Assembly (NCBI RefSeq): GCF_016526145.1 | Contig: NZ_JADDUE010000006.1 | Span: 1 to 64,000 of the forward strand | DNA from: Saccharopolyspora galaxeae | GTDB lineage: Bacteria; Actinomycetota; Actinomycetes; Mycobacteriales; Pseudonocardiaceae | Direction: 5' to 3' | DNA: 64,000 nt | Part shown: piece after piece, positions 1-64,000 of the stretch | Layout of the letters: every line of letters begins with the position of its first letter | Position numbering within the stretch: the first letter of the stretch is position 1 | Made by a program: the position numbers and the translations under genes | The notes under the pieces: generated by a model | Seen by the model: the letters and a program-made list of their open reading frames with translations, nothing else | The model's database searches: none | Told to the model about the DNA's origin: nothing

Positions 1-39
1 GCACTTGTGTGGGTGTGGGAGAGTAGGACACCGCCGACA
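1..39 (+). rRNA. rrf: 5S ribosomal RNA, 3' end (partial)
   Basis: The first bases match the conserved 3' end of actinobacterial 5S rRNA, including the GGGAGAGTAGG segment and the terminal CACCGCCG strand that pairs with the 5' end of the molecule. The rest lies before the window. A strong hairpin terminator follows within 20 bases, as expected at the end of an rRNA operon. The exact 3' base is approximate. Confidence 0.85.
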
Positions 40-55
40 ATACTCGTAAATGGGG

Positions 56-85
56 AAGGCCCCGGAACCACGGTTCCGGGGCCTT
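56..85 (+). terminator. Terminator of the rRNA operon
   Basis: A perfect 14-bp inverted repeat (arm AAGGCCCCGGAACC) with a minimal 2-base centre sits just after the 5S 3' end. It is a very stable GC-rich stem ending in TTCTGCT, suited to ending rRNA transcription before ilvD. Confidence 0.85.
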
Positions 86-123
86 CTGCTGTCCGGGGCC
101 GAGAAACCACAGCCACCGAGGAC

Positions 124-129
124 TATCCT
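124..129 (+). promoter_or_regulatory. -10 element for a probably leaderless ilvD mRNA
   Basis: TATCCT fits the TANNNT -10 pattern and ends exactly 7 bases before the ilvD ATG, which would put the transcription start on the A of the start codon. No Shine-Dalgarno sequence precedes the ATG. I see no convincing -35. Confidence 0.45.
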
Positions 130-136
130 CGGCGGG

Positions 137-1828
137 ATGAGCAACCCAGCAGCGCACCAGGCGAACCTCAAACCCCGCAGCCACGAAGTCACCGACGGGA
201 TGGAGCGCGCGCCGGCGCGCGGGATGCTTCGGGCGTTGGGGATGCAGGACGACGACTTCGCGAAGCCGCAGATCGGTGTCGCGTCCTCGTGGAACGAGAT
301 CACGCCATGCAACCTGTCGCTGCAACGACTGGCGCAAGCCGGCAAGGAAGGCGTCGACGTTGCGGGCGGCTTCCCGATGGAATTCGGGACGATCTCCGTC
401 TCGGACGGGATCTCGATGGGACACGTCGGGATGCACTATTCGCTGGTGTCCCGGGAGATCATCGCCGATTCGGTCGAGACGGTGATGCAGGCCGAGCGGC
501 TGGACGGCTCGGTGCTGCTCGCGGGCTGCGACAAGAGCCTGCCGGGAATGCTGATGGCCGCCGCGCGCTTGGGCCTGGCGTCCGTCTTCGTCTACGCGGG
601 GTCGATCATGCCCGGCAAGGTCGACAACCAAGAGGTCACCATCATCGACGCGTTCGAGGCGGTCGGTGCGTGTGCTCGCGGACTGATCGGCCAGGACCAG
701 GTGGATCGCATCGAGCGCGCCATCTGCCCGGGCGAGGGCGCCTGCGGCGGGATGTACACCGCGAACACCATGGCGTGCGCCGCGGAGGCGCTGGGCATGT
801 CGGTGCCGGGGTCGGCGAGCCCGCCGTCGGTGGACCGCAGGCGGGACGCCAGCGCGCGGGACGCGGGCCAGGCCGTGGTCGGCATGCTGCAAAAGGGGCT
901 GACCAGCAGGGACATCATGACGAAGGAGGCGTTCGAGAACGCCATCGCGGTCGTGATGGCGTTCGGCGGATCGACCAACGCGGTGCTGCACCTGCTGGCG
1001 ATCGCGCGGGAGGCCGATGTCGACCTGACGCTGGAGGACTTCAACCGGATCGGCGACCGGGTCCCGCACCTGGCCGACGTGAAGCCGTTCGGTCGGCACG
1101 TGATGCCCGCGGTGGACCGCATCGGCGGGGTTCCGGTGGTGATGAAGGCGCTGCTGGACGCGAGACTCGTGCACGGCGACTGCATGACCGTCACCGGCAA
1201 GACCGTGGCGGAGAACCTGGCCGAGCTGGACCCGCCGGAGCTCGACGGCGACGTGCTGCACTCGTTGTCGAACCCGCTGCACCCGACCGGGGGCGTGACG
1301 ATCCTGCGCGGATCGCTGGCTCCGGAAGGCGCCGTGGTCAAAAGCGCCGGTTTCGACACCGCATCGTTCGAGGGCACTGCGCGGGTGTTCGACGGTGAGC
1401 AGGACGCGATGGACGCGGTGGGCAACGGGACCGTGCAGCCCGGCGACGTGGTGGTGATCCGCTACGAGGGGCCGCGCGGTGGTCCGGGGATGCGGGAAAT
1501 GCTCGCGGTCACCGGAGCCATCAAGGGCGCTGGGCTGGGCAAGGACGTGCTGCTGCTGACCGATGGGCGGTTCTCCGGCGGCACGACCGGGCTGTGCATC
1601 GGGCACGTGGCGCCGGAAGCCACCGATGGTGGGCCGATCGCGCTGGTCCGCGACGGGGATCGCATCCACCTCGATCTCGCGGCCCGGACCTTGGACCTGG
1701 TCGTCGACGAAGACGAACTCGCCGTCCGGAGGCGGGAGTGGACCGCGCCGGAGCCGCGGTTCCGGCACGGCGTGCTGGGCAAGTACGCCCGCCTGGTCGG
1801 CTCCGCGGCCGAAGGCGCCGTGTGCTGA
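137..1828 (+). CDS. ilvD: Dihydroxy-acid dehydratase
   Basis: IlvD dehydrates 2,3-dihydroxy-3-methylbutanoate and its isoleucine-pathway counterpart to 2-keto acids in valine, leucine, isoleucine and pantothenate synthesis, in the cytoplasm, using an Fe-S cluster. The 563-residue length is normal for the family. Cysteines expected to bind the cluster are seen in ITPCN (about residue 57), AGCDKSLPG (about 131) and GEGACGGMY (about 202). The C-terminal [12 protein letters not shown] signature is intact. The frame is open further upstream, but the ATG at MSNPAAH fits the family N-terminus and the -10 element 7 bases before it. The gene is monocistronic between the rRNA terminator and a bidirectional hairpin. 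Confidence 0.97.
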
Positions 1829-1888
1829 CTCGCCGACCTGGCTGACTCGGAGAAGCGGCTGACTCGAGAGGCGGCTGACTCGGAGATG
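1825..1888 (+). repeat. Four imperfect tandem copies of a 16-17 bp unit
   Basis: Starting at the ilvD stop codon, the unit GGCTGACTCGGAGA recurs about every 16-17 bases in four imperfect copies, each carrying a TGA. It is non-coding and lies just before the hairpin at 1928-1973. It may simply reflect duplication of the gene end. Confidence 0.6.
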
Positions 1889-1927
1889 CCGGGACCGCAG
1901 AACGCCCCGCACTCCGCACCGAGAATC

Positions 1928-1973
1928 CGAGTGAAGGACCCGTTCGACCCGATGGGTCCGGGTCCTTCACTCG
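1928..1973. terminator. Bidirectional hairpin between ilvD and rskA
   Basis: A perfect 15-bp inverted repeat (arm CGAGTGAAGGACCCG) flanks a loop that holds a further GACCC/GGGTC stem. It lies between two convergent genes and can serve both. Its outer arms, GAGTGAA...TTCACTC, resemble the dispersed hairpin family at 9742, 13801, 22941 and 26031. Confidence 0.8.
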
Positions 1974-1980
1974 GGATCGG

Positions 1981-2736
1981 TCAGGTCGCCAGCGGCACGG
2001 TCATGATCGGCGGTGTGGTGGGTGCCGGAGAGCCGCCGTCCGGTTCGACGGTGACGCCGAGCGTGGCGGTTCCGGCGGGCATCGCGGCCATCATCGGCTC
2101 GGTGCCGTCGCCGCGACCCTGCTCCAGCAGCCCGGCCGGGGTCGCACCGTCCGCTCCGATGAACCAGAGCTGGTAGTCGTGCTCGCTCGGCGCCGGAGCC
2201 ATCCCGCTGGTCATGAACATCGCCTTGCCCATCTGCTGGGAGACGATCGCGGTGGCCCGCGAGCCGGACGGACCGGCCGAGTTCAGCACCCGGGTGTCGG
2301 GTGCCTGCAACACCTGCGACATCTCGTCGCCGCGAGCGCCCGCGGCGATCATCCGGTCCTTGGTGTCGGCGAGTTCCTGCTGCGCGCGCAGCGCGAGCAC
2401 GCCGAACGCGCCGGCCAGTGCGATCCCGAGGACCGCAGCGACCGCGGCCAGCCGGACGCCCCAGGGTTTGCGCCGCGCCCGCGCCTGAGCCAAGGGTGCC
2501 GGTGGCGGCGGGTCCTGCCGGGTCTGCGCGACCTCCGCGAGCACCCGCTGCTTGAGGCCGTCCGGAACACCCGATTGCTCGGTGGCGGCGAGCCGGGCCG
2601 CGGCTTCGCGCAGCTCGCGGACCTCCTGGCGGCAGTCCTCGCAGCCGGCCATGTGCAGCTCGAACTCGGCGCGTTCGTCGTCGGGCAACGCGTCCACGGC
2701 GTATGCGCCGGTCAGCGTGGCGAGGTCGGTGCTCAT
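1981..2736 (-). CDS. rskA: Anti-sigma-K factor RskA
   Basis: This 251-residue single-pass membrane protein should hold SigK inactive at the membrane. The N-terminal cytoplasmic domain has a HxxxCxxC zinc-type anti-sigma motif (HMAGCEDC, about residues 33-40). One membrane segment follows at about residues 110-130 (VRLAAVAAVLGIALAGAFG). The extracytoplasmic C-terminal half ends in the RskA domain with the pattern YQLWFI...GLLEQG. The ATG overlaps the sigK stop by 4 bases (ATGA), so the two are translationally coupled. The open frame reaches further upstream, but that part is only the sigK shadow. Confidence 0.93.
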   Translation of the reverse strand: MSTDLATLTGAYAVDALPDDERAEFELHMAGCEDCRQEVRELREAAARLAATEQSGVPDGLKQRVLAEVAQTRQDPPPPAPLAQARARRKPWGVRLAAVAAVLGIALAGAFGVLALRAQQELADTKDRMIAAGARGDEMSQVLQAPDTRVLNSAGPSGSRATAIVSQQMGKAMFMTSGMAPAPSEHDYQLWFIGADGATPAGLLEQGRGDGTEPMMAAMPAGTATLGVTVEPDGGSPAPTTPPIMTVPLAT

Positions 2737-3335
2737 CGGCCCACCCCCAGGCAATCGCGCAGGCGGATCAACCCGTCCCGCAGTCGCGTTTTGATGGTGG
2801 AGGCCGGAGCTTCCAGCAGCCCGGCCGTTTCCCGGTAGGTGTAGCCGCGATAGTAGGTCAGCAGCACCGACTCGCGCTGCAGCTCGGTGAGCGTGCTCAG
2901 GCAGCGCCGCACCTGCCGCTGCTCCCACCGCGTGGTGACGGATTCGCTGACCTCGTCGAACGGCCTGCCCTGGTCGCGGGCTCCGACGCGGGCCTCGCGG
3001 TCCCGCCCGGCCTGCGCCGAACGCACCCGGTCCACGGCTTTGCGGTGCGCGACGGTCAGCACCCAGGTCAGCACGCTGCCGCGCTCCGGCCGGTAGTGCG
3101 TGGCGGTGCGCCACACCTCGACCAGCGCTTCCTGAGCGACTTCTTCGGACTGCGCGGCGTCGCGCACGATGCGCTGGACGAGCCCGAACAGCGAACCCGC
3201 GATCAGCTCGTAGAGCTGCTCGAAGGCGCGTTCATCGCCTTTGGCGACTTCGGCGATGAGCGCTTGCGCGTCCGGACCTCCGTCGTCGGCGGGTGGTGGC
3301 ACCCGCCGGGGTCCGTGCTGCGGGAGTTCTGGCAT
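2733..3335 (-). CDS. sigK: ECF sigma factor SigK
   Basis: A 200-residue ECF sigma factor with region 2 (about 30-100) and region 4 (about 143-195, with the YRGYTYRETAGLL helix-turn-helix). It has only two cysteines, Cys145 and Cys195, exactly 50 residues apart. That is the spacing of the Cys133/Cys183 pair known to form a redox-sensitive disulfide in Mycobacterium tuberculosis SigK, so redox control is likely conserved. An AAGGGA ribosome site precedes the ATG. It lies 51 bases after the CFA-synthase gene and overlaps rskA. The order of rskA, sigK and the lipid genes matches the M. tuberculosis Rv0444c-Rv0449c locus. Confidence 0.92.
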   Translation of the reverse strand: MPELPQHGPRRVPPPADDGGPDAQALIAEVAKGDERAFEQLYELIAGSLFGLVQRIVRDAAQSEEVAQEALVEVWRTATHYRPERGSVLTWVLTVAHRKAVDRVRSAQAGRDREARVGARDQGRPFDEVSESVTTRWEQRQVRRCLSTLTELQRESVLLTYYRGYTYRETAGLLEAPASTIKTRLRDGLIRLRDCLGVGR

Positions 3336-3386
3336 CTGCTGGGTCCCTTCTTGGCCGCGGTCGCGACCGCCCGGTCATGGCAGTGT

Positions 3387-4625
3387 TCAGGCCGCCGGCG
3401 GTTTGCCGAAACCGAGCTGCCAGACGTCGAGGTAGCCGGAGCGGAATCCGGCTTCGCTGTAGGCGAGGTAGAACTCCCACATCCGCCGGAACCGTTCGCC
3501 GAAGCCGAGCTCGGCGATCCGCTCCCGGTTCTCGATGAACCGGTTGCGCCAAGTGTGCAGGGTCGTGGCGTAGCTCGGGCCGAAGGAGTGGCGTTCGATA
3601 CCGCGCAGGCCGGTGTGCCGGCGCACGCATCGCTCGATCGCCTGCAGCGAGGGCAGTTCGCCGCCGGGGAAGATGTACTTGTGGATCCAGGTGCGGGAGC
3701 GGCGCGAGGCCAGCATCCGGTCGTGCGGCATGGTGATCGCCTGTAACCCGATGCGCCCGCCCGGCGCGAGCAGCCGGTCCAGGGCGCGGAAGTAGCCGGG
3801 CCAGTACTCGGCGCCGACTGCTTCGATCATCTCGACGCTGACGATCGCGTCGTAGCCGCCTTCGGCGTCGCGGTAGTCGCGCAGCTGCACGTCGACGCGG
3901 TCGGCGAGGCCCGCTTCGGCCAGCCGCTTCTGCGCGAGTTCGCGCTGCTCGGTGGACAGGGTCAGCGTCGTGACCTGCGCACCGCGCTCGGCCGCGCGCA
4001 GCGCGAGCGAGCCCCAGCCGGTGCCGATCTCCAGCAGCCGCGTGTCCGCACCGACCCCGGCGAGGTCCAGTACCGCGTCCAGCTTCGCCCGCTGGGCCGC
4101 TGCGAGGTCCCTGCCGGGCGCGAACAGGCCGGACGAGTAGGTCATCGTCTCGTCCAGGAACGCGGCGAACACGTCGTTGGACAGGTCGTAGTGCCGTTCG
4201 ATGTTGCGCCGCGAACCCGCGGCGGTGTTGCGCTCCGCGGCGAGCTTCGGCGGGTCGACCCACCGGCGCAGGCCTTGCAGCGGTTTCGGCACCAGCCGCG
4301 GGAGCCGTTCGGCGAACGGGGTGAGCAGGTCGGCGGGTTCCGGGCTCTCCCATTCGCCCGCCATGTACGACTCGCCGAAACCGATCTTGGAGTCGGCGCC
4401 GAGCCGGTGGAAGAACGCGGCCGGATCGGTGATCCGCATCAGCGGGGATCCTGCGCCGCCGCTGCCGAGCCGTTCGCCGCCCGCCAGCGCGATCTGCACC
4501 GGCAGGTCGCGCACGGCGTGCCGGAACAGCTTCTCGGCCAGGTAGGCGCGGGCGGGCGAGTCCGGCGCGGCTTCGAGCGCTTCCCACGGTGGGGTGCTGG
4601 TGGGCTGGTGCAGGGCGGTGCTCAT
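3387..4625 (-). CDS. Cyclopropane-fatty-acyl-phospholipid synthase-like methyltransferase (UfaA1-like)
   Basis: A 412-residue SAM-dependent methyltransferase that should modify unsaturated acyl chains of membrane phospholipids, giving cyclopropane or methyl-branched chains. The CFA-specific N-terminal part (about 1-140) is followed by the NIERHYDLSNDVF signature, the SAM loop LEIGTGWGS (about residue 205) and the C-terminal SYATTLHTWRNRF motif. It is equivalent in position to ufaA1 (Rv0447c) of M. tuberculosis. The ATG overlaps the DUF1365 stop as ATGA; the open frame upstream of it is a shadow. Whether the product is a cyclopropane or a 10-methyl branch cannot be told from sequence. Confidence 0.9.
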   Translation of the reverse strand: MSTALHQPTSTPPWEALEAAPDSPARAYLAEKLFRHAVRDLPVQIALAGGERLGSGGAGSPLMRITDPAAFFHRLGADSKIGFGESYMAGEWESPEPADLLTPFAERLPRLVPKPLQGLRRWVDPPKLAAERNTAAGSRRNIERHYDLSNDVFAAFLDETMTYSSGLFAPGRDLAAAQRAKLDAVLDLAGVGADTRLLEIGTGWGSLALRAAERGAQVTTLTLSTEQRELAQKRLAEAGLADRVDVQLRDYRDAEGGYDAIVSVEMIEAVGAEYWPGYFRALDRLLAPGGRIGLQAITMPHDRMLASRRSRTWIHKYIFPGGELPSLQAIERCVRRHTGLRGIERHSFGPSYATTLHTWRNRFIENRERIAELGFGERFRRMWEFYLAYSEAGFRSGYLDVWQLGFGKPPAA

Positions 4626-5377
4626 CGGATGCCTTCCTGGTGGACGTGCGGCTTTCGGGGCGCGATGCGAACTCCGCGCAGCCACAGCGCGATGCCGTGC
4701 CGCCGGATCAGCGCGGCGACGCGGTGCGGGAGCAGGGGGCGGCGCAGCAGCTCGCGCACGATCGCCGGCACGGTCGCGGGCCTTCGGCTTCCGGTGAGCA
4801 CGGCCGTCAGGCGCGGGCCGGACTCGTCGCGGAATCGGATGCGCACGTGGACGCGCTCGCCGGGCGGAGGGATCCGCATCTCGTAGTGGCCGTTCTCGGG
4901 CAGGAACGGGGAGACGTAGAAGTGCTTGCCGGTCTCGGCGCGGCCCTCCGCGTCCGGGTGCAGCAGGTAGCAGTGCCGCTCGCCGTAGGTGTTGTGCACC
5001 TCGGCGACCACGCACGCCTGCTCGCCGTCCGGGCGGTGGCACCAGTACACGGTGATCGGGTTGAACACGTACCCGAGCACGCGGGCGTGCGCGAGCATCA
5101 GGATGCGGCCGCCGCGCAGGTCGATGCCCTGCAGCCCGAGCCAGTGGTCCACGTTCGCGCGGATGCTGCGGTCCGGATCGCCGAGGTGGTCGCGTGCGTC
5201 GAAGCGGGCGAACGGCCGCAGCCACCTGGGCAGCCGCGGCAGTTCGTCGAGGTCGACCAGCCAGGTGTGCAGCCGGTGCCGGAAGCGGTTCGGCACGTCG
5301 CCGTGCCGGGTGTGCGAGACGGTGACGTCGTAGAGCGCTGGGGCGTCGCAGCGCACCGGGGCGGTGGGCACGGTCAC
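4622..5377 (-). CDS. DUF1365 family protein (Rv0448c-like)
   Basis: A 251-residue DUF1365 protein, a family regularly found between a CFA-type methyltransferase and an FAD amine-oxidase-like protein. Its biochemical role is not established; the company it keeps suggests fatty-acyl modification. Typical motifs are HTRHGDVPNRFRH near the N-terminus and YVFNPITVYWCH and the HNTYGERHCYLL stretch in the middle. The GTG at 5377 overlaps the stop of the upstream gene as GTGA; an adjacent GTG at 5380 is the alternative. Confidence 0.88.
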   Translation of the reverse strand: MTVPTAPVRCDAPALYDVTVSHTRHGDVPNRFRHRLHTWLVDLDELPRLPRWLRPFARFDARDHLGDPDRSIRANVDHWLGLQGIDLRGGRILMLAHARVLGYVFNPITVYWCHRPDGEQACVVAEVHNTYGERHCYLLHPDAEGRAETGKHFYVSPFLPENGHYEMRIPPPGERVHVRIRFRDESGPRLTAVLTGSRRPATVPAIVRELLRRPLLPHRVAALIRRHGIALWLRGVRIAPRKPHVHQEGIR

Positions 5378-6633
5378 CACCCCGCTCCGAACGCTTCGGC
5401 GGCCCGGACGCCGCTGGCGCAGCCGTCTTCGTGGAAGCCCCAGCCGTGGTAGGCGCCCGCGAACCTCGTGCGGTCGTCCCCGAGCCCCGGAAGAAGGCGT
5501 TGCGCTGCAACGGAATCCGGCGTGTAGATGGGATGCCGGTAGTGCATCCGGGCGAGTGTCCGGTCCGGACGGACCCGGCCTGCCGGGTTGAGCGTGACCA
5601 GGTAGTCCGCCGGTTCGGCCAGCCGCATCAGGCGGTTCATGTCGTAGCTGACCAGCACGTGCCCCGGATCCGCCGCGCAGCTGGGCTTGTGGTGGTTCCA
5701 GGACGCCCGCGCGCCGCCGCTGCGCGGCAGCACTGCCGGGTCGGTGTGCAGCCAGGTCTCGTTCTCGGAGTAGCCGAAGGAGCCGAGGACCTTCCGCTCC
5801 GCCGGGGTCGCGTCGGCCAGCAGCGCCAGGGCCTGGTCGGCGTGCGTGGCCAGCACCACCCGGTCGGCCAGGTGCGTGCGGTCGGCTTCGTCGCGGATCT
5901 GCACGTGGTCCTCCGCGCGGCGCACCGCGCGGACCGGGGTGTGCACTGTGGACAAACCTGCGGCTGCGCGCTGAACGTACTCGCGCGAGCCGCCTTCGAC
6001 GGTGCGCCAGGTGGGCGAGCCGGACACCGACAACATGCCGTGATGGCGCAGGAACTCGAAGAGGTACCGCGCCGGATAGCGCGCGCTGGTGGCGAAATCC
6101 GCCGACCACACCGCGGAAACCAGCGGCAGCGCGAAGTGGTCCACGAAGTAGCGGGAAAATCCCTGCGTGCTCAGGAAATCGCCGAGGGTGACCTCGTCCG
6201 CCTGCGCGCCGGGAGCGTCCAGCAGCCGGTTCGCCGACCGGTGGAAGCGCGGGACCTGGGCCAGCATCCGCAGGTAGCGGGCGCGGAAAGCGTTGCCGCG
6301 CTGGGCGAACAGCCCGCCTGCGCGCTTCGCGCCCGCGTACTCGAGCCCGCAGCCGTCGCAGGACACGCTCATCGACATCTCGGTTTCGCGGGTGCGCACC
6401 CCGAGTTCGCCGAACAACCGCAGCAGATTCGGGTAGGTCCGTTCGTTGTGCACGATGAACCCGCTGTCCACCGGCAGCACTCGGCCGTCCGAAGTGGTCA
6501 GACGGTGCGTGTGCGCGTGCCCGCCGAGCCGGTCGTCGGCCTCGAACAGCAGCACGTCGTAGCGCCGCCGCAGCAGGTGCGCGGCGGTGAGGCCGGAGAC
6601 TCCGGCGCCGATCACGGCTACCGTCCCGGTCAT
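5374..6633 (-). CDS. FAD-dependent amine-oxidase-like protein (Rv0449c-like)
   Basis: A 419-residue flavoprotein with an N-terminal dinucleotide-binding GAGVSGLTAAHLL (about residues 9-21), an acidic end to the second strand (LLFEADDRLGGH) and a C-terminal FAD-contacting GYHGWGFHEDG-like segment (AYHGWGFHEDG). It belongs to the NAD(P)/FAD oxidoreductases found with CFA synthases and DUF1365 proteins, where it is thought to act on acyl chains, perhaps reducing a methylene intermediate; that is an inference from context. The ATG overlaps the stop of the alpha/beta hydrolase by 4 bases. Confidence 0.9.
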   Translation of the reverse strand: MTGTVAVIGAGVSGLTAAHLLRRRYDVLLFEADDRLGGHAHTHRLTTSDGRVLPVDSGFIVHNERTYPNLLRLFGELGVRTRETEMSMSVSCDGCGLEYAGAKRAGGLFAQRGNAFRARYLRMLAQVPRFHRSANRLLDAPGAQADEVTLGDFLSTQGFSRYFVDHFALPLVSAVWSADFATSARYPARYLFEFLRHHGMLSVSGSPTWRTVEGGSREYVQRAAAGLSTVHTPVRAVRRAEDHVQIRDEADRTHLADRVVLATHADQALALLADATPAERKVLGSFGYSENETWLHTDPAVLPRSGGARASWNHHKPSCAADPGHVLVSYDMNRLMRLAEPADYLVTLNPAGRVRPDRTLARMHYRHPIYTPDSVAAQRLLPGLGDDRTRFAGAYHGWGFHEDGCASGVRAAEAFGAGW

Positions 6634-7274
6634 CGCACCGGCTCCTCGCCCGCGAGCAGCGCGCGGACGAACCGCCTGGTCAGCGCGTCCCATTCGGGCC
6701 TGCGCCGGAGCATGGCGTGCCCCGAGCGGGGAACTCGCCGGTAGGTCACCGCTGGCGCGTCCGGTTGCCGCCGCGCGCGCACCGCGTAGTCGGCCGACGC
6801 GGCCGCGGAGGTCACCCGGTCCTCGTCGCCGTGCGCGATCAGCACCGGCTTTCCGCGCAACTGCTCGACCGGTTCGTCCTGCTCGACCCACGGAGCCAGC
6901 GCGCAGACCCCGCGCACACCGGGCTCGCCCGCGAGCCGCAGCGCGACCCGGCCGCCGAGGGAGTGCCCGACCAGCACGATCCCGGCCTGCGGGTGCTCCC
7001 GCTGGATCCGCTCCAGCGCCCAGCGCGCGTCCGCGACGGCGTCCAGGTCCGGTTCGTTCCAGCCCCGGAAGCGGTTGCGCAGCAGCCACACCTGCGCGGA
7101 GCAGCCGGCGCCTGCGCTGTGCAGCGACCGCGCCACGGCACGCATCCGCAGGTAGGCGAGCTGGTGGCCGCGTGCGGGGGCGTGGCTGGTGGCCCGCCCG
7201 CCGTGCAGCACCAGCACGATCGTGCCGGGGGTGTCCGCGCGGGAGCGCAGGACCCGCAGCTTGGGGGATTGCAT
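6630..7274 (-). CDS. Small alpha/beta hydrolase
   Basis: A 214-residue single-domain hydrolase and first gene of the SigK operon. The oxyanion region is VLHGGRA (about 23-29), the nucleophile elbow GHSLGG is at about residue 103, the acid is in HGDEDRV and the catalytic His in SGHAML. The substrate is unknown; linkage to lipid genes suggests an ester or thioester. The ATG follows 120 bases of intergenic DNA shared with a divergent CFA-synthase gene, which probably holds the promoter for the whole operon. Confidence 0.85.
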   Translation of the reverse strand: MQSPKLRVLRSRADTPGTIVLVLHGGRATSHAPARGHQLAYLRMRAVARSLHSAGAGCSAQVWLLRNRFRGWNEPDLDAVADARWALERIQREHPQAGIVLVGHSLGGRVALRLAGEPGVRGVCALAPWVEQDEPVEQLRGKPVLIAHGDEDRVTSAAASADYAVRARRQPDAPAVTYRRVPRSGHAMLRRRPEWDALTRRFVRALLAGEEPVR

Positions 7275-7394
7275 ACCCGTTGTTCGCAGCCGCCGGGCGT
7301 TCGGGCTGGTCGTTGTCGGATGGATCACAGCGAGCCGTCCGGGGCGCCGCGGGCTCCGAACCACCCGCGATCGAAACGCTCGGGGAAGGTGTGC

Positions 7395-8684
7395 GTGTTG
7401 CGTGCTCGGCAGGCTGCGGAACGGATCGAAGGCGTGCTGCGGGACCTCGTGGGAGTGCCGTTGCCGGTTGGCGTGGTGGCCTGGGACGGCAGCACCGCCG
7501 GTCCGCGCAGCGGGCCGCGGGTGGTGCTGCGCAGGCGGCGCGCGTTGCGGCATCTGCTGTTCAGCCCGGGTGAGCTCGGGCTGGCGCGGGCGTTCGTCTC
7601 CGGCGATCTCGACGTGGAAGGGGATCTCGCGGAAGGGTTGCGCCGTTGCTGGGCGGCGTTCCGCGAGCAGCGGGTGGCCAAGCCGCGGTTCGGGCCTTCG
7701 GCGTGGCGGCGGATGCTGGGCGAGGCCGTCGCGCTCGGCGCGATCGGCCCGCGGCCGAAGCCGCCCGCCAGCGAGGCCCGCCCGAGCGGTGCGCTGCACA
7801 GCCGCCGCCGGGACCGCTCGGTGATCGCGCACCACTACGACACCGGCAACGAGTTCTACGAGCTGCTGCTGGATCCGAGCATGGCCTACTCCTGCGGGTA
7901 CTTCACCGGCGACGGCGGGCTCGCCGAGGCGCAGCGGGCCAAGCTCGATCTGATCTGCCGCAAGCTCGGGCTAACCGCGGGGATGCGGCTGCTGGACGTC
8001 GGTTGCGGCTGGGGTTCGCTGATCCTGCACGCCGCGCGGCACTACGGGGTGCACGCCACCGGCGTGACGCTCTCGGCGCAGCAGGCCGGGCACGTGCAGC
8101 AGCGCATCGAGGAATCGGGGCTGTGCGGCCAGGTTCACGTGCGGCTGCAGGACTACCGGGAGGTCCGGGATGTCGAGCCGTTCGACGCGGTGGCCTCGAT
8201 CGAAATGGGCGAGCACGTCGGCACGGACCAGTACCCGATCTACGCGGCCGCGCTGCACCGGCTGGCGCGGCCCGGTGCGCGGGTGCTCGTCCAGCAGATG
8301 TCCCGCGCCGGGACCGCGCCCGGCGGCGGCGCGTTCATCGAGTCCTACATCGCGCCGGACATGAGCATGGTGCCGGTCGGGCGCACGCTGGGATTGCTGG
8401 AAGACGCGGGGCTGGAGATCCGGGACGTGGAGGCGATGCGGGAGCACTACGTGCGCACCGTCGAAGCGTGGGCGCGCACGCTGGACGAGAACTGGGACGC
8501 CGCAGTCGAGCTGGTCGGGCCGGAGCAGGCCAGGGTGTGGCGGCTGTACCTGGCGGGCGGCGGACTCGCGTTCGAGGAGAACCGCATGGGAGTCAACCAG
8601 ATCCTCGCCGTTCGGCCCACTGTGGACGGACGCAGCGGGCTGCCCGTCGCCGGGCGCTCGACCGTGCTGGAGGGTGTGCGATGA
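7395..8684 (+). CDS. Second cyclopropane-fatty-acyl-phospholipid synthase-like methyltransferase
   Basis: A 429-residue CFA-synthase-family protein, divergent from the operon that carries the first copy. It has the N-terminal lipid-binding region, VIAHHYDTGNEFYELLLD, the SAM loop LLDVGCGWGSL, the conserved EMGEHVG and the C-terminal YLAGGGLAFEE motif. The GTG at 7395 was chosen because GGGGAAGG precedes it by 5 bases. An upstream in-frame ATG at 7320 lacks a ribosome site and would crowd the divergent promoter. Its stop overlaps the next ATG by 4 bases. Having two family members here suggests different acyl substrates or products. Confidence 0.88.
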   Translation: MLRARQAAERIEGVLRDLVGVPLPVGVVAWDGSTAGPRSGPRVVLRRRRALRHLLFSPGELGLARAFVSGDLDVEGDLAEGLRRCWAAFREQRVAKPRFGPSAWRRMLGEAVALGAIGPRPKPPASEARPSGALHSRRRDRSVIAHHYDTGNEFYELLLDPSMAYSCGYFTGDGGLAEAQRAKLDLICRKLGLTAGMRLLDVGCGWGSLILHAARHYGVHATGVTLSAQQAGHVQQRIEESGLCGQVHVRLQDYREVRDVEPFDAVASIEMGEHVGTDQYPIYAAALHRLARPGARVLVQQMSRAGTAPGGGAFIESYIAPDMSMVPVGRTLGLLEDAGLEIRDVEAMREHYVRTVEAWARTLDENWDAAVELVGPEQARVWRLYLAGGGLAFEENRMGVNQILAVRPTVDGRSGLPVAGRSTVLEGVR

Positions 8685-9454
8685 GCCCGTTCGCCGCCGC
8701 ACCGCTGGCCGCGCTGGCCACGGTCCTGGCCAGCTACGGCATCGCCCGCCTGCGCGGGCGCTGGGACACGATCGACAGCGTCTGGGGTGCCGGTTTCGCG
8801 GTGATCGCGCTGGTCACCGCGCCGTTCGGAGCCGGAAGCCCGGCCGGGTGGGCCGTCGTGGCGCTCACCGCCGTGTGGGGTGTGCGGCTGTCGGTGCACC
8901 TGCACACCCGCAACGCGGGGAAGCCGGAAGACCGCCGCTACCGGGAGATGGCGCAGCGCTACGGCGATCGCGTCGGGGTGCTGATGTTCGTGCGGGTCTA
9001 CCTCGTGCAGGGCGTCGTGCTGTGGTTCGTTTCGCTGCCCGTGCAGGCCGCGGTGGCCGCCGAGCCCGCGCTGCCGGGCGCGGCGGTGTTCGCGGTGCTC
9101 GGCGGCTCGGTGTGGCTGATCGGCTTCGTCTTCGAGGCGGTCGGGGATCGGCAGCTGCGCAGGTTCAAAGCGGACCCCGCCAACGAGAACGCGGTGCTCG
9201 ACACCGGGCTTTGGCGCTACACGCGGCATCCGAACTACTTCGGGGACGCCTGCGTGTGGTGGGGGCTGTACCTGCTGGCGTGCCAGAGCTTCCTCGGTGT
9301 GGCGACCGTGCTCTCACCGGTGCTGATGACGTGGCTGCTCGCGCGCGGCACCGGCAAGCCGATGCTGGAACGCGGCCTGGCCGAACGCCGTCCCGCCTAC
9401 GCCGATTACGTCGCGCGCACCAGCGGTTTCCTCCCCCTCCCGCCGCGGCGGTGA
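8681..9454 (+). CDS. DUF1295 membrane oxidoreductase (Rv0446c-like)
   Basis: A 257-residue integral membrane protein of the DUF1295/steroid 5-alpha-reductase-like superfamily, with about six or seven hydrophobic segments. The C-terminal cofactor signature LWRYTRHPNYFGD (about residue 180) and the ending YADYVARTSGF are typical. M. tuberculosis has a homologue (Rv0446c) between sigK and ufaA1, so it belongs with this lipid locus, perhaps reducing an acyl or prenyl double bond; the substrate is not known. Its stop lies one base from the stop of the convergent zinc-ribbon gene. Confidence 0.87.
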   Translation: MSPFAAAPLAALATVLASYGIARLRGRWDTIDSVWGAGFAVIALVTAPFGAGSPAGWAVVALTAVWGVRLSVHLHTRNAGKPEDRRYREMAQRYGDRVGVLMFVRVYLVQGVVLWFVSLPVQAAVAAEPALPGAAVFAVLGGSVWLIGFVFEAVGDRQLRRFKADPANENAVLDTGLWRYTRHPNYFGDACVWWGLYLLACQSFLGVATVLSPVLMTWLLARGTGKPMLERGLAERRPAYADYVARTSGFLPLPPRR

Positions 9455-9455
9455 G

Positions 9456-9701
9456 TCAGCCGCGCGGCGACTCCCGCAGCAACCGGGCGGCTTCGGCCTT
9501 GGAGATCGTGGCCGTCCGGGCGCAGCGGGTGCAGGTGAGCGTCCGGCGGACGCGGACCGGGAACAGCGGGATGAAGAACACCGTGAACTTCGTGACCACC
9601 CGGTCCAGCACGGCTGCGTACTGCCCGCCGCAGGCGTGGCACAGCAGCAGCGGCACGCCGAGTCGCCGCGCGGTCCGCCGAAGTCCGAAAAGGATGAACA
9701 C
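9456..9701 (-). CDS. Small zinc-ribbon protein
   Basis: An 81-residue protein with two CxxC knuckles (CHACGGQY, about residues 21-24, and CTRCART, about 57-60) around a hydrophobic stretch (KFTVFFIPLFPV). This is a zinc-ribbon fold of the kind seen in many small actinobacterial proteins of unknown role. It is convergent with the DUF1295 gene and separated from it by one base. Confidence 0.75.
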   Translation of the reverse strand: MFILFGLRRTARRLGVPLLLCHACGGQYAAVLDRVVTKFTVFFIPLFPVRVRRTLTCTRCARTATISKAEAARLLRESPRG

Positions 9702-9741
9702 GACACTAGCCTACTGCCCGGCCCGCACCGGTTCGCCGACG

Positions 9742-9788
9742 GTGAACGGCCCGTTCGACCAATCTAGTCGGACGAACAGGCCGTTCAC
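9742..9788. repeat. Dispersed palindromic hairpin, copy 2
   Basis: An inverted repeat with arms GTGAACGGCCCGTTCG and its near-perfect complement, closely matching the copies at 26031 and 13801. It lies between two minus-strand genes, downstream of the amidohydrolase gene, so it can act as its terminator. Confidence 0.8.
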
Positions 9789-9811
9789 TCGGATCGACTT
9801 GCTTGCGGAGG

Positions 9812-11023
9812 TCAGTTGCTGAGGTAGGACAGGGCTGCGGTGACCAAGGTGCGGACGCCGGTGTCGATCGTGGGGTGCAGGGTCGGGGCGAACTGGGCGG
9901 AGTGGTTCGACGGGACGTCGGGCCCGGGCGCTAGCGTGCCGTCCGCGGCGAACCGCGCCGGGTCGATGCCGCCGACGAACCAGAACACCGACGGCACTCC
10001 GGCGGCGCGCCCGAACTCGCCGAAGTCCTCGCTGCCGGTGATCAGCGGGCCGTCGCGCACCTGGTCCGGCCCGAACTCCTCGCGGAACCGCGCGGTCAGC
10101 GCCTCGGTCGCCGCTTCGTCGTTGACCGTCGGCGGGTAGGAGGCCGTGGCGGTGATCTCCGGTTCGCGCGGCGCCGCGGACGCCGTCGACTCCGCACGCA
10201 CGATGCGCCGCACCGCCTCGTTGACCTTCTCCCGCACCGGTTCGGCGAACGAGCGGATGCTCAGCTGCAGCTCCGCCTCGTCCGGGATCACGTTCTCCTT
10301 GGCTCCCGCGTTCATCGCGCCGACGGTCACCACCGCCGCGTCGGTCGCCCCGATCTCCCTGGACACCACGGTCTGCAACCGCAGCACCGTCGAAGCCGCC
10401 AGCACCACCGGGTCGACCGTCGCCTCCGGCCGCGACCCGTGCCCGCCGCGGCCGAACAGCCGGACGTGCAGCGTGTCGCTGGCGGACATGGCCAGGCCGG
10501 AGCGGGTGAGCACGTGCCCGGCGGGCATCGGCGCGAGGTGCTGGCCGAGCGCCACGTCCGGGGTGCCGAAGCGGTCGAACAGCCCGTCCTCGACCATCGC
10601 GCGCGCACCGCCGCCGGCCTCCTCCGCGGGCTGGAGCACGAACAAGATCGTGCCGGACCAGGAATCCCGCCTCGCGGCAAGGCTTTCCGCCGCACCGAGC
10701 AGCCAGGTGACGTGCATGTCGTGCCCGCAGGCGTGCGCCACCGGAACCTCGATGCCCTGCGAATTCGTCGCGACCCGGGTGCTGGCGTAGGACAGCCCGG
10801 TCTCCTCCCGCACCGGCAGCGCGTCCATGTCGGCGCGCAGCAGCACGGTCGGCCCGGCACCGTTGCGCAGGACCCCGGCCACGCCGGTGCGGCCGATCCC
10901 GGTGGTGACTTCGCACCCGGCCGCGCGCAGGGCGTCCGCCCCGATGCCCGCGGTCCGGTGCTCCTCGAACGACAGCTCCGGGTTGCGGTGCAGGTCGACG
11001 TAGCGGCTTTCCAGGTCGCTCAT
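9812..11023 (-). CDS. M20 family amidohydrolase (aminoacylase/carboxypeptidase type)
   Basis: A 403-residue metal-dependent amidohydrolase resembling N-acyl amino acid and hippurate hydrolases. Metal-site motifs are LLRADMDALPV (about 60-70), HACGHDMHV (about 95) and LQPAEEAGGGA (about 125). The dimerisation domain begins near GRGGHGSRP, and the late metal ligand is in NHSAQFAP. An AAGGAG site is 6 bases before the ATG. It lies 228 bases downstream of the polyprenyl synthase gene on the same strand, a gap with no clear signal, so membership of the encapsulin operon is possible but unproven. Confidence 0.9.
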   Translation of the reverse strand: MSDLESRYVDLHRNPELSFEEHRTAGIGADALRAAGCEVTTGIGRTGVAGVLRNGAGPTVLLRADMDALPVREETGLSYASTRVATNSQGIEVPVAHACGHDMHVTWLLGAAESLAARRDSWSGTILFVLQPAEEAGGGARAMVEDGLFDRFGTPDVALGQHLAPMPAGHVLTRSGLAMSASDTLHVRLFGRGGHGSRPEATVDPVVLAASTVLRLQTVVSREIGATDAAVVTVGAMNAGAKENVIPDEAELQLSIRSFAEPVREKVNEAVRRIVRAESTASAAPREPEITATASYPPTVNDEAATEALTARFREEFGPDQVRDGPLITGSEDFGEFGRAAGVPSVFWFVGGIDPARFAADGTLAPGPDVPSNHSAQFAPTLHPTIDTGVRTLVTAALSYLSN

Positions 11024-11251
11024 GTTGCTCCTTCCGGCGGTACTGCCCGGAAGTCTCGGATCGCGTCGTGCTGCTTGCAACGTGCGCGAGAGCGACGCGA
11101 CACGCGGCGGGGCCGAGCGGACGGTCGCAGGACGCGGTCGCCGGTGGAGGTCCGCTCCTCGCGGCCATCCGTCGTGGACCGCTCCGGCCGCAGCACTGCG
11201 CGAACCGGCCGGACCCGCGGCGGTACCGGCGGCAACGGTCCACCCGCGGTT

Positions 11252-12277
11252 TCAGTACTTCCTGCTGGTGAGCATCCTGGTCAAGCCGGACAGCTCCGCC
11301 GCCACCTCCGGTGCCGGGTCGGCCAGCCGCAGCTGCTCGTGCGCCTCCCGCTCGCACCGCTCGACGCGTTGCAGGCACCATTCCCGGCCGCCGGCCTCGG
11401 TCACCAGCTCGGCCGCCCGCACCGCGTCCTTTTCGGACAGTTCGGTGGCGCGCTCGTAGAGCTCGGCGAGTTCGCCGCCCGCCGCGGTGCCGGAGTTCAA
11501 CGCGGCCACCACCGGCAGCGACTTCTTCCGGTTCCGCAGGTCCGAATGCACCGGTTTCCCGGTCACCTCCGGATCGCCCCAAATGCCCAGCAGGTCGTCC
11601 ACCAGCTGGAACGCCAGGCCGAGCCGGGTGCCGAAGCGCCGCAACCGCTGCGCCCGCTCCGGCCCGGCACCGCCGAACGAAGCGCCGAGCGCGCAACTGC
11701 AACCCAGCAGCGAAGCCGTTTTCGCGCTCACCATCGTCAAGCACTCCGGCAGCGCCACATCGGAGCGGCGCTCGAACGACATGTCCGCGCTCTGCCCGTC
11801 CACCAGGTTCAGCACCGTGCTGTTGAGCTCCTGCAACCCGGACATCGCAGCCGGGTGCCCGCTGGCGGTGAGCACATCCGCGGCCAGCGTCAGCAGCGCG
11901 TCACCGGCGAGGATCGCCGCACCCGAACCGAACACCCGCCACGCCGTGGGCCGGTGCCTGCGGGTCAGGTCGCCGTCCATCACGTCGTCGTGCAGCAGTG
12001 AGAAGTTGTGCACCAGCTCCACCGCCACCGCCGCGGGCAGCGCCGCCTCGGCGTCCGCGCCGACGGCACGCGCCGAGAGCAGCACCAGGTTCGGCCGGAT
12101 CGCCTTGCCCGCCGGAGCCTCCACCGGTGCGCCGTGCTCGTCCCACCAGCCGAAGTGGTGACCGACGATGCGGCTCATCGACTCCGGCAGCGTGCCCACG
12201 GCCGCACGCAGCGCGGGGTCCAGCAGGGCGCGCCCGGCCGCGAGGGTGTCGGGCACGCCGTCGACTCCCGTGCTCAT
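11252..12277 (-). CDS. Polyprenyl diphosphate synthase, candidate encapsulin cargo
   Basis: A 341-residue trans-isoprenyl diphosphate synthase, condensing isopentenyl and allylic diphosphates into a longer prenyl diphosphate. The first aspartate-rich motif is DDVMD (97-101) with Phe five residues before it. The second is DDLLG (227-231) with Gly in place of the last Asp, followed by D235. K-GKPVHSDLRNRKKSLP is the usual downstream segment. Product chain length cannot be assigned. The AAGGGA ribosome site overlaps the end of the preceding encapsulin gene, 13 bases away, so the two are coupled. Polyprenyl transferases are an established cargo type of Family 2B encapsulins, which supports encapsulation. 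There is no long disordered N-terminal leader. Confidence 0.92.
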   Translation of the reverse strand: MSTGVDGVPDTLAAGRALLDPALRAAVGTLPESMSRIVGHHFGWWDEHGAPVEAPAGKAIRPNLVLLSARAVGADAEAALPAAVAVELVHNFSLLHDDVMDGDLTRRHRPTAWRVFGSGAAILAGDALLTLAADVLTASGHPAAMSGLQELNSTVLNLVDGQSADMSFERRSDVALPECLTMVSAKTASLLGCSCALGASFGGAGPERAQRLRRFGTRLGLAFQLVDDLLGIWGDPEVTGKPVHSDLRNRKKSLPVVAALNSGTAAGGELAELYERATELSEKDAVRAAELVTEAGGREWCLQRVERCEREAHEQLRLADPAPEVAAELSGLTRMLTSRKY

Positions 12278-12290
12278 CCGCGAAGTCCCT

Positions 12291-13697
12291 TCACCGCGTG
12301 GTCTCGACGTGTTCGAGCACCCCGAGCGCGTCCGGCACCAGCACCGCCGCCGAGTAGTAGGTGCTGACCAGGTAGGAGCTCACCGCGTGCTCGTCGAGGT
12401 TCATGAACCGCGCGTTCAGGCCCGGCTCGAGCTCGTCCGGGATGCCGGTCTGGTGCAGACCGATCACGCCGCTGTCCTCGGCGCCGGTGCGCATCGCAAG
12501 GATCGAGGTGCTCCCGGACTCGTCGATCGGAATCTTGTTGCACGGCAGCAGCGGAACTCCGCGCCAGCCGGTCAACCGCGCGCCGTCGGTTTCGACGGTG
12601 TCCGGCACCACGCCGCGCTTGTTGCACTCGCGGCCGAACGCCGCGATCGCCTTGGGATGCGCGGCGAACAGCTTCGTCCCGCGCCGCCGGGACAGCAGCT
12701 CGTCCAGGTCGTCCGGCGCGGGCGGGCCGGTGCGGGTGTGGATCCGCTGCGAGAGGTCGGCGTTGTGCAGCAGTCCGAAATCGCGGCTGTTGACCAGGTC
12801 GTTCTCCTGCCGTTCGCGCAGCGCCTGGATGGTCAGCCGCAGCTGCTGCTCGGTCTGGTCCATCGGCGTGCTGTAGAGGTCGGTGACCCGCGTGTGCACC
12901 CGCAGGATGCTTTGCGCGACGGCCAGTTCGTACTCGCGCGGCGCGGTCTCGTAGTCGACGAAGGTGCCGCCGAGCAGCTGTTCCCCGGAATGCCCCGAGT
13001 TGATGCCGATCTCGGCCTCGCCGTGCTTGTTCTGCGCCTTGCGCGGCCGCGACCCGACCTGCTCCAGATGTGCCCGCAGCGAATCCGTGCGGTCGCGGAT
13101 CTCCTGCAGCACCGGGGAACGCAGCGCCAGCACCGTGCACGCGGTGACGGCTTTGAGATCGCACCGCCAGTTGCCGTCCTCGCCGGTCAGCACCTCGTCG
13201 CCGATGTGGTCGCCGTCGGCGATCATGCCGAGCACCGCGTCGTCGCCGTACTGGCCGCGGGCGAGCTTGTGCACCTTGCCGTGCGCGACCAGCAGCAGCC
13301 GGTCGATCGGCTGGCCCGCCTCGGCGATCACGTCGCCCGCGGCGTACTCGTGCTGGGTGAACCGGTCGGCCAGCGCGCCGAGCGCGCCGGAGTCGTCGAA
13401 TCCGCGCAGCGCGGGCAGTTCCCGCAGCTCCTGCGGCACGACCTGCACGTGCGCGCCGGTGTTGACGAAGGTGATGCGCCCGTCGCCGAGCGTGTAGGTC
13501 AACCGCCGGTTCACCCGGTACGTGCCCGCGGTGGCCTCCACCCACGGCAGCTTGCGCAGCAGCCAGCGGGAACTGATGCCCTGCATCTGCGGCGGAGTCT
13601 TGGTGGTGGTCGCCAGGTTCCGCGCCGCGGCGGTGCCCAGGCTCAGCGCCGGGCGGTCGGTCTGCTGCCGGTCTGCGGTGTCGATCTCGCGGGTCAT
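12291..13697 (-). CDS. Family 2B encapsulin shell protein B (EshA-like, with cyclic-nucleotide-binding-like insert)
   Basis: A 468-residue protein with an HK97-type shell fold interrupted by a cyclic-nucleotide-binding-like domain, the arrangement that defines Family 2B encapsulins and Streptomyces EshA. The conserved N-terminal arm has [20 protein letters not shown] (about 20-39). The insert covers about residues 88-205 ([20 protein letters not shown]). The C-terminal shell part contains [43 protein letters not shown] and [20 protein letters not shown]. The position of the usual phosphate-binding Arg in the insert is Trp ([10 protein letters not shown]). The ATG has CGGGAG upstream; 268 bases separate it from the first shell gene. 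Shell identity is confident; ligand binding is not. Confidence 0.93.
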
Positions 13698-13800
13698 GCG
13701 GCTCCCGTCGGTTCCGAGCCTGTTCTGGATCATGTTGCGTAGGTGGTCGGGTAGCGGTGCCGGTCGCTCCGGTGCTGGGAGCGGCTGCGTGTTCGCAACG

Positions 13801-13849
13801 AGTGACCGCACCGTTCGCCCGAACTATTGGGGCGAAGCGGCCGTTCACT
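13801..13849. repeat. Dispersed palindromic hairpin, copy 3
   Basis: An imperfect inverted repeat (AGTGACCGCACCGTTCG against CGAAGCGGCCGTTCACT) of the same family as 9742 and 26031. It lies between the two encapsulin genes and could attenuate transcription from the first to the second. Confidence 0.75.
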
Positions 13850-13877
13850 CCGGATGCCGCTTCCCGCCGACCACCGG

Positions 13878-13913
13878 CCACAGTGGACATCGCTGTACCA
13901 GTCCACAGTGGAT
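13878..13913. promoter_or_regulatory. Doubled palindrome upstream of encapsulin B
   Basis: Two copies of the near-palindrome CCACAGTGGA (13878-13887 and 13903-13912) sit 25 bases apart in the gap between the two shell genes. Paired copies on a similar helix face look like a regulator site, but single copies of the same word also occur inside genes across the window, so it may be a genome-wide motif instead. Confidence 0.35.
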
Positions 13914-13965
13914 AGATATCGGCCGGGGCCCGCGGCCGAGGCCGGTGGCCCCGGCCGCCCGGGTT

Positions 13966-15372
13966 TCAGCCGTCGCGTCCGACCTCGACGTTCTCCAGCA
14001 CGCCGAGCGCGTCCGGGGTCAGCACCGCCGCCGAGTAGTAGGTGCTGACCAGGTAGGAGATCACCGCGCTCTCGTTGATCCCCATGAACCGCACCGACAG
14101 GCCCGGCTGGTACTCGTCCGGGATGCCGGTCTGGTGCAGGCCCACCACGCCCTGGTTCTGCTCGCCCGCGCGCAGCAGCATGATCGAGCTCGACCGCGTC
14201 TCGGACACGCCGATCTTGTTGCAGGGCAGCAGCGGCACACCGCGCCACGCCGGGAAGTGGTGCCCGCCGAACTCCACGTTCTGCGGGTACAGGCCGCGGT
14301 GGCTGCACTCGCGGCCGAACGCCGCGATCGCGCGCGGGTGCGCCAGGAAGAAGCTGGGTTCCTTCCACACCGTGGACAGCAGCTCGTCCATGTCGTCGGG
14401 CGTGGGCGGGCCGGTGCGGGTGTGGATGCGCTGCGCGAGGTCGGCGTTGTGCAGCAGCCCGAAGTCGCGGTTGTTGATCAGCTCCTGCTCCTGGCGCTCG
14501 CGCAGCGCCTCGATGGTCAGCCGCAGCTGCTGCTCGGTCTGGTTCATCGGCTGGTTGTAGAGGTCTGCGACGCGGCTGTGCACCCGCAGCACCGTCTGCG
14601 CGACGCTGAGCTCGTACTCCCGCGGCGAGAGCTCGTAATCCACGTAGGTGCCGGCGAGTTCGGTCTCGCCGACGTGCCCGGAGCTGATGTCGATCTCGGC
14701 CTCGCCGTGCTCGTTCTGCGGCTTCGGCCGGTCGCTCAGCGCCTGCTGGATGTGCGTGCGCAGCGACTCCGCCGCGTTCATCTCCTGCAGGCTCTGGTGC
14801 CGCAGGGTGAGCACGGTGCAGCCGGTCACGGCCTTGACGGTGTGCTTCCACGAGCCGTCCGCGGAGGCCAGCGCCTCCGCGCCGAAGTACTCCCCGCTGG
14901 CCATCACGCCGAGCACGGTGTCGTCGCCGTACTCCCCGCGGCCGATCTTGTTGGCCTTGCCGTGCGCGAGCAGGAACACCTGGTCCACCGGCTGCCCGGA
15001 CTCGACGATCACGTCGCCGGGGCCGAACTCCTGCTGCACGAAGCGGTCCGCGAGCGCGCCCAGCGCCGACTCGTCGTCGAACCCGCGCAGCAGCGGCAGT
15101 TCGCGCAGCTCCTGCGGGATGACGCGGACTTCGCTGCCGGTGTTGGTGCAGGTGATCCGGCCGTCGCCGAGGGTGTAGGTGAGCCGGCGGTTGACCCGGT
15201 AGGTGCCGCCTGCGGCCTGCGTCCAGGGCAGCATCTTCAGCAGCCACCGCGAGGTGACGCCCTGCATCTGCGGCGGGGTCTTCGTCGTGGTCGCCAGGTT
15301 CCGCGCCGCTGCGGTGCCCAGGCTCAGCTGCGGCCGCTCGTTCTCATCGACACCCGTATCCGCCACGGTCAC
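13966..15372 (-). CDS. Family 2B encapsulin shell protein A (EshA-like, with cyclic-nucleotide-binding-like insert)
   Basis: The first of two tandem shell genes, also 468 residues from the GTG at 15372, and aligned with shell protein B over its whole length without large gaps. It shares the [20 protein letters not shown] arm, an insert at about 85-205 ([20 protein letters not shown]) and the HK97-type blocks [30 protein letters not shown] and [19 protein letters not shown]. They differ most in the insert and in the loop after [10 protein letters not shown], so the shell may be a two-component assembly. The start is less certain: GTGs at 15381 and 15366 are alternatives. Nothing long enough to be a gene lies directly upstream. 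Confidence 0.92.
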
Positions 15373-15772
15373 GAGGTACACCACCCAATCTTCGCTACGA
15401 GGTTGTTGCCTGGTCTTCGGGACGGGATCCCGGATTCCCGCGGTCGTCGGCCAGGAGCTCACCGGCCGAGCCGGCGAACCGCCGGCCACCGGGCGCGAGC
15501 CGGTGCCGGGACCACGTCCCGGGATGGTTTTCCGGGCGCGCGCATCGAGGGGTTGTGCGCACCCGCACCGGCCCGTGCCGAATCCGGCGCCGGGCAGCAT
15601 TGCCCGCACGCCCGTCAATTGCACGGATCGTTCGCGTTGTTCGGTCGCGCTTGTGCTTTTCCAGCGGTGATTCCGGCGCGCGGTCGGCATTCGAGCCGAC
15701 GATTCCGGCCGGGTCGAGTTCTCTCGATCAGTTGCTTGGCGGTGCAGACGCTAGCACCGCCGGATGGGCCCG
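15373..15772. other. Gene-free stretch upstream of the encapsulin locus
   Basis: About 400 bases between the encapsulin A start and a promoter facing the other way. It must hold the promoter of the encapsulin operon, but I cannot point to convincing -35/-10 hexamers. Open frames here have no ribosome site and no family resemblance. Confidence 0.5.
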
Positions 15773-15778
15773 TATAGT
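15773..15778 (+). promoter_or_regulatory. -10 element of a small transcript
   Basis: TATAGT is close to the consensus TATAAT in a GC-rich region. It would start transcription near 15785, leaving a leader of about 13 bases that contains GAAGGAG before the ATG of the 23-codon ORF. A matching -35 is not evident. Confidence 0.5.
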
Positions 15779-15797
15779 CACCCGAAGGAGCTAAGCG

Positions 15798-15869
15798 ATG
15801 GGCCTCGATCGTTCCGCGACCGATTTCCCCGACGATCACTCGATCGGCCTGTTGCATCACATGAAGTAG
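15798..15869 (+). CDS. Possible 23-residue peptide, unrecognised
   Basis: A short ORF from ATG 15798 to TAG 15869 with a strong AAGGAG site 7 bases upstream and a TATAGT -10 element at the right distance for a short leader. The peptide is acidic in the middle (TDFPDDHS) and ends in GLLHHMK. I recognise no family. It stands alone in a gene-poor stretch divergent from the encapsulin operon. It could be a leader peptide, a signalling or precursor peptide, or the remains of a longer gene: the same frame continues past the TAG for about 30 codons. Confidence 0.45.
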   Translation: MGLDRSATDFPDDHSIGLLHHMK

Positions 15870-16221
15870 TTGTTGGTGGAACGAATTCCTGGGCTTCGAG
15901 CTCTGCGCCGCGCGCCGCTACGATTAACGGGTCCGGTTTCTCGGCCGAATTGCATTCGGTGAATGCGCGCTCCTGCTCTGACCGGGGGATCGGGAGCGCG
16001 CTGCCGCCCGGCGGAGCCGGTTGCTGTCGCGGCGCATCGCTGCAGTAGCGTTCTGCGCGGGGAAAACGCGTCTCACCGACAAAATCTCAGGTTTCTCGAA
16101 ATCGGCTCGGACGTGCGGGTTGTCGCGGGGACTGTTGGTAGCGGCGTGCGATCAGCGTGGGATGTTTCGCGATGGCGTCGCGTGCGGGCGGCGCCTACTG
16201 GGTCGGAGGAGGACGGCCACG
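15870..16221. other. Gene-free stretch before the XRE regulator
   Basis: About 350 bases of mixed composition, locally less GC-rich than its surroundings, with no open frame that carries a ribosome site or family signature. I see no repeat or convincing promoter in it. Confidence 0.5.
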
Positions 16222-16518
16222 ATGCGGTGGAATCTGCGGCTGGCGGCGGCCAATCGCGGTATCTGGAAAGCGGGCGAACTGCAGCGCAGGCTGGCCGAGC
16301 GGGGACTGGTCGTCTCCGCGGGCAAGATGTCCGCGCTGTGGTCCGGGCAGCCCAGCAGCGTGAAGCTGGACGATTTGGACGTGCTGTGCGCGGTGCTCGG
16401 CTGCGAAGTCGGGGAACTGCTCATTCCGCAGCCGGAACGGGTGCCGCCGGCGAGCTCTTCCGCGGATCCCGGTGGTGCGGCCGGAACCGGCGAGTCCGGG
16501 CGGTCCGGTTCCGGATGA
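16222..16518 (+). CDS. Small XRE/Cro-type DNA-binding protein
   Basis: A 98-residue protein with one helix-turn-helix of the Cro/CI type over residues 1-70. The pattern RWNLRLAAANRGIWKAGELQ...SAGKMSALWSGQPSSVKLDDL...LCAVLGCEVGELL is typical of a widespread actinobacterial family. The tail is a low-complexity Gly/Ser/Pro stretch. The ATG is preceded by GGAGGAGG at a distance of about 9. These proteins are regulators of unknown targets and often lie near mobile or accessory genes; no partner is obvious here. Confidence 0.75.
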   Translation: MRWNLRLAAANRGIWKAGELQRRLAERGLVVSAGKMSALWSGQPSSVKLDDLDVLCAVLGCEVGELLIPQPERVPPASSSADPGGAAGTGESGRSGSG

Positions 16519-16900
16519 GCGTTTCCGGAGGACCGTGCGCGCGATACCTTTTCCGGTCGGCACGGCCAAGCGCCGAAGGGCGATCAATCGATAGTGATGG
16601 TGATCACTCGAATTCGTTTCGTGGTGAATGGGAGGTGGTACTGCTCCGAAGCGGTGATCGATGGTTATTCGGTCGGATGAACCCGACGGTGGCGCTCTTG
16701 TGCGGGATCCGCCGTGCTGGCTAGCTTGTCGATCGGCCGTTCGCACCTGAGATGAATCCCCGCGCGTCGACGGGTGGATCGAGTGCCGACGGCTCGGCTC
16801 CCGCGGTAATGCTCGCGGGAAATACGGCGCGAACGGCCGTGCGCGTTTTCGGTGTTTCCGCGCGCCCGTTCGCGCGCATCGGCGGTCGGAAAGGAATGCG
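16519..16900. other. Gene-free stretch after the XRE regulator
   Basis: About 380 bases with a comparatively AT-rich part around 16560-16680 and small inverted words such as GTGATCAC. No frame here shows a ribosome site plus sensible coding pattern. It presumably contains the promoter of the 16901 gene. Confidence 0.45.
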
Positions 16901-17662
16901 ATGCAGATCTACCTCGCCGGGGCCCTGTGGGTCGTCGGAGCGGCCGCGGTCGGTGCCTTGCTCGCCTGGGCCGTGCGGCGATTCGGCCTGGACGAAGGGC
17001 GGCCGGACAACAACGAGGCCACCGGCCAGGTCTTCGTCATCGTCAGCGGGCTGCACGCGGTGATCGTCGGATTCGTGCTGATCTCGCTGTTCGACGCCGT
17101 TTCCACCACCGGCGACGGGCTCGACGCCGAGGCCGAGGGCCTGGTCGCCGCATCTTGGGCGGCGGACTCGCTGCCCGGTCAGACGGGTGCCGAGGTGCGC
17201 AGCCTGGGCGACAGCTACGCCCGCAACGTCGTGGACTACGAGTGGCCGCAGCTGCGCGCCGGGCAGGACGTCACCGGGCCGGGCTGGCAGCAGCTCGACG
17301 CGATCCGCGGCGCCATCGCCGCGTCCGAACCGGTCGGGGAGTGGCAGGAGGACCGCAAGACCGAGGCGTTCAGCCGACTCTGGGAGGTCTACCACGAGCG
17401 CCAGGCGCGACTGGCCGCGGTCGAGGACAACCAGGTCGCCGAGGTGGTCTGGTTCGTGCTCATCATCGGCACCGTCGTGACGGTGCTGCTGCCGAACCTG
17501 TTCGGTGGCACCAAGTTGTGGCCGCAGGTCGTGCTCATGTCCACATTGGCCGGTGCGTTGACGTTGCTGCTGTTCGCGATCTACCAGCTGCAGAACCCGT
17601 TCAACGGAACCTCCGCGATCCAGCCGGACGCGCTGGAGTGGGCGATGGGGCGGCTGACGTGA
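16901..17662 (+). CDS. DUF4239-type integral membrane protein
   Basis: A 253-residue protein with two N-terminal membrane segments (about 5-25 and 45-65), a soluble middle of about 110 residues rich in helices, and two C-terminal segments (about 178-195 and 202-225). This layout, with SGLHAVIVGFVLISLFDA in the second segment, matches the bestrophin-like DUF4239 family; the function is unknown. AAAGGA precedes the ATG. The next gene starts by a GTGA overlap, so the two form an operon. Confidence 0.75.
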   Translation: MQIYLAGALWVVGAAAVGALLAWAVRRFGLDEGRPDNNEATGQVFVIVSGLHAVIVGFVLISLFDAVSTTGDGLDAEAEGLVAASWAADSLPGQTGAEVRSLGDSYARNVVDYEWPQLRAGQDVTGPGWQQLDAIRGAIAASEPVGEWQEDRKTEAFSRLWEVYHERQARLAAVEDNQVAEVVWFVLIIGTVVTVLLPNLFGGTKLWPQVVLMSTLAGALTLLLFAIYQLQNPFNGTSAIQPDALEWAMGRLT

Positions 17663-18825
17663 GTCCGGCGGCGCGCAGGCTGGCGGGAGCTTCCGCGGCC
17701 TTCGCGGCGGTGGCGGTGTCCGTTCCGGTCCTCACGGCGGCGGATTCCCCCGGCAAGTGCGGCATTCTGCGCACGCAGACCACAGCGGACCCGTTTTCGT
17801 CCACTGTGGAGCGCGTGGACCCGGGCAGCGGGGAGCCGACGCAGGTCGCGGAGCTGGACGAGGTCGTGGACGCGCTGGGCTTCTCCTCGTCGCAGGGCGT
17901 GGCGTACGGGATGGCGGGCGACTTCGCGCACGACCACCCGGACGGTGCGCCACCCGGCAGGCGTGCAGTGACGATCTCGCCGGACGGAACGGTCACCGAC
18001 GCGGGCAGGGTGCCGTGGGCGGTGTTGCGGGCCACCGCGGGCGAAGTCGTCGGCGACCGCTGGTACCTCGGGGCGCTGAACTTCCTGTACGTGGTGGACA
18101 TCGACCCGGACAGCCCGTCGTACCTCGACATCACCGAAGCCACCGCGCTGCACGACCCGGCGCTGGCGGTCGGGATGCACGACTTCGCCGCTGATCCGGT
18201 GGACGGTGATCTCTACGGCGTTTCCTCGCTGCTGCCGGGTCCGGCGCGGGTGGTGCGCATCGACCCGGGCACCGGGGACGTGAACGTCGTACCGGGTGCC
18301 CGCTTGCCTGGCGAGACGGTTTACGGCTCGGTGAGCATCGGGCCGGATCGTTCGCTGTTCGCGTTGGCGCACGACGTGGACGGGGCGAGCAGGCTTTACC
18401 GCGTGGATCGGGACGGGGAGGTTCGCGAGCTGGCCAGCGGTCCGGTGGTGCTGAGTTCGGACTCCGCAGGCTGCGTCGGCGAACCCGGCCCGCCACCACC
18501 CGATCCCGCACCGCCCGAACCCGCGCCGCCGGAGCCGCCCCCACCGGACCCACCCCCGCCGGAGCCGCCCGCACCGCAGCCACCCGCACCAGCGCCGCCC
18601 GCTCCGGAACCCCCCGAGGCCGCGCAGCCCGCGCCCGAGCCGCCCGCTCCGGAACCGCCCTCGCCACCCCCGGACTCCGGCCGCGACCGTCCCGTGATGT
18701 TCCCCCCGGAGGAATCCGACGACGAACAGCCGACCCCCACCGAAGAGAAGCGCCGCTGGGGCCTCACGACGCTGCTGCTGATACTCGGCGGCGGCGCAGC
18801 AGCACGCTCGGTCGGCCGCCGCTGA
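17659..18825 (+). CDS. Secreted surface protein with proline-rich stalk and C-terminal anchor
   Basis: A 388-residue protein with an N-terminal signal sequence (about 1-28, ending near LTAADS), a folded part of about 245 residues with repeated D-G-V/D-P turns like a beta-propeller (for example PGTGDVNVVPG), then a stalk of about 65 residues (about 275-340) built of PPEP/PAPP units. A charged patch and a final hydrophobic segment (GLTTLLLILGGGAAA) with an Arg tail follow. No LPxTG sorting motif is seen. The stalk should project the domain through the wall. It overlaps the DUF4239 gene by 4 bases and precedes a secreted toxin-like gene. No function assigned. Confidence 0.7.
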   Translation: MSPAARRLAGASAAFAAVAVSVPVLTAADSPGKCGILRTQTTADPFSSTVERVDPGSGEPTQVAELDEVVDALGFSSSQGVAYGMAGDFAHDHPDGAPPGRRAVTISPDGTVTDAGRVPWAVLRATAGEVVGDRWYLGALNFLYVVDIDPDSPSYLDITEATALHDPALAVGMHDFAADPVDGDLYGVSSLLPGPARVVRIDPGTGDVNVVPGARLPGETVYGSVSIGPDRSLFALAHDVDGASRLYRVDRDGEVRELASGPVVLSSDSAGCVGEPGPPPPDPAPPEPAPPEPPPPDPPPPEPPAPQPPAPAPPAPEPPEAAQPAPEPPAPEPPSPPPDSGRDRPVMFPPEESDDEQPTPTEEKRRWGLTTLLLILGGGAAARSVGRR

Positions 18826-18907
18826 GCAACCGATCCGGCAGGAATCACCCGATGCGGCCGGCCGCGATCGCGCAGCCGCCGTCCCGACGACCAGGAAGCG
18901 GACTTCG

Positions 18908-19579
18908 ATGATCGGAATTCCCGGCTCGCCGGGTGTGCTGCGCGCCCGCGGCGTCCGCCTGCTGCTCGCGCTGTTCATGGTGCTCTCGGCAGGCATGCTG
19001 CCTGCGCTTCCGGCGCACGCGGAGCCGGAACCGTGCACGGGAGTCCACCAGGGCGACGAGCGGCTGGGGCCGGAGAACCTGCCTGCGGCTCGGCAGCGCC
19101 CGGTCGGGCCGCTGCTGGCCGGTTACTCGCGGACCGGTGAGCTCAGCACCGAGGACTTCCTCGACCGGTATTGGGATCCGGGCGCGGACAGCTGGCGCTA
19201 CCCGCCGCAGGACGGTTTCGCCGTCGGCCCGGACGGAGCTGCCCGCAAGCACCCGCAGGTGTTGCGGGCCGGTACGGACCTGGACCGCTTCGGCTCCGAG
19301 TTCGGCTCGTTCCTGGCCCCGGCGGGCGATCACTACGCCGAACGTTCGCTGCCGCCGCAGAGCCTGCTCACCCGCGAACCGCGATTCCCGTGCGGTTACC
19401 ACGAATACGAGGTGGCGCGGGACTTCACCGCGTGGCAGGGCGAGATCGCACCGTGGTTCGCGCAGCGCGGCGGCGGGCAGCAGATCCTGCTCGATCCCGC
19501 GTTCCTCGATCCCGGGCAGGGGCAGCGGTTGAACGTTCGGTGGCTGGTGGCGCACGGCTACCTCGAACCAGCAGGCTGA
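18908..19579 (+). CDS. Secreted TNT-domain protein (probable NAD glycohydrolase)
   Basis: A 223-residue protein with a Sec signal peptide (about 1-38, cleaved after LPAHA) and a C-terminal TNT (DUF4237) domain from about residue 120. The pattern DRFGSEFGSFLAP...ERSLPP...YHEYEVARDF...WQGEIAPWFAQRGGGQQ is that of the M. tuberculosis CpnT toxin domain, which hydrolyses NAD. The Gln after GGG corresponds to a residue important for catalysis there. The short N-terminal part (40-120) is unrecognised. The gene is followed 43 bases later by a small ORF likely to encode its protector. Activity is inferred from the fold only. Confidence 0.8.
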   Translation: MIGIPGSPGVLRARGVRLLLALFMVLSAGMLPALPAHAEPEPCTGVHQGDERLGPENLPAARQRPVGPLLAGYSRTGELSTEDFLDRYWDPGADSWRYPPQDGFAVGPDGAARKHPQVLRAGTDLDRFGSEFGSFLAPAGDHYAERSLPPQSLLTREPRFPCGYHEYEVARDFTAWQGEIAPWFAQRGGGQQILLDPAFLDPGQGQRLNVRWLVAHGYLEPAG

Positions 19580-19622
19580 TCCGGGGCCTGCGGTCACCGT
19601 GGCCGCACCGGGAGGAATCGAC

Positions 19623-19856
19623 GTGGACCGCGAAGAACTGCTGAGCGTCCTGCGCCACCGCGGAGTCGCCGACGCCGAGATGTGGATCGAGGGCGTGCAC
19701 CAGCCGCAGCCCCCGTCCCCGGAGTTCCTGTTCCTGCGCCGGGCGGGGAACGGTTGGGACACCGGTGTTTGCGAACGCGGCAGTTGGCACGTGGTGGCCT
19801 CGTTCCCGGACGAAGCGGCCGCCTGCGCCCACCTGCTGCGCCTGGCCGAGCCCTGA
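19623..19856 (+). CDS. Small cytosolic protein, candidate immunity factor for the TNT protein
   Basis: A 77-residue acidic protein (AEMWIEGVHQP...FLFLRRAGNGWDTGVCERGSWHVVASFPDEAAACAHLLRL) without a signal sequence. GGGAGGA lies 7 bases before the GTG at 19623; an in-frame GTG at 19599 has no such site. It directly follows the TNT-domain gene on the same strand, the place usually taken by an immunity protein. That role is an inference from position, size and lack of export signal. Confidence 0.6.
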   Translation: MDREELLSVLRHRGVADAEMWIEGVHQPQPPSPEFLFLRRAGNGWDTGVCERGSWHVVASFPDEAAACAHLLRLAEP

Positions 19857-19956
19857 CGCGCCGCACCCGCCCGGCGTGCCGATCACCTCGGGCAGCCGGC
19901 CTGGTGGACGGCGGACGCCTGTTCCGGCTCGGTACGTTCGCCTGCGGGAGGTCGGT

Positions 19957-20970
19957 GTGGACGAGTTCATCGCAGCGCTGCCCAAGGTCGAGCTGCACGT
20001 GCACTTGGTCGGTTCGGCATCGTTCGAGACCGTGCTGGACCTCGCGTCCCGGCACCCGGACGCCGGGGTGCCGACCACCAGGCGGGAACTCGCCGAGTTC
20101 TACCGGTTCCGGGACTTCGAGCACTTCATCCGCGTGTACGTGGCGGTGAACTCGCTGGTGCGCACTTCCGCGGACGTGACGCGGCTGGTGACCGGGCTGG
20201 CCACCGACCTCGCTGCGCAGCGCGTCCGCTACGCGGAGGTGACCGTGACGGTGTTCAGCCACCTGTTCGCCTGGCTCACCGACGACGAGATGCTCACCGG
20301 GCTCACCGAGGGCCGCGCGGCCGCGCGCGAGCAGGGTGTGGAACTGGCGTGGTGCTTCGATATCCCGGGCGGTCATCCGGCGGTCGGTGACGGCATGGAC
20401 ACCGTGCGGTTCGGGTTGGTGAACCGGCCGGAAGGGCTGGTCAGCCTCGGGCTGGGCGGCATCGAAGTGGACCGTGCGCGGTTCACCGGCGCTTTCGCGG
20501 CCGCTCGTGCCGCGGGGCTGCGCAGCGTCCCGCACGCGGGCGAGACGACCGGCCCCGAGTCGATCTGGACGGCGCTGCGCGAACTCGGCGCGGAACGAAT
20601 CGGGCACGGCATCAGCGCGGTGCGAGATCACGCGCTCATCGAGCACTTGGCGGCCGAGCAGGTCCCGCTGGAGCTGTGCCCGACGTCGAACCTGCGAACC
20701 CGGCAGATCGCGGCGATCGGCGCGCATCCCGTCCGGCAGCTGCGGGACAACGGCGTGCTGGTGACGTTGAACACCGACGATCCGCCGATGTTCGGCACCG
20801 ACCTCAACCGCGAGTACCGGGTCGTGGCGGAGAGCCTGGAGCTGGACCGCGCGGAGGTGGCCGACCTGGCGCGCAACGCGGTCACCGCCTCGTTCCTGGA
20901 CGAGCCGGGGAAGGCGCGGATCCTCGGGGAGATCGACGACGTACTCGCCGCGCACGCCGATGGCCCGTGA
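19957..20970 (+). CDS. add: Adenosine deaminase family protein
   Basis: A 337-residue metal-dependent deaminase of the adenosine/adenine deaminase family. Motifs in order: HVHLVGS (metal, about residue 14), the HAGETTGP segment, RIGHGIS, CPTSNL and NTDDPPMF (catalytic and metal Asp). It is likely to convert adenosine to inosine, but adenine or aminodeoxyfutalosine as substrates cannot be excluded from sequence alone. The GTG is placed 5 bases after GCGGGAGG. The open frame continues upstream across the end of the preceding gene, which is not a coding extension. Confidence 0.85.
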   Translation: MDEFIAALPKVELHVHLVGSASFETVLDLASRHPDAGVPTTRRELAEFYRFRDFEHFIRVYVAVNSLVRTSADVTRLVTGLATDLAAQRVRYAEVTVTVFSHLFAWLTDDEMLTGLTEGRAAAREQGVELAWCFDIPGGHPAVGDGMDTVRFGLVNRPEGLVSLGLGGIEVDRARFTGAFAAARAAGLRSVPHAGETTGPESIWTALRELGAERIGHGISAVRDHALIEHLAAEQVPLELCPTSNLRTRQIAAIGAHPVRQLRDNGVLVTLNTDDPPMFGTDLNREYRVVAESLELDRAEVADLARNAVTASFLDEPGKARILGEIDDVLAAHADGP

Positions 20971-21038
20971 ACGGTCGGCCCGCACCGCCGCTCGCGGAGT
21001 ACCGTGCCCGCAGGGAGAGCCCCAGTGGGAAGGCACCG

Positions 21039-21491
21039 ATGAGCACGACGATCCGCAAGAAGACGGCCCGCGCCGCTACGGGCGCAATGCTGCTCGCCGG
21101 ACTCGTCCTGCCGCTGCTCGGCTGCGCCGACACCGACCCGGGCGTGCAGCACTACGCGCCCAGCCAGTCGCGGCAGGACATCGCCACCAAGGTCGGTTTC
21201 ATCAAGCACGACCTGTGCTTCCGCGAGGCCACGACGCACGGGACGCAGCGCTGCGACCGCTACCTGACCCAGGTCCGCAACATCGCGCTCAGCGCCACCG
21301 AGTCCACTGAGAACCCACCGGCGATCACCGGCCCCGCGCAGGTCTTGCAGCAGCGGGTGCAACAGCTGCAGGGGCAGGGTTGCCTGCCACCCTCCCCGGA
21401 CACCGAGCAGCGTTGCACCGCGAGCCTGCAAGCGGTGAACAAGGCGCTCACCGACCTCGAAACCGCGCTCGCCACCGCACCGCCGCGCTGA
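21039..21491 (+). CDS. Small predicted lipoprotein
   Basis: A 150-residue protein with a basic start, a hydrophobic stretch and the lipobox LLGC (about residues 26-29), so it should be lipid-anchored outside the membrane. The mature part has several cysteines (about five) that could form disulfides, and a helical, Gln-rich C-terminal half (VLQQRVQQLQGQG). I do not recognise the family. GGGAAGG precedes the ATG. Confidence 0.7.
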   Translation: MSTTIRKKTARAATGAMLLAGLVLPLLGCADTDPGVQHYAPSQSRQDIATKVGFIKHDLCFREATTHGTQRCDRYLTQVRNIALSATESTENPPAITGPAQVLQQRVQQLQGQGCLPPSPDTEQRCTASLQAVNKALTDLETALATAPPR

Positions 21492-21636
21492 GAGCTCCCG
21501 ATCGGCACGTAGCGGAGCCGGTCAGCGGCACTCCCACGCACCGTGCTCCGGAGCCCGATCCCCGCATAGCGCCCAAAAAGGCGCGGGAGACCGCCCACCT
21601 CTCGGGCCGCACCGCGGCCGGGTTGATACTGCGGGG

Positions 21637-22854
21637 GTGACGAGATCGGTTCGCGTCGGAGTGGACATCCGCCCGTTCCGCGCATGGGTGCTCGCGCCGG
21701 AACGGCTGCGCGGCCTCGCCGACCGGCACGCCACCCCGTGGGACCGGTCGGGCGGCCACATCGCGGACTCGCTGCGGCTGCTGGACGAGTGGAAACGACT
21801 GCGGGTGCTGGCGCGGGAATCGCGGCCCGCGATGTACGTCTACGAGCAGACCGGCCCGCTCGGGGTGCAGCGCGGCGTGATCTCCGCGGTGCATCTGGAC
21901 AGCAGGCTGCTGCCGCACGAGGACGTCCTGCCGCCGCACGCGGAGAACATGGCGGAGCTGATGCGCGCAGGCGGGATGAGCCTGCCGCCGATACTGCTGG
22001 GCTACACCGGCACCGACCACGTCGCGGCGCAACTGGACGCGGCGACCCGGCAGCCGCCGCTGACCGAGCTGTTCACCCCGGACGGCCAGGAGCACCGGGT
22101 GTGGCGGATGGCAGCGCGGGATTCCTGCTCGGAACTGATGGGCGCGCTGCACGAGCGCGCCGCGTTGATCGCCGATGGGCACCACCGGCACGTCGCCGCG
22201 CGCCGGTATCGGCGGGACGTGCACGCCGCCGGGCACGGCCGCGGGCCGTGGGACTACCTGCCCGCGCTGCTGGTGGACACCAAGCGCAGCCCGCTGCGGC
22301 TGCGGCCGGTGCACCGGGTGCTGCCGTTCGCCGACCCGTGGAAGGTGTTGGCGGAGGCGCAGAAGTGCTTCCGCATCACCGCGTTGAACGGGCCGCTGGA
22401 GGAATGGCTGGACGTGCTGCGCGCGCACGCCTATCGCGGCCCGGCGTTCGTCGTGGCCACGCGGGACCGGGCGTTCCTGCTGGACAGCCCGGATCCGGCG
22501 TTCTTGGAGCGCGGTCCGTGCGCGCGGTTCGCGGAGCCGCTGCGCAAGATGCACATCACGGTCGTGCAGGCGTTCCTCGACTCGCTGCCGCCGGGGCCGG
22601 ACCTGGCGGTGCGCCACGAGTCCAGTGCGACCCGCGCGGTGCGGGAGGTGGCGGATCGGGGCGGCCTCGCGATGCTCGCGTTCCCGCCGAGCGTGCAGGA
22701 TCTGCACTCGGCGGCGGCGACGGGCTGCCGGCTGCCCGTGCAGGCGACCGCCTTCGGCCCGAACCCGCATCCCGGGCTGGTGCTGCGCGACCTGCCCGCA
22801 CCGCGGAGTGCGCCCGATCCACAGCTCCAGACGGACCCGCACCTGCCGCAGTGA
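21637..22854 (+). CDS. DUF1015 family protein
   Basis: A 405-residue soluble protein of the DUF1015 family. It shows RPFRAWV at the N-terminus, YVYEQTG (about 67-73), ADGHHRHVAA (about 183-192) and a MHITVVQAFLD-like segment late. Some members are free-serine kinases related to ParB/SerK, but the function here is unproven. The GTG has no ribosome site; GATACT ends 6 bases before it, fitting a leaderless transcript. Confidence 0.8.
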   Translation: MTRSVRVGVDIRPFRAWVLAPERLRGLADRHATPWDRSGGHIADSLRLLDEWKRLRVLARESRPAMYVYEQTGPLGVQRGVISAVHLDSRLLPHEDVLPPHAENMAELMRAGGMSLPPILLGYTGTDHVAAQLDAATRQPPLTELFTPDGQEHRVWRMAARDSCSELMGALHERAALIADGHHRHVAARRYRRDVHAAGHGRGPWDYLPALLVDTKRSPLRLRPVHRVLPFADPWKVLAEAQKCFRITALNGPLEEWLDVLRAHAYRGPAFVVATRDRAFLLDSPDPAFLERGPCARFAEPLRKMHITVVQAFLDSLPPGPDLAVRHESSATRAVREVADRGGLAMLAFPPSVQDLHSAAATGCRLPVQATAFGPNPHPGLVLRDLPAPRSAPDPQLQTDPHLPQ

Positions 22855-22940
22855 TCGCTGGTCCAACGTGGACGGTCGTCGGTGGTGCACCGCGCGGTGC
22901 CGACACGCCCGATCCGCACCCGATCACCACGGATCATCCT

Positions 22941-22990
22941 GAGTGAGCGGACCGCTCGCCCGGCCAGGTTGGTCGAGGGTCGGTTCACTC
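22941..22990. repeat. Dispersed palindromic hairpin, copy 4
   Basis: An imperfect inverted repeat with outer arms GAGTGA/TTCACTC and inner GCGGACCGCTCG against CGAGGGTCGG. It lies between the convergent DUF1015 and copA genes and probably terminates both. It is the most diverged member of the family. Confidence 0.65.
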
Positions 22991-23088
22991 GAAGCGCCCG
23001 GTGCGTGGTGCGGTGTGCCGACACGCCCGTACGTCACCGGATACGGCTGGGCTCGGATCTGAGTTCGCTCGGAGAGCGCTGCGCGGAG

Positions 23089-25314
23089 TCAGGCCGGGAT
23101 GTCGCTGCGGAAGCGGCGCAGGCGAAGGCTGTTGGCGACGACGAACGCGCTGGACAAGCCCATCGCGGCCCCGGCGATCATCGGGTTCAGCAGACCGGCC
23201 GCCGCCATCGGCAGCGCCGCCACGTTGTAGGCGAACGCCCAGAACAGGTTCTGCTTGATGGTCCCCAGCGTGCGCCGCGACAACCGGATCGCGTCCACCG
23301 CCGCGCGCAGATCACCGCGCACCAGCGTCAGGTCGGAGGCTTCGATCGCCACATCCGTCCCGGTTCCCATGGCCAGGCCGAGGTCGGCTTGCGCGAGCGC
23401 GGCGGCGTCGTTGATGCCGTCCCCGACCATCGCCACCGCGCGGCCCTCGCCCTGCAAGCGGCTGATCACGGCCGCCTTGTCCGCAGGCAGCACCTCGGAG
23501 ATCACCTCGTCGATGCCCACCTCGGCGGCCACCGCGCGGGCCACGGTTTCGTTGTCCCCGGTCAGCAGCACGGGGGAGAGGCCGAGTTCGCGCAGCCGCC
23601 GGATCGCGTCCGCCGAGGTCGGTTTGACGGTGTCGGCGACCTCCAGCACGGCCCGGACGGCACCGTCCCAGGCGACCACCACCGCCGTGCGGCCGCGCCG
23701 CTGCGCTTCGAGCCGAGCGGTCCGCAGCGGCTCCGGCAGTTCCGCGTCCACCAGCGCGGGCCGTCCGACCCGGACCTCGTATCCGTCCACTTCGGACTCG
23801 ACGCCGAGCCCTTCGACGTTGCGGAAGGCGTTCGCGGCAGGCAACGCGCCGACCCGGTCGGCCGCACCTTGCGCGATCGCCCGCGCGACGGGGTGTTCGG
23901 AGCCGTGTTCGGCGGCTCCGGCCAGCCGCAGCGCGGTCCGCTCGTCGGAGTCCGCGACGTGCACGCCCACCAGCGACATCCGCCCGCTGGTGACGGTGCC
24001 GGTCTTGTCCAGCACGACGGTGTCGATGCGCCGGGTCGACTCCAGCACCTCCGGCCCCTTGATCAGCACGCCGAGCTGGGCGCCGCGGCCGGTGCCGACG
24101 AGCAGCGCGGTCGGCGTGGCCAGGCCCAGCGCGCACGGGCAAGCGATGATCAGCACCGCGACCGCGGCGGTGAACGCGGCGCTCGCCCCGCCACCGGCGA
24201 TCAGCCACCCGGCCAGGGTGAGCACCGCGAGCGCGATCACGATCGGCACGAAGACCGCCGAGATCCGGTCGGCGAGCCGCTGCACCGCGGCCTTGCCCGC
24301 CTGCGCGGCCTCCACCAGGCGCGCCATCTGCGCGAGCTGGGTGTCCGAGCCCACCCGGGTCGCGCGCACCACCAGCCGCCCGCCCGAGTTCACCGTTGCG
24401 CCCGCGACGGAATCGCCGACGCCGACTTCGACCGGTGCGGACTCGCCGGTGAGCATGCTGGCGTCCACCGCCGAACCGCCCTCCTCGACGGTGCCGTCGG
24501 TGGCGATCTTCTCGCCGGGCCGCACCACGAACAGGTCCCCGGTGGCGAGCTGCTCGGTCGGGATGCGCTGTTCGCGCCCGTCGCGCAACACCGCGACGTC
24601 CTTCGCGCCGAGTTCCAGCAGCGCCCGCAGCGCGGCACCGGCGCGGCGCTTGGAGCGGGCTTCGAAGTACCGCCCGGCGAGGATGAACGTGGTCACCCCG
24701 GCGGCCACTTCGAGGTAGATCGAGCCGGCGCCGTCGGCGGGCCGCACGCCGAACTCGAATCCGTGCGTCATGCCGGGCATTCCGGCGCTGCCGAACACCA
24801 GCGCGTAGATCGACCACAGGAACGCCGCCAGCGTGCCCATCGACACCAGCGTGTCCATCGTGACCGCGCCGTGGCGCAGGTTCGTCCACGCCGCGCGGTG
24901 GAACGGCGCACCGCCGGAGATCACCACCGGGGCGGCGAGCGCGAGGGAAATCCACTGCCAGTAGGTGAATTGCAGCGCCGGAACCATCGCGAGCACGATC
25001 ACCGGCACGGACAGCACCAGTGCGGTGATCAACCGGTCGCGCAGCGCGCGGGTGCCGTCGTCCTGTTCGGACTCGCCCGCGCCGCCGGAGTCCGGCAGCT
25101 GCGCGGTGTAGCCTGCGGCCTCGACCTGTTCGACCAGCTGTTGCGGCGCGACGCCGTCCGGGAAGGTCACGGTCGCCTTCTCGGTGGCGTAGTTGACCGC
25201 GGCGGTCACCCCGTCCAGCTTGCCGAGCTTGCGCTCCACCCGGTTCGCGCACGAAGCGCAGGTCATGCCGCCGATGGCCAACTCGATCGACTGCCCTGCC
25301 GGTGCGGTGCTCAT
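23089..25314 (-). CDS. copA: Copper-exporting P1B-type ATPase
   Basis: A 741-residue heavy-metal P-type ATPase that should pump Cu(I) out of the cell. It has one N-terminal metal-binding domain with GMTCASC (about 15-21), eight membrane segments, the transmembrane CPC motif ([13 protein letters not shown], about 391) that marks copper/silver pumps, the phosphorylation site DKTGTVT (about 435), the nucleotide-domain SEHPVARAI and the hinge [10 protein letters not shown] (about 627). It is the last gene of the csoR-copZ-copA set; about 120 bases separate it from copZ. Confidence 0.96.
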
Positions 25315-25435
25315 CGCGATCTCCCGATTCTTCGCCTGCTGCGTGCGGTGCCGGACGAGTTCCCCTCCGGTCGGAACCGGCGCCGGTCGAGCAGGACCGG
25401 CGCCGCCGATCGGGCCGCGGTGTCCGAGCGCGGGC

Positions 25436-25639
25436 TCAAGCCAGCGCGTAGCCCGCTTCTTCCACGGCGCCGCGCACGTCCGCGTCGGCGAGCGGCTGCG
25501 CGCTGGTCACCGTCACCGCGCCGGTCTGCACGTCGACCGCGACGTCGGAGACGCCGGCGAGCTCGCTGAGCTCCTCGGTCACCGAACGCGCGCAGTGCTC
25601 GCAGGTCATGCCGGTCACGGTGTAGGTCAACTCGGTCAT
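25436..25639 (-). CDS. copZ: Copper chaperone (heavy-metal-associated domain)
   Basis: A 67-residue single HMA domain with the metal-binding GMTCEHC (about 9-15). It should carry Cu(I) to CopA. AAAGGA precedes the ATG. The open frame extends upstream in the csoR shadow, but only this part has the fold. It lies between csoR and copA, consistent with copper-induced expression. Confidence 0.92.
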
Positions 25640-25665
25640 CGGGGTCCTTTCGCGGAGTCGGCGGT

Positions 25666-25947
25666 TCAGGAGCGCACGAGCCGGGCGATCGCGTCGCCGG
25701 CTTCCCGCACCTTCTCGTCGGCGGCGTCGCCGCCCTCGGTCAGCGCCTCTGCCACGCAGTGGCGCAGGTGCTCGTCGAGCAGTCCGAGCGCCACCGATTG
25801 CAGGGCCTTGGTGGTCGCGCTGACCTGGGTGAGCACGTCGATGCAGTACTCGTCGTCCTCGATCATCCTGGCGAGGCCCCGCACCTGTCCCTCGATGCGG
25901 CGCAGTCGCTTCGCGTACGCCTCTTTGTCCGGCGTGTAACCGTGCAC
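25666..25947 (-). CDS. csoR: Copper-sensing repressor CsoR
   Basis: A 93-residue all-helical repressor of the CsoR/RcnR family. The Cu(I) ligands are present in the expected Cys-His-Cys order: EYCIDVL and HLRHC. The GTG at 25947 (protein begins VHGYTPDKE) was chosen because GAGGAGGAAG lies just upstream. The in-frame ATG at 25989 falls inside the -10 hexamer and cannot be the start. It should repress its own operon until copper binds. Confidence 0.93.
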   Translation of the reverse strand: MHGYTPDKEAYAKRLRRIEGQVRGLARMIEDDEYCIDVLTQVSATTKALQSVALGLLDEHLRHCVAEALTEGGDAADEKVREAGDAIARLVRS

Positions 25948-25986
25948 CGCTTCCTCCTCGCAGTCCGATGCGGAGCCTTCGCCACA

Positions 25987-26015
25987 CATATACCCCTAGG
26001 GGGTAAGGGTGTCAA
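25987..26015 (-). promoter_or_regulatory. csoR promoter with embedded CsoR operator
   Basis: Read on the minus strand: a consensus -35 TTGACA (26010-26015), a 17-base spacer, and a -10 TATATG (25987-25992). The CsoR-type palindrome TACCCCTAGGGGGTA (25991-26005) covers most of the spacer and the edge of the -10, so bound repressor would block RNA polymerase. Transcription should start near 25980, giving a leader of about 33 bases. Confidence 0.88.
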
Positions 26016-26030
26016 CGCGCCAAGATTTCG

Positions 26031-26081
26031 GAGCGAACGGACCGTTCGTCCAATCTATTGGGACGAACAGGCCGTTCACTC
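26031..26081. repeat. Dispersed palindromic hairpin, copy 5
   Basis: An inverted repeat with arms GAGCGAACGGACCGTTCG and its near complement around a small ATCTATT centre. It closely matches the copies at 9742 and 13801. It lies immediately after the MFS gene stop and before the csoR promoter, so it can insulate the two. Confidence 0.8.
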
Positions 26082-26084
26082 CGG

Positions 26085-27452
26085 TCAGGACGCGGTGTTG
26101 ACGGTCTCCAGGGGACGGCCGGTGGCGCGCGGGCCGAACAGGCCGATGTCCAGCGTCACAGCGATCATCGCCGCGGCCACGACCGCGAACAGCACCCCGG
26201 CGCCCTGCGCCTGCAGCAGCGGAACCAGCACGAACGGCATCGCGCCGGTGGTCAGCCGGGACAGCGAATACGTCCAGGACGCCGCGGTCGCGCGGATGTG
26301 CGTCGGGAAGATCTCCGCCTGGTAGATGTGGAAGGCGTTGGAGAACACGTTGCTGGCCGCGGTGTAGCCGAACCCGAGCAGCAGGATCAGCGCGGTCGAA
26401 CCGGCCAGCCCGAACCCGAGCCCCAGCACGACCATCGCCATCGCCGAGCCCATCACCAGGTGCTTGCGCTCCACCCGCTCGACGAACGGCAGCGACAGCG
26501 CCGAGCCCACCGGGTAGCCGACGAACGTCAGCGCGCTGAACAGCAGCGAGTCGGTGACCTGGTAGCCCTTCGCGGCCAGCACCATCGGCACCATCGTGCC
26601 GAAGCCGTAGTAGCCCACCGTCTGCAGCACCTGGAAGACCGCCATCATCGCGGTGCGCTTGCCGTACGGTGCGGCGACCAGGTCGCGCAACCCGCTGGAC
26701 GGGGCGGTGACCGCACGATCCGGCTCGGCAGGGTCCGGCTCCGGCAGCGCCGCCCCGGCGGCTCGGGCCTCCCGCTCGAAGTCGGTGACCAGCGCGTCGG
26801 CCTGTTCGGCGCGGCCGCTGGTGGCCAGCCAGCGCGGCGACTCCGGCAACCCGCGACGCAGCAGGAACACCACGACCGCGCCGAGCGCGCCGATCGCGAA
26901 CATCCAGCGCCAGCCCGCGATGCCGAGCGGGCTCAGCGGCTCGAGCCAGTGCGCCAGGAACCCGGCCGCGGGCACGCCCAGGAACGACAGCGTGTAGGCC
27001 CAGGCGATGAACCGGCCGCGGCGCTTGGCGGGCAGCAGGTCGCTGAGGTAGGCATCCGCCAGCGGCGGTTCCGCACCGATCCCGATGCCTGCGACGAACC
27101 TGGTCGCGGCCAGCATGAACGGCCCGGTGCTGAACGCGCCGAGCAGCGAGAACAGCGAGTAGATCGCCAGGCTCACCAGGAACGCCCGGCGCCGCCCGAT
27201 CCGGTCGGCGAGCCGCCCGAGCACCAGCGTGCCCACGAACATCCCGAGGAACGTCGAGGCCAGCACCAGCGGCAGCTCGGCCTTGCTCAGGTGGAACTCC
27301 TGCGTCAGCGCGACGCTGAGCACCGGCGTCAGGAAGATCTCGTACATGTCGAAGAACAGCCCGAGCCCCACCGCGACGGTGGCTTTGCGGTGCATCCCGA
27401 TCAGCGGCAGGCGGTCCATGCGCGCCGCGATCGTCGGCTCGGGAGTCGTCAC
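26085..27452 (-). CDS. MFS transporter (sugar/organic-acid porter type)
   Basis: A 455-residue, 12-segment major facilitator with the family signatures GRLADRIGRRRAF after segment 2 and a PESPRWL-type motif after segment 6, as in the sugar-porter and aromatic/organic-acid groups. A soluble loop of about 50 residues separates the two halves. The substrate is not predictable. The GTG at 27452 follows AAGGAG by 6 bases; the longer frame begins with that ribosome site itself. It is a single gene ended by the hairpin at 26031. Confidence 0.85.
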   Translation of the reverse strand: MTTPEPTIAARMDRLPLIGMHRKATVAVGLGLFFDMYEIFLTPVLSVALTQEFHLSKAELPLVLASTFLGMFVGTLVLGRLADRIGRRRAFLVSLAIYSLFSLLGAFSTGPFMLAATRFVAGIGIGAEPPLADAYLSDLLPAKRRGRFIAWAYTLSFLGVPAAGFLAHWLEPLSPLGIAGWRWMFAIGALGAVVVFLLRRGLPESPRWLATSGRAEQADALVTDFEREARAAGAALPEPDPAEPDRAVTAPSSGLRDLVAAPYGKRTAMMAVFQVLQTVGYYGFGTMVPMVLAAKGYQVTDSLLFSALTFVGYPVGSALSLPFVERVERKHLVMGSAMAMVVLGLGFGLAGSTALILLLGFGYTAASNVFSNAFHIYQAEIFPTHIRATAASWTYSLSRLTTGAMPFVLVPLLQAQGAGVLFAVVAAAMIAVTLDIGLFGPRATGRPLETVNTAS

Positions 27453-27662
27453 GTTCTGCTCCTTCACGCCCGTGCCGGGAGTCGATCTACCCGCCGGGGC
27501 ACCTTATAGCGGCACGAGGAGGTTCGGAACCGTGTTCCGCGCCTGCTCGCGGCTTCGGTTCGGGAACCCCGCGGGGGTACCGGCGAGCACCGGATTTCTC
27601 CGCGCCGGTTGCCGGGTAGTCCGGTGGTGGCCCACGACCGGCGAACGAGAGGAGGCGCAGCG

Positions 27663-27917
27663 GTGACGTTCTCCGCTGACCGGCGGGACGAACCCGCAGA
27701 ACCGGACCGGCCCGAGGTGCCACGGCCGGAGAGCCCGGAGCCCGCGCAGAGCCCGGAACCCCCGCAGATCCCGGAGCCCCCGGAGGTCCCGGACCGGCCG
27801 AGCGCTCCCGACCCGCCGGACATCCCGGACCCGGACCGCCCGGAGCCGCCCGAGCCCCCGGACAGCCCGATCAACCCGGACAGCCCGATCAACCCGGAAC
27901 GGGAGTCCGACCGGTAA
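27663..27917 (+). CDS. Small proline-rich acidic protein, probably disordered
   Basis: An 84-residue ORF made almost entirely of Pro, Glu, Asp, Ser and Arg in repeats like PEPPEVPDRP and DSPINPDSPINP. GAGAGGAGG lies upstream of the GTG at the right distance, which is the main reason to accept it. No export signal or fold. It could be disordered linker-like protein of unknown role, or a chance reading of a Pro-rich GC stretch. The opposite-strand Gly-rich frame is a shadow. Confidence 0.5.
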   Translation: MTFSADRRDEPAEPDRPEVPRPESPEPAQSPEPPQIPEPPEVPDRPSAPDPPDIPDPDRPEPPEPPDSPINPDSPINPERESDR

Positions 27918-27965
27918 CGCAGTCGGGGCGGAGGAACTCGCCCGGCCCGGCGAGTTCTCCTCCGC

Positions 27966-29438
27966 TCAGAACGGATACTGCGCGTGCTGTTCGCGGAAGG
28001 TGACCCAACGCGTGTCGGTGAACGCGTCGATGCCGTCGCGCCCGCCGAACCGCCCGTAGCCCGAGTCCTTCACCCCGCCGAACGGGGCCTGCGGCTCGTC
28101 GCCCACGGACTGGTCGTTGATGTGGAAGATCCCGGTCCGCACCCGCTGCGCGATGGCCCAGCCGCGGCGGGTGTCCTCGGTGATCACCCCGGCGGTCAAC
28201 CCGTACGGCGTGTCGTTCATGACCTCGATCGCGGAGTCCACGTCGTCGTAGCCGTGCACGGTGGTGACCGGGCCGAAGATCTCCTCGGAGTGGATCCGCT
28301 GCTCGGGAGTCACGCCGCTGAGCACGGTCGGCCGGTACACCGCGCCGTCCGGGCGCCCGCCGCCGGTGTGCAGCACGGCGCCCTGCGCCACCGCGTCGTC
28401 GACGAGCGCGGCCACCCGCTGGGCGGAGCGTTCGCCGATCACCGGCCCGATCACGGTGTCCGGCTTTCCGGGGTCGCCGCAGGGCAGTTCGGCCACCTTG
28501 GCCGCGAACCGCCGGGAGAACTCCTGCTCCAGCGCGCGCGGCAGCAGCACGCGGTCCGCGGACATGCAGATCTGCCCGGCGTTCATGAACGCGCCGAAGG
28601 TGACCGCGTCGACCGCGTAGTCCAGGTCGGCGTCGTCGAGCACCAGGATCGAGTTCTTCCCGCCCAGCTCCAGCAGGGCCGGTTTGAGGTTCTCCGCGGC
28701 TTTGATTCCGACGCTGCGGCCGACGTTCGTCGAGCCGGTGAAGTTGACCCGGCGCACCCGCCGATCGGCGATCAGCGTCTCGACCACCTGCGCCGCGTCG
28801 TCGCGGGCGTTGGTGAGCACGTTGAGCACCCCGTCCGGCAGACCCGCCTCGCGCATGATCTCCGCGAGGAACAGGCCCGCGGTCAGCGGCGCGTCCTCGC
28901 TGGGTTTGAGCACGGCGGTGTTGCCCACTGCCAGCGCCACCGCGAAGGAGCGCACGCCGAGGATCAGCGGCGCGTTCCACGGTGCCAGCGCGGCGACCAC
29001 TCCGGCGGGCTGGCGCAGCGCGAACCCCCACTCGCCGGGGCTGGAGCTGGACAGCACTTCCCCGCGCGGCGCGGTGATCGCCGCCGCGGCCTCCCGCAGC
29101 ACGTCGGCGGCCAGCCCCGCGTTGAACATCGCCCACGGCCGGGTGCCACCGACTTCGCCGGCCATCAGCGCCACCGCGTCCTCGGTGCGCTGCTCCAGCA
29201 GGTCGGCCGCGCGCAGGAAGATCTTGCGGCGGGTGCCCACGTCGGTCGCCGCCCAGCCGGGGAAGGCCGCGGCGGCCGCGTCGACGGCCGCGGTGACGTC
29301 CTCGGGGGCGGCTGCCGCGACGGTGGCGAACACCTCGCCGGTGTAGGGGTTGAGGTCCTGCTCGGTGCGGCCGGTCCCGGCGGCGCGGTCGGCACCGCCG
29401 ATCAGCAGTCCGCGTTGTCCAGCTGCTCCAGCTGCCAT
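27966..29438 (-). CDS. Aldehyde dehydrogenase (benzaldehyde/vanillin-type)
   Basis: A 490-residue NAD(P)-dependent aldehyde dehydrogenase. Motifs: PWNAPLILG (about 150), the cofactor loop FTGSTNVGR, the general-base Glu in LLELGGKNS, the nucleophile Cys in NAGQICMSADR (about 300) and the C-terminal EIFGPV and PFGGVKDSGYGR. It would oxidise an aldehyde to the acid; the sequence pattern is closest to aromatic aldehyde dehydrogenases, but the substrate is open. The ATG at MAAGAAG has GAGGA upstream; the longer frame has no support. Confidence 0.9.
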   Translation of the reverse strand: MAAGAAGQRGLLIGGADRAAGTGRTEQDLNPYTGEVFATVAAAAPEDVTAAVDAAAAAFPGWAATDVGTRRKIFLRAADLLEQRTEDAVALMAGEVGGTRPWAMFNAGLAADVLREAAAAITAPRGEVLSSSSPGEWGFALRQPAGVVAALAPWNAPLILGVRSFAVALAVGNTAVLKPSEDAPLTAGLFLAEIMREAGLPDGVLNVLTNARDDAAQVVETLIADRRVRRVNFTGSTNVGRSVGIKAAENLKPALLELGGKNSILVLDDADLDYAVDAVTFGAFMNAGQICMSADRVLLPRALEQEFSRRFAAKVAELPCGDPGKPDTVIGPVIGERSAQRVAALVDDAVAQGAVLHTGGGRPDGAVYRPTVLSGVTPEQRIHSEEIFGPVTTVHGYDDVDSAIEVMNDTPYGLTAGVITEDTRRGWAIAQRVRTGIFHINDQSVGDEPQAPFGGVKDSGYGRFGGRDGIDAFTDTRWVTFREQHAQYPF

Positions 29439-29640
29439 AGTTCCTCGCTCTCCAAGCTCGTCGCCGGTGCGCCGTGCCGACCGGCATCCGCCCGAGGGTG
29501 TCAGGAAACCTGTTCCCGCTGAATCTGTCACGTGACTAGCGGCCGGGTCCGGACGGCTCGATTCCGGGCTTCCACGAGGAATCCGCGGGTGCCCGCCACC
29601 GCGCGGCGGCTGGAAACGCGGCGAGCAGCGGATCGCCGGA

Positions 29641-30021
29641 TCAGGCGGACGGCTGCTCCACCACGACCACGTTGTTGCCGTCCGGATCGCGCAGCATGAA
29701 CATCAGCGGTGCGCCGGGGTTGCGCATCGGCTCCGGGTCCATGTCGATCCCGCCCAACGCCTGCAACCGGGTGTGCTCGCCGACCACGTCGGCGGTCTCC
29801 ACTCCGAGCATCCCGCCACCGGGTTGCCCGCCCATCGGCGGATTGAGCGCGAGCCGCGCCGTCGAGCCCGGAGGGGCGACCTCCAGCCAGCGCATCTCGC
29901 CGTGCTCGCCGAACGGCGTGTCGGCACGCACCTCGAAACCCAGCTTCTCGGTGTAGAACGCACGTGCCGCGTCCTGGTCCGAGACGGTGAACATGACCAC
30001 TGCGATACTCGACATCTGCAT
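29641..30021 (-). CDS. Glyoxalase/bleomycin-resistance-fold (VOC) protein
   Basis: A 126-residue VOC-superfamily protein with the paired beta-alpha-beta-beta-beta halves: VVMFTVSDQDAARAFYTEKLGFEV at the start and FMLRDPDGNNVVVVEQ at the end. The residue pattern is that of the many small actinobacterial homologues of unknown substrate. GAGGA lies 7 bases before the ATG. It is probably a single gene; the roughly 200 bases between it and the aldehyde dehydrogenase hold no visible signal. Confidence 0.85.
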   Translation of the reverse strand: MQMSSIAVVMFTVSDQDAARAFYTEKLGFEVRADTPFGEHGEMRWLEVAPPGSTARLALNPPMGGQPGGGMLGVETADVVGEHTRLQALGGIDMDPEPMRNPGAPLMFMLRDPDGNNVVVVEQPSA

Positions 30022-30144
30022 CTCGGCGTCCTCGCGATCGGCAACGGTGGGCGGGCCCGGACGTCGCTCGAGTTACCCGGGTCGCGAGATCGACAACCCC
30101 CGGATCACTTCGGCGAGGGGAGAAAGAGACCACTTCTGAAACGA

Positions 30145-30176
30145 CGAAAAGCCCGCCACGAAGGGCGGGCTTTTCG
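30145..30176 (-). terminator. Terminator of tRNA-Lys
   Basis: A perfect 13-bp inverted repeat (arm CGAAAAGCCCGCC) ending in CTTTTCG on the minus strand lies 20 bases past the tRNA 3' end. The symmetric A/T run would let it act in the other direction too. Confidence 0.85.
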
Positions 30177-30195
30177 TTCTTCCAGGTTATCGCTG

Positions 30196-30268
30196 TGCGC
30201 CAACAGGGACTCGAACCCCGAACCCACTGATTAAGAGTCAGTTGCTCTGCCTGTTGAGCTATTGGCGC
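30196..30268 (-). tRNA. tRNA-Lys (CTT anticodon)
   Basis: Read on the minus strand, a 73-base cloverleaf with a perfect 7-bp acceptor stem (GCGCCAA/TTGGCGC), a D arm with AGCTCA, anticodon loop ACTCTTAAT with CTT, and the T arm GTTCGAGTC. The CCA end is not encoded. Confidence 0.95.
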
Positions 30269-30566
30269 TTGCTTGCCTGCCGGGGATTTTCCCGCTTGCG
30301 CTCGTTCCCTGGCGACGAAAGAAACACTAGCACGGCGCGCGGGGCACAGATCCGAGGGGGTGTCCGGCGGCGGTGCCGTTGCCGGACCGTGTCCGGTTGA
30401 TCCGCTTCGGGCGAGCAACCGGCCGCGTCCTGGTGCGTCCACCGGGGTGGAAGATCAGCAGAAATATACGCAGCGTGCACGCCGGGTGCACTCCACGAGG
30501 TCGGTGGGCTCAGGCACACTGTGCTGTGGCGGATGTGGCGGATCGGAATCGAACGGACAGTGACAA

Positions 30567-31760
30567 ATGAATGACTCGCTTCACTCCCTCGGGAGTGGTC
30601 GGGCTCGGTGGTCGCGGGTGTGGTCGCTCGTGCTCATCGGCCTCGTGGGGGTGCTGGTCGCCGGGTGCAGCGGCGGCGCCGGGGGACAGCAGAGCGCGCC
30701 ACCTCCGCCGCCGACGGTGTTGTTCGACCCGGGCAACGGAGCCCAGGGGGTGTCGCCGACCGCGCCGATCACGGCGACCGCGCAGCACGGCCGGATCGTC
30801 GACGCGGTGCTCACGAATCCGGAAGGGGAGCGGGTCGAAGCGGCCGTCGCGCCGGACGGGGCGAGCTGGTCGGCAGCCGAACCGCTGGGCTACGGCAAGA
30901 CCTACAAGGCGGCCATCACCGTGCAAGGCGCGGCTGGCGCGCCGGTGACGCAGGAGGCCTCGTTCACCACGGTCGATCCGGCGGATCAGACCTACGTCTC
31001 GATGAACCCGCTGGACGGCCAGACCGTCGGCGTCGGCCAGCCGCTGGCCTTCTACTTCTCCGAAGACGCGCCCGCGCCGGACAAGGCCAAGGCCGAACAG
31101 GCCATCCGGATCCGGACCGAACCCGCCGTGGAAGGCGCGTTCTACTGGATCGACAGCCGCGAGGTGCACTGGCGCCCCAAGGAGTACTGGCAGCCCGGCA
31201 CCGAGATCACCGTCGACGCGGACGTCTACGGCAAGGACCTGGGCAACGGCGTCTGGGGTGAGGAGAACCGCACGGCCACCTTCCACATCGGCGACGCGGT
31301 GGTGCTCAAGGCCGACGGCGCCAGCCACCAGATGTCGATCAACGTCAACGGTGTCGAGCAGCGGACCATCCCGGTCTCGCTGGGCAAGCCCAGCTTCCCG
31401 TCGAACGACGGCACGCACGTGGTCACCGAGCACCACGCGACCAAGCTGATGGACTCATCGACCTACGGCCTGCCCGTCGACCAGGGCGGCTACCAGACCG
31501 AGGTGAAGTGGGCGGTGCGGATCTCCAACAGCGGCGAGTTCCTGCACGCCGCGCCGTGGTCGGTCGCCGACCAGGGCAAGCGCAACGTCAGCCACGGCTG
31601 CATCAACATGAGCAACGCCGACGCCAAGGCGGTCTACGACCTGCTCAAGAAGGGCGACGTCGTGGAGATCACCAATTCCGGCGGGCCGGAGCTGAAATCC
31701 ACGAACGGTTTCGGGGATTGGCAGGTCCCGTGGGACGAATGGCTCAGCGGCAATCGCTGA
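30567..31760 (+). CDS. L,D-transpeptidase lipoprotein (LdtMt2-like)
   Basis: A 397-residue cell-wall enzyme that forms 3-3 peptidoglycan cross-links outside the membrane. It has a lipobox VAGC (about residue 33), a Pro-rich linker, two Ig-like domains (about 50-250) and a C-terminal YkuD domain with the catalytic signature HAAPWSV...NVSHGCINMS (about 325-350; Cys nucleophile). The arrangement matches mycobacterial LdtMt2/LdtMt1. It is a single gene between two tRNAs on the other strand; the 298 bases upstream hold no clear feature. Confidence 0.95.
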   Translation: MNDSLHSLGSGRARWSRVWSLVLIGLVGVLVAGCSGGAGGQQSAPPPPPTVLFDPGNGAQGVSPTAPITATAQHGRIVDAVLTNPEGERVEAAVAPDGASWSAAEPLGYGKTYKAAITVQGAAGAPVTQEASFTTVDPADQTYVSMNPLDGQTVGVGQPLAFYFSEDAPAPDKAKAEQAIRIRTEPAVEGAFYWIDSREVHWRPKEYWQPGTEITVDADVYGKDLGNGVWGEENRTATFHIGDAVVLKADGASHQMSINVNGVEQRTIPVSLGKPSFPSNDGTHVVTEHHATKLMDSSTYGLPVDQGGYQTEVKWAVRISNSGEFLHAAPWSVADQGKRNVSHGCINMSNADAKAVYDLLKKGDVVEITNSGGPELKSTNGFGDWQVPWDEWLSGNR

Positions 31761-31777
31761 GCCCGCCGCGCAATCGA

Positions 31778-31808
31778 AAGGCCCCGCTCCGATTCGGAGC
31801 GGGGCCTT
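31778..31808. terminator. Bidirectional terminator between ldt and tRNA-His
   Basis: A 15-bp inverted repeat (arm AAGGCCCCGCTCCGA) with an A-rich left and T-rich right edge follows the transpeptidase stop by 17 bases. It also lies just past the tRNA-His 3' end, so it can serve both. Confidence 0.85.
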
Positions 31809-31816
31809 CCTCGTGG

Positions 31817-31890
31817 GGTGAGTGACGGGATTCGAACCCGCGACTCCTGGGACCACAACCCAGTGCTCTACCGACTGAGCTACACCCACC
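31817..31890 (-). tRNA. tRNA-His (GTG anticodon)
   Basis: Read on the minus strand, a cloverleaf with the His-specific extra G at the 5' end opposite C73, D arm TAGCTCAG, anticodon loop TTGTGG, and T arm GGGTTCGAATCCC. CCA is encoded at 31814-31816. Confidence 0.95.
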
Positions 31891-32006
31891 ACAGCAACGG
31901 TGCGCCGGTGAACCCGGCCGTCCGGAGCAACACGAATATCCTAGCGCGCGGTGTCGATCGCTTTCCCACCGGGCTCCGCACCCGGGTGACGGGCGAGGTC
32001 AACGGC

Positions 32007-32651
32007 TCACTCGGACGGTTTGACGGCCTTCTCGGTACCGCCTTCCACCGCCGCGCCGTCGAGCAGTTCGGCGGCCACCGTCTGCGCCTGCTCGCTGCTC
32101 GGGCCGGGCTGCGGCACGAACGCGGTGCGCCGGTAGTACGCCAGCTCCCGGATCGACTCCCGCACGTCGGCCAGCGCGCGGTGCGCCAGCCCCTTCTCCG
32201 GCTGCGCGTAGTAGATCCGCGGGAACCAGCGCCTGCACAACTCCTTGACCGAGGACACGTCCACCATGCGGTAGTGCAGGTGCGCGTCCAGCGCGGGCAT
32301 GTCGCGCGCGATGAACCCGCGGTCGGTGGCGATCGAGTTGCCCGCCAGCGGCGCCGATACGTTCTCCGGCACGTGTTCGCGGATGTGCTCCAGCACGCGC
32401 TGCTCGGCTTCGGCGAGGGTGACCGAGGAGCGTCGCACCTCCTCGGTGAGCCCGGAGCGCTCGTGCATGTCCCGCACCACTTCGGGCATCGCCGACAAGA
32501 CCTCGTCCGGGGCGTGGATCACGATGTCCACACCCTCGCCGAGGATGTTCAGGTCGGCATCGGTGACCAGGGCGGCGATCTCGATCAAGGCGTCCGAGGC
32601 CAGGTCGAGCCCGGTCATTTCACAGTCGATCCACACTAGACGGTCGTTCAC
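32007..32651 (-). CDS. orn: Oligoribonuclease
   Basis: A 214-residue DEDDh 3'-5' exonuclease that clears 2-5-nt RNA fragments, and in actinomycetes also pGpG from c-di-GMP breakdown. Motifs: [10 protein letters not shown] near the start, the central [18 protein letters not shown], and [16 protein letters not shown] with the His and last Asp. The GTG at 32651 fits the family N-terminus and follows TAGGCT by 7 bases, so the mRNA may be leaderless. An upstream ATG frame gives an Arg-rich, implausible start. Confidence 0.93.
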
Positions 32652-32704
32652 CCGTGCGAGCCTAACGCGACGCCCGCGCCGGGCGGGATCGGACCGCGCG
32701 GGCG

Positions 32705-34402
32705 TCACTCGCCGCGCTCGCGCAGCTGGGCGGGCACGACCTTGCCGGTGGCGTTGCGCGGCAGCTCTTCCAGGAACACGACGTCCCTGGGCAGCGCGTA
32801 CTTCGGCAGCGCGTCGCGGAGCCGGTCGCGCACCGCGTCGGCGTCCAGGTCCGCGCCGGGCGCGAGCACCACGTACGCGGCGAGGCGCTGGCCGAACTCC
32901 GCGTCGTCCACGCCGATCACCGCGGTCTCGTGCACCTCGGGAAGGGTGGCCAGGGCGTCCTCGGTCTCCTTGGGGTAGACGTTCTCCCCGCCCGAGACGA
33001 TCATGTCGTCCTCCCGGCCGACGACCTGCAACCGCCCGGCCGAGTCGATGCGGCCGAGGTCACCGGTGGACATCAGCCCTTTCCGGGTCTCCTTGCCGCC
33101 GCCCCCGGTGTAGCCCTCGAACAGCATGTCGTTGCCGACGAAGATCCGCCCGGTTTCGCCGCGGCGCACCGGTTCACCGTCCTCGCCGACGATCATGATG
33201 GTGGTGCCGCGCGGTGCCCGCCCCGCCGTGCCCGGCGACGCCGCCAGGTCTTGCGGGTCGGCGATGCTCACCCAGGACGCCTCGGTGGAGCCGTAGAAGT
33301 TGTAGAGCACCCGCCCGAACACCCGCTGGAACCGGGTCGCCAGGTCGGCGGGCAGCGCCGATCCGCTGCACGCGACGATCCGCAGCGCGGAGCAGTCGAA
33401 CGGCGCACGGGACTCGGCAGGCAGGTCCAGGATGCGCTGCAGCATCACCGGCACCATGAACATCGCGGTGCACCGGTGCCGCTGCACCGCCGCGAGCGCC
33501 TGCTGCGGCTCGAACTTGCGGCGCAGCACCAGCGTCGCGCCGATCGCGGAGCCGAGCTGGAAGGCCGCGAGGCCCCAGGTGTGGAAGATCGGCGCACCCA
33601 CCAGGATCCGCTCGCCCTCGCGCAGCGGCACCCTGGACATGATCGTCGCGGCCGGGCCGACGCCGGGCGGCGCGGGCCTGCGGGCGCCCTTCGGCGTGCC
33701 GGTGGTGCCGGAGGTGAGCACGATCATCCGCGCGTGCCGCGGCCGCCGCGGCAGCCGGGTGGACGGCGAGCTGCCGATGAGGTGCTCCAGCGTGGGCCGC
33801 CGGGTGGTGCCCTCGGTCCAGGCGAGCACCACGTCCAGGTCTTCGGGCGGCTCCAGCTGCTCGACGAACTCGGTGTCGGCGATCAGCACGTCGGCCCGCT
33901 GCTCCGCCAGCACCGCGTGCAGCTGTTGCGGCCGCAGGCCGGTGTTCAGCAGCACCACGTCCACGCCGATCTTGCCGCAGGCCACGATGCTCTCCACCAG
34001 TCCGTGGTGGTTGCGGCACAGCACCGCGACGCGGCCGGTGTCCCGGACGCCGCGGGCGCGCAGCCCGTTGGCCAGCCGCGCGGTGCGCTGGTGCAGCTCC
34101 TGGAAGCTCAGCGCGCCGCGCTCGTCGATCACCGCGGGCCGGTCGGGGTGCCGGATCGCGGCGACCTCGTAGCCCAGCGCCGGGGTCACGCCCCAGCGGC
34201 GCCAGGCCCGCACGATGCGCCACAGCTTGTCCGGGCGCATCGGGCGGACCACGCCTTGCCGGATCAGCAGCCACAAGGTCTGCGCGCCGGGGGCGACGCG
34301 CTGCGCGGCTCGCCGGAGGCCACCCGCCGGTCCAGCCGCCGAGTCCCCCGGCGCACCCGCCAGGTTGCGGAGCAGTTCTTTCGGCCGTCGCCACATCGCC
34401 AC
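32705..34402 (-). CDS. AMP-dependent acyl-CoA ligase (FadD-type)
   Basis: A 565-residue adenylate-forming ligase that should activate a fatty or other carboxylic acid to its CoA thioester. Seen: the P-loop [12 protein letters not shown] (about 232), an A5 region [12 protein letters not shown] (about 395), STGDLGRID and the C-terminal [13 protein letters not shown] with the catalytic Lys. An N-terminal region of about 65 residues precedes the standard fold. GTG 34402 was chosen because GAGGAG lies 6 bases upstream; ATG 34396 is the alternative. It lies 53 bases before orn on the same strand. Confidence 0.9.
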
Positions 34403-34472
34403 GCGCGTCTCCTCGAGTCCCTTAACTACTCGCCAGTAGATAATGCCTGGGGGCGAGCGCGAGGGGAAGGGC

Positions 34473-34664
34473 TCAGCGCTCCGGAACCGCCGCCGCGGCC
34501 ACCACCGCCTCCCGCAACGCCGCGCGAAGCCGGCCGGCCTCCAGTGGCGCGAGCACCGCCGTCTCCCCAGGCGGAGCCACCACCACCACACTGCCTTCGT
34601 TGACGAACACGGCCATGTTGCGCCGCCGCCCAGCCACGTCGCGGCAGTTGACCTGCCACTCCAT
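34473..34664 (-). CDS. Small conserved-looking protein, unrecognised
   Basis: A 63-residue protein (MEWQVNCRDVAGRR...AVFVNEGSVVVVAPPGETAVL) with a regular alternating beta pattern followed by a helix of Ala and Arg. GGGAGAG lies well placed before the ATG. I know no function. It sits just upstream of the ligase gene on the same strand, about 70 bases away. Confidence 0.65.
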   Translation of the reverse strand: MEWQVNCRDVAGRRRNMAVFVNEGSVVVVAPPGETAVLAPLEAGRLRAALREAVVAAAAVPER

Positions 34665-34872
34665 GCTCTCTCCCACGCAGACCTCCTCGTCCGGGTGCGC
34701 ACTCCACGGCGTGTGATGGTTCAGAATCACGGTTGTGACGGTGCTTCGCCCGATTAATCGCGCGGAAACCTCGCGGCGTCACACCATCGGCCGCACGGCG
34801 GCCTCGGATAGCGGGCCGTGCCCGGATCCGGCCGCCCTCGGGCGTGCGCGGTGATGCGGGAGACTGCTGATC

Positions 34873-35277
34873 GTGACTGGTTACGACGGGCTGGTGTGGC
34901 GGACGCTGCACCGGGTGCTGGCGGTGCTCGCGATCGGCGTGCTGGGCCTGCTGATCGGCCTCGGCTCCAGCGCGAGCAGATCGGACTCGCTGCTGGGCGT
35001 GCTGGTCGTGGCGCTGGTCGCGCTGCCGGTGGCGCTCACGCTGCGCCGGATGTCGCCGACCGCCCGCGGCAATCTGCGCCTGCTGCCCGGGCGCAGGCCG
35101 CTGATGACGGCGCAGGCGGTGCTGCTCGGCCTCGTCGCCGTGCTGGTGCTGTGCTGGTCGGCGGGCAACGCGATAGCGCCGGGCACGCTGGCGCCGCTGC
35201 CGCTGGCGCTGGTCGGGGTGTTGCTCGCCGCCGTGCTGGCGCTGCTCGGGTGGATAGGGCACCGGATGAGCCGCTGA
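34873..35277 (+). CDS. Small four-segment membrane protein
   Basis: A 134-residue protein with about four hydrophobic segments (16-33, 40-58, 76-95, 103-125) and a basic loop after the second (RRMSPTARGNLRLLPGRRP). No family recognised. The GTG has no clear ribosome site. Confidence 0.65.
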   Translation: MTGYDGLVWRTLHRVLAVLAIGVLGLLIGLGSSASRSDSLLGVLVVALVALPVALTLRRMSPTARGNLRLLPGRRPLMTAQAVLLGLVAVLVLCWSAGNAIAPGTLAPLPLALVGVLLAAVLALLGWIGHRMSR

Positions 35278-35374
35278 GCCGCAGTGCCCGGGCGGTTGCC
35301 GAGGTGGCGAAAGCGGCTCACGCCGCTTCGAAGAAGACCGGCAACCATGCCGAGCTCGGGTTCCGAGCGGGCAC

Positions 35375-35833
35375 TCAGCGGACCGGCAGCGGCTCGCCGT
35401 GCTCGGCCGCCGGCCGCGGCCCGAAGATCCGCCGCTCGGCCGGGCTGATCGGCACGTCGTTGATGCTGGCCTCGCGCCGTCGCATCAACCCGTCTCCGGT
35501 GAACTCCCACAGCTCGTTGCCGTAGCTGCGCCACCACTGGCCCGCGGCGTCGTGGCACTCGTACTGGAACCGCACGGCGATGCGGTCGCCCTGGAACGCC
35601 CAGAGTTCCTTGCGCAGCGCGTACTCCAGCTCGCGCGACCACTTCTCGCGCAGGAAGTCCGCGATCTCGGCCCGCCCGGTGATGAACCGGTCGCGATTGC
35701 GCCAGACCGAATCCGCGGTGTAAGCGGCGGCGACCTGCTCGGGGTCCTGGGTGTTCCAGGCGTCCTCGGCGGCCTGCACCTTCTGCCGGGCGGTCTCCTC
35801 GGTGAACGGCGGGAACGGCGGGCGTGCGGTCAC
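35375..35833 (-). CDS. SnoaL-like/DUF1348 protein
   Basis: A 152-residue protein of the NTF2-like fold (DUF1348 group), with [26 protein letters not shown] at the start and FQYECHD...[10 protein letters not shown] in the middle. Members are small soluble proteins, mostly of unknown role. GAGGAAGG precedes the GTG. Confidence 0.82.
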
Positions 35834-35959
35834 GGTGCCTTCCTCTCGGCGTTGCCCTCTCGGCGCGGCGATTGCGGGAGATCCCGGCAGCGGCGGTGTC
35901 GCTGCGGACGCGGCAACGGCGGTGACCTGCGCGGGCCACCGCCGCGTGCCGGGAACCGC

Positions 35960-36694
35960 TCAGGCAGGCCGGACGACCAGGCCGCGCGGCTCGGATGCGA
36001 ACGTCAGCGCGCCCTCGAACTCGGCGATCGGCAGTTCGTCGCGCACCAGCCGGTGCGGCCCCTCCGAGATCTCGATGCGCACCTCGGCGGCGGTGAAGGT
36101 CTGCTCGGCGAAGTCCGGCCCGGACAGCTGGATCTCCAGCGCCCCATCCTGCAGCGTGATGGCGACGGCGCCACCCGGGACCGACAACGGCTCGCCGCCG
36201 GTGGTGAGGGTGAGGCTGCCAGCGCCGCCGTGCTCGGGGCGGACCGCGACGTGCGAGAGCGCGACGTCGCGCCGTCCTTCGGCGCTGGTCACTCCGATGA
36301 CGTCGCGCGCGTCCTCGACCGGCGAATCCCCGTCCTGCTGCGGCGCCAGCAGCGGCGCCCGCAGCTTCGCGGCCAACCGGTGCGGCTGCCAGGAACCGGC
36401 GCCGATCAGGTTCACCACGCTGGCGACCTCGGTGCCGTCGACCAGCCGCTCGCTGCCGGGCGCGGGCGTGATCTCGATCGCGGGGATGTCGCGTTCGTCC
36501 AGCAGCTCGCGCAGCGCCTTCGCGCGCTGCCTGCTGTTGCGGTCGAATCCGCGGGTGATGGCCACCGCCCCGGACGTCCCGGCCTGCGCCGCGGCGTCGG
36601 CGAGACCGGCCAGCGGTGCCCAGACCTGCGCCGGGTCCGGCCGGGAAGTGCGGCGGGACCGGGCGAACTGGGGGGAGTCGGTTGTGGTCTCCAT
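35960..36694 (-). CDS. Unrecognised protein with a beta-rich C-terminal half
   Basis: A 244-residue soluble protein. The N-terminal half is Arg/Ala-rich and helical (RQRAKALRELLDERDIPAIEI). The C-terminal half (about 135-244) alternates short strands (GSLTLTTGGEPLSVPGGAVAITLQ, split here by eye) like a beta-sandwich. I do not recognise it. TAAGGT ends 7 bases before the ATG at METTTDS, which suggests a leaderless mRNA; the longer frame is unlikely. Confidence 0.65.
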   Translation of the reverse strand: METTTDSPQFARSRRTSRPDPAQVWAPLAGLADAAAQAGTSGAVAITRGFDRNSRQRAKALRELLDERDIPAIEITPAPGSERLVDGTEVASVVNLIGAGSWQPHRLAAKLRAPLLAPQQDGDSPVEDARDVIGVTSAEGRRDVALSHVAVRPEHGGAGSLTLTTGGEPLSVPGGAVAITLQDGALEIQLSGPDFAEQTFTAAEVRIEISEGPHRLVRDELPIAEFEGALTFASEPRGLVVRPA

Positions 36695-36856
36695 TGCCCC
36701 AACCTTAATCCGCCGCACAGGGTTGCCTCACTAGGTGATCAGGGCTGCCCGGTGTGAGTTCGATCGCGCCGTCGGCACCGCGCGGGGTCGCGGCGGCGCT
36801 GCGTCAGGTGGAGATCCCCACTGCGAGGCGGCGTCCGACGTTCAACGGCAGCGCGC

Positions 36857-37135
36857 TCAGGAATCCCAATTGGTGATCATCAGCTCGTCGTCGCGCGCCA
36901 GTTCCTCGTCGACGCGCTGCTCGCAATCCGGGCAGCGCTCGGTGATCCGGCGGCTGCTGGGCTCCTTGCTGGCGGGCCAGGTCTCGTGCGGGAGCTTGAT
37001 CGTCGTCGAGCACAGCGCGACCACCGGGTCCCCGGCCGGTCTCGCCCCCGGGCGCACCGTGATCGCGTGCCGGACGCGTTCGCCTGCGCCGACGATCCAC
37101 CACACGTGCTCGCGATCGGGGAACACCGCTCCCAC
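36857..37135 (-). CDS. Unrecognised small protein with possible zinc-binding cysteines
   Basis: A 92-residue protein with HVWWIVGAGERVRHAITV in the first half and a Cys/His set later (ALCSTTIKLPHETW, RCPDCEQRV). The spacing could bind one metal ion. GAGGAG lies 8 bases before the GTG at 37135; the frame also extends upstream to 37276 without such a site. No function known. Confidence 0.55.
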   Translation of the reverse strand: MGAVFPDREHVWWIVGAGERVRHAITVRPGARPAGDPVVALCSTTIKLPHETWPASKEPSSRRITERCPDCEQRVDEELARDDELMITNWDS

Positions 37136-37360
37136 CCCCACATCTCCTCGGACGCTGCGCCGTCCTGCCGCGGCCTGTGGCCGATCTCGAACCTTAGACG
37201 GTGCGCTCAGCCGCCGGGTTGCATCCGCGTGGCAACCGGTGCGGTGCCGATGCGAGCCGCCCCGGAACGGATGCACCCTTCCGGATCATCTGTTCCGGCC
37301 GGGCGGTGGTGCCGGTCGTGGTCCGTTCGACCCAAGGTGATCAGCTACATCCTGTTTCAC

Positions 37361-37380
37361 ATGGTGATCATTATCACCGA
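37361..37380. promoter_or_regulatory. Fur-family-like palindrome
   Basis: GGTGAT-CATT-ATCACC (37363-37378) is a clean inverted repeat. Its core matches the Fur/Zur-type pattern TGATAATCATTATCA at 13 of 15 positions. It lies about 100 bases before the TPP riboswitch and 225 bases upstream of the minus-strand gene at 37135. The rest of the 330-base gap shows no gene. Confidence 0.4.
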
Positions 37381-37465
37381 TGCGACAGCGGGGTCGAGCC
37401 GTCCGGCGGAACCCTCCGCGGCACGGCGCTTCGCCAGGTTGACCGTGCTTGCTAGCTTGAGAGCA

Positions 37466-37542
37466 GTGACGCGGGGTGCCCACCAGGGCTGAGAGCAAAC
37501 CCGTCGAACCTGACCTAGTTCGAACTAGCGGAGGGACGTCAC
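37466..37542 (+). promoter_or_regulatory. TPP riboswitch (thi box)
   Basis: The conserved thi-box blocks are present in order: CGGGGTGCCC, GGCTGAGA, AACCCGT, GAACCTGACC, and the closing GAACTAGCGGAGGGA, with outer arms GTGAC/GTCAC forming P1. The GGAGGGA that would serve as the thiE ribosome site lies inside the closing part, so ligand binding should block translation. Confidence 0.93.
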
Positions 37543-37546
37543 CGCC

Positions 37547-38209
37547 GTGACAACTCGCGCCGATGCACCGCAAGCCGCCGGGCGGCTCGACCTGTCCGTG
37601 TACCTGGTCACCGACACCGAACTGTGCGGTGCCAGAGGGGTGCCGCGGACGGTGCGCGAAGCCGTGGCCGGTGGCGCGACGGTTGTTCAGGTCCGCGATC
37701 CGCGCGCCACCGGCAGGCAGCTGTGCGAGCTGGTCACCGCGGTGCGCGCCGAACTCGCCGAGTTCCCGGCGGTCCCGCTGCTGGTCGACGACCGGCTCGA
37801 CGTGGCGCTCGCGGCAGGCGCCGACGGCGTCCACTTGGGACAGAGCGACGTGCCGCCGGAGCAAGCGCGGCGGATCGCGCCCGAGCTGCTGATCGGCTGG
37901 TCGGTCTCGGACGCCGCGGAACTCGCCGAGACCGCCGCGTTCCCGCCCGGCACCGTCGACTACCTCGGCATCGGCCCGGTGTTCGGCACGCCGACCAAAC
38001 CCGAAGCCGCGCCCGCGCTCGGCGTCACCGGGCTGCGCGAGCTCACCGCCGCGACCGAACTGCCCGCGGTCGCCATCGGCGGCGTGCACGCCGACAACGC
38101 CGCCGAGATCGCCGCGACCGGCGTGCGCGGGCTGTGCGTCGTCTCCGAGATCTGCGCGGCCGCCGATCCGGCATCGGCCGCGGCCCGCCTGCGAAAGGTG
38201 TACCGATGA
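37547..38209 (+). CDS. thiE: Thiamine-phosphate synthase
   Basis: A 220-residue TIM-barrel enzyme joining the thiazole phosphate and pyrimidine diphosphate halves into thiamine phosphate. Motifs: VYLVTD near the start, VVQVRDP, LLVDDRLDVALAAGADGVHLGQSD, GPVFGTPTK and AIGGV for phosphate binding. The GTG follows the riboswitch, whose 3' part contains the ribosome site. The stop overlaps thiD by 4 bases. Confidence 0.95.
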   Translation: MTTRADAPQAAGRLDLSVYLVTDTELCGARGVPRTVREAVAGGATVVQVRDPRATGRQLCELVTAVRAELAEFPAVPLLVDDRLDVALAAGADGVHLGQSDVPPEQARRIAPELLIGWSVSDAAELAETAAFPPGTVDYLGIGPVFGTPTKPEAAPALGVTGLRELTAATELPAVAIGGVHADNAAEIAATGVRGLCVVSEICAAADPASAAARLRKVYR

Positions 38210-39003
38210 TTCCCAACGTGCTGACCATCGCCGGGACCGACCCCAGCGGCGGGGCCGGGGTCCAGGCCGACCTCAAGGCGTTCTCCGCCAACGGTGCTTA
38301 CGGGATGTCGGTCATGACCGCGCTCGTCGCGCAGACCACCACCGGTGTCTCCCAGGTGCACGAGATCCCGCCGGAGTTCGTCACCGCCCAGCTCACCACG
38401 CTGCTCGACGACGTCCGGGTGGACGCGGTGAAGATCGGGATGCTCGCGAACGCCGAGGTGATCCGCGCCGTCGTGGCGGTGCTGGACCGCTACAACCCGC
38501 CGAACGTGGTGCTGGACCCGGTGATGGTGGCCAAGAGCGGTGATCGGCTGCTGGCCGCCGAAGCGGTCGAGGTGCTGCGCGACGAGCTGCTGCCGCGGGT
38601 CGAGCTGATCACCCCGAACCTGCCGGAGGCCGCGGACCTGCTGGGCGAGCGGGAGATCGCCGAGTCCGCCGGGATGCCGGGCGTCGCCGACCGCCTCGCC
38701 GGGCTCGGCGCCAAGCAGGTGCTGCTCAAAGGCGGCCATCTGCGCCAGGGCGCCAGCGTCGACCTGCTCCGCGGCGACGGCGCGGCGCAGTACCTGCGCG
38801 GCGAGCGGGTCGAAACGACCAACGACCACGGCACCGGTTGCACCCTGGCCGCCGCGATCGCCGCGCTGCGCCCGCAGCGGGCGAGCTGGGAGGAGGCCGT
38901 GCGGGAGGCCAAGGACTACCTGACCGAGTCGCTGCGCGCCGCCGGACGGCTGGACGTCGGCCGCGGGCACGGACCGGTGCACCACTTCCACCGCTGGTGG
39001 TGA
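38206..39003 (+). CDS. thiD: Hydroxymethylpyrimidine (phosphate) kinase
   Basis: A 265-residue ribokinase-fold enzyme phosphorylating HMP and HMP-phosphate for thiamine synthesis. Seen: LTIAGTDPSGGAGVQADLK at the start, VVLDPVMVAKSG, ITPNLPEAADLLG and the catalytic anion hole DHGTGCTLAAAIAA near the end. It overlaps thiE (ATGA) and is under the same riboswitch. Confidence 0.95.
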   Translation: MIPNVLTIAGTDPSGGAGVQADLKAFSANGAYGMSVMTALVAQTTTGVSQVHEIPPEFVTAQLTTLLDDVRVDAVKIGMLANAEVIRAVVAVLDRYNPPNVVLDPVMVAKSGDRLLAAEAVEVLRDELLPRVELITPNLPEAADLLGEREIAESAGMPGVADRLAGLGAKQVLLKGGHLRQGASVDLLRGDGAAQYLRGERVETTNDHGTGCTLAAAIAALRPQRASWEEAVREAKDYLTESLRAAGRLDVGRGHGPVHHFHRWW

Positions 39004-39057
39004 GTTGAACCCCGCCTGCCACGGCGGAGAAATCCGGCCTCGCGAAGGAGTCGCCCG

Positions 39058-39768
39058 ATGAGCAAGCTGCCCGATCCGCCCGCCGACGGCTTCTGCGCCG
39101 GTGCCTGGGAGCACACCGCCGAGTTGCAGCGGGCCACCGTCGAGCACCCGTTCAACGCCGCGCTCACCGACGGCACGCTGGACCGCGAGCGGTTCGCGTT
39201 CTACATCGTGCAGGACGCCCGCTACCTGGTCGGCTTCGCGCAGGCGCTGTCGGCAGCCGCGACCCGCGCGGACGGGCCGCAGGACGCGGCGTTCCTGGCT
39301 GGCAACGCGCAGGCGGCGCTGGTCGAGGAGCGCCGGCTGCACGCCGGATACGTCGAGGAGTTCGGGCTGACCGAAGCCGACATCGCCGGGGTGCCGACCT
39401 CGCCGTCCTGCCTGGCCTACACCTCGTTCCTGCGCGCGAACGCGCTCTCCGAGCCGTACCCGGTGCTGCTCGCGGCGATCTTGCCGTGCTTCTGGGTGTA
39501 CCAGCACGTGGGCAGCGAGATCCTCGATGCGGTGGGCGACATCGCGGCGCACCCGTACCGGCGGTGGATCGAGACCTACGCCGACGACGAGTTCGCCGAA
39601 TCTGTGCGCGGCGCCCGGGAACTCACCGACCGGGTCGCCGAAGCCGCCGACGAGCCGACGCGGCAGCGGATGCTCGAAGCGTTCACCCGCGCCAGCGAGT
39701 ACGAGTGGCTGTTCTGGAACAGCGCGTGGATCCGGGAGGAGTGGCCGACCGCTCGCTGGTTGCCGTGA
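39058..39768 (+). CDS. tenA: TenA-type aminopyrimidine aminohydrolase
   Basis: A 236-residue all-helical TenA/thiaminase II protein, which salvages the pyrimidine of degraded thiamine. The conserved helix YIVQDARYL, the catalytic Cys in AILPCFWVYQHVG (about residue 143), and the C-terminal EYEWLFWNSAW are present. GAAGGAG precedes the ATG. It lies 54 bases after thiD and is likely to share its transcript. Confidence 0.92.
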   Translation: MSKLPDPPADGFCAGAWEHTAELQRATVEHPFNAALTDGTLDRERFAFYIVQDARYLVGFAQALSAAATRADGPQDAAFLAGNAQAALVEERRLHAGYVEEFGLTEADIAGVPTSPSCLAYTSFLRANALSEPYPVLLAAILPCFWVYQHVGSEILDAVGDIAAHPYRRWIETYADDEFAESVRGARELTDRVAEAADEPTRQRMLEAFTRASEYEWLFWNSAWIREEWPTARWLP

Positions 39769-39923
39769 TCTTCCGGTCTCGGGTGGTGCTCGTGACCGGA
39801 CGCACGTGGTCCCGCTGCTAACGTATCCGGCCGTTCGCGACGATTACCGAACGTCACGTCCGGTCGGACGTGTTCCGGTGTGGGATGTCTTTTCCCACCG
39901 CGCAGTCTGGGATTCGGTGGGCC

Positions 39924-40052
39924 TTGAGCACAGGTTCGTCCATTTTGATCATGATGGCGGGGATGATGGTGCCGATCCTGGCGGCCGCCCCGTTCTACAT
40001 CGCGGACCGACGGGCCGATTCGGAACAATCCACGCAGGATTCCGACGACTGA
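39924..40052 (+). CDS. Possible 42-residue single-pass membrane peptide
   Basis: Within the 408-base gap between tenA and the chitosanase gene, a short frame from TTG 39924 encodes a hydrophobic segment (ILIMMAGMMVPILAAAPFYIA) followed by a charged tail ending DSDD. The same frame opens earlier, so the start is uncertain and the ribosome site is weak. It may be a small membrane protein or chance. The rest of the gap shows nothing. Confidence 0.35.
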   Translation: MSTGSSILIMMAGMMVPILAAAPFYIADRRADSEQSTQDSDD

Positions 40053-40176
40053 CGCACCGGCGAGACCGGACCCGGTTGGCAACGGGGAAGAACCTCAGCC
40101 CGACGGCGGTGGTGGACCGGCAGGCGTACGAGCAGGGTGCTGGTGCGCCAGCCGCCGCGAACCCTGGAGGATCCCG

Positions 40177-41010
40177 ATGTCGCCAACGCCGTCGGTGCGA
40201 GTGTCCCGCCGCGGAATCCTGCGCACCGCACTCGTGTCCGGGATCGCCGCAGGCGCGTTCGGGTCCGGGCGCGCCTTCGCGGTCCCGGGCACCGCGGCAG
40301 GCGGTGACCTCGCCGATCCGCGCAAGAAGGACATCGCGATGCAGCTCGTGTCCAGCGCGGAGAACTCCTCGTTGGATTGGCGCGCGCAGTTCGGCTACAT
40401 CGAGGACATCGGCGACGGTCGTGGCTACACCGCCGGAATCATCGGTTTCTGCTCCGGCACCGGCGACATGCTCGAACTCGTCGAGTCCTACACCGGGGCC
40501 GAACCGGACAACGCGCTCGCGCCCTATCTGGAGGCGTTACGCGCGGTGAACGGTTCGGATTCGCACGAGGGTCTGGACGGCTACCCGGACGCCTGGGCCA
40601 CTGCCGCCGAGGACCCCGACTTCCAGCGTGCGCAGGAGTCCGAACGGGACCGGGTGTACTTCGCGCCCGCGGTGCACCGGGCCAAGGAGGACGGGCTGGG
40701 TGCGCTCGGGCAGTTCGCCTATTACGACGCGATCGTCATGCACGGACCCGGTGAGTCGTGGCCGTCGTTCGGCGGCATCCGCCAGGCGGCGCTGCAGCAG
40801 GCGGCCCCGCCCGCGCAAGGCGGCGACGAGACCGGCTACCTCAGCGCCTTCCTGGACGCCCGGGTCAGCGCCATGCGGGAAGAGGACGCGCACAGCGACA
40901 CCAGCCGGGTCGACACCGCGCAACGAGTCTTCCTCGACGCCGGGAACCTGGCTCTCGACCCACCGCTGAGCTGGCACGTCTACGGTCAGGAGTTCCGCAT
41001 CGACGGCTGA
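40177..41010 (+). CDS. Secreted chitosanase, glycoside hydrolase family 46
   Basis: A 277-residue enzyme cutting chitosan outside the cell. The N-terminus is a twin-arginine signal (SRRGILRTAL, hydrophobic stretch, AFA cleavage near residue 36). The GH46 catalytic Glu is in QLVSSAENSSLDW (about 60), and the catalytic Asp lies in the YIEDIGDGRGYTAGIIGFCSG stretch that follows. CTGGAGG precedes the ATG. It is the only gene in its transcription unit here. Confidence 0.92.
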   Translation: MSPTPSVRVSRRGILRTALVSGIAAGAFGSGRAFAVPGTAAGGDLADPRKKDIAMQLVSSAENSSLDWRAQFGYIEDIGDGRGYTAGIIGFCSGTGDMLELVESYTGAEPDNALAPYLEALRAVNGSDSHEGLDGYPDAWATAAEDPDFQRAQESERDRVYFAPAVHRAKEDGLGALGQFAYYDAIVMHGPGESWPSFGGIRQAALQQAAPPAQGGDETGYLSAFLDARVSAMREEDAHSDTSRVDTAQRVFLDAGNLALDPPLSWHVYGQEFRIDG

Positions 41011-41021
41011 GCGGCGGAAGC

Positions 41022-42155
41022 TCAGTGGCCGTACATCGACCAGGCGAGCTTGAACTTGGCGTCCTGCAGCGCTTTGAGCGTCTCGGCGTCGAATCCGCCT
41101 TCGGTCGGCTGCGGCGGGATCGCGAGCCCTTCGCTGATGCCCCAGCCGGAGCCGCGCTCGATCAGCGACCGGTGCTTGTTCGTGTAGTAGCCGGAATTGA
41201 TCGACACCGCCACGCCGTGCGCTCCGGCCGCGGCGGCCATCAGGTGCATGTGGAACCGGCTGGACAACCACCGCTGCCCGGCCGCCGCGGGCAAGCCGGT
41301 CTCCATGATCTCGGAGAAGGCGTAGAACCGCGCCCCCGGCAGGTCGTGCTCGACCAGCGCGAACACCTCCCGGTCCACCCGCGGGATGCCTTCCACGATG
41401 CCGACCTGCTCCGGTCGCACGTCCCAGGCGCGCAGCGTGTCCAGCAGGAACCCGGCCAGCGCGGGCACGGTGACGTCCAGCAGGTCCGACTGCAGGCAGA
41501 CCATCACCTCGCGCAGGTCGTCGGTGCGGTACTGGCCGGGCTCGATGCCGAAGAACATGTCGTCGCCGGTGGCGGTGAGCTGGCCCGCCGAGCTGAGCAG
41601 CTCCGCGGACGGCTCGTCGCGCACGTCGATCAGCTCGAACTGGGATGCCAGGTTGCGCAGCAGCGGCCGCGCCTCGTCCGGCACCGGCCACAGCCCTTGG
41701 CCGGTCATCACCGCGCGCCCGCCGGAGCGGCGGACCGCGGCGACCGCACCGGCCAGCAGCCCGAAGTGCCGCGGCCAGATGCCGTTGATGAACCCGCCGC
41801 CGATGACGTGCACCAGGTCTGCGCTCGCGGCGAGTTCGATCCCGGCCACCCAGTGCGGCGCCAGCCCGGGATTGATCATCGCGTGCTGCACGAACGAAGC
41901 GACCTCCCACGGCTCGTCGGAAGGCGCTTCCCAGGACAACCGCCAGAGCGTGTCGGTGAAGCGGGCGTGCGGGTGCAGGTGCCCGAGCAGCACCTCGCTC
42001 GGACCGGGGTTCGGGCAGTCCACCCACACCTCGCTGTGCGGTGCCACCTCGGCCAGGTACTTCAGCCAGGTCGCGGCGATCAGCTCGTCACCGTAGTTCG
42101 GGTGCCCGGTCGTGGCGACCAGGTACAGCTTGGGCGGTTGTTCGGGACTGGTCAC
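41022..42155 (-). CDS. Polysaccharide pyruvyl transferase family protein
   Basis: A 377-residue protein with HPNYGDELIAATWLKYL near the start, VIGGGFINGIW (about 120) and SSRFHMHLMAAAAG with YYTNKHRSL in the C-terminal third, the pattern of the polysaccharide pyruvyl transferase/CsaB group. It may add a ketal pyruvate to a surface glycan, but no glycan cluster adjoins it. TGGAGAG precedes the GTG. It converges with the chitosanase gene, 11 bases away. Confidence 0.82.
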   Translation of the reverse strand: MTSPEQPPKLYLVATTGHPNYGDELIAATWLKYLAEVAPHSEVWVDCPNPGPSEVLLGHLHPHARFTDTLWRLSWEAPSDEPWEVASFVQHAMINPGLAPHWVAGIELAASADLVHVIGGGFINGIWPRHFGLLAGAVAAVRRSGGRAVMTGQGLWPVPDEARPLLRNLASQFELIDVRDEPSAELLSSAGQLTATGDDMFFGIEPGQYRTDDLREVMVCLQSDLLDVTVPALAGFLLDTLRAWDVRPEQVGIVEGIPRVDREVFALVEHDLPGARFYAFSEIMETGLPAAAGQRWLSSRFHMHLMAAAAGAHGVAVSINSGYYTNKHRSLIERGSGWGISEGLAIPPQPTEGGFDAETLKALQDAKFKLAWSMYGH

Positions 42156-42342
42156 AAGCTCTCCAGCGTTCGGGGTCGCGACTGCGCGCGGCAGGCGCCG
42201 AACCTAGCAACACCGTGCCCGACCCCCGGTCCGGAGGCATCTCCCGGGGCCGTGCGGAGGAACGCGGCAGGGCGTGCGGAGTCCTTCAGCCGTATTGCGT
42301 GGCGAAGCCGACCGCGTGCGTGGCCGCCGCCCGACGCAAAAA

Positions 42343-42377
42343 GCGGCGGCAACGACTCGGTGAGCCGTTGCCGCCGC
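42343..42377 (-). terminator. Rho-independent terminator
   Basis: On the minus strand a 12-bp GC-rich inverted repeat (arm GCGGCGGCAACG) is followed by TTTTT. It lies just past the stop of the 42391 gene and ends the coiled-coil pair's transcript. The remaining bases up to the next gene hold no other signal. Confidence 0.9.
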
Positions 42378-42390
42378 CGGGGGCCGCTGA

Positions 42391-42885
42391 TCAGTTGCGC
42401 TCGTGCAACTGGCTGCGGAGGCGTTCGATGCGGTCCTGGGTGCGGCGGAACTTCGCCGCGTGGTGTTCCTCGAACAGGGAGGTCGGCAGCGTCCCGACCG
42501 AGACCCCGATCTCCTGGTCGCTGGGCCGGATCCGGATCACTTCGGCGGAGCGGACCGGCTCGCCCGATTCCCGTTGCGGCTGCTGGTCCGGTTGCGGCTG
42601 CTCGGTTTCGGGTCGGTGCGGTGCGGCTTCGGCCGCTTCGGAGGTGTTCTCGGCGGTCTCCTCGCGGGCCGGCGCGGTCTCGCCGGACTCGGCCGCCGGC
42701 TTGCCGTCGCCGCCCGCGGCCTCTCCGGCCTGCGCGGAATGGGCCTGCTCCCGGGGCGCCGGACGCATGGCGTGCTTGCCGGTGGGGGCCGAGTCCGCGT
42801 CCGTGCGCCGGGCCCGCGCCAGCATCGGCCAGAAGATCAACGATGCCAGCAGGAAGCCGGCGGCGAAAATCATGATGGTGTTCAC
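42391..42885 (-). CDS. Single-pass membrane protein with disordered acidic region
   Basis: A 164-residue protein: an N-terminal membrane anchor (about 3-21, IFAAGFLLASLIFWPML), a long Glu/Ala/Pro/Gln-rich disordered middle (about 35-115), and a short conserved-looking end (SLFEEHHAAKFRRTQDRIERLRSQL) that may form a coiled coil. No family recognised. It lies 12 bases after the DivIVA-like gene, so the two probably act together. Confidence 0.68.
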   Translation of the reverse strand: MNTIMIFAAGFLLASLIFWPMLARARRTDADSAPTGKHAMRPAPREQAHSAQAGEAAGGDGKPAAESGETAPAREETAENTSEAAEAAPHRPETEQPQPDQQPQRESGEPVRSAEVIRIRPSDQEIGVSVGTLPTSLFEEHHAAKFRRTQDRIERLRSQLHERN

Positions 42886-42897
42886 GAGGTGCTCCGA

Positions 42898-43860
42898 TCA
42901 GTAGCGGGGAACGGCGCCGTCGGGTTCGCTGCTTGCCGCGGCCGGGACATCGCCGCCGCCGGTTCCGCCGAAGTCCTGGTCGGTCAGGGCGTCCAGCGGG
43001 ACCAGGTAGCTCTGCGTGTCGTCGCGCGGCTCGGGCAGCCACACCTGGTGCGGCTCGGCGACGAGCTCCGCGTCGATGACGTCGTCGATCTGCTGCTCGC
43101 CGATCTCGTTGGTGGAGGCGCCGACCAGCCTGCCGACGTTCTCCAGCGAGGACAGGATCGCGCTGCGCAGCTCTTCCATCCTGGTCTGCTTGGTGTGCAG
43201 GTCCTGCAGGACCTGCAGCCGCAGGTGCTCGCTCTCGGCGTCGCGCTTGCCGCATTCCCACCGGGTGCTGGCGAGCAGCTCGTCGGCCTCTTCCTGCGCG
43301 GCTTCGATGGTGGCTTTGTACTCGTCCCGGATGGCGTGGCGCATCCGGCGCTCCCGTTCCCGGATGTCGGCGATCTTCTGCTCGTGCTCTTGGCGGATCT
43401 GCTTCTGCCGCTCGTCCATCTCGTCGACCAGCCTCGTGCATTCCGCTCGCATGGACTCGGCGGCCTGCTCGGCTTGGCTGATCAGCTGGTGCGCCTCGTA
43501 CTCCGCGCTGCCGCGCACGGTCCGTGCTTGGCGCTGCGCCTGTTCGCGCAGCGTCTGCACTTCTTCCTCGGCCAGCGTGAGCATGTTCTGCACCCGCTGG
43601 GAGGCGTGCGGCAGTCCGGTGTCGGAAGCTTCGATGCGCTGCAGTCGTTGCTGGGTCTCGGCGAGCTCGTGCCGCGCGTCGTCGCAGAGGCGGCGCAGGT
43701 CGGAGTTCAGCGCCACCGCTTCGTTGCGGTCGATGCTGACCAGCCGGAGCTGGTCTTCCAGGAGCTCGATGTGCTCGATCACCTGGCGGCGGTTGAAACC
43801 CCGGACCTGGATGTCGAATCCGGGACGGAGCGGGACGACGGCTTGTGCGGAGTCCTCCAC
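42898..43860 (-). CDS. DivIVA-like coiled-coil protein
   Basis: A 320-residue protein with a short N-terminal DivIVA-like module (FDIQVRGFNRRQVIEHIELLEDQL, about 17-40) followed by about 220 residues of almost unbroken heptad-rich helix (QAERQ-type repeats such as EQKIADIRERERRMRHAIRD), then a disordered tail. Such proteins act in polar growth or septum organisation in actinobacteria; the role of this one is inferred only. The GTG at 43860 has GAGAGGA 9 bases upstream. Confidence 0.78.
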   Translation of the reverse strand: MEDSAQAVVPLRPGFDIQVRGFNRRQVIEHIELLEDQLRLVSIDRNEAVALNSDLRRLCDDARHELAETQQRLQRIEASDTGLPHASQRVQNMLTLAEEEVQTLREQAQRQARTVRGSAEYEAHQLISQAEQAAESMRAECTRLVDEMDERQKQIRQEHEQKIADIRERERRMRHAIRDEYKATIEAAQEEADELLASTRWECGKRDAESEHLRLQVLQDLHTKQTRMEELRSAILSSLENVGRLVGASTNEIGEQQIDDVIDAELVAEPHQVWLPEPRDDTQSYLVPLDALTDQDFGGTGGGDVPAAASSEPDGAVPRY

Positions 43861-43989
43861 GTTGGACACTCCTCTCCACAGGCGAGGGTCGACTCGCGGT
43901 GGAGAGTAGGTCCGAATTGGACACCGCGCGCGGTGGACACCGGAGATCACCACCTGATCAGGTAGTGCGCAGCGGATTCGCGGGCGCGC

Positions 43990-44898
43990 TCAGCGGATCT
44001 CCGGCGGACTGATCTGGGATTCGCCGATGGCCGAGGGTTGCACGCCCCACTTGCGCAAGATCCGTTGGTATTCCCCGGTTTTGATCAGCTTGTGCACCGC
44101 GGCTTGCAGCGCGGGCGCGAGCGGGGAACCGGCGGGCAGCGCGAAACCGACGTCGAGCCTGCGGAATTCGTTGGAGAACCTGATCGCGGGCTGTTGCGCC
44201 GCGGCGTAGCGCAGGCCGTTCGTGGTGCTCATGACCGCGTCGACGCGGCCCTGGGTCAGCGCGGAGTACATCGCGCTGGACTCCGAGTACACCTGAACCT
44301 GGTAGGCGGGCCGGCCGATGCCGGTGCACCGGTGGCGTTGCGCGTTCAGCGTCGCCTCGAAGGTGGTTCCCTGGGCGGTTCCGACGGTTCGGCCGCACAG
44401 CGCGGTCACGTCGGTGATCGGCGGGGGCTCGGCGCCGCGGCGCACCGCGAAGCCCTGCCCGTCGCGGATGTAGGTCGCGAAGTCGATCGTGCGCTTGCGC
44501 TGCTCGGTGACGCCGAAGTTGCCCGTTCCGGCGTCGAACTTCCCGCTGCGCAGCGCGGGCAGGATCGCTTCGAAGGCGGCGTCCTGGGCGGCCACCCGCA
44601 GGCCGAGCGTGCGTGCGGCGGCCGCGGTGATGTCGATGTCCAAGCCGACCGCGGTGCTGTTGTCGTCCAGGTAGAACGAGGCAGGCGGCGAACCGCTGAT
44701 GGAGCGGCCGATGCGCAGCGTGCCCGCGCGCCGGACCGGCTCCGGCAGCAGTGCGGCGGCGGTCTCGTCGCGTTGCACGCCGGAGACGACGTCGGCTTGC
44801 ACGTCCAGCCCAGGCGCCACAGTGGACGGAGCCGTTCCGCACGAAGCGAGCAGCACTCCGATCAGCAGCGCGCACAGGGATTTCGTGGCGGCGCGCAT
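43990..44898 (-). CDS. ABC transporter substrate-binding lipoprotein, polar amino-acid type
   Basis: A 302-residue extracellular binding protein. Lipobox LASC (about residues 17-20), then the family 3 solute-binding fold: TLRIGRSISGSPPASFYLDDNSTAVGLDIDI, DAAFEAILPALRSGKFDA and the C-terminal KTGEYQRILRKWGV. It probably binds an amino acid or related compound. GGAAGGAG precedes the ATG. It is divergent from its permease and ATPase genes, sharing 261 bases of upstream DNA in which I see no firm operator. Confidence 0.88.
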   Translation of the reverse strand: MRAATKSLCALLIGVLLASCGTAPSTVAPGLDVQADVVSGVQRDETAAALLPEPVRRAGTLRIGRSISGSPPASFYLDDNSTAVGLDIDITAAAARTLGLRVAAQDAAFEAILPALRSGKFDAGTGNFGVTEQRKRTIDFATYIRDGQGFAVRRGAEPPPITDVTALCGRTVGTAQGTTFEATLNAQRHRCTGIGRPAYQVQVYSESSAMYSALTQGRVDAVMSTTNGLRYAAAQQPAIRFSNEFRRLDVGFALPAGSPLAPALQAAVHKLIKTGEYQRILRKWGVQPSAIGESQISPPEIR

Positions 44899-45159
44899 GG
44901 TTCTCCTTCCCGCGCCCGGCGTCGGTCGGCGGCACCGGGAGCGGCCGGTGCCGTGGTTCGACGGCGGCGACAAGACGCGGACCACACGACTCCCAGATCG
45001 ATGTGGACGCGCCTGCGCGGGCGGGGATGCACGGCACCGAGGCTTCGCCGCGGATCCGTGCGGTGTCAACGGCGGCCACCTGGTGGGAGTTCTTGACCGC
45101 GCGCGCAGCCGCACAAGAAGTTCGGTTCCGGCCCCATTCCCCGACTCGGGCAGGAGAAC

Positions 45160-46065
45160 ATGACGCATCCGCAGGTGGCGCCCGCGCTCGCGCGGGGTCC
45201 GGAGACAGCGCCGGAGGTCGTCCCGGCGCGCCACCCGCTGCGCTGGATCGCAGCTGTCCTGGTGCTCGCGGCGGTCTGCGCCGCGGTGTTCTCGGTGGCC
45301 ACGAACGAGAACTTCCAGTGGAACGTGGTGGGTGCCTACTTCGGCACCGCGGCGGTGTTGCGCGGGTTGTGGCTGACGATCTGGCTGACCGCGGCGACCG
45401 TGCTGCTCGGTTTCGCGCTCGGCACCCTGCTCGCCGTGCTGCGGCTTTCCGGCAACCCGGTGCTTTCCGGGTTGAGCTGGGGATACGTGTGGTTGTTCCG
45501 GTCCATTCCGGTGCTGGTGCAGTTGTTGTTCTGGTTCAACATCGGCGCGCTGTACCCGGTGCTGGGCTTCGGCTCGTTCTCGGTGCAGACGGTGGATCTG
45601 CTCACCGGCACCGTCACGGCGGTGATCGGCCTGGTGCTGCACGAAGCCGCGTACGCCGCCGAAGTGGTGCGCGGCGGCATCCTTTCGGTCGACGGCGGCC
45701 AGCTGGAGTCCGCGCAGGCGCTGGGCATGACGCGATGGCGGGTGCTGCGCCGGATCGTGCTGCCGCAGGCGATGCGCGCGATCGTGCCGCCCGCGGCCAA
45801 CATGCTGATCGGCACGCTGAAGGGCACCTCGATCGTCAGCGTCATCGCGGTGCACGACCTGCTGCATTCGGTGCAGCTCGTCTACAACCGCACGTACCAG
45901 GTGATTCCGCTGCTGCTGGTGGCGACGGTCTGGTACTTGATCCTCACGACGCTGCTGACGATCGTGCAGTACTACGTGGAGCGGTACTTTTCCCGTGGCG
46001 CGCAACGGGTTCCGACGCCGTGGCAGCGGTTGCGCGCGGCGCTTGCGGGAGGGATCGCCCGATGA
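45160..46065 (+). CDS. ABC transporter permease, polar amino-acid type
   Basis: A 301-residue membrane protein of the HisM/GlnP type: a longer N-terminal part, about five or six membrane segments, and the EAA loop EVVRGGILSVDGGQLESAQALGM with the following LPQAMRAIVPP that contacts the ATPase. CAGGAG precedes the ATG. The stop overlaps the next gene by 4 bases. Confidence 0.9.
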   Translation: MTHPQVAPALARGPETAPEVVPARHPLRWIAAVLVLAAVCAAVFSVATNENFQWNVVGAYFGTAAVLRGLWLTIWLTAATVLLGFALGTLLAVLRLSGNPVLSGLSWGYVWLFRSIPVLVQLLFWFNIGALYPVLGFGSFSVQTVDLLTGTVTAVIGLVLHEAAYAAEVVRGGILSVDGGQLESAQALGMTRWRVLRRIVLPQAMRAIVPPAANMLIGTLKGTSIVSVIAVHDLLHSVQLVYNRTYQVIPLLLVATVWYLILTTLLTIVQYYVERYFSRGAQRVPTPWQRLRAALAGGIAR

Positions 46066-46826
46066 CTCCTCCGATGGTCAGCTTGCGCGGGGTCCGCAAG
46101 AGCTTCGGCACCACCGAGGTGCTGCGCGGGGTGGACCTGGCGGTGGCCGAGGGCGAGGTCAACTGCCTGATCGGCCCGTCGGGTTCCGGCAAGAGCACGT
46201 TGCTGCGGTGCGTGAACCACCTGGAGACGGTGGACGCGGGGCGCGTCGAGGTGGACGGCTCGCTGGTGGGCTACCGCGAGTCCGGCGGCAGGTTGCGCGA
46301 GCTGCCGGAACGCCTGATCGCCCGCAGGCGCGCGGAAATCGGCATGGTCTTCCAAGGCTTCCACCTGTTCGGCCACATGACCGCGATGCAGAACGTGGCA
46401 GAAGCCCTCATCGGCGTGCGCCGTCTGTCCAAAAAGGATGCACACGGGCGAGCGCTGGCCGCGCTGCAGCGCGTCGGGATGGCCGACCGGGCGGATTTCC
46501 ACCCGAGCCGGCTCTCCGGCGGCCAGCAGCAGCGGGTCGCGATCGCGCGAGCGCTGGCGATGGAACCGAAGGTGCTGCTGTTCGACGAGCCGACCAGCGC
46601 GCTGGACCCGCAACTGGTCGGCGAGGTGCTCGACGTCCTCGGCGACCTCGCCGGGGCGGGACTGACCATGATCGTGGTCACGCACGAGATCGGATTCGCC
46701 CGGCAGGCCGCGGACTCCGTGGTGTTCCTGGACCAGGGGCTGGTGGTCGAATCGGGTGCCGCGCGCGAAGTCCTCCAACGGCCCGAGCGAAGCCGGACTC
46801 GGGAATTCCTTGACCGAGTGCTGTGA
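46062..46826 (+). CDS. ABC transporter ATP-binding protein, polar amino-acid type
   Basis: A 254-residue ATPase with Walker A GPSGSGKST (about 39-47), Q-loop MVFQGFHLF, signature LSGGQQQR, Walker B VLLFDEPTSALD and the switch His in VVTHEIGFA. It matches the GlnQ/HisP group and completes the importer with the genes at 43990 and 45160. Confidence 0.93.
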   Translation: MTPPMVSLRGVRKSFGTTEVLRGVDLAVAEGEVNCLIGPSGSGKSTLLRCVNHLETVDAGRVEVDGSLVGYRESGGRLRELPERLIARRRAEIGMVFQGFHLFGHMTAMQNVAEALIGVRRLSKKDAHGRALAALQRVGMADRADFHPSRLSGGQQQRVAIARALAMEPKVLLFDEPTSALDPQLVGEVLDVLGDLAGAGLTMIVVTHEIGFARQAADSVVFLDQGLVVESGAAREVLQRPERSRTREFLDRVL

Positions 46827-46932
46827 AAGCACTTGGGTGGGGCCGCCGAGTTTTGCCCGCAGCCGCGGGAAAGCACGCAGTGATCGGCGCGATACGGCGC
46901 GTGCCGGGCGCGCCCGCGGCCGATCCGCGCGC

Positions 46933-46951
46933 TTTGGTTAGGCTCGGCTTG
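46933..46951 (+). promoter_or_regulatory. Candidate iron box (DtxR/IdeR type) before the acetyltransferase gene
   Basis: TTTGGTTAGGCTCGGCTTG matches the IdeR/DmdR consensus TTAGGTTAGGCTAACCTAA at about 13 of 19 positions. It contains TAGGCT, a possible -10, and lies about 30 bases before the GTG. It is the weakest of the three iron boxes here. Confidence 0.55.
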
Positions 46952-46980
46952 CCAAGTCGGGGACGACAGAGGAGTGCGGT

Positions 46981-48285
46981 GTGACTGAACGGACCGATCC
47001 GCGGACCGCGGTGCTGTTGCGGCGCTGGCTGGCCGAGACGCACACGCCGGTCGCCGATGGGCCGCTGAAGGTCACCATCGGGCCGTTGCGGTTCAGCACC
47101 GAGATCACCTACCGCTCGCCCACGGGTGCGCACGGCTTCGGTCCGATCCGCGTCGCGGACTCCGGTGCGCTCGCCGAGTCCGCCCTGCTGGCAGCGGCCT
47201 GTTCGGCGGACGCGCGCGGGCGCGCCACCGCGGACGCCCCGATCAACGCCGAGAGCAGCGGCACGCTGGTGGACTGGCTGCTGCAGGCCGTCGGCAACGG
47301 GGCGGTGGATCCGCTGGCGGGCGACCACGAGGTCGACGTGCTCGCAGACGGTGTGTCCTCGGCCGACGAGGCACGTCGCTGGCTGGCCACGCACGTGGAG
47401 GGCACGCTGACCCCCGCATTGCGCAACGTCGACGGAAAGGCCGACCTGGCCGACGTCACCGCGCGCCTGCTCAGCGCCCGGTCGCTGGCCGCGATCGGAC
47501 GGTTCGGGCTGCGCGGCGTCGCCGACGAGCAGGAGCTGCTGGAGCTGCTGACCGCGGCGCTGACCGCGATCCGCGACACCTACCCGGAGACCGAGCGGAT
47601 CGTGCGGCACTGGCTCACCAGCACCACGCTCACCGACTTCGCGGTGCTCAACGGGTCCGGGCTGCGCTACCGCAACGGCGACAGGGTCGAGGTGCGGCCG
47701 GTGCACCACGAGGTGCCGAACCCGTTGCGCGCCAAGGTGAACGACACCGACGTGCCGGGCGTGCCGATCCCGGAGCTGGGCGAGGGCTGGTCGTTGCGGC
47801 CGGTTCGGCTGGACTCCGACGATCCGGCGCTGGTGCACCGCTGGATGAACGCCGAGCACGTGGCGACCAACTGGAACCAGGCGTGGTCGTTGCGCCGCTG
47901 GACCGACGAGCTCGGCACCCAGCTGGCCGGTGAGCATTCGATGCCGTGCCTGGTCAGCCGGGACGGCCGGGAGGTCGCTTACGTCGAGCTGTACCGGGTG
48001 CTGCGGGACAAGCTTTCGGCCTGCTACCCGTTCGAGCCGAACGACCTGGGCGTGCACATCGCGATCGGGGAGTCCGACGCCGTCGGCCGCGGGCTCGGTT
48101 CGTCGCTGCTGGCAGCGGTGGCGCAGGGGTTGCTCGGCGCCGATCAGGACTGCCGCCGGGTGGTCGCCGAGCCGAATGTCCACAATGGAGCTTCGGTGGC
48201 TGCGTTCGGCAAGGGCGGGTTCGGTCGCGCTCGCGAAGTCGGTCTGCCCGGCAAGAACTCCGCGCTGATGATCCACCCGCGCTGA
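46981..48285 (+). CDS. Siderophore hydroxamate acetyltransferase (IucB/RhbD/Mcd-like), with N-terminal extension
   Basis: A 434-residue protein. The C-terminal 180 residues (about 255-434) are an acetyltransferase of the siderophore type: LRPVRLDSDDPALVHRWMNAEHV, FEPNDLGVHIAIG, GRGLGSSLLAAV and RVVAEPNVHN. It should acylate N-hydroxyornithine. The N-terminal 250 residues are unrecognised but recall the malonyl-CoA decarboxylase/acetyltransferase (Mcd) of erythrochelin synthesis in Saccharopolyspora erythraea; that is a resemblance in layout only. AGAGGAG and an iron box precede the GTG. It lies directly upstream of the NRPS gene. Confidence 0.8.
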   Translation: MTERTDPRTAVLLRRWLAETHTPVADGPLKVTIGPLRFSTEITYRSPTGAHGFGPIRVADSGALAESALLAAACSADARGRATADAPINAESSGTLVDWLLQAVGNGAVDPLAGDHEVDVLADGVSSADEARRWLATHVEGTLTPALRNVDGKADLADVTARLLSARSLAAIGRFGLRGVADEQELLELLTAALTAIRDTYPETERIVRHWLTSTTLTDFAVLNGSGLRYRNGDRVEVRPVHHEVPNPLRAKVNDTDVPGVPIPELGEGWSLRPVRLDSDDPALVHRWMNAEHVATNWNQAWSLRRWTDELGTQLAGEHSMPCLVSRDGREVAYVELYRVLRDKLSACYPFEPNDLGVHIAIGESDAVGRGLGSSLLAAVAQGLLGADQDCRRVVAEPNVHNGASVAAFGKGGFGRAREVGLPGKNSALMIHPR

Positions 48286-48466
48286 TCGGCGGCGAGCGCG
48301 ACCTCCGTCCCAAGGGGCCGGTCGAAGTCGGCGCTCGCTCCTCGTGCGCCGGCGATTGGGCCGAATGGAGCAGGTGCTGCGGGCCGCGCCCGCGGGCGTT
48401 GCGTCTGCGCAGGACTGAGAGGTAAAGCACGAGCCATGCGTTCTGGTGCGCGGCGCGCGGGTGAAA

Positions 48467-48483
48467 TAAGGTTAGCCTTACTT
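48467..48483 (+). promoter_or_regulatory. Iron box before the NRPS operon
   Basis: TAAGGTTAGCCTTACTT contains perfect arms TAAGG/CCTTA and matches the IdeR/DmdR consensus well. It lies 26 bases before the NRPS ATG, so iron-loaded regulator would shut off the NRPS-MbtH-exporter operon. Confidence 0.8.
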
Positions 48484-48508
48484 CGTCCGTGTGACCGTGG
48501 GGAGAACG

Positions 48509-55845
<7,337 letters not shown>

Positions 55846-55846
<1 letters not shown>

Positions 55847-56043
55847 TGACCAACCCGTTCGACGACCCCGACGGAACCTTCTACGCCCTGGTCAACGACG
55901 AGGACCAGTACTCGCTGTGGCCCGCCCGCATCGAGATCCCGGCGGGCTGGTCGATCGCGCACGGACCGGCGCCCAGACCCGAATGCCTCGAACACATCGA
56001 GGTGCATTGGACCGACATCCGCCCAGCCCGCAACGGCGCGTGA
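55846..56043 (+). CDS. MbtH-like NRPS accessory protein
   Basis: A 65-residue MbtH-family protein, which binds and activates adenylation domains. The signature residues NDEDQYSLWP, PAGWSIAHGP and the final WTDIRP are intact. Its ATG overlaps the NRPS stop by one base (TGATG), fixing the partnership. Confidence 0.96.
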
Positions 56044-56056
56044 ACCAGGACCGGCA

Positions 56057-57478
56057 GTGCGCTTGAACGACCCGAAGATCGCGGTGTGCGTCGTCTACGT
56101 CGCGGCGATGTTCATGAACGGCATGGACGCCACCATCGTCAACGTGGCGTTGCCCGCGATCGGCGACGAGTTCGCCGTGGCGCCGAGCGCGACCAGCGCG
56201 ATCAACGTGGGCTACCTCGTCAGCCTCGCGGTGTGCATTCCGATGTCCGGGTGGCTGGGGGACCGGTTCGGCACGAAGAAGGTCTTCCTCGGCGCGTTCG
56301 GCGCGTTCGTGCTGGCCTCCGCGCTGTGCGGGGCGGCGCAGGACATCACCCAGCTCACCGCGGCCCGCGTGCTGCAAGGCGCGGGCGGCGGGGTGCTGAG
56401 CCCGGTCGCGCTGACCATGCTGTTCCGCGCCTACCCGCCGCAGGAGCGGATCCGGTTGTCCGGCGTGCTCGTGATCCCGACCGCGATCGCGCCCGCGCTG
56501 GGGCCGGTGCTCGGCGGGTTGTTCGTGGAGCACTTGACCTGGCGGTGGGGCTTCTTCGTGAACGTGCCGGTCGGGGTGCTGGCGCTGATCTACGGCGCGG
56601 TCAAGCTGACCGAGCACGTGGAGTCGGTGCACAAGCGGTTCGACGTGCTCGGGTTCGCGCTGGCCGCGCCGGGCCTGGGGCTGCTGATGTACGCGCTGGA
56701 CACGGTTTCCGCGCACGGTTTCACCTCGCCGCAATTCCTGGCCTGCGGCGTGGCCGGGCTGGTCTGCCTGCTGGTGCTGGTCCTGGCGCAGCTGCGCACC
56801 CGGCAACCGATGCTGGACGTGCGGCTGTTCGCCGACGCGTCGTTCCGCCGGGCGAGCCTGATCCTGGCGTTCTGCGTGGCCGGGTTCCTCGGCACGCTCT
56901 ACGGCTTCACGTTGATGTACCAGTCCGGGATGGGTGCTTCGGCGCAGGAGACCGGGCTGGTCACGTTGCCGAAGGCGATCGGGCTGATGCTGGCTTCGCG
57001 GGCGGTGACCTGGGCGCACCCGAAGCTGGGGCCGCGGGTGCTGATCGCGCTGGCGATGCTCGGTGCCGCGGTGTCGTTCGCGGCGATGAACCTGGTGACC
57101 GGGCCGGTCTCGGCCTCGGTCGTGCAGTTCACCTCGGGTTTCTTCGTCGGGGCCGGTTCGATCGAACTCCAGGTGGTCGCGTTCGCCACGATCAGCGCGA
57201 CCGCCACCGGCGGGGCTTCCACCTTGTTCAACGTGCAGCGCCAGGTCGGTTCGGCGCTGGGTGTGGCGGTGACCGCCGGGGTGCTGGCGATCGGCGGCGC
57301 AGGTGCGCACGGGTCGCTGGGCCCATACCATGCCGCGATGCTGGTGTCGGCGGGGTTTGCGCTGGTCGGAGTGCTGATCGCGCTGCGCATCAAGACCCCG
57401 TCCGAGCCGCGGTCCGACGCCGTGACCGGAGCCGGTTCGGGCAGCGGCGCGGGCCCGGTGCCCGCTGGCCGCAACTGA
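56057..57478 (+). CDS. MFS exporter, EmrB/QacA (DHA2) type
   Basis: A 473-residue transporter with about 14 membrane segments. It shows MDATIVNVALPAI in segment 1, SGWLGDRFGTKKVF after segment 2 and RVLQGAGGGVLSPVAL in segment 4, as in drug and siderophore exporters. It lies 13 bases after the MbtH gene in the iron-boxed operon, so it probably exports the siderophore. Confidence 0.88.
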   Translation: MRLNDPKIAVCVVYVAAMFMNGMDATIVNVALPAIGDEFAVAPSATSAINVGYLVSLAVCIPMSGWLGDRFGTKKVFLGAFGAFVLASALCGAAQDITQLTAARVLQGAGGGVLSPVALTMLFRAYPPQERIRLSGVLVIPTAIAPALGPVLGGLFVEHLTWRWGFFVNVPVGVLALIYGAVKLTEHVESVHKRFDVLGFALAAPGLGLLMYALDTVSAHGFTSPQFLACGVAGLVCLLVLVLAQLRTRQPMLDVRLFADASFRRASLILAFCVAGFLGTLYGFTLMYQSGMGASAQETGLVTLPKAIGLMLASRAVTWAHPKLGPRVLIALAMLGAAVSFAAMNLVTGPVSASVVQFTSGFFVGAGSIELQVVAFATISATATGGASTLFNVQRQVGSALGVAVTAGVLAIGGAGAHGSLGPYHAAMLVSAGFALVGVLIALRIKTPSEPRSDAVTGAGSGSGAGPVPAGRN

Positions 57479-57548
57479 TCGGCGCCACCCGGATGTGCGG
57501 CGAGGCGAGATCTGGCCCACCGGGGGGAGACATCATCGAAATCTGTAG

Positions 57549-57567
57549 TTAGGCTAGCCTTAACTAA
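57549..57567 (+). promoter_or_regulatory. Iron box before the reductase-hydroxylase operon
   Basis: TTAGGCTAGCCTTAACTAA matches the IdeR/DmdR consensus at about 15 of 19 positions, and its core TTAGGCTAGCC is a near-perfect palindrome. It lies 42 bases before the ATG at 57609. Best of the three boxes. Confidence 0.85.
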
Positions 57568-57608
57568 TTGATCCTTCTGGGAACGGTGAGGAAGGAACGC
57601 CAGGTCAG

Positions 57609-58445
57609 ATGACGACAGCGGACCGAGCCCGACGCGGCGGCCACCCGCGTCCGCCCACCCGCACGCTGGAAGTGCTGCGGACCGCGGACCTGACGCCGTC
57701 GATGCGGCGGATCACCCTCGGCGGCGACGAGATCGCCGGGTTCCGGGACGAGCACACCGGCCCGAACATCAAGGTGTTCGTCCCCCAGCGCGGTCAGCGG
57801 CGGCCGGTCCTGCCCGTCTTCGACCACGACGCCGGTAGGCACGTCTGGCCCGAGGCGCACGAGCGCCCGACCATGCGCACCTACACGGTCCGCCGCTACG
57901 ACGAGGCGCGCGGCGAGCTCGACGTCGATTTCGTGATGCACGGCGAGCACGGCGTGGCCTCCTCCTGGGCGCGCGGAGCCGCCCCGGGCGACTACCTCGG
58001 CGTGCAGGGCCCCGGCGGCCGGACGCCGCGCGCGGCCGACTGGTACCTGCTGATCGGCGACGAGACCGCGCTGCCAGCCATTTCGGCGATCATCGAGGGG
58101 CTGCCGCTGACCGCCAGCGGCGAGGCGTTCCTGGAGGTCTCCGACAGCGCCGAGCAGCAGCACATCGAATGCCCGCCGAACCTCAACCTGAACTGGCTGC
58201 ACCGCGACGGCGTGCCCGCGGGCCGCTCGACCAAGCTCGGCGATGCCGTCCGCGAGCTGGACATCCCGCCGCAGCGGGACGTTTCCGCGTGGGTCTCCGG
58301 TGAATCCGGGGTGGTCCGCGGCATCCGCAGGCACCTGCGCCGGGACCGCGGGCTCGACGCCGCATCGGTGCTGGCGATCGGCTACTGGAAAGCCGGAATG
58401 GTGGAAACCGATTACCACGACCAGTACAACCACGACCGCGACTGA
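57609..58445 (+). CDS. Siderophore-interacting flavoprotein (ferric reductase)
   Basis: A 278-residue protein of the SIP/ViuB family, reducing ferric siderophores in the cytoplasm to release iron. Seen: the FAD-binding RTYTVRRYD (about 93-101), GPGG after the FAD domain, GDETALPAISAII for NAD(P)H, and the C-terminal GYWKAGMVETDYHD. It follows an iron box and precedes the hydroxylase gene by 63 bases. Confidence 0.92.
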   Translation: MTTADRARRGGHPRPPTRTLEVLRTADLTPSMRRITLGGDEIAGFRDEHTGPNIKVFVPQRGQRRPVLPVFDHDAGRHVWPEAHERPTMRTYTVRRYDEARGELDVDFVMHGEHGVASSWARGAAPGDYLGVQGPGGRTPRAADWYLLIGDETALPAISAIIEGLPLTASGEAFLEVSDSAEQQHIECPPNLNLNWLHRDGVPAGRSTKLGDAVRELDIPPQRDVSAWVSGESGVVRGIRRHLRRDRGLDAASVLAIGYWKAGMVETDYHDQYNHDRD

Positions 58446-58508
58446 ACGGTCTGCGGACCACTCCGTGCCCGCGCGCGAAACCCGCCGGGTACCGGCGAAG
58501 GGACAACC

Positions 58509-59852
58509 GTGTCAACGGCTTCGATCCACTTACAAGGCCCGGTCCACGACGTGCTGGGCGTCGGTTTCGGCCCGTCCAACCTGGCGCTGGCCGTCGCGGT
58601 CGAGGAGCACAACCGCCGGTGCGCCGAGCAGGAGCAGCTGACCGCAGGCTTCGTGGAACGCCAGCCGCGGTTCGGCTGGCACCGCGGGATGCTCATCGAG
58701 GGCACCACGATGCAGGTCTCGTTCCTCAAGGACCTGGTCACGATGCGGGATCCGGCCAGCGACTTCTCGTTCCTGTCCTACCTGCACGGCAAGGACCGGC
58801 TGGTCGACTTCATCAACCACAAGACGATGTTCCCCACCCGCGTCGAATACCACGACTACCTGGAGTGGGCCGCGGGCAGGCTCGAGCACCTGGTGCAGTA
58901 CGACGCCGAAGTCATCGACGTGCGGCCGGTGCAGCAGGGCGAGCTGTTCGAGGTGCTGGTGCGGCACGGTTCCGGGCAGGTCACCGCGCGGCGGGCGCGC
59001 AACGTCGTGGTCGCGGTCGGGCTGGAGGCTAACCTGCCGCCCGGCGCGGAACGCGGCGACCGGGTCTGGCACAACCTCGAACTGCTGCACCGCATCGGCG
59101 AACTGGAGGGCGCCGATCCGAAGCGGTTCACCATCGTCGGCGCCGGGCAGAGCGCCGCCGAGGTCACCGATTACCTGCACCGCACTTTCACCGGCGCCGA
59201 GGTCTGCTCGGTGTTCGGCCGCTACGGGCACACACCTGCCGATGACAGCCCGTTCGCGAACCGGATCTTCGACCCGGAGGCGGTGGACCACTTCTACAGC
59301 TCGCCGACCGGGGTGAAGCAGCTGCTGATGGACTACCACCGGAACACGAACTACTCGGTGGTGGACCTGGAGCTGATCGAGCAGCTCTACGCCCGCGTCT
59401 ACCAGGAGAAGGTGCAGGGCAAGGAACGGCTGCGGATGCTGAACGCCTCGCGCGTCGTGGACGTCGAGGAAGGCGCGGACGGCGTCGCGGTCACCGTGGA
59501 GTTCATGCCCACCGGCGAGCGGATGGTGCTGGACTCGGACGTGCTGGTGTACGCGACCGGCTGCCTGCCGGGCGATCCGGGGCGGGCGCTCGGGCGTACT
59601 TGGGACGAGTGCCTGCGCGACGCCGAGGGCCAGGTGCAGGTGGACCGCGACTACCGGGTGCGGACTTCGGACGAGGTGCGCGGCGGGATCTACCTGCAAG
59701 GCGGGACCGAGCACACGCACGGGATCACTTCGTCGCTGCTGTCCAACGGCGCGGTCCGCGCGGGCGACATCCGCGATTCGATCCTGCGCCACCGCAACGC
59801 GCCGCGTTCCGCGCCGCGGCGGGACTACGCCCTGTCCGGCGATCCCTGCTGA
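58509..59852 (+). CDS. L-ornithine N5-monooxygenase (siderophore)
   Basis: A 447-residue flavin enzyme hydroxylating the side-chain amine of ornithine (or lysine) for a hydroxamate group. The FAD motif GVGFGPSNLALA (about 17-28), the conserved MQVSFLKDLVTMRDP, the NADPH motif IVGAGQSAAEV (about 207) and the late YATGCLPG are intact, as in CchB/PvdA/EtcB proteins. AAGGGA precedes the GTG. With the acetyltransferase at 46981 it would make N5-acyl-N5-hydroxyornithine for the NRPS. Confidence 0.93.
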   Translation: MSTASIHLQGPVHDVLGVGFGPSNLALAVAVEEHNRRCAEQEQLTAGFVERQPRFGWHRGMLIEGTTMQVSFLKDLVTMRDPASDFSFLSYLHGKDRLVDFINHKTMFPTRVEYHDYLEWAAGRLEHLVQYDAEVIDVRPVQQGELFEVLVRHGSGQVTARRARNVVVAVGLEANLPPGAERGDRVWHNLELLHRIGELEGADPKRFTIVGAGQSAAEVTDYLHRTFTGAEVCSVFGRYGHTPADDSPFANRIFDPEAVDHFYSSPTGVKQLLMDYHRNTNYSVVDLELIEQLYARVYQEKVQGKERLRMLNASRVVDVEEGADGVAVTVEFMPTGERMVLDSDVLVYATGCLPGDPGRALGRTWDECLRDAEGQVQVDRDYRVRTSDEVRGGIYLQGGTEHTHGITSSLLSNGAVRAGDIRDSILRHRNAPRSAPRRDYALSGDPC

Positions 59853-59899
59853 TCGCTCGCGGAGCTGATCACTTGCGGGGCTGATCGCGTTGCGCTGGC

Positions 59900-61084
59900 T
59901 CAGCTGCCCGGGATCGGTGCGTGCGCGCGGAGGAAATCGAGCATCGTCGAGCGGCTGAAGGCTGCGCCGATCCCCCCGGCGTCGAAGGCGTGGTAGCCGA
60001 ACGGGAACTCCCGATAGGTGACCGCGTTCCCATTCCCGCGCAGGCGATCGGCGACGGCGCTGACCCGCTCCGGCAGGATGAGGTGGTCGTTGCCGCCGGT
60101 CACCAGCAGCGTCGGCATCAGCCCTGGCCGCACCCGCTCGATCGGGGAGGCGTAGGCATAGCGCTGCGGGTACTCGGCCGGTCCGCCGCCGAGGTAGGCG
60201 CGCGCGACGCGCCGGGCGTAGCCGTAGAGCCCGTCGTCCTGCCAGTTGCCCACCAGGTCGGCGGCCGGGTAGAACCCGGCGACCGCGAGCGGCGGTGCCG
60301 GTGGCGGACCGCCGCAGCTGCTGGGCACCTCGCCCGAGCCGTAGGCGGCGTTGAGCGACAGGCTGCCGCCCGCGGACGCGCCGGAGAGCACCAGCCTGCC
60401 GGGGTCGATCCCGAGTCCCCGCCCGTGCTCGGTCAGCCACGACATCGCGCACACCACGTCGCTGCTGGCGTCCCGCCAGCGCACCGGCGGTGCCAGCCGG
60501 TAGTCGATGGAGATCACCGGGTAGCCGTGATCGGCCAGGTAGCGGAAGATGCCACGTTGTTCGTCGCGGTTGCCGCCGACGAACCCGCCGCCGTGGATCC
60601 AGACCACGGCAGGCCGTGCAGCGCCGGAATCGTTGCGCGGCAACCAGATTCCGGCGCGCAACGGCTCACCCTGCACGGTGCCGAAGGTGACCGTCCGATC
60701 CGGCGGGGGCATGGGCCTGCCGCCCTGCACGACGTCCGCGAATCCGACGTCCGCACCGTGCGAATGCGCGTAGCCGAGTTGCGCGCCGAGCACCGCCAGC
60801 GCCCCGAGCAGCGTGATAGAGCCGGTGGCCAGGCCGCAGATTGCGCTGCGGCGGGTCTGCGACCGCCACGCCATCCAGCTCAGCAGCACGACCAGCAGGC
60901 CGGTCAGCGCGAACTCGAACGGCCGCCGCCCGACGGCCGACCCGAACGAGCCGACCACCGGTAGCGCCGGGATGAGTGCGCCGAGCACGAGCACCGCGAC
61001 GACGATCGAGGCGGCGACACCGAGTGCGCCGAACGCGCCGCGCAGCCTGCCGCCGTGATCGCCCGGTCGCAGCTTCGAGGACAT
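59900..61084 (-). CDS. Membrane-anchored alpha/beta hydrolase (acetyl-esterase/HSL type)
   Basis: A 394-residue protein: three or four N-terminal membrane segments (about 15-135), then a hormone-sensitive-lipase-type domain with the oxyanion motif HGGGFVGG (about 210), nucleophile GASAGG (about 280), acid in TGGNDHL and catalytic His in GYHAFDAGG. It probably faces outward and cleaves an ester. The ATG at MSSKLRP was preferred to a longer Arg-rich frame. Convergent with the siderophore operon. Confidence 0.82.
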   Translation of the reverse strand: MSSKLRPGDHGGRLRGAFGALGVAASIVVAVLVLGALIPALPVVGSFGSAVGRRPFEFALTGLLVVLLSWMAWRSQTRRSAICGLATGSITLLGALAVLGAQLGYAHSHGADVGFADVVQGGRPMPPPDRTVTFGTVQGEPLRAGIWLPRNDSGAARPAVVWIHGGGFVGGNRDEQRGIFRYLADHGYPVISIDYRLAPPVRWRDASSDVVCAMSWLTEHGRGLGIDPGRLVLSGASAGGSLSLNAAYGSGEVPSSCGGPPPAPPLAVAGFYPAADLVGNWQDDGLYGYARRVARAYLGGGPAEYPQRYAYASPIERVRPGLMPTLLVTGGNDHLILPERVSAVADRLRGNGNAVTYREFPFGYHAFDAGGIGAAFSRSTMLDFLRAHAPIPGS

Positions 61085-61448
61085 GCCGTGCTCCGTTCGA
61101 GGCCGGGACTTAGGGGCACTTTCGGGATGATTTGCGCAGCGGTGCCGGTAGCGGAACCTCAGCGACTTCCTCGCCGCCCCTTGCCGGTGTGACCGCGATT
61201 TCTGACGTAGCACCCTACGCGGCGAAATCGCTGTCCTCGCGAGGAAGCCGCTGCGAACCCGCGGCGGTGCCGGTTGCTCGCATGATCGGCCGCTCAGCGG
61301 CTCCGCCGCTGACAAGACAATGACCAAAAATCACACTGAAACGATCCGTTGAAGTCAGGGGGCGCTGATCTCCGGCAAGCCCTGTGTGATCACTGGCACA
61401 GTCCGGTGCCGGGAACAAATCCGGGAAAAGGAGCGGTTGGAACCGGCG
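61085..61448. other. Divergent intergenic region
   Basis: 364 bases between the divergent esterase and luciferase-like genes, which must hold both promoters. I see a short inverted repeat (CAGCGGCTCCGCCGCTG near 61296) but no convincing promoter hexamers or gene. Confidence 0.45.
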
Positions 61449-62555
61449 ATGAGCACCTCGGCGAACTCCGACCGCGCACCGGCCAACGGCTCCGGCGCAC
61501 CCGACGAGCCGGACCCGATCCGCGGGCGCGCGCACGGACGTTCGGCCGTTCCGCTTTCGATCCTCGACCTCGCGCCGGTCGGCGCGGCGACCACGCCGGG
61601 CGATGCGCTGGCGACCACGACCGAACTCGCCAAGTCCGCCGAGAACTGGGGATTCCACCGGCTGTGGGTGGCCGAGCACCACGGGATGCCCGGCATCGCC
61701 AGCTCCTCCCCGTCGGTCGTGATCGCGCACTTGGCTTCGGCGACCAGCACGCTGCGGCTCGGTTCCGGCGGCGTGATGCTGCCCAACCACGCGCCGCTGG
61801 TCGTCGCCGAGCAGTTCGGCACCCTCCAAGCCCTCCACCCTGGCCGCATCGACCTGGGCATCGGGCGCGCACCCGGCACCGACCAGGGCACCGCCCGCGC
61901 ACTGCGCCGCACCAGCGGGCCGCTGTCGGCGGACGACTTCCCGCAGCAGCTCGGGGAGCTGATGGCGTTCATGGGCGACGGTTTCCCCGCCGATCACCCC
62001 TACGTGGAGGTGCAGTCGGTGCCGCACGGCCAGGCGCCGCCGGTGTGGCTGCTGGGTTCCAGCGGGTTCAGCGCGCAGGTCGCCGGAGCGCTCGGCTTGC
62101 CGTTCGCGTTCGCGCACCACTTCAGCGCCCGCAACACGATCCCGGCGATGGAGCTCTACCGCGAGTCCTTCCAGCCCTCGGCGGTGCTGGACGAGCCGTA
62201 CGCGCTGATCGGTGTGCAGACCATCGCCGCGGACACCGACGAGGAAGCGCTGGACCTGACCCGGCCGATCGCGCTGAACATGCTCCGGCTGCGCCGCGGC
62301 AGCCCCGGCCCGATCCCGAGTCCCGAGGAAGCGCGCGAATACCCGTACTCCGAGGTGGAGCAAAGCTTCGTGGACAGCTGGCTGGCCGACGCCGTCTACG
62401 GCTCGCCGCAGCGCGTGCGCACCGAACTGGAGGAGCTGCGCGAACGCACCGGGGCGAACGAGCTCATGCTCACCGCGAACATGTACGACCGGGAGTCCAA
62501 GCTGCACTCCTACGAGTTGATCGCCCGCGAATACGGGCTGCCCGGCGTGGCCTGA
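61449..62555 (+). CDS. Luciferase-like (LLM) flavin-dependent oxidoreductase
   Basis: A 368-residue TIM-barrel enzyme of the bacterial-luciferase family, using reduced flavin. It has [10 protein letters not shown] at the first strand, [31 protein letters not shown] and GIGRAPG, as in the YvbT/MsnO8-like group. The ATG at MSTSANS begins a hydrophilic leader of about 40 residues; AAAGGAG lies about 14 bases upstream, so a TTG at 61437 is an alternative start. Confidence 0.87.
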
Positions 62556-62691
62556 ACAGCGCCTCGAGCTGCGCAGCGTGGTCGGCGCCACTATCCCACC
62601 AGGTCACGCGCAGGCGTGGGAAAGCTGTGGCGTACGGTCGGACTGCTCGAAACGAAGCTGGCGAGCCGGCGGCGGGATTGAGGGGTCTGTG

Positions 62692-63081
62692 GTGAAGCCT
62701 GGCGTGCTGGTCGCGTACCGGGTCATGGCGTACGTGACCGCGGTGCTGCTGATCTTGCTGTGCGCGACGATGGTGCTGAAGTACCTGTGGCCGGAGGGGT
62801 CGGCGACCCAGCTCTTCGGTGACACCTGGACCACGACCATCGGCATCGGCCACGGCTACCTCTACATCATCTACTTGTTCGTCGCGCTGGTGACCACGGT
62901 GCAGCTGCGGATTCCCTACGGGCGGATGCTGCTGGTGCTGCTGGCCGGCACCATCCCGTTCGGCGCGTTCTTCGCCGAGCGCAAAGTGGTGCTGTGGCAC
63001 CGGTTGCGCACCAGCGGTGAGCCGCTTCCGTTCGAGCGATCGAGCAGCGCGGCGGCTGCATCGGGGTCGACGAACTCATGA
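62692..63081 (+). CDS. DUF3817 membrane protein
   Basis: A 129-residue protein with three membrane segments (about 8-25, 47-65, 73-92) and the family pattern YRVMAYVTAVLLILL...IGIGHGYLYIIYLF...GTIPFGAFFAERKVV. It is found next to heme/cytochrome oxidase assembly genes in actinobacteria; the function is unknown. GAGGGG precedes the GTG. It overlaps ctaB by 4 bases. Confidence 0.82.
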   Translation: MKPGVLVAYRVMAYVTAVLLILLCATMVLKYLWPEGSATQLFGDTWTTTIGIGHGYLYIIYLFVALVTTVQLRIPYGRMLLVLLAGTIPFGAFFAERKVVLWHRLRTSGEPLPFERSSSAAAASGSTNS

Positions 63082-64000
63082 CCTCAGTTCCCGAACGAGT
63101 CACCGACGAACCCACCACCTCCGCGGAGCCGAAGCGGCGCGGCGTGCTGGCGGCGTACCTGGCGCTGACCAAGCCGCGGGTCATCGAGCTGCTGCTGGTG
63201 ACCACCATCCCGGCGATGTTCCTGGCCGAGCGCGGCATTCCCTCGCCGTGGCTGGTGCTGGTCACGCTGGCGGGCGGTGCCATGTCCGCGGGCAGCGCGA
63301 ACGCGCTGAACTGCGTGGCCGACTCGGACATCGACGCGGTCATGCACCGCACCCGGAGCCGCCCGCTGGTCAGCTACGAGGTGCCGCGCAAGCACGCGCT
63401 GATCTTCGGGATCGTGCTGGGCGCGGCGTCGTTCGGCATCCTCGCGCTGGGCGCGAACCTGCTGGCCGCGGTGCTGTCGCTGGCGGCGATCCTGTTCTAC
63501 GTCTTCGTCTACACGCTGGTGCTCAAGCGCCGCACCTCGCAGAACATCGTGTGGGGCGGGGCAGCGGGCTGCATGCCCGTGGTGATCGGCTGGGCCGCGG
63601 TGGCGGGCAAGGTCGAGTGGCCCGCGCTGGTGATGTTCGGGGTGGTGTTCCTGTGGACGCCGCCGCACTTCTGGTCGCTGGCGATGAAGTACCGCGACGA
63701 CTACGCCAGCGCCGGGGTGCCGATGCTGCCGGTGGTGGCCACCCCGCGGCAGGTCTCGGCGCGGATCTTGGTCTACAGCTACGCCACGGTGGCCTGCACG
63801 CTGCTGCTGGTGCCCGCGACGAGCTGGATCTACGTCGCTTTCGCGGTGCTGGCGGGTACGGCGTTCCTGGTCGTGGCGCAGCGGCTGCACGGCGCGGTGC
63901 GGCGCAACGGGGTCGCCAATCCGATGGTGCTGTTCCACCTGTCGAACTCGTACCTGACGGTGCTCTCGGTGGCCATCGCGGTGGATGCGGCGGTCGGCCT
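63078..64000 (+). CDS. ctaB: Protoheme IX farnesyltransferase (heme O synthase), 3' end outside the window
   Basis: A UbiA-family membrane prenyltransferase adding farnesyl to heme B for terminal oxidases. The Mg-diphosphate motif NCVADSDIDAVMHRT (about 77-90) and the second site YRDDYASAGVPMLP are present, with repeated membrane segments from about residue 30. 307 codons are seen before the window edge; no stop is reached. ATG overlaps the DUF3817 stop. Confidence 0.94.
   Translation, partial: MTSVPERVTDEPTTSAEPKRRGVLAAYLALTKPRVIELLLVTTIPAMFLAERGIPSPWLVLVTLAGGAMSAGSANALNCVADSDIDAVMHRTRSRPLVSYEVPRKHALIFGIVLGAASFGILALGANLLAAVLSLAAILFYVFVYTLVLKRRTSQNIVWGGAAGCMPVVIGWAAVAGKVEWPALVMFGVVFLWTPPHFWSLAMKYRDDYASAGVPMLPVVATPRQVSARILVYSYATVACTLLLVPATSWIYVAFAVLAGTAFLVVAQRLHGAVRRNGVANPMVLFHLSNSYLTVLSVAIAVDAAVG

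Follow-up and report, generated by a model that had tools for sequence, protein, structure and literature searches.

A two-shell Family 2B encapsulin operon of Saccharopolyspora galaxeae with a prenyl diphosphate synthase and a possibly lost cyclase

The window analysed here, a stretch of 64,000 nucleotides on contig C31, carries between positions 11252 and 15372 of its minus strand three genes in the order Enc1, Enc2 and PT (Table 1). Operons of this kind are known (PMC12407261, PMC8346489), and the present one adds an ordinary case to the published class. What is new is its history: a cyclase gene is present in the operons of related genomes and absent in the window's species. The account that we favour, and that we consider probable as a whole, combines a mixed shell of Enc1 and Enc2, PT as cargo or shell-associated enzyme, and descent from an operon Enc1-cyclase-Enc2-PT. 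By homology with the pair of S. lydicus, the two proteins would co-assemble as a single mixed T=1 shell that carries the cNMP-like domains on its outside. The layout of the operon, together with the NCBIfam cargo model, points to PT as cargo or shell-associated, and its predicted product is a short prenyl diphosphate, perhaps C15-C20. Comparison of the operons suggests that the ancestral order was Enc1-cyclase-Enc2-PT, that in the genus the operon cyclase lost its catalytic motifs, and that the window's species has lost the gene altogether but retained shells and synthase. With the cyclase gone and the other genes kept, the prenyl diphosphate would have to go to another pathway or to a cyclase whose gene lies elsewhere.

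Table 1. Position of the operon features and of the geosmin synthase gene
Feature	Position	Strand	Description
Enc1, Family 2B encapsulin shell protein	13966..15372	-	468 aa, GTG start
Enc2, Family 2B encapsulin shell protein	12291..13697	-	468 aa, ATG start
PT, prenyl diphosphate synthase	11252..12277	-	341 aa, ATG start
Enc1-Enc2 spacer	13698..13965	-	268 bp, strongly folding (z -4.58)
Geosmin synthase	C28:158002-160251		contig other than the window's C31

The Pfam scores of the shell proteins and of PT are far beyond chance. PF19307 gave 465.7 bits for Enc1 and 434 bits for Enc2 (cut-off 22.8), and these are the only PF19307 shell genes in the whole genome. The cNMP_binding family (PF00027, cut-off 27.5) matched residues 114-198 of Enc1 (52.5 bits) and 116-202 of Enc2 (45 bits), and the whole NCBIfam model encap_f2b scored 776.9 and 746.8 bits, respectively (cut-off 400). 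Both proteins align over nearly their full length with the solved Family 2B shells 9bix, 9bje and 9bhu, and their sequence matches among PDB shells also include 6x8m. By sequence, each contains an HK97-type SrpI-like shell domain and a cNMP-binding-like insert, which, judged by its position in the family, would lie in the E-loop. PT scored 205 bits with PF00348 (cut-off 27) and 478.3 bits with NF041169, the NCBIfam model of encapsulin-cargo prenyltransferases (cut-off 450); it carries the motifs FSLLHDDVMD and DDLLGIWGD, and its best solved relative is 3NF2, for which a literature search returned no paper. These data bear out the sequence-only reading, which had described two HK97-type shell proteins of equal length with a cyclic-nucleotide-binding-like insert and an isoprenyl diphosphate synthase; the coupling that it had proposed is also there, with 13 bases from the Enc2 stop to the PT start.

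The two shells also form an Enc1/Enc2 pair. The published diagnostic motif 1 reads T337VWK340 in Enc1 and R340RRK343 in Enc2; here we found TVWK in Enc1 and RRRG in Enc2, the latter differing at its last residue. Defining a two-component Family 2B operon as two shell genes at most 10 kb apart, one Enc1 and one Enc2 by motif 1, the window operon belongs to this type. Among 39 first and 39 second shells, VWK was present in 31 of the 32 first shells with a readable pattern, and RRR or KRR in all 29 such second shells; L103 has a first shell bearing the Enc2 motif. Within the genus, Enc1 starts with VTVAD and Enc2 with MTRE in all six genomes. In the shell tree, copies at the same position are closest to each other within the genus. 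In the family as a whole, the Enc1 and Enc2 proteins are not separated as two clean clades (6 changes, 5 of them forced). A recent tandem duplication of the shells was ruled out, since each copy is closest to the same-position copies in other genomes of the genus, and it is also contradicted by the differing motif 1.

Sl-Enc1 and Sl-Enc2 of S. lydicus are described in PMC12407261 as co-assembling into one mixed shell, and through their TVWK and RRRK motifs 9bje would be Sl-Enc1 and 9bix Sl-Enc2. The systems share tandem shells, the domain layout, Enc1 as the first gene and TVWK versus RRR- in motif 1. A mixed shell here may soundly be inferred by homology with the system of PMC12407261. The S. 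lydicus operon, as presented in that report, has a xylulose kinase in place of the prenyl diphosphate synthase, and shell assembly was examined there by experiment.

Paired shells next to a prenyltransferase but no cyclase had raised the question of the product that leaves the shell. This layout is not puzzling as such: of 80 named loci whose PTs are related, 44 combine two shells and PT with no detected cyclase, which makes it the commonest layout of the set. As in the PT and TC/PT operon types outlined in PMC8346489 and PMC12407261, PT follows Enc2 immediately. The TC/PT type can have a cyclase between Enc1 and Enc2, as do the other genus genomes and 16 further operons from other genera; the window operon, by contrast, has none.

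The remark that no terpene cyclase lies nearby proved correct: PF19086 has no match within the window, and the genome's three matches are on C28 (two), where they mark a geosmin synthase, and on C1, where they mark a second cyclase. All four genus genomes that do not belong to the window's species have the order Enc1-cyclase-Enc2-PT, and both genomes of the species have Enc1-Enc2-PT with intact shells and PT. The four operon cyclases are two-domain, geosmin-synthase-like proteins, which in phmmer score higher against the geosmin synthase than against the C1 cyclase. Unlike the TC/PT type, they have no tags, and the NSE metal-binding triad is absent from both domains. This comparison suggests that the window operon lost a cyclase which its close relatives kept in damaged form. 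The absence has a likely explanation: four other genomes of the genus carry a cyclase in the slot, with eroded catalytic motifs.

In a concatenated Enc1+Enc2+PT tree of 39 operons, the six operons of the genus are joined at 100/100, and the tree requires 7 changes of cyclase state, of which starred branches force 6. The genus cyclases form a group with the L103-L105 cyclases (94/95, on an unstarred branch), and in the shell tree these loci and the genus operons share one 15-row part. Several points stand against a loss. The trees cannot separate gain from loss, operons without a cyclase are the most frequent layout among the named relatives, and the spacer holds no clear cyclase scar: when the spacer of the window genome or of G046 was aligned locally with the inter-shell regions of other genus genomes, 23 of 24 alignments were within the range of their own shuffles, the exception (window genome against the last 300 bases of G101) scoring 28 where the shuffles reached 27 at most. 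Downstream of the operon, genes for an M20 peptidase and a DUF1295 protein are found in five of the six genomes and another gene in L046; upstream of Enc1, the window's species differs from the others. The 'same place' of the cyclase slot is defined by the downstream side. Relocation of the operon cyclase within the genome was ruled out, grouping with the standalone geosmin synthases of the window genome and G079 being rejected (p-AU 0.0002) and the C1 cyclase being the poorer match by phmmer.

The four cyclases have open frames of 708-722 codons (stop included), and the 95% limits of dN/dS were below 1 in the three pairs bootstrapped (of six); both observations disfavour plain pseudogenes. 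In a neutral simulation of one pair the mean number of stops was 2.96 and the minimum 0, so that missing stops alone are weak evidence. The structure predicted for one dead-looking cyclase (mean pLDDT 73.8 from 6 sequences) has a match in 5dz2, the N-terminal domain of geosmin synthase (E 2.4e-12); its fold therefore seems to survive.

According to the description of encapsulin PTs in PMC8346489, these enzymes have a disordered N-terminal domain of 50-100 residues, and no targeting motif was found for them. The present PT differs from that type: NF041169 spans residues 10-340 of 341, with 9 residues before it and no such N-terminus. Its enclosure is uncertain, since it has neither a tag nor the long disordered N-terminus. 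The genome encodes five other prenyl diphosphate synthases, so PT is probably not required for housekeeping. It is quite conceivable, if short of probable, that PT is the shell's sole content and that the shell stores, channels or regulates a prenyl diphosphate needed elsewhere, for menaquinone, a carotenoid or a different terpenoid; geosmin would then have no part in it. The prevalence of the cyclase-less layout and the probable dispensability of PT for housekeeping are consistent with this, and 12 of 17 genomes outside the genus with a fetched cyclase-less two-shell PT operon have no exact GPTGLGTSAAR, the motif given in PMC8346489 for geosmin-synthase-like encapsulin cargo cyclases. The two-domain cyclases between the shells of the four other genus genomes, and the cyclases in the same position in the 16 further operons, argue against it.

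A cyclase acting in trans is a tentative possibility: the C28 geosmin synthase would enter the mixed shell through two GPTGLGTSAAR tags, PT would give farnesyl diphosphate, and geosmin would leave. The only two exact matches to the tag pattern in the genome are both in this protein, between its domains and near the C-terminus. It thus resembles the geosmin-synthase-like cargo cyclases (PMC8346489; NF041168) in bearing both motifs, putative cargo tags, but is encoded on another contig and not beside the shells, and its 1195.5 bits with NF041168, the NCBIfam encapsulin-cargo terpene cyclase model, remain just below the cut-off of 1200. In the cyclase tree the G079 copy is nearest to it, and the next rows include L117, L118 and L119, whose cyclase genes lie at most 2.3 kb from a shell gene. 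Across the class, 67 of 296 sampled genomes have a geosmin synthase (E <= 1e-100) and 66 of these a Family 2 shell (E <= 1e-90); in the 67th, G298, a shell gene 2.4 kb from the geosmin synthase is cut by the contig edge. None of 40 family genomes without Family 2B shells gave a geosmin synthase with the query and threshold that found the window genome's gene and the 66 others, and none contained an open frame with two PF19086 matches, a search in which all four control genomes were detected; some PF19086 match was found in 10 of the 40. Of the family's 130 genomes with a Family 2B shell above the cut-off, 49 carry the tag, as against 1 of the 70 others. However, the geosmin synthase lies away from shell genes in 35 genomes (some on other contigs of fragmented assemblies), and the independence of the link is limited because 26 of these are of one genus; a common life style could also explain it. 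A loose tag pattern is missing from 6 of the 30 best-scoring geosmin synthases, and only five of the 17 cyclase-less operon genomes have the exact tag.

A bolder extension, which we regard as possible but less likely than not, is that the compartment outlived its own cyclase, which was dead but constrained, perhaps as structural cargo, and then lost in one species; the shell would now serve the geosmin synthase in trans, and this enzyme would be an obligate encapsulin cargo in Actinomycetes even when unlinked. If so, the smell of soil would arise inside a virus-like protein shell or leave the cell by way of one. Since geosmin synthase and Family 2 shells occur together, linked or unlinked, the question of Family 2B cargo can be approached by gene deletion. 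Among related operons the cyclase is intact, apparently dead or absent; this natural experiment bears on the roles of the second shell protein and of the synthase where the operon has no cyclase.

That the shells and PT are themselves being lost after the cyclase is very improbable: the cyclases of the other genomes lack catalytic motifs and evolve faster (dN/dS 0.28-0.51), but the three window genes are intact with their motifs present, dN/dS within the species, from its two genomes, is low (Enc1 0.08, Enc2 0.18, PT 0.11, from few changes), and shells and PT have 0.09-0.19 among the four other genus genomes. Values between the window side and G101 were 0.32 for Enc2 and 0.34 for PT, as compared with 0.17 and 0.15 for the pair G079-G101; the flanking M20 gene is likewise raised, with 0.34 on the window side versus 0.18.

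The two Family 2B shell proteins (Enc1, Enc2) and the prenyl diphosphate synthase (PT) that the sequence-only reading had described in the window proved real by Pfam, by NCBIfam and by solved homologues found by sequence. Each of Enc1 and Enc2 carries an SrpI-like shell domain and a cyclic-nucleotide-binding domain (Pfam), and both score far above the cut-off of the Family 2B shell model (NCBIfam), while PT exceeds that of the encapsulin-cargo prenyltransferase model (NCBIfam). The best solved relatives of the shells by sequence (9bix, 9bje, 9bhu) align over nearly the full length. These two are the only PF19307 shell genes in the 6.4-Mb genome.

Location of the operon genes of the window and of the NSE-less two-domain cyclases in the other genomes of the genus
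Feature	Location	Strand	Place in operon
Enc1, 468 residues	13966-15372	minus	1st in reading order
Enc2, 468 residues	12291-13697	minus	2nd in reading order
PT, prenyl diphosphate synthase	11252-12277	minus	3rd in reading order
NSE-less two-domain cyclase	L043:11209-13329		between Enc1 and Enc2
NSE-less two-domain cyclase	L044:7066-9228		between Enc1 and Enc2
NSE-less two-domain cyclase	L045:10395-12557		between Enc1 and Enc2
NSE-less two-domain cyclase	L046:6064-8226		between Enc1 and Enc2

In the sections consulted, PMC12407261 reports 503 two-component Family 2B operons with five cargo types, including prenyltransferases, and shows experimentally that Enc1 of S. lydicus assembles together with Enc2 into mixed shells; their diagnostic motifs are TVWK and RRRK, respectively. 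Enc1 of the window has the same TVWK, whereas Enc2 reads RRRG and differs in the last residue. Among 39 fetched operons, the motif was readable in 32 of the first shells and 29 of the second: VWK was present in 31 of the 32 first shells (the exception, operon L103, has RRRK), and RRR or KRR in all 29 second shells. The part of PMC8346489 seen reports 900 PT operons. Our scan of named genomes gave 536 PT relatives, and among the best 80 of these, several of them interrupted by contig ends, 44 had two shells and PT with no cyclase detected, ten had shell-cyclase-shell-PT (one with an additional cyclase on the opposite strand), 12 had one shell with PT, 12 had PT only, one had two shells with PT and a cyclase beyond, and one had PT with a cyclase. 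The Enc1-Enc2-PT layout is in itself ordinary, and so is the window operon in kind. Two additional two-shell layouts were noticed: at L109:6129-11008, two shells are joined by a 286-residue gene that weakly matches a methyltransferase and by a tagged cyclase with a single domain, and at L101:5723-10940 a cyclase lies near a divergent pair of shells.

Six genomes of the genus were compared. The cyclase is missing from the operon in the window's genome and in G046, of the same species; in the four others a two-domain cyclase (708-722 codons) is present and probably starts 6 bases past the Enc1 stop. Class I cyclases require motifs of the FDDHFLE and NSE type. Alignment with the geosmin synthase of the window's genome and the intact operon cyclase L061 showed that all four lack the N-domain FDDHFLE, both NSE triads and GPTGLGT, and that the C-domain retains a DDH. 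By pattern, only these four among 20 cyclase-bearing operons have no NSE triad in any domain; the two-domain cyclases of L103, L104 and L105 have it in one domain only. The dN/dS of the four was 0.28-0.51 (six pairs; 95% limits of 0.20-0.37, 0.30-0.48 and 0.42-0.62 for the three bootstrapped pairs), against 0.09-0.19 for shells and PT of the same genomes; therefore, these cyclases are constrained proteins, though probably catalytically inactive. The geosmin synthase fold is predicted to be kept in the one that was modeled. The interest lies in a series from apparently dead to absent cyclase inside one genus; other genera have intact ones.

A tree built on the Enc1, Enc2 and PT proteins of 39 operons joined the six genus operons at 100/100 and showed seven changes of cyclase state, six of these forced by well-supported branches (five changes, two forced, with PT alone). 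Cyclase gain or loss is recurrent. The genus operon cyclases cluster with those of L103-L105 (94/95, a branch not counted as well supported), operons which share with the genus a 15-row part of the shell tree. A grouping of the genus cyclases with the standalone geosmin synthases of the window's genome and G079 was rejected (p-AU 0.0002). The simplest reading of these sequences is vertical inheritance with loss of the cyclase in the window's species. A later gain may also explain the pattern, as the branches are long, the tree is unrooted and the window spacer holds no scar. Downstream of the operon, an M20 peptidase and a DUF1295 gene are found in five of the six genomes (L046 has a different gene, then the contig end), while the upstream neighbors in the window's species are unlike those of the other four. 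The reading as a whole, a two-component shell with an associated PT in an operon descended from Enc1-cyclase-Enc2-PT, is fairly likely, its confidence lowered slightly because the gene neighbors agree downstream only. The DUF1295 gene stays close to the operon in the same proportion of genomes (5/6), and window positions 3387-9454 hold two cyclopropane-fatty-acid-synthase-like genes with DUF1365, amine oxidase and DUF1295 genes.

No clear cyclase remnant was found in the 268-base Enc1-Enc2 spacer (13698-13965). None of 200 shuffles folds as well as this spacer (z -4.58), which has a GC-rich hairpin immediately past the Enc1 stop and, as seen by eye, two copies of TCCACTGTGG. The spacer might contain a promoter or control the ratio of Enc1 to Enc2.

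Beyond the observed gene content, domain layout, motifs and conservation of the operon, Enc1 and Enc2 would by homology form a mixed T=1 shell whose cNMP-like domains lie on the outside, and PT would make a prenyl diphosphate of short chain at the shell or within it. The nearest function-named model for PT is IdsB geranylgeranyl diphosphate synthase (345 bits, under the 475 cut-off). Enclosure of PT is uncertain because the long disordered N-terminus ascribed to PT cargo is absent from it (NF041169 spans 10-340).

The window's genome has two other cyclase genes. The one on contig C28 is geosmin-synthase-like and carries GPTGLGTSAAR twice, once between the two domains and once close to the C-terminus; its score under the encapsulin-cargo cyclase model, 1195.5 bits, is slightly below the cut-off of 1200. 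This sequence in such cyclases is suggested to be a targeting sequence in the portion of PMC8346489 consulted. A DNA pattern for GPTGLGTxAA matched 50 of the 200 genomes of the family; grouped by reading tables, 49 of these fall among the 130 genomes whose 2B shell is above cut-off and one among the 70 others. That one may be chance, since a reversed control pattern matched 8/200. Across 296 class genomes, geosmin synthase (E <= 1e-100) was found in 67 and a Family 2 shell (E <= 1e-90) in 82, 78 of them above the model cut-off; 66 had both, 16 the shell only and 213 neither. In the one genome with geosmin synthase but no such shell match (G298), a shell gene cut by the contig edge and then a PT-like frame lie 2.4 kb from the geosmin synthase. 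By our own count, 63/67 have a full-length 2B match. Coordinates place the synthase no more than 10 kb from a shell gene in 32/67, and farther away or on another contig in 35, 26 of them from one genus. Among the 30 geosmin synthases with the best scores, 24 carry the motif in a loose form. The strong link between geosmin synthase and Family 2 shells is a second point of interest. Of the candidate users of the PT product, the geosmin synthase encoded in trans is the most attractive, a possible if rather doubtful role. It cannot be the general answer, because the exact motif is absent from 12 of the 17 genomes outside the genus with a fetched cyclase-less two-shell PT operon. In the portions of the literature examined, geosmin synthases unlinked to shell genes were not discussed as cargo.

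Several minor observations were made. The N-extensions of Enc1 and Enc2 resemble GPTGLGTSAAR (6/11 identical in Enc1), a likeness reached for Enc1 by 0.6% of shuffles and tested after being noticed; tag and shell N-arm might, from this similarity, share a binding site. Six genomes, all from one other family (G215, G254, G286, G340, G350, G360), have the geosmin synthase gene itself flanked by a shell gene on each side. At G218:C12:466473-469660, a geosmin synthase adjoins a 365-residue open frame with a shell match; the first 208 model positions are missing from the main stretch of this match, perhaps a Family 2A-like shell with geosmin cargo. Elsewhere in the window, translations read by eye point to a nonribosomal peptide siderophore-like cluster (47011-59852) with a 2445-aa synthetase, a small MbtH-like gene, an exporter, and siderophore-reductase-like and N-hydroxylase-like genes, and a UbiA-family prenyltransferase lies at the window end (63144-63998).
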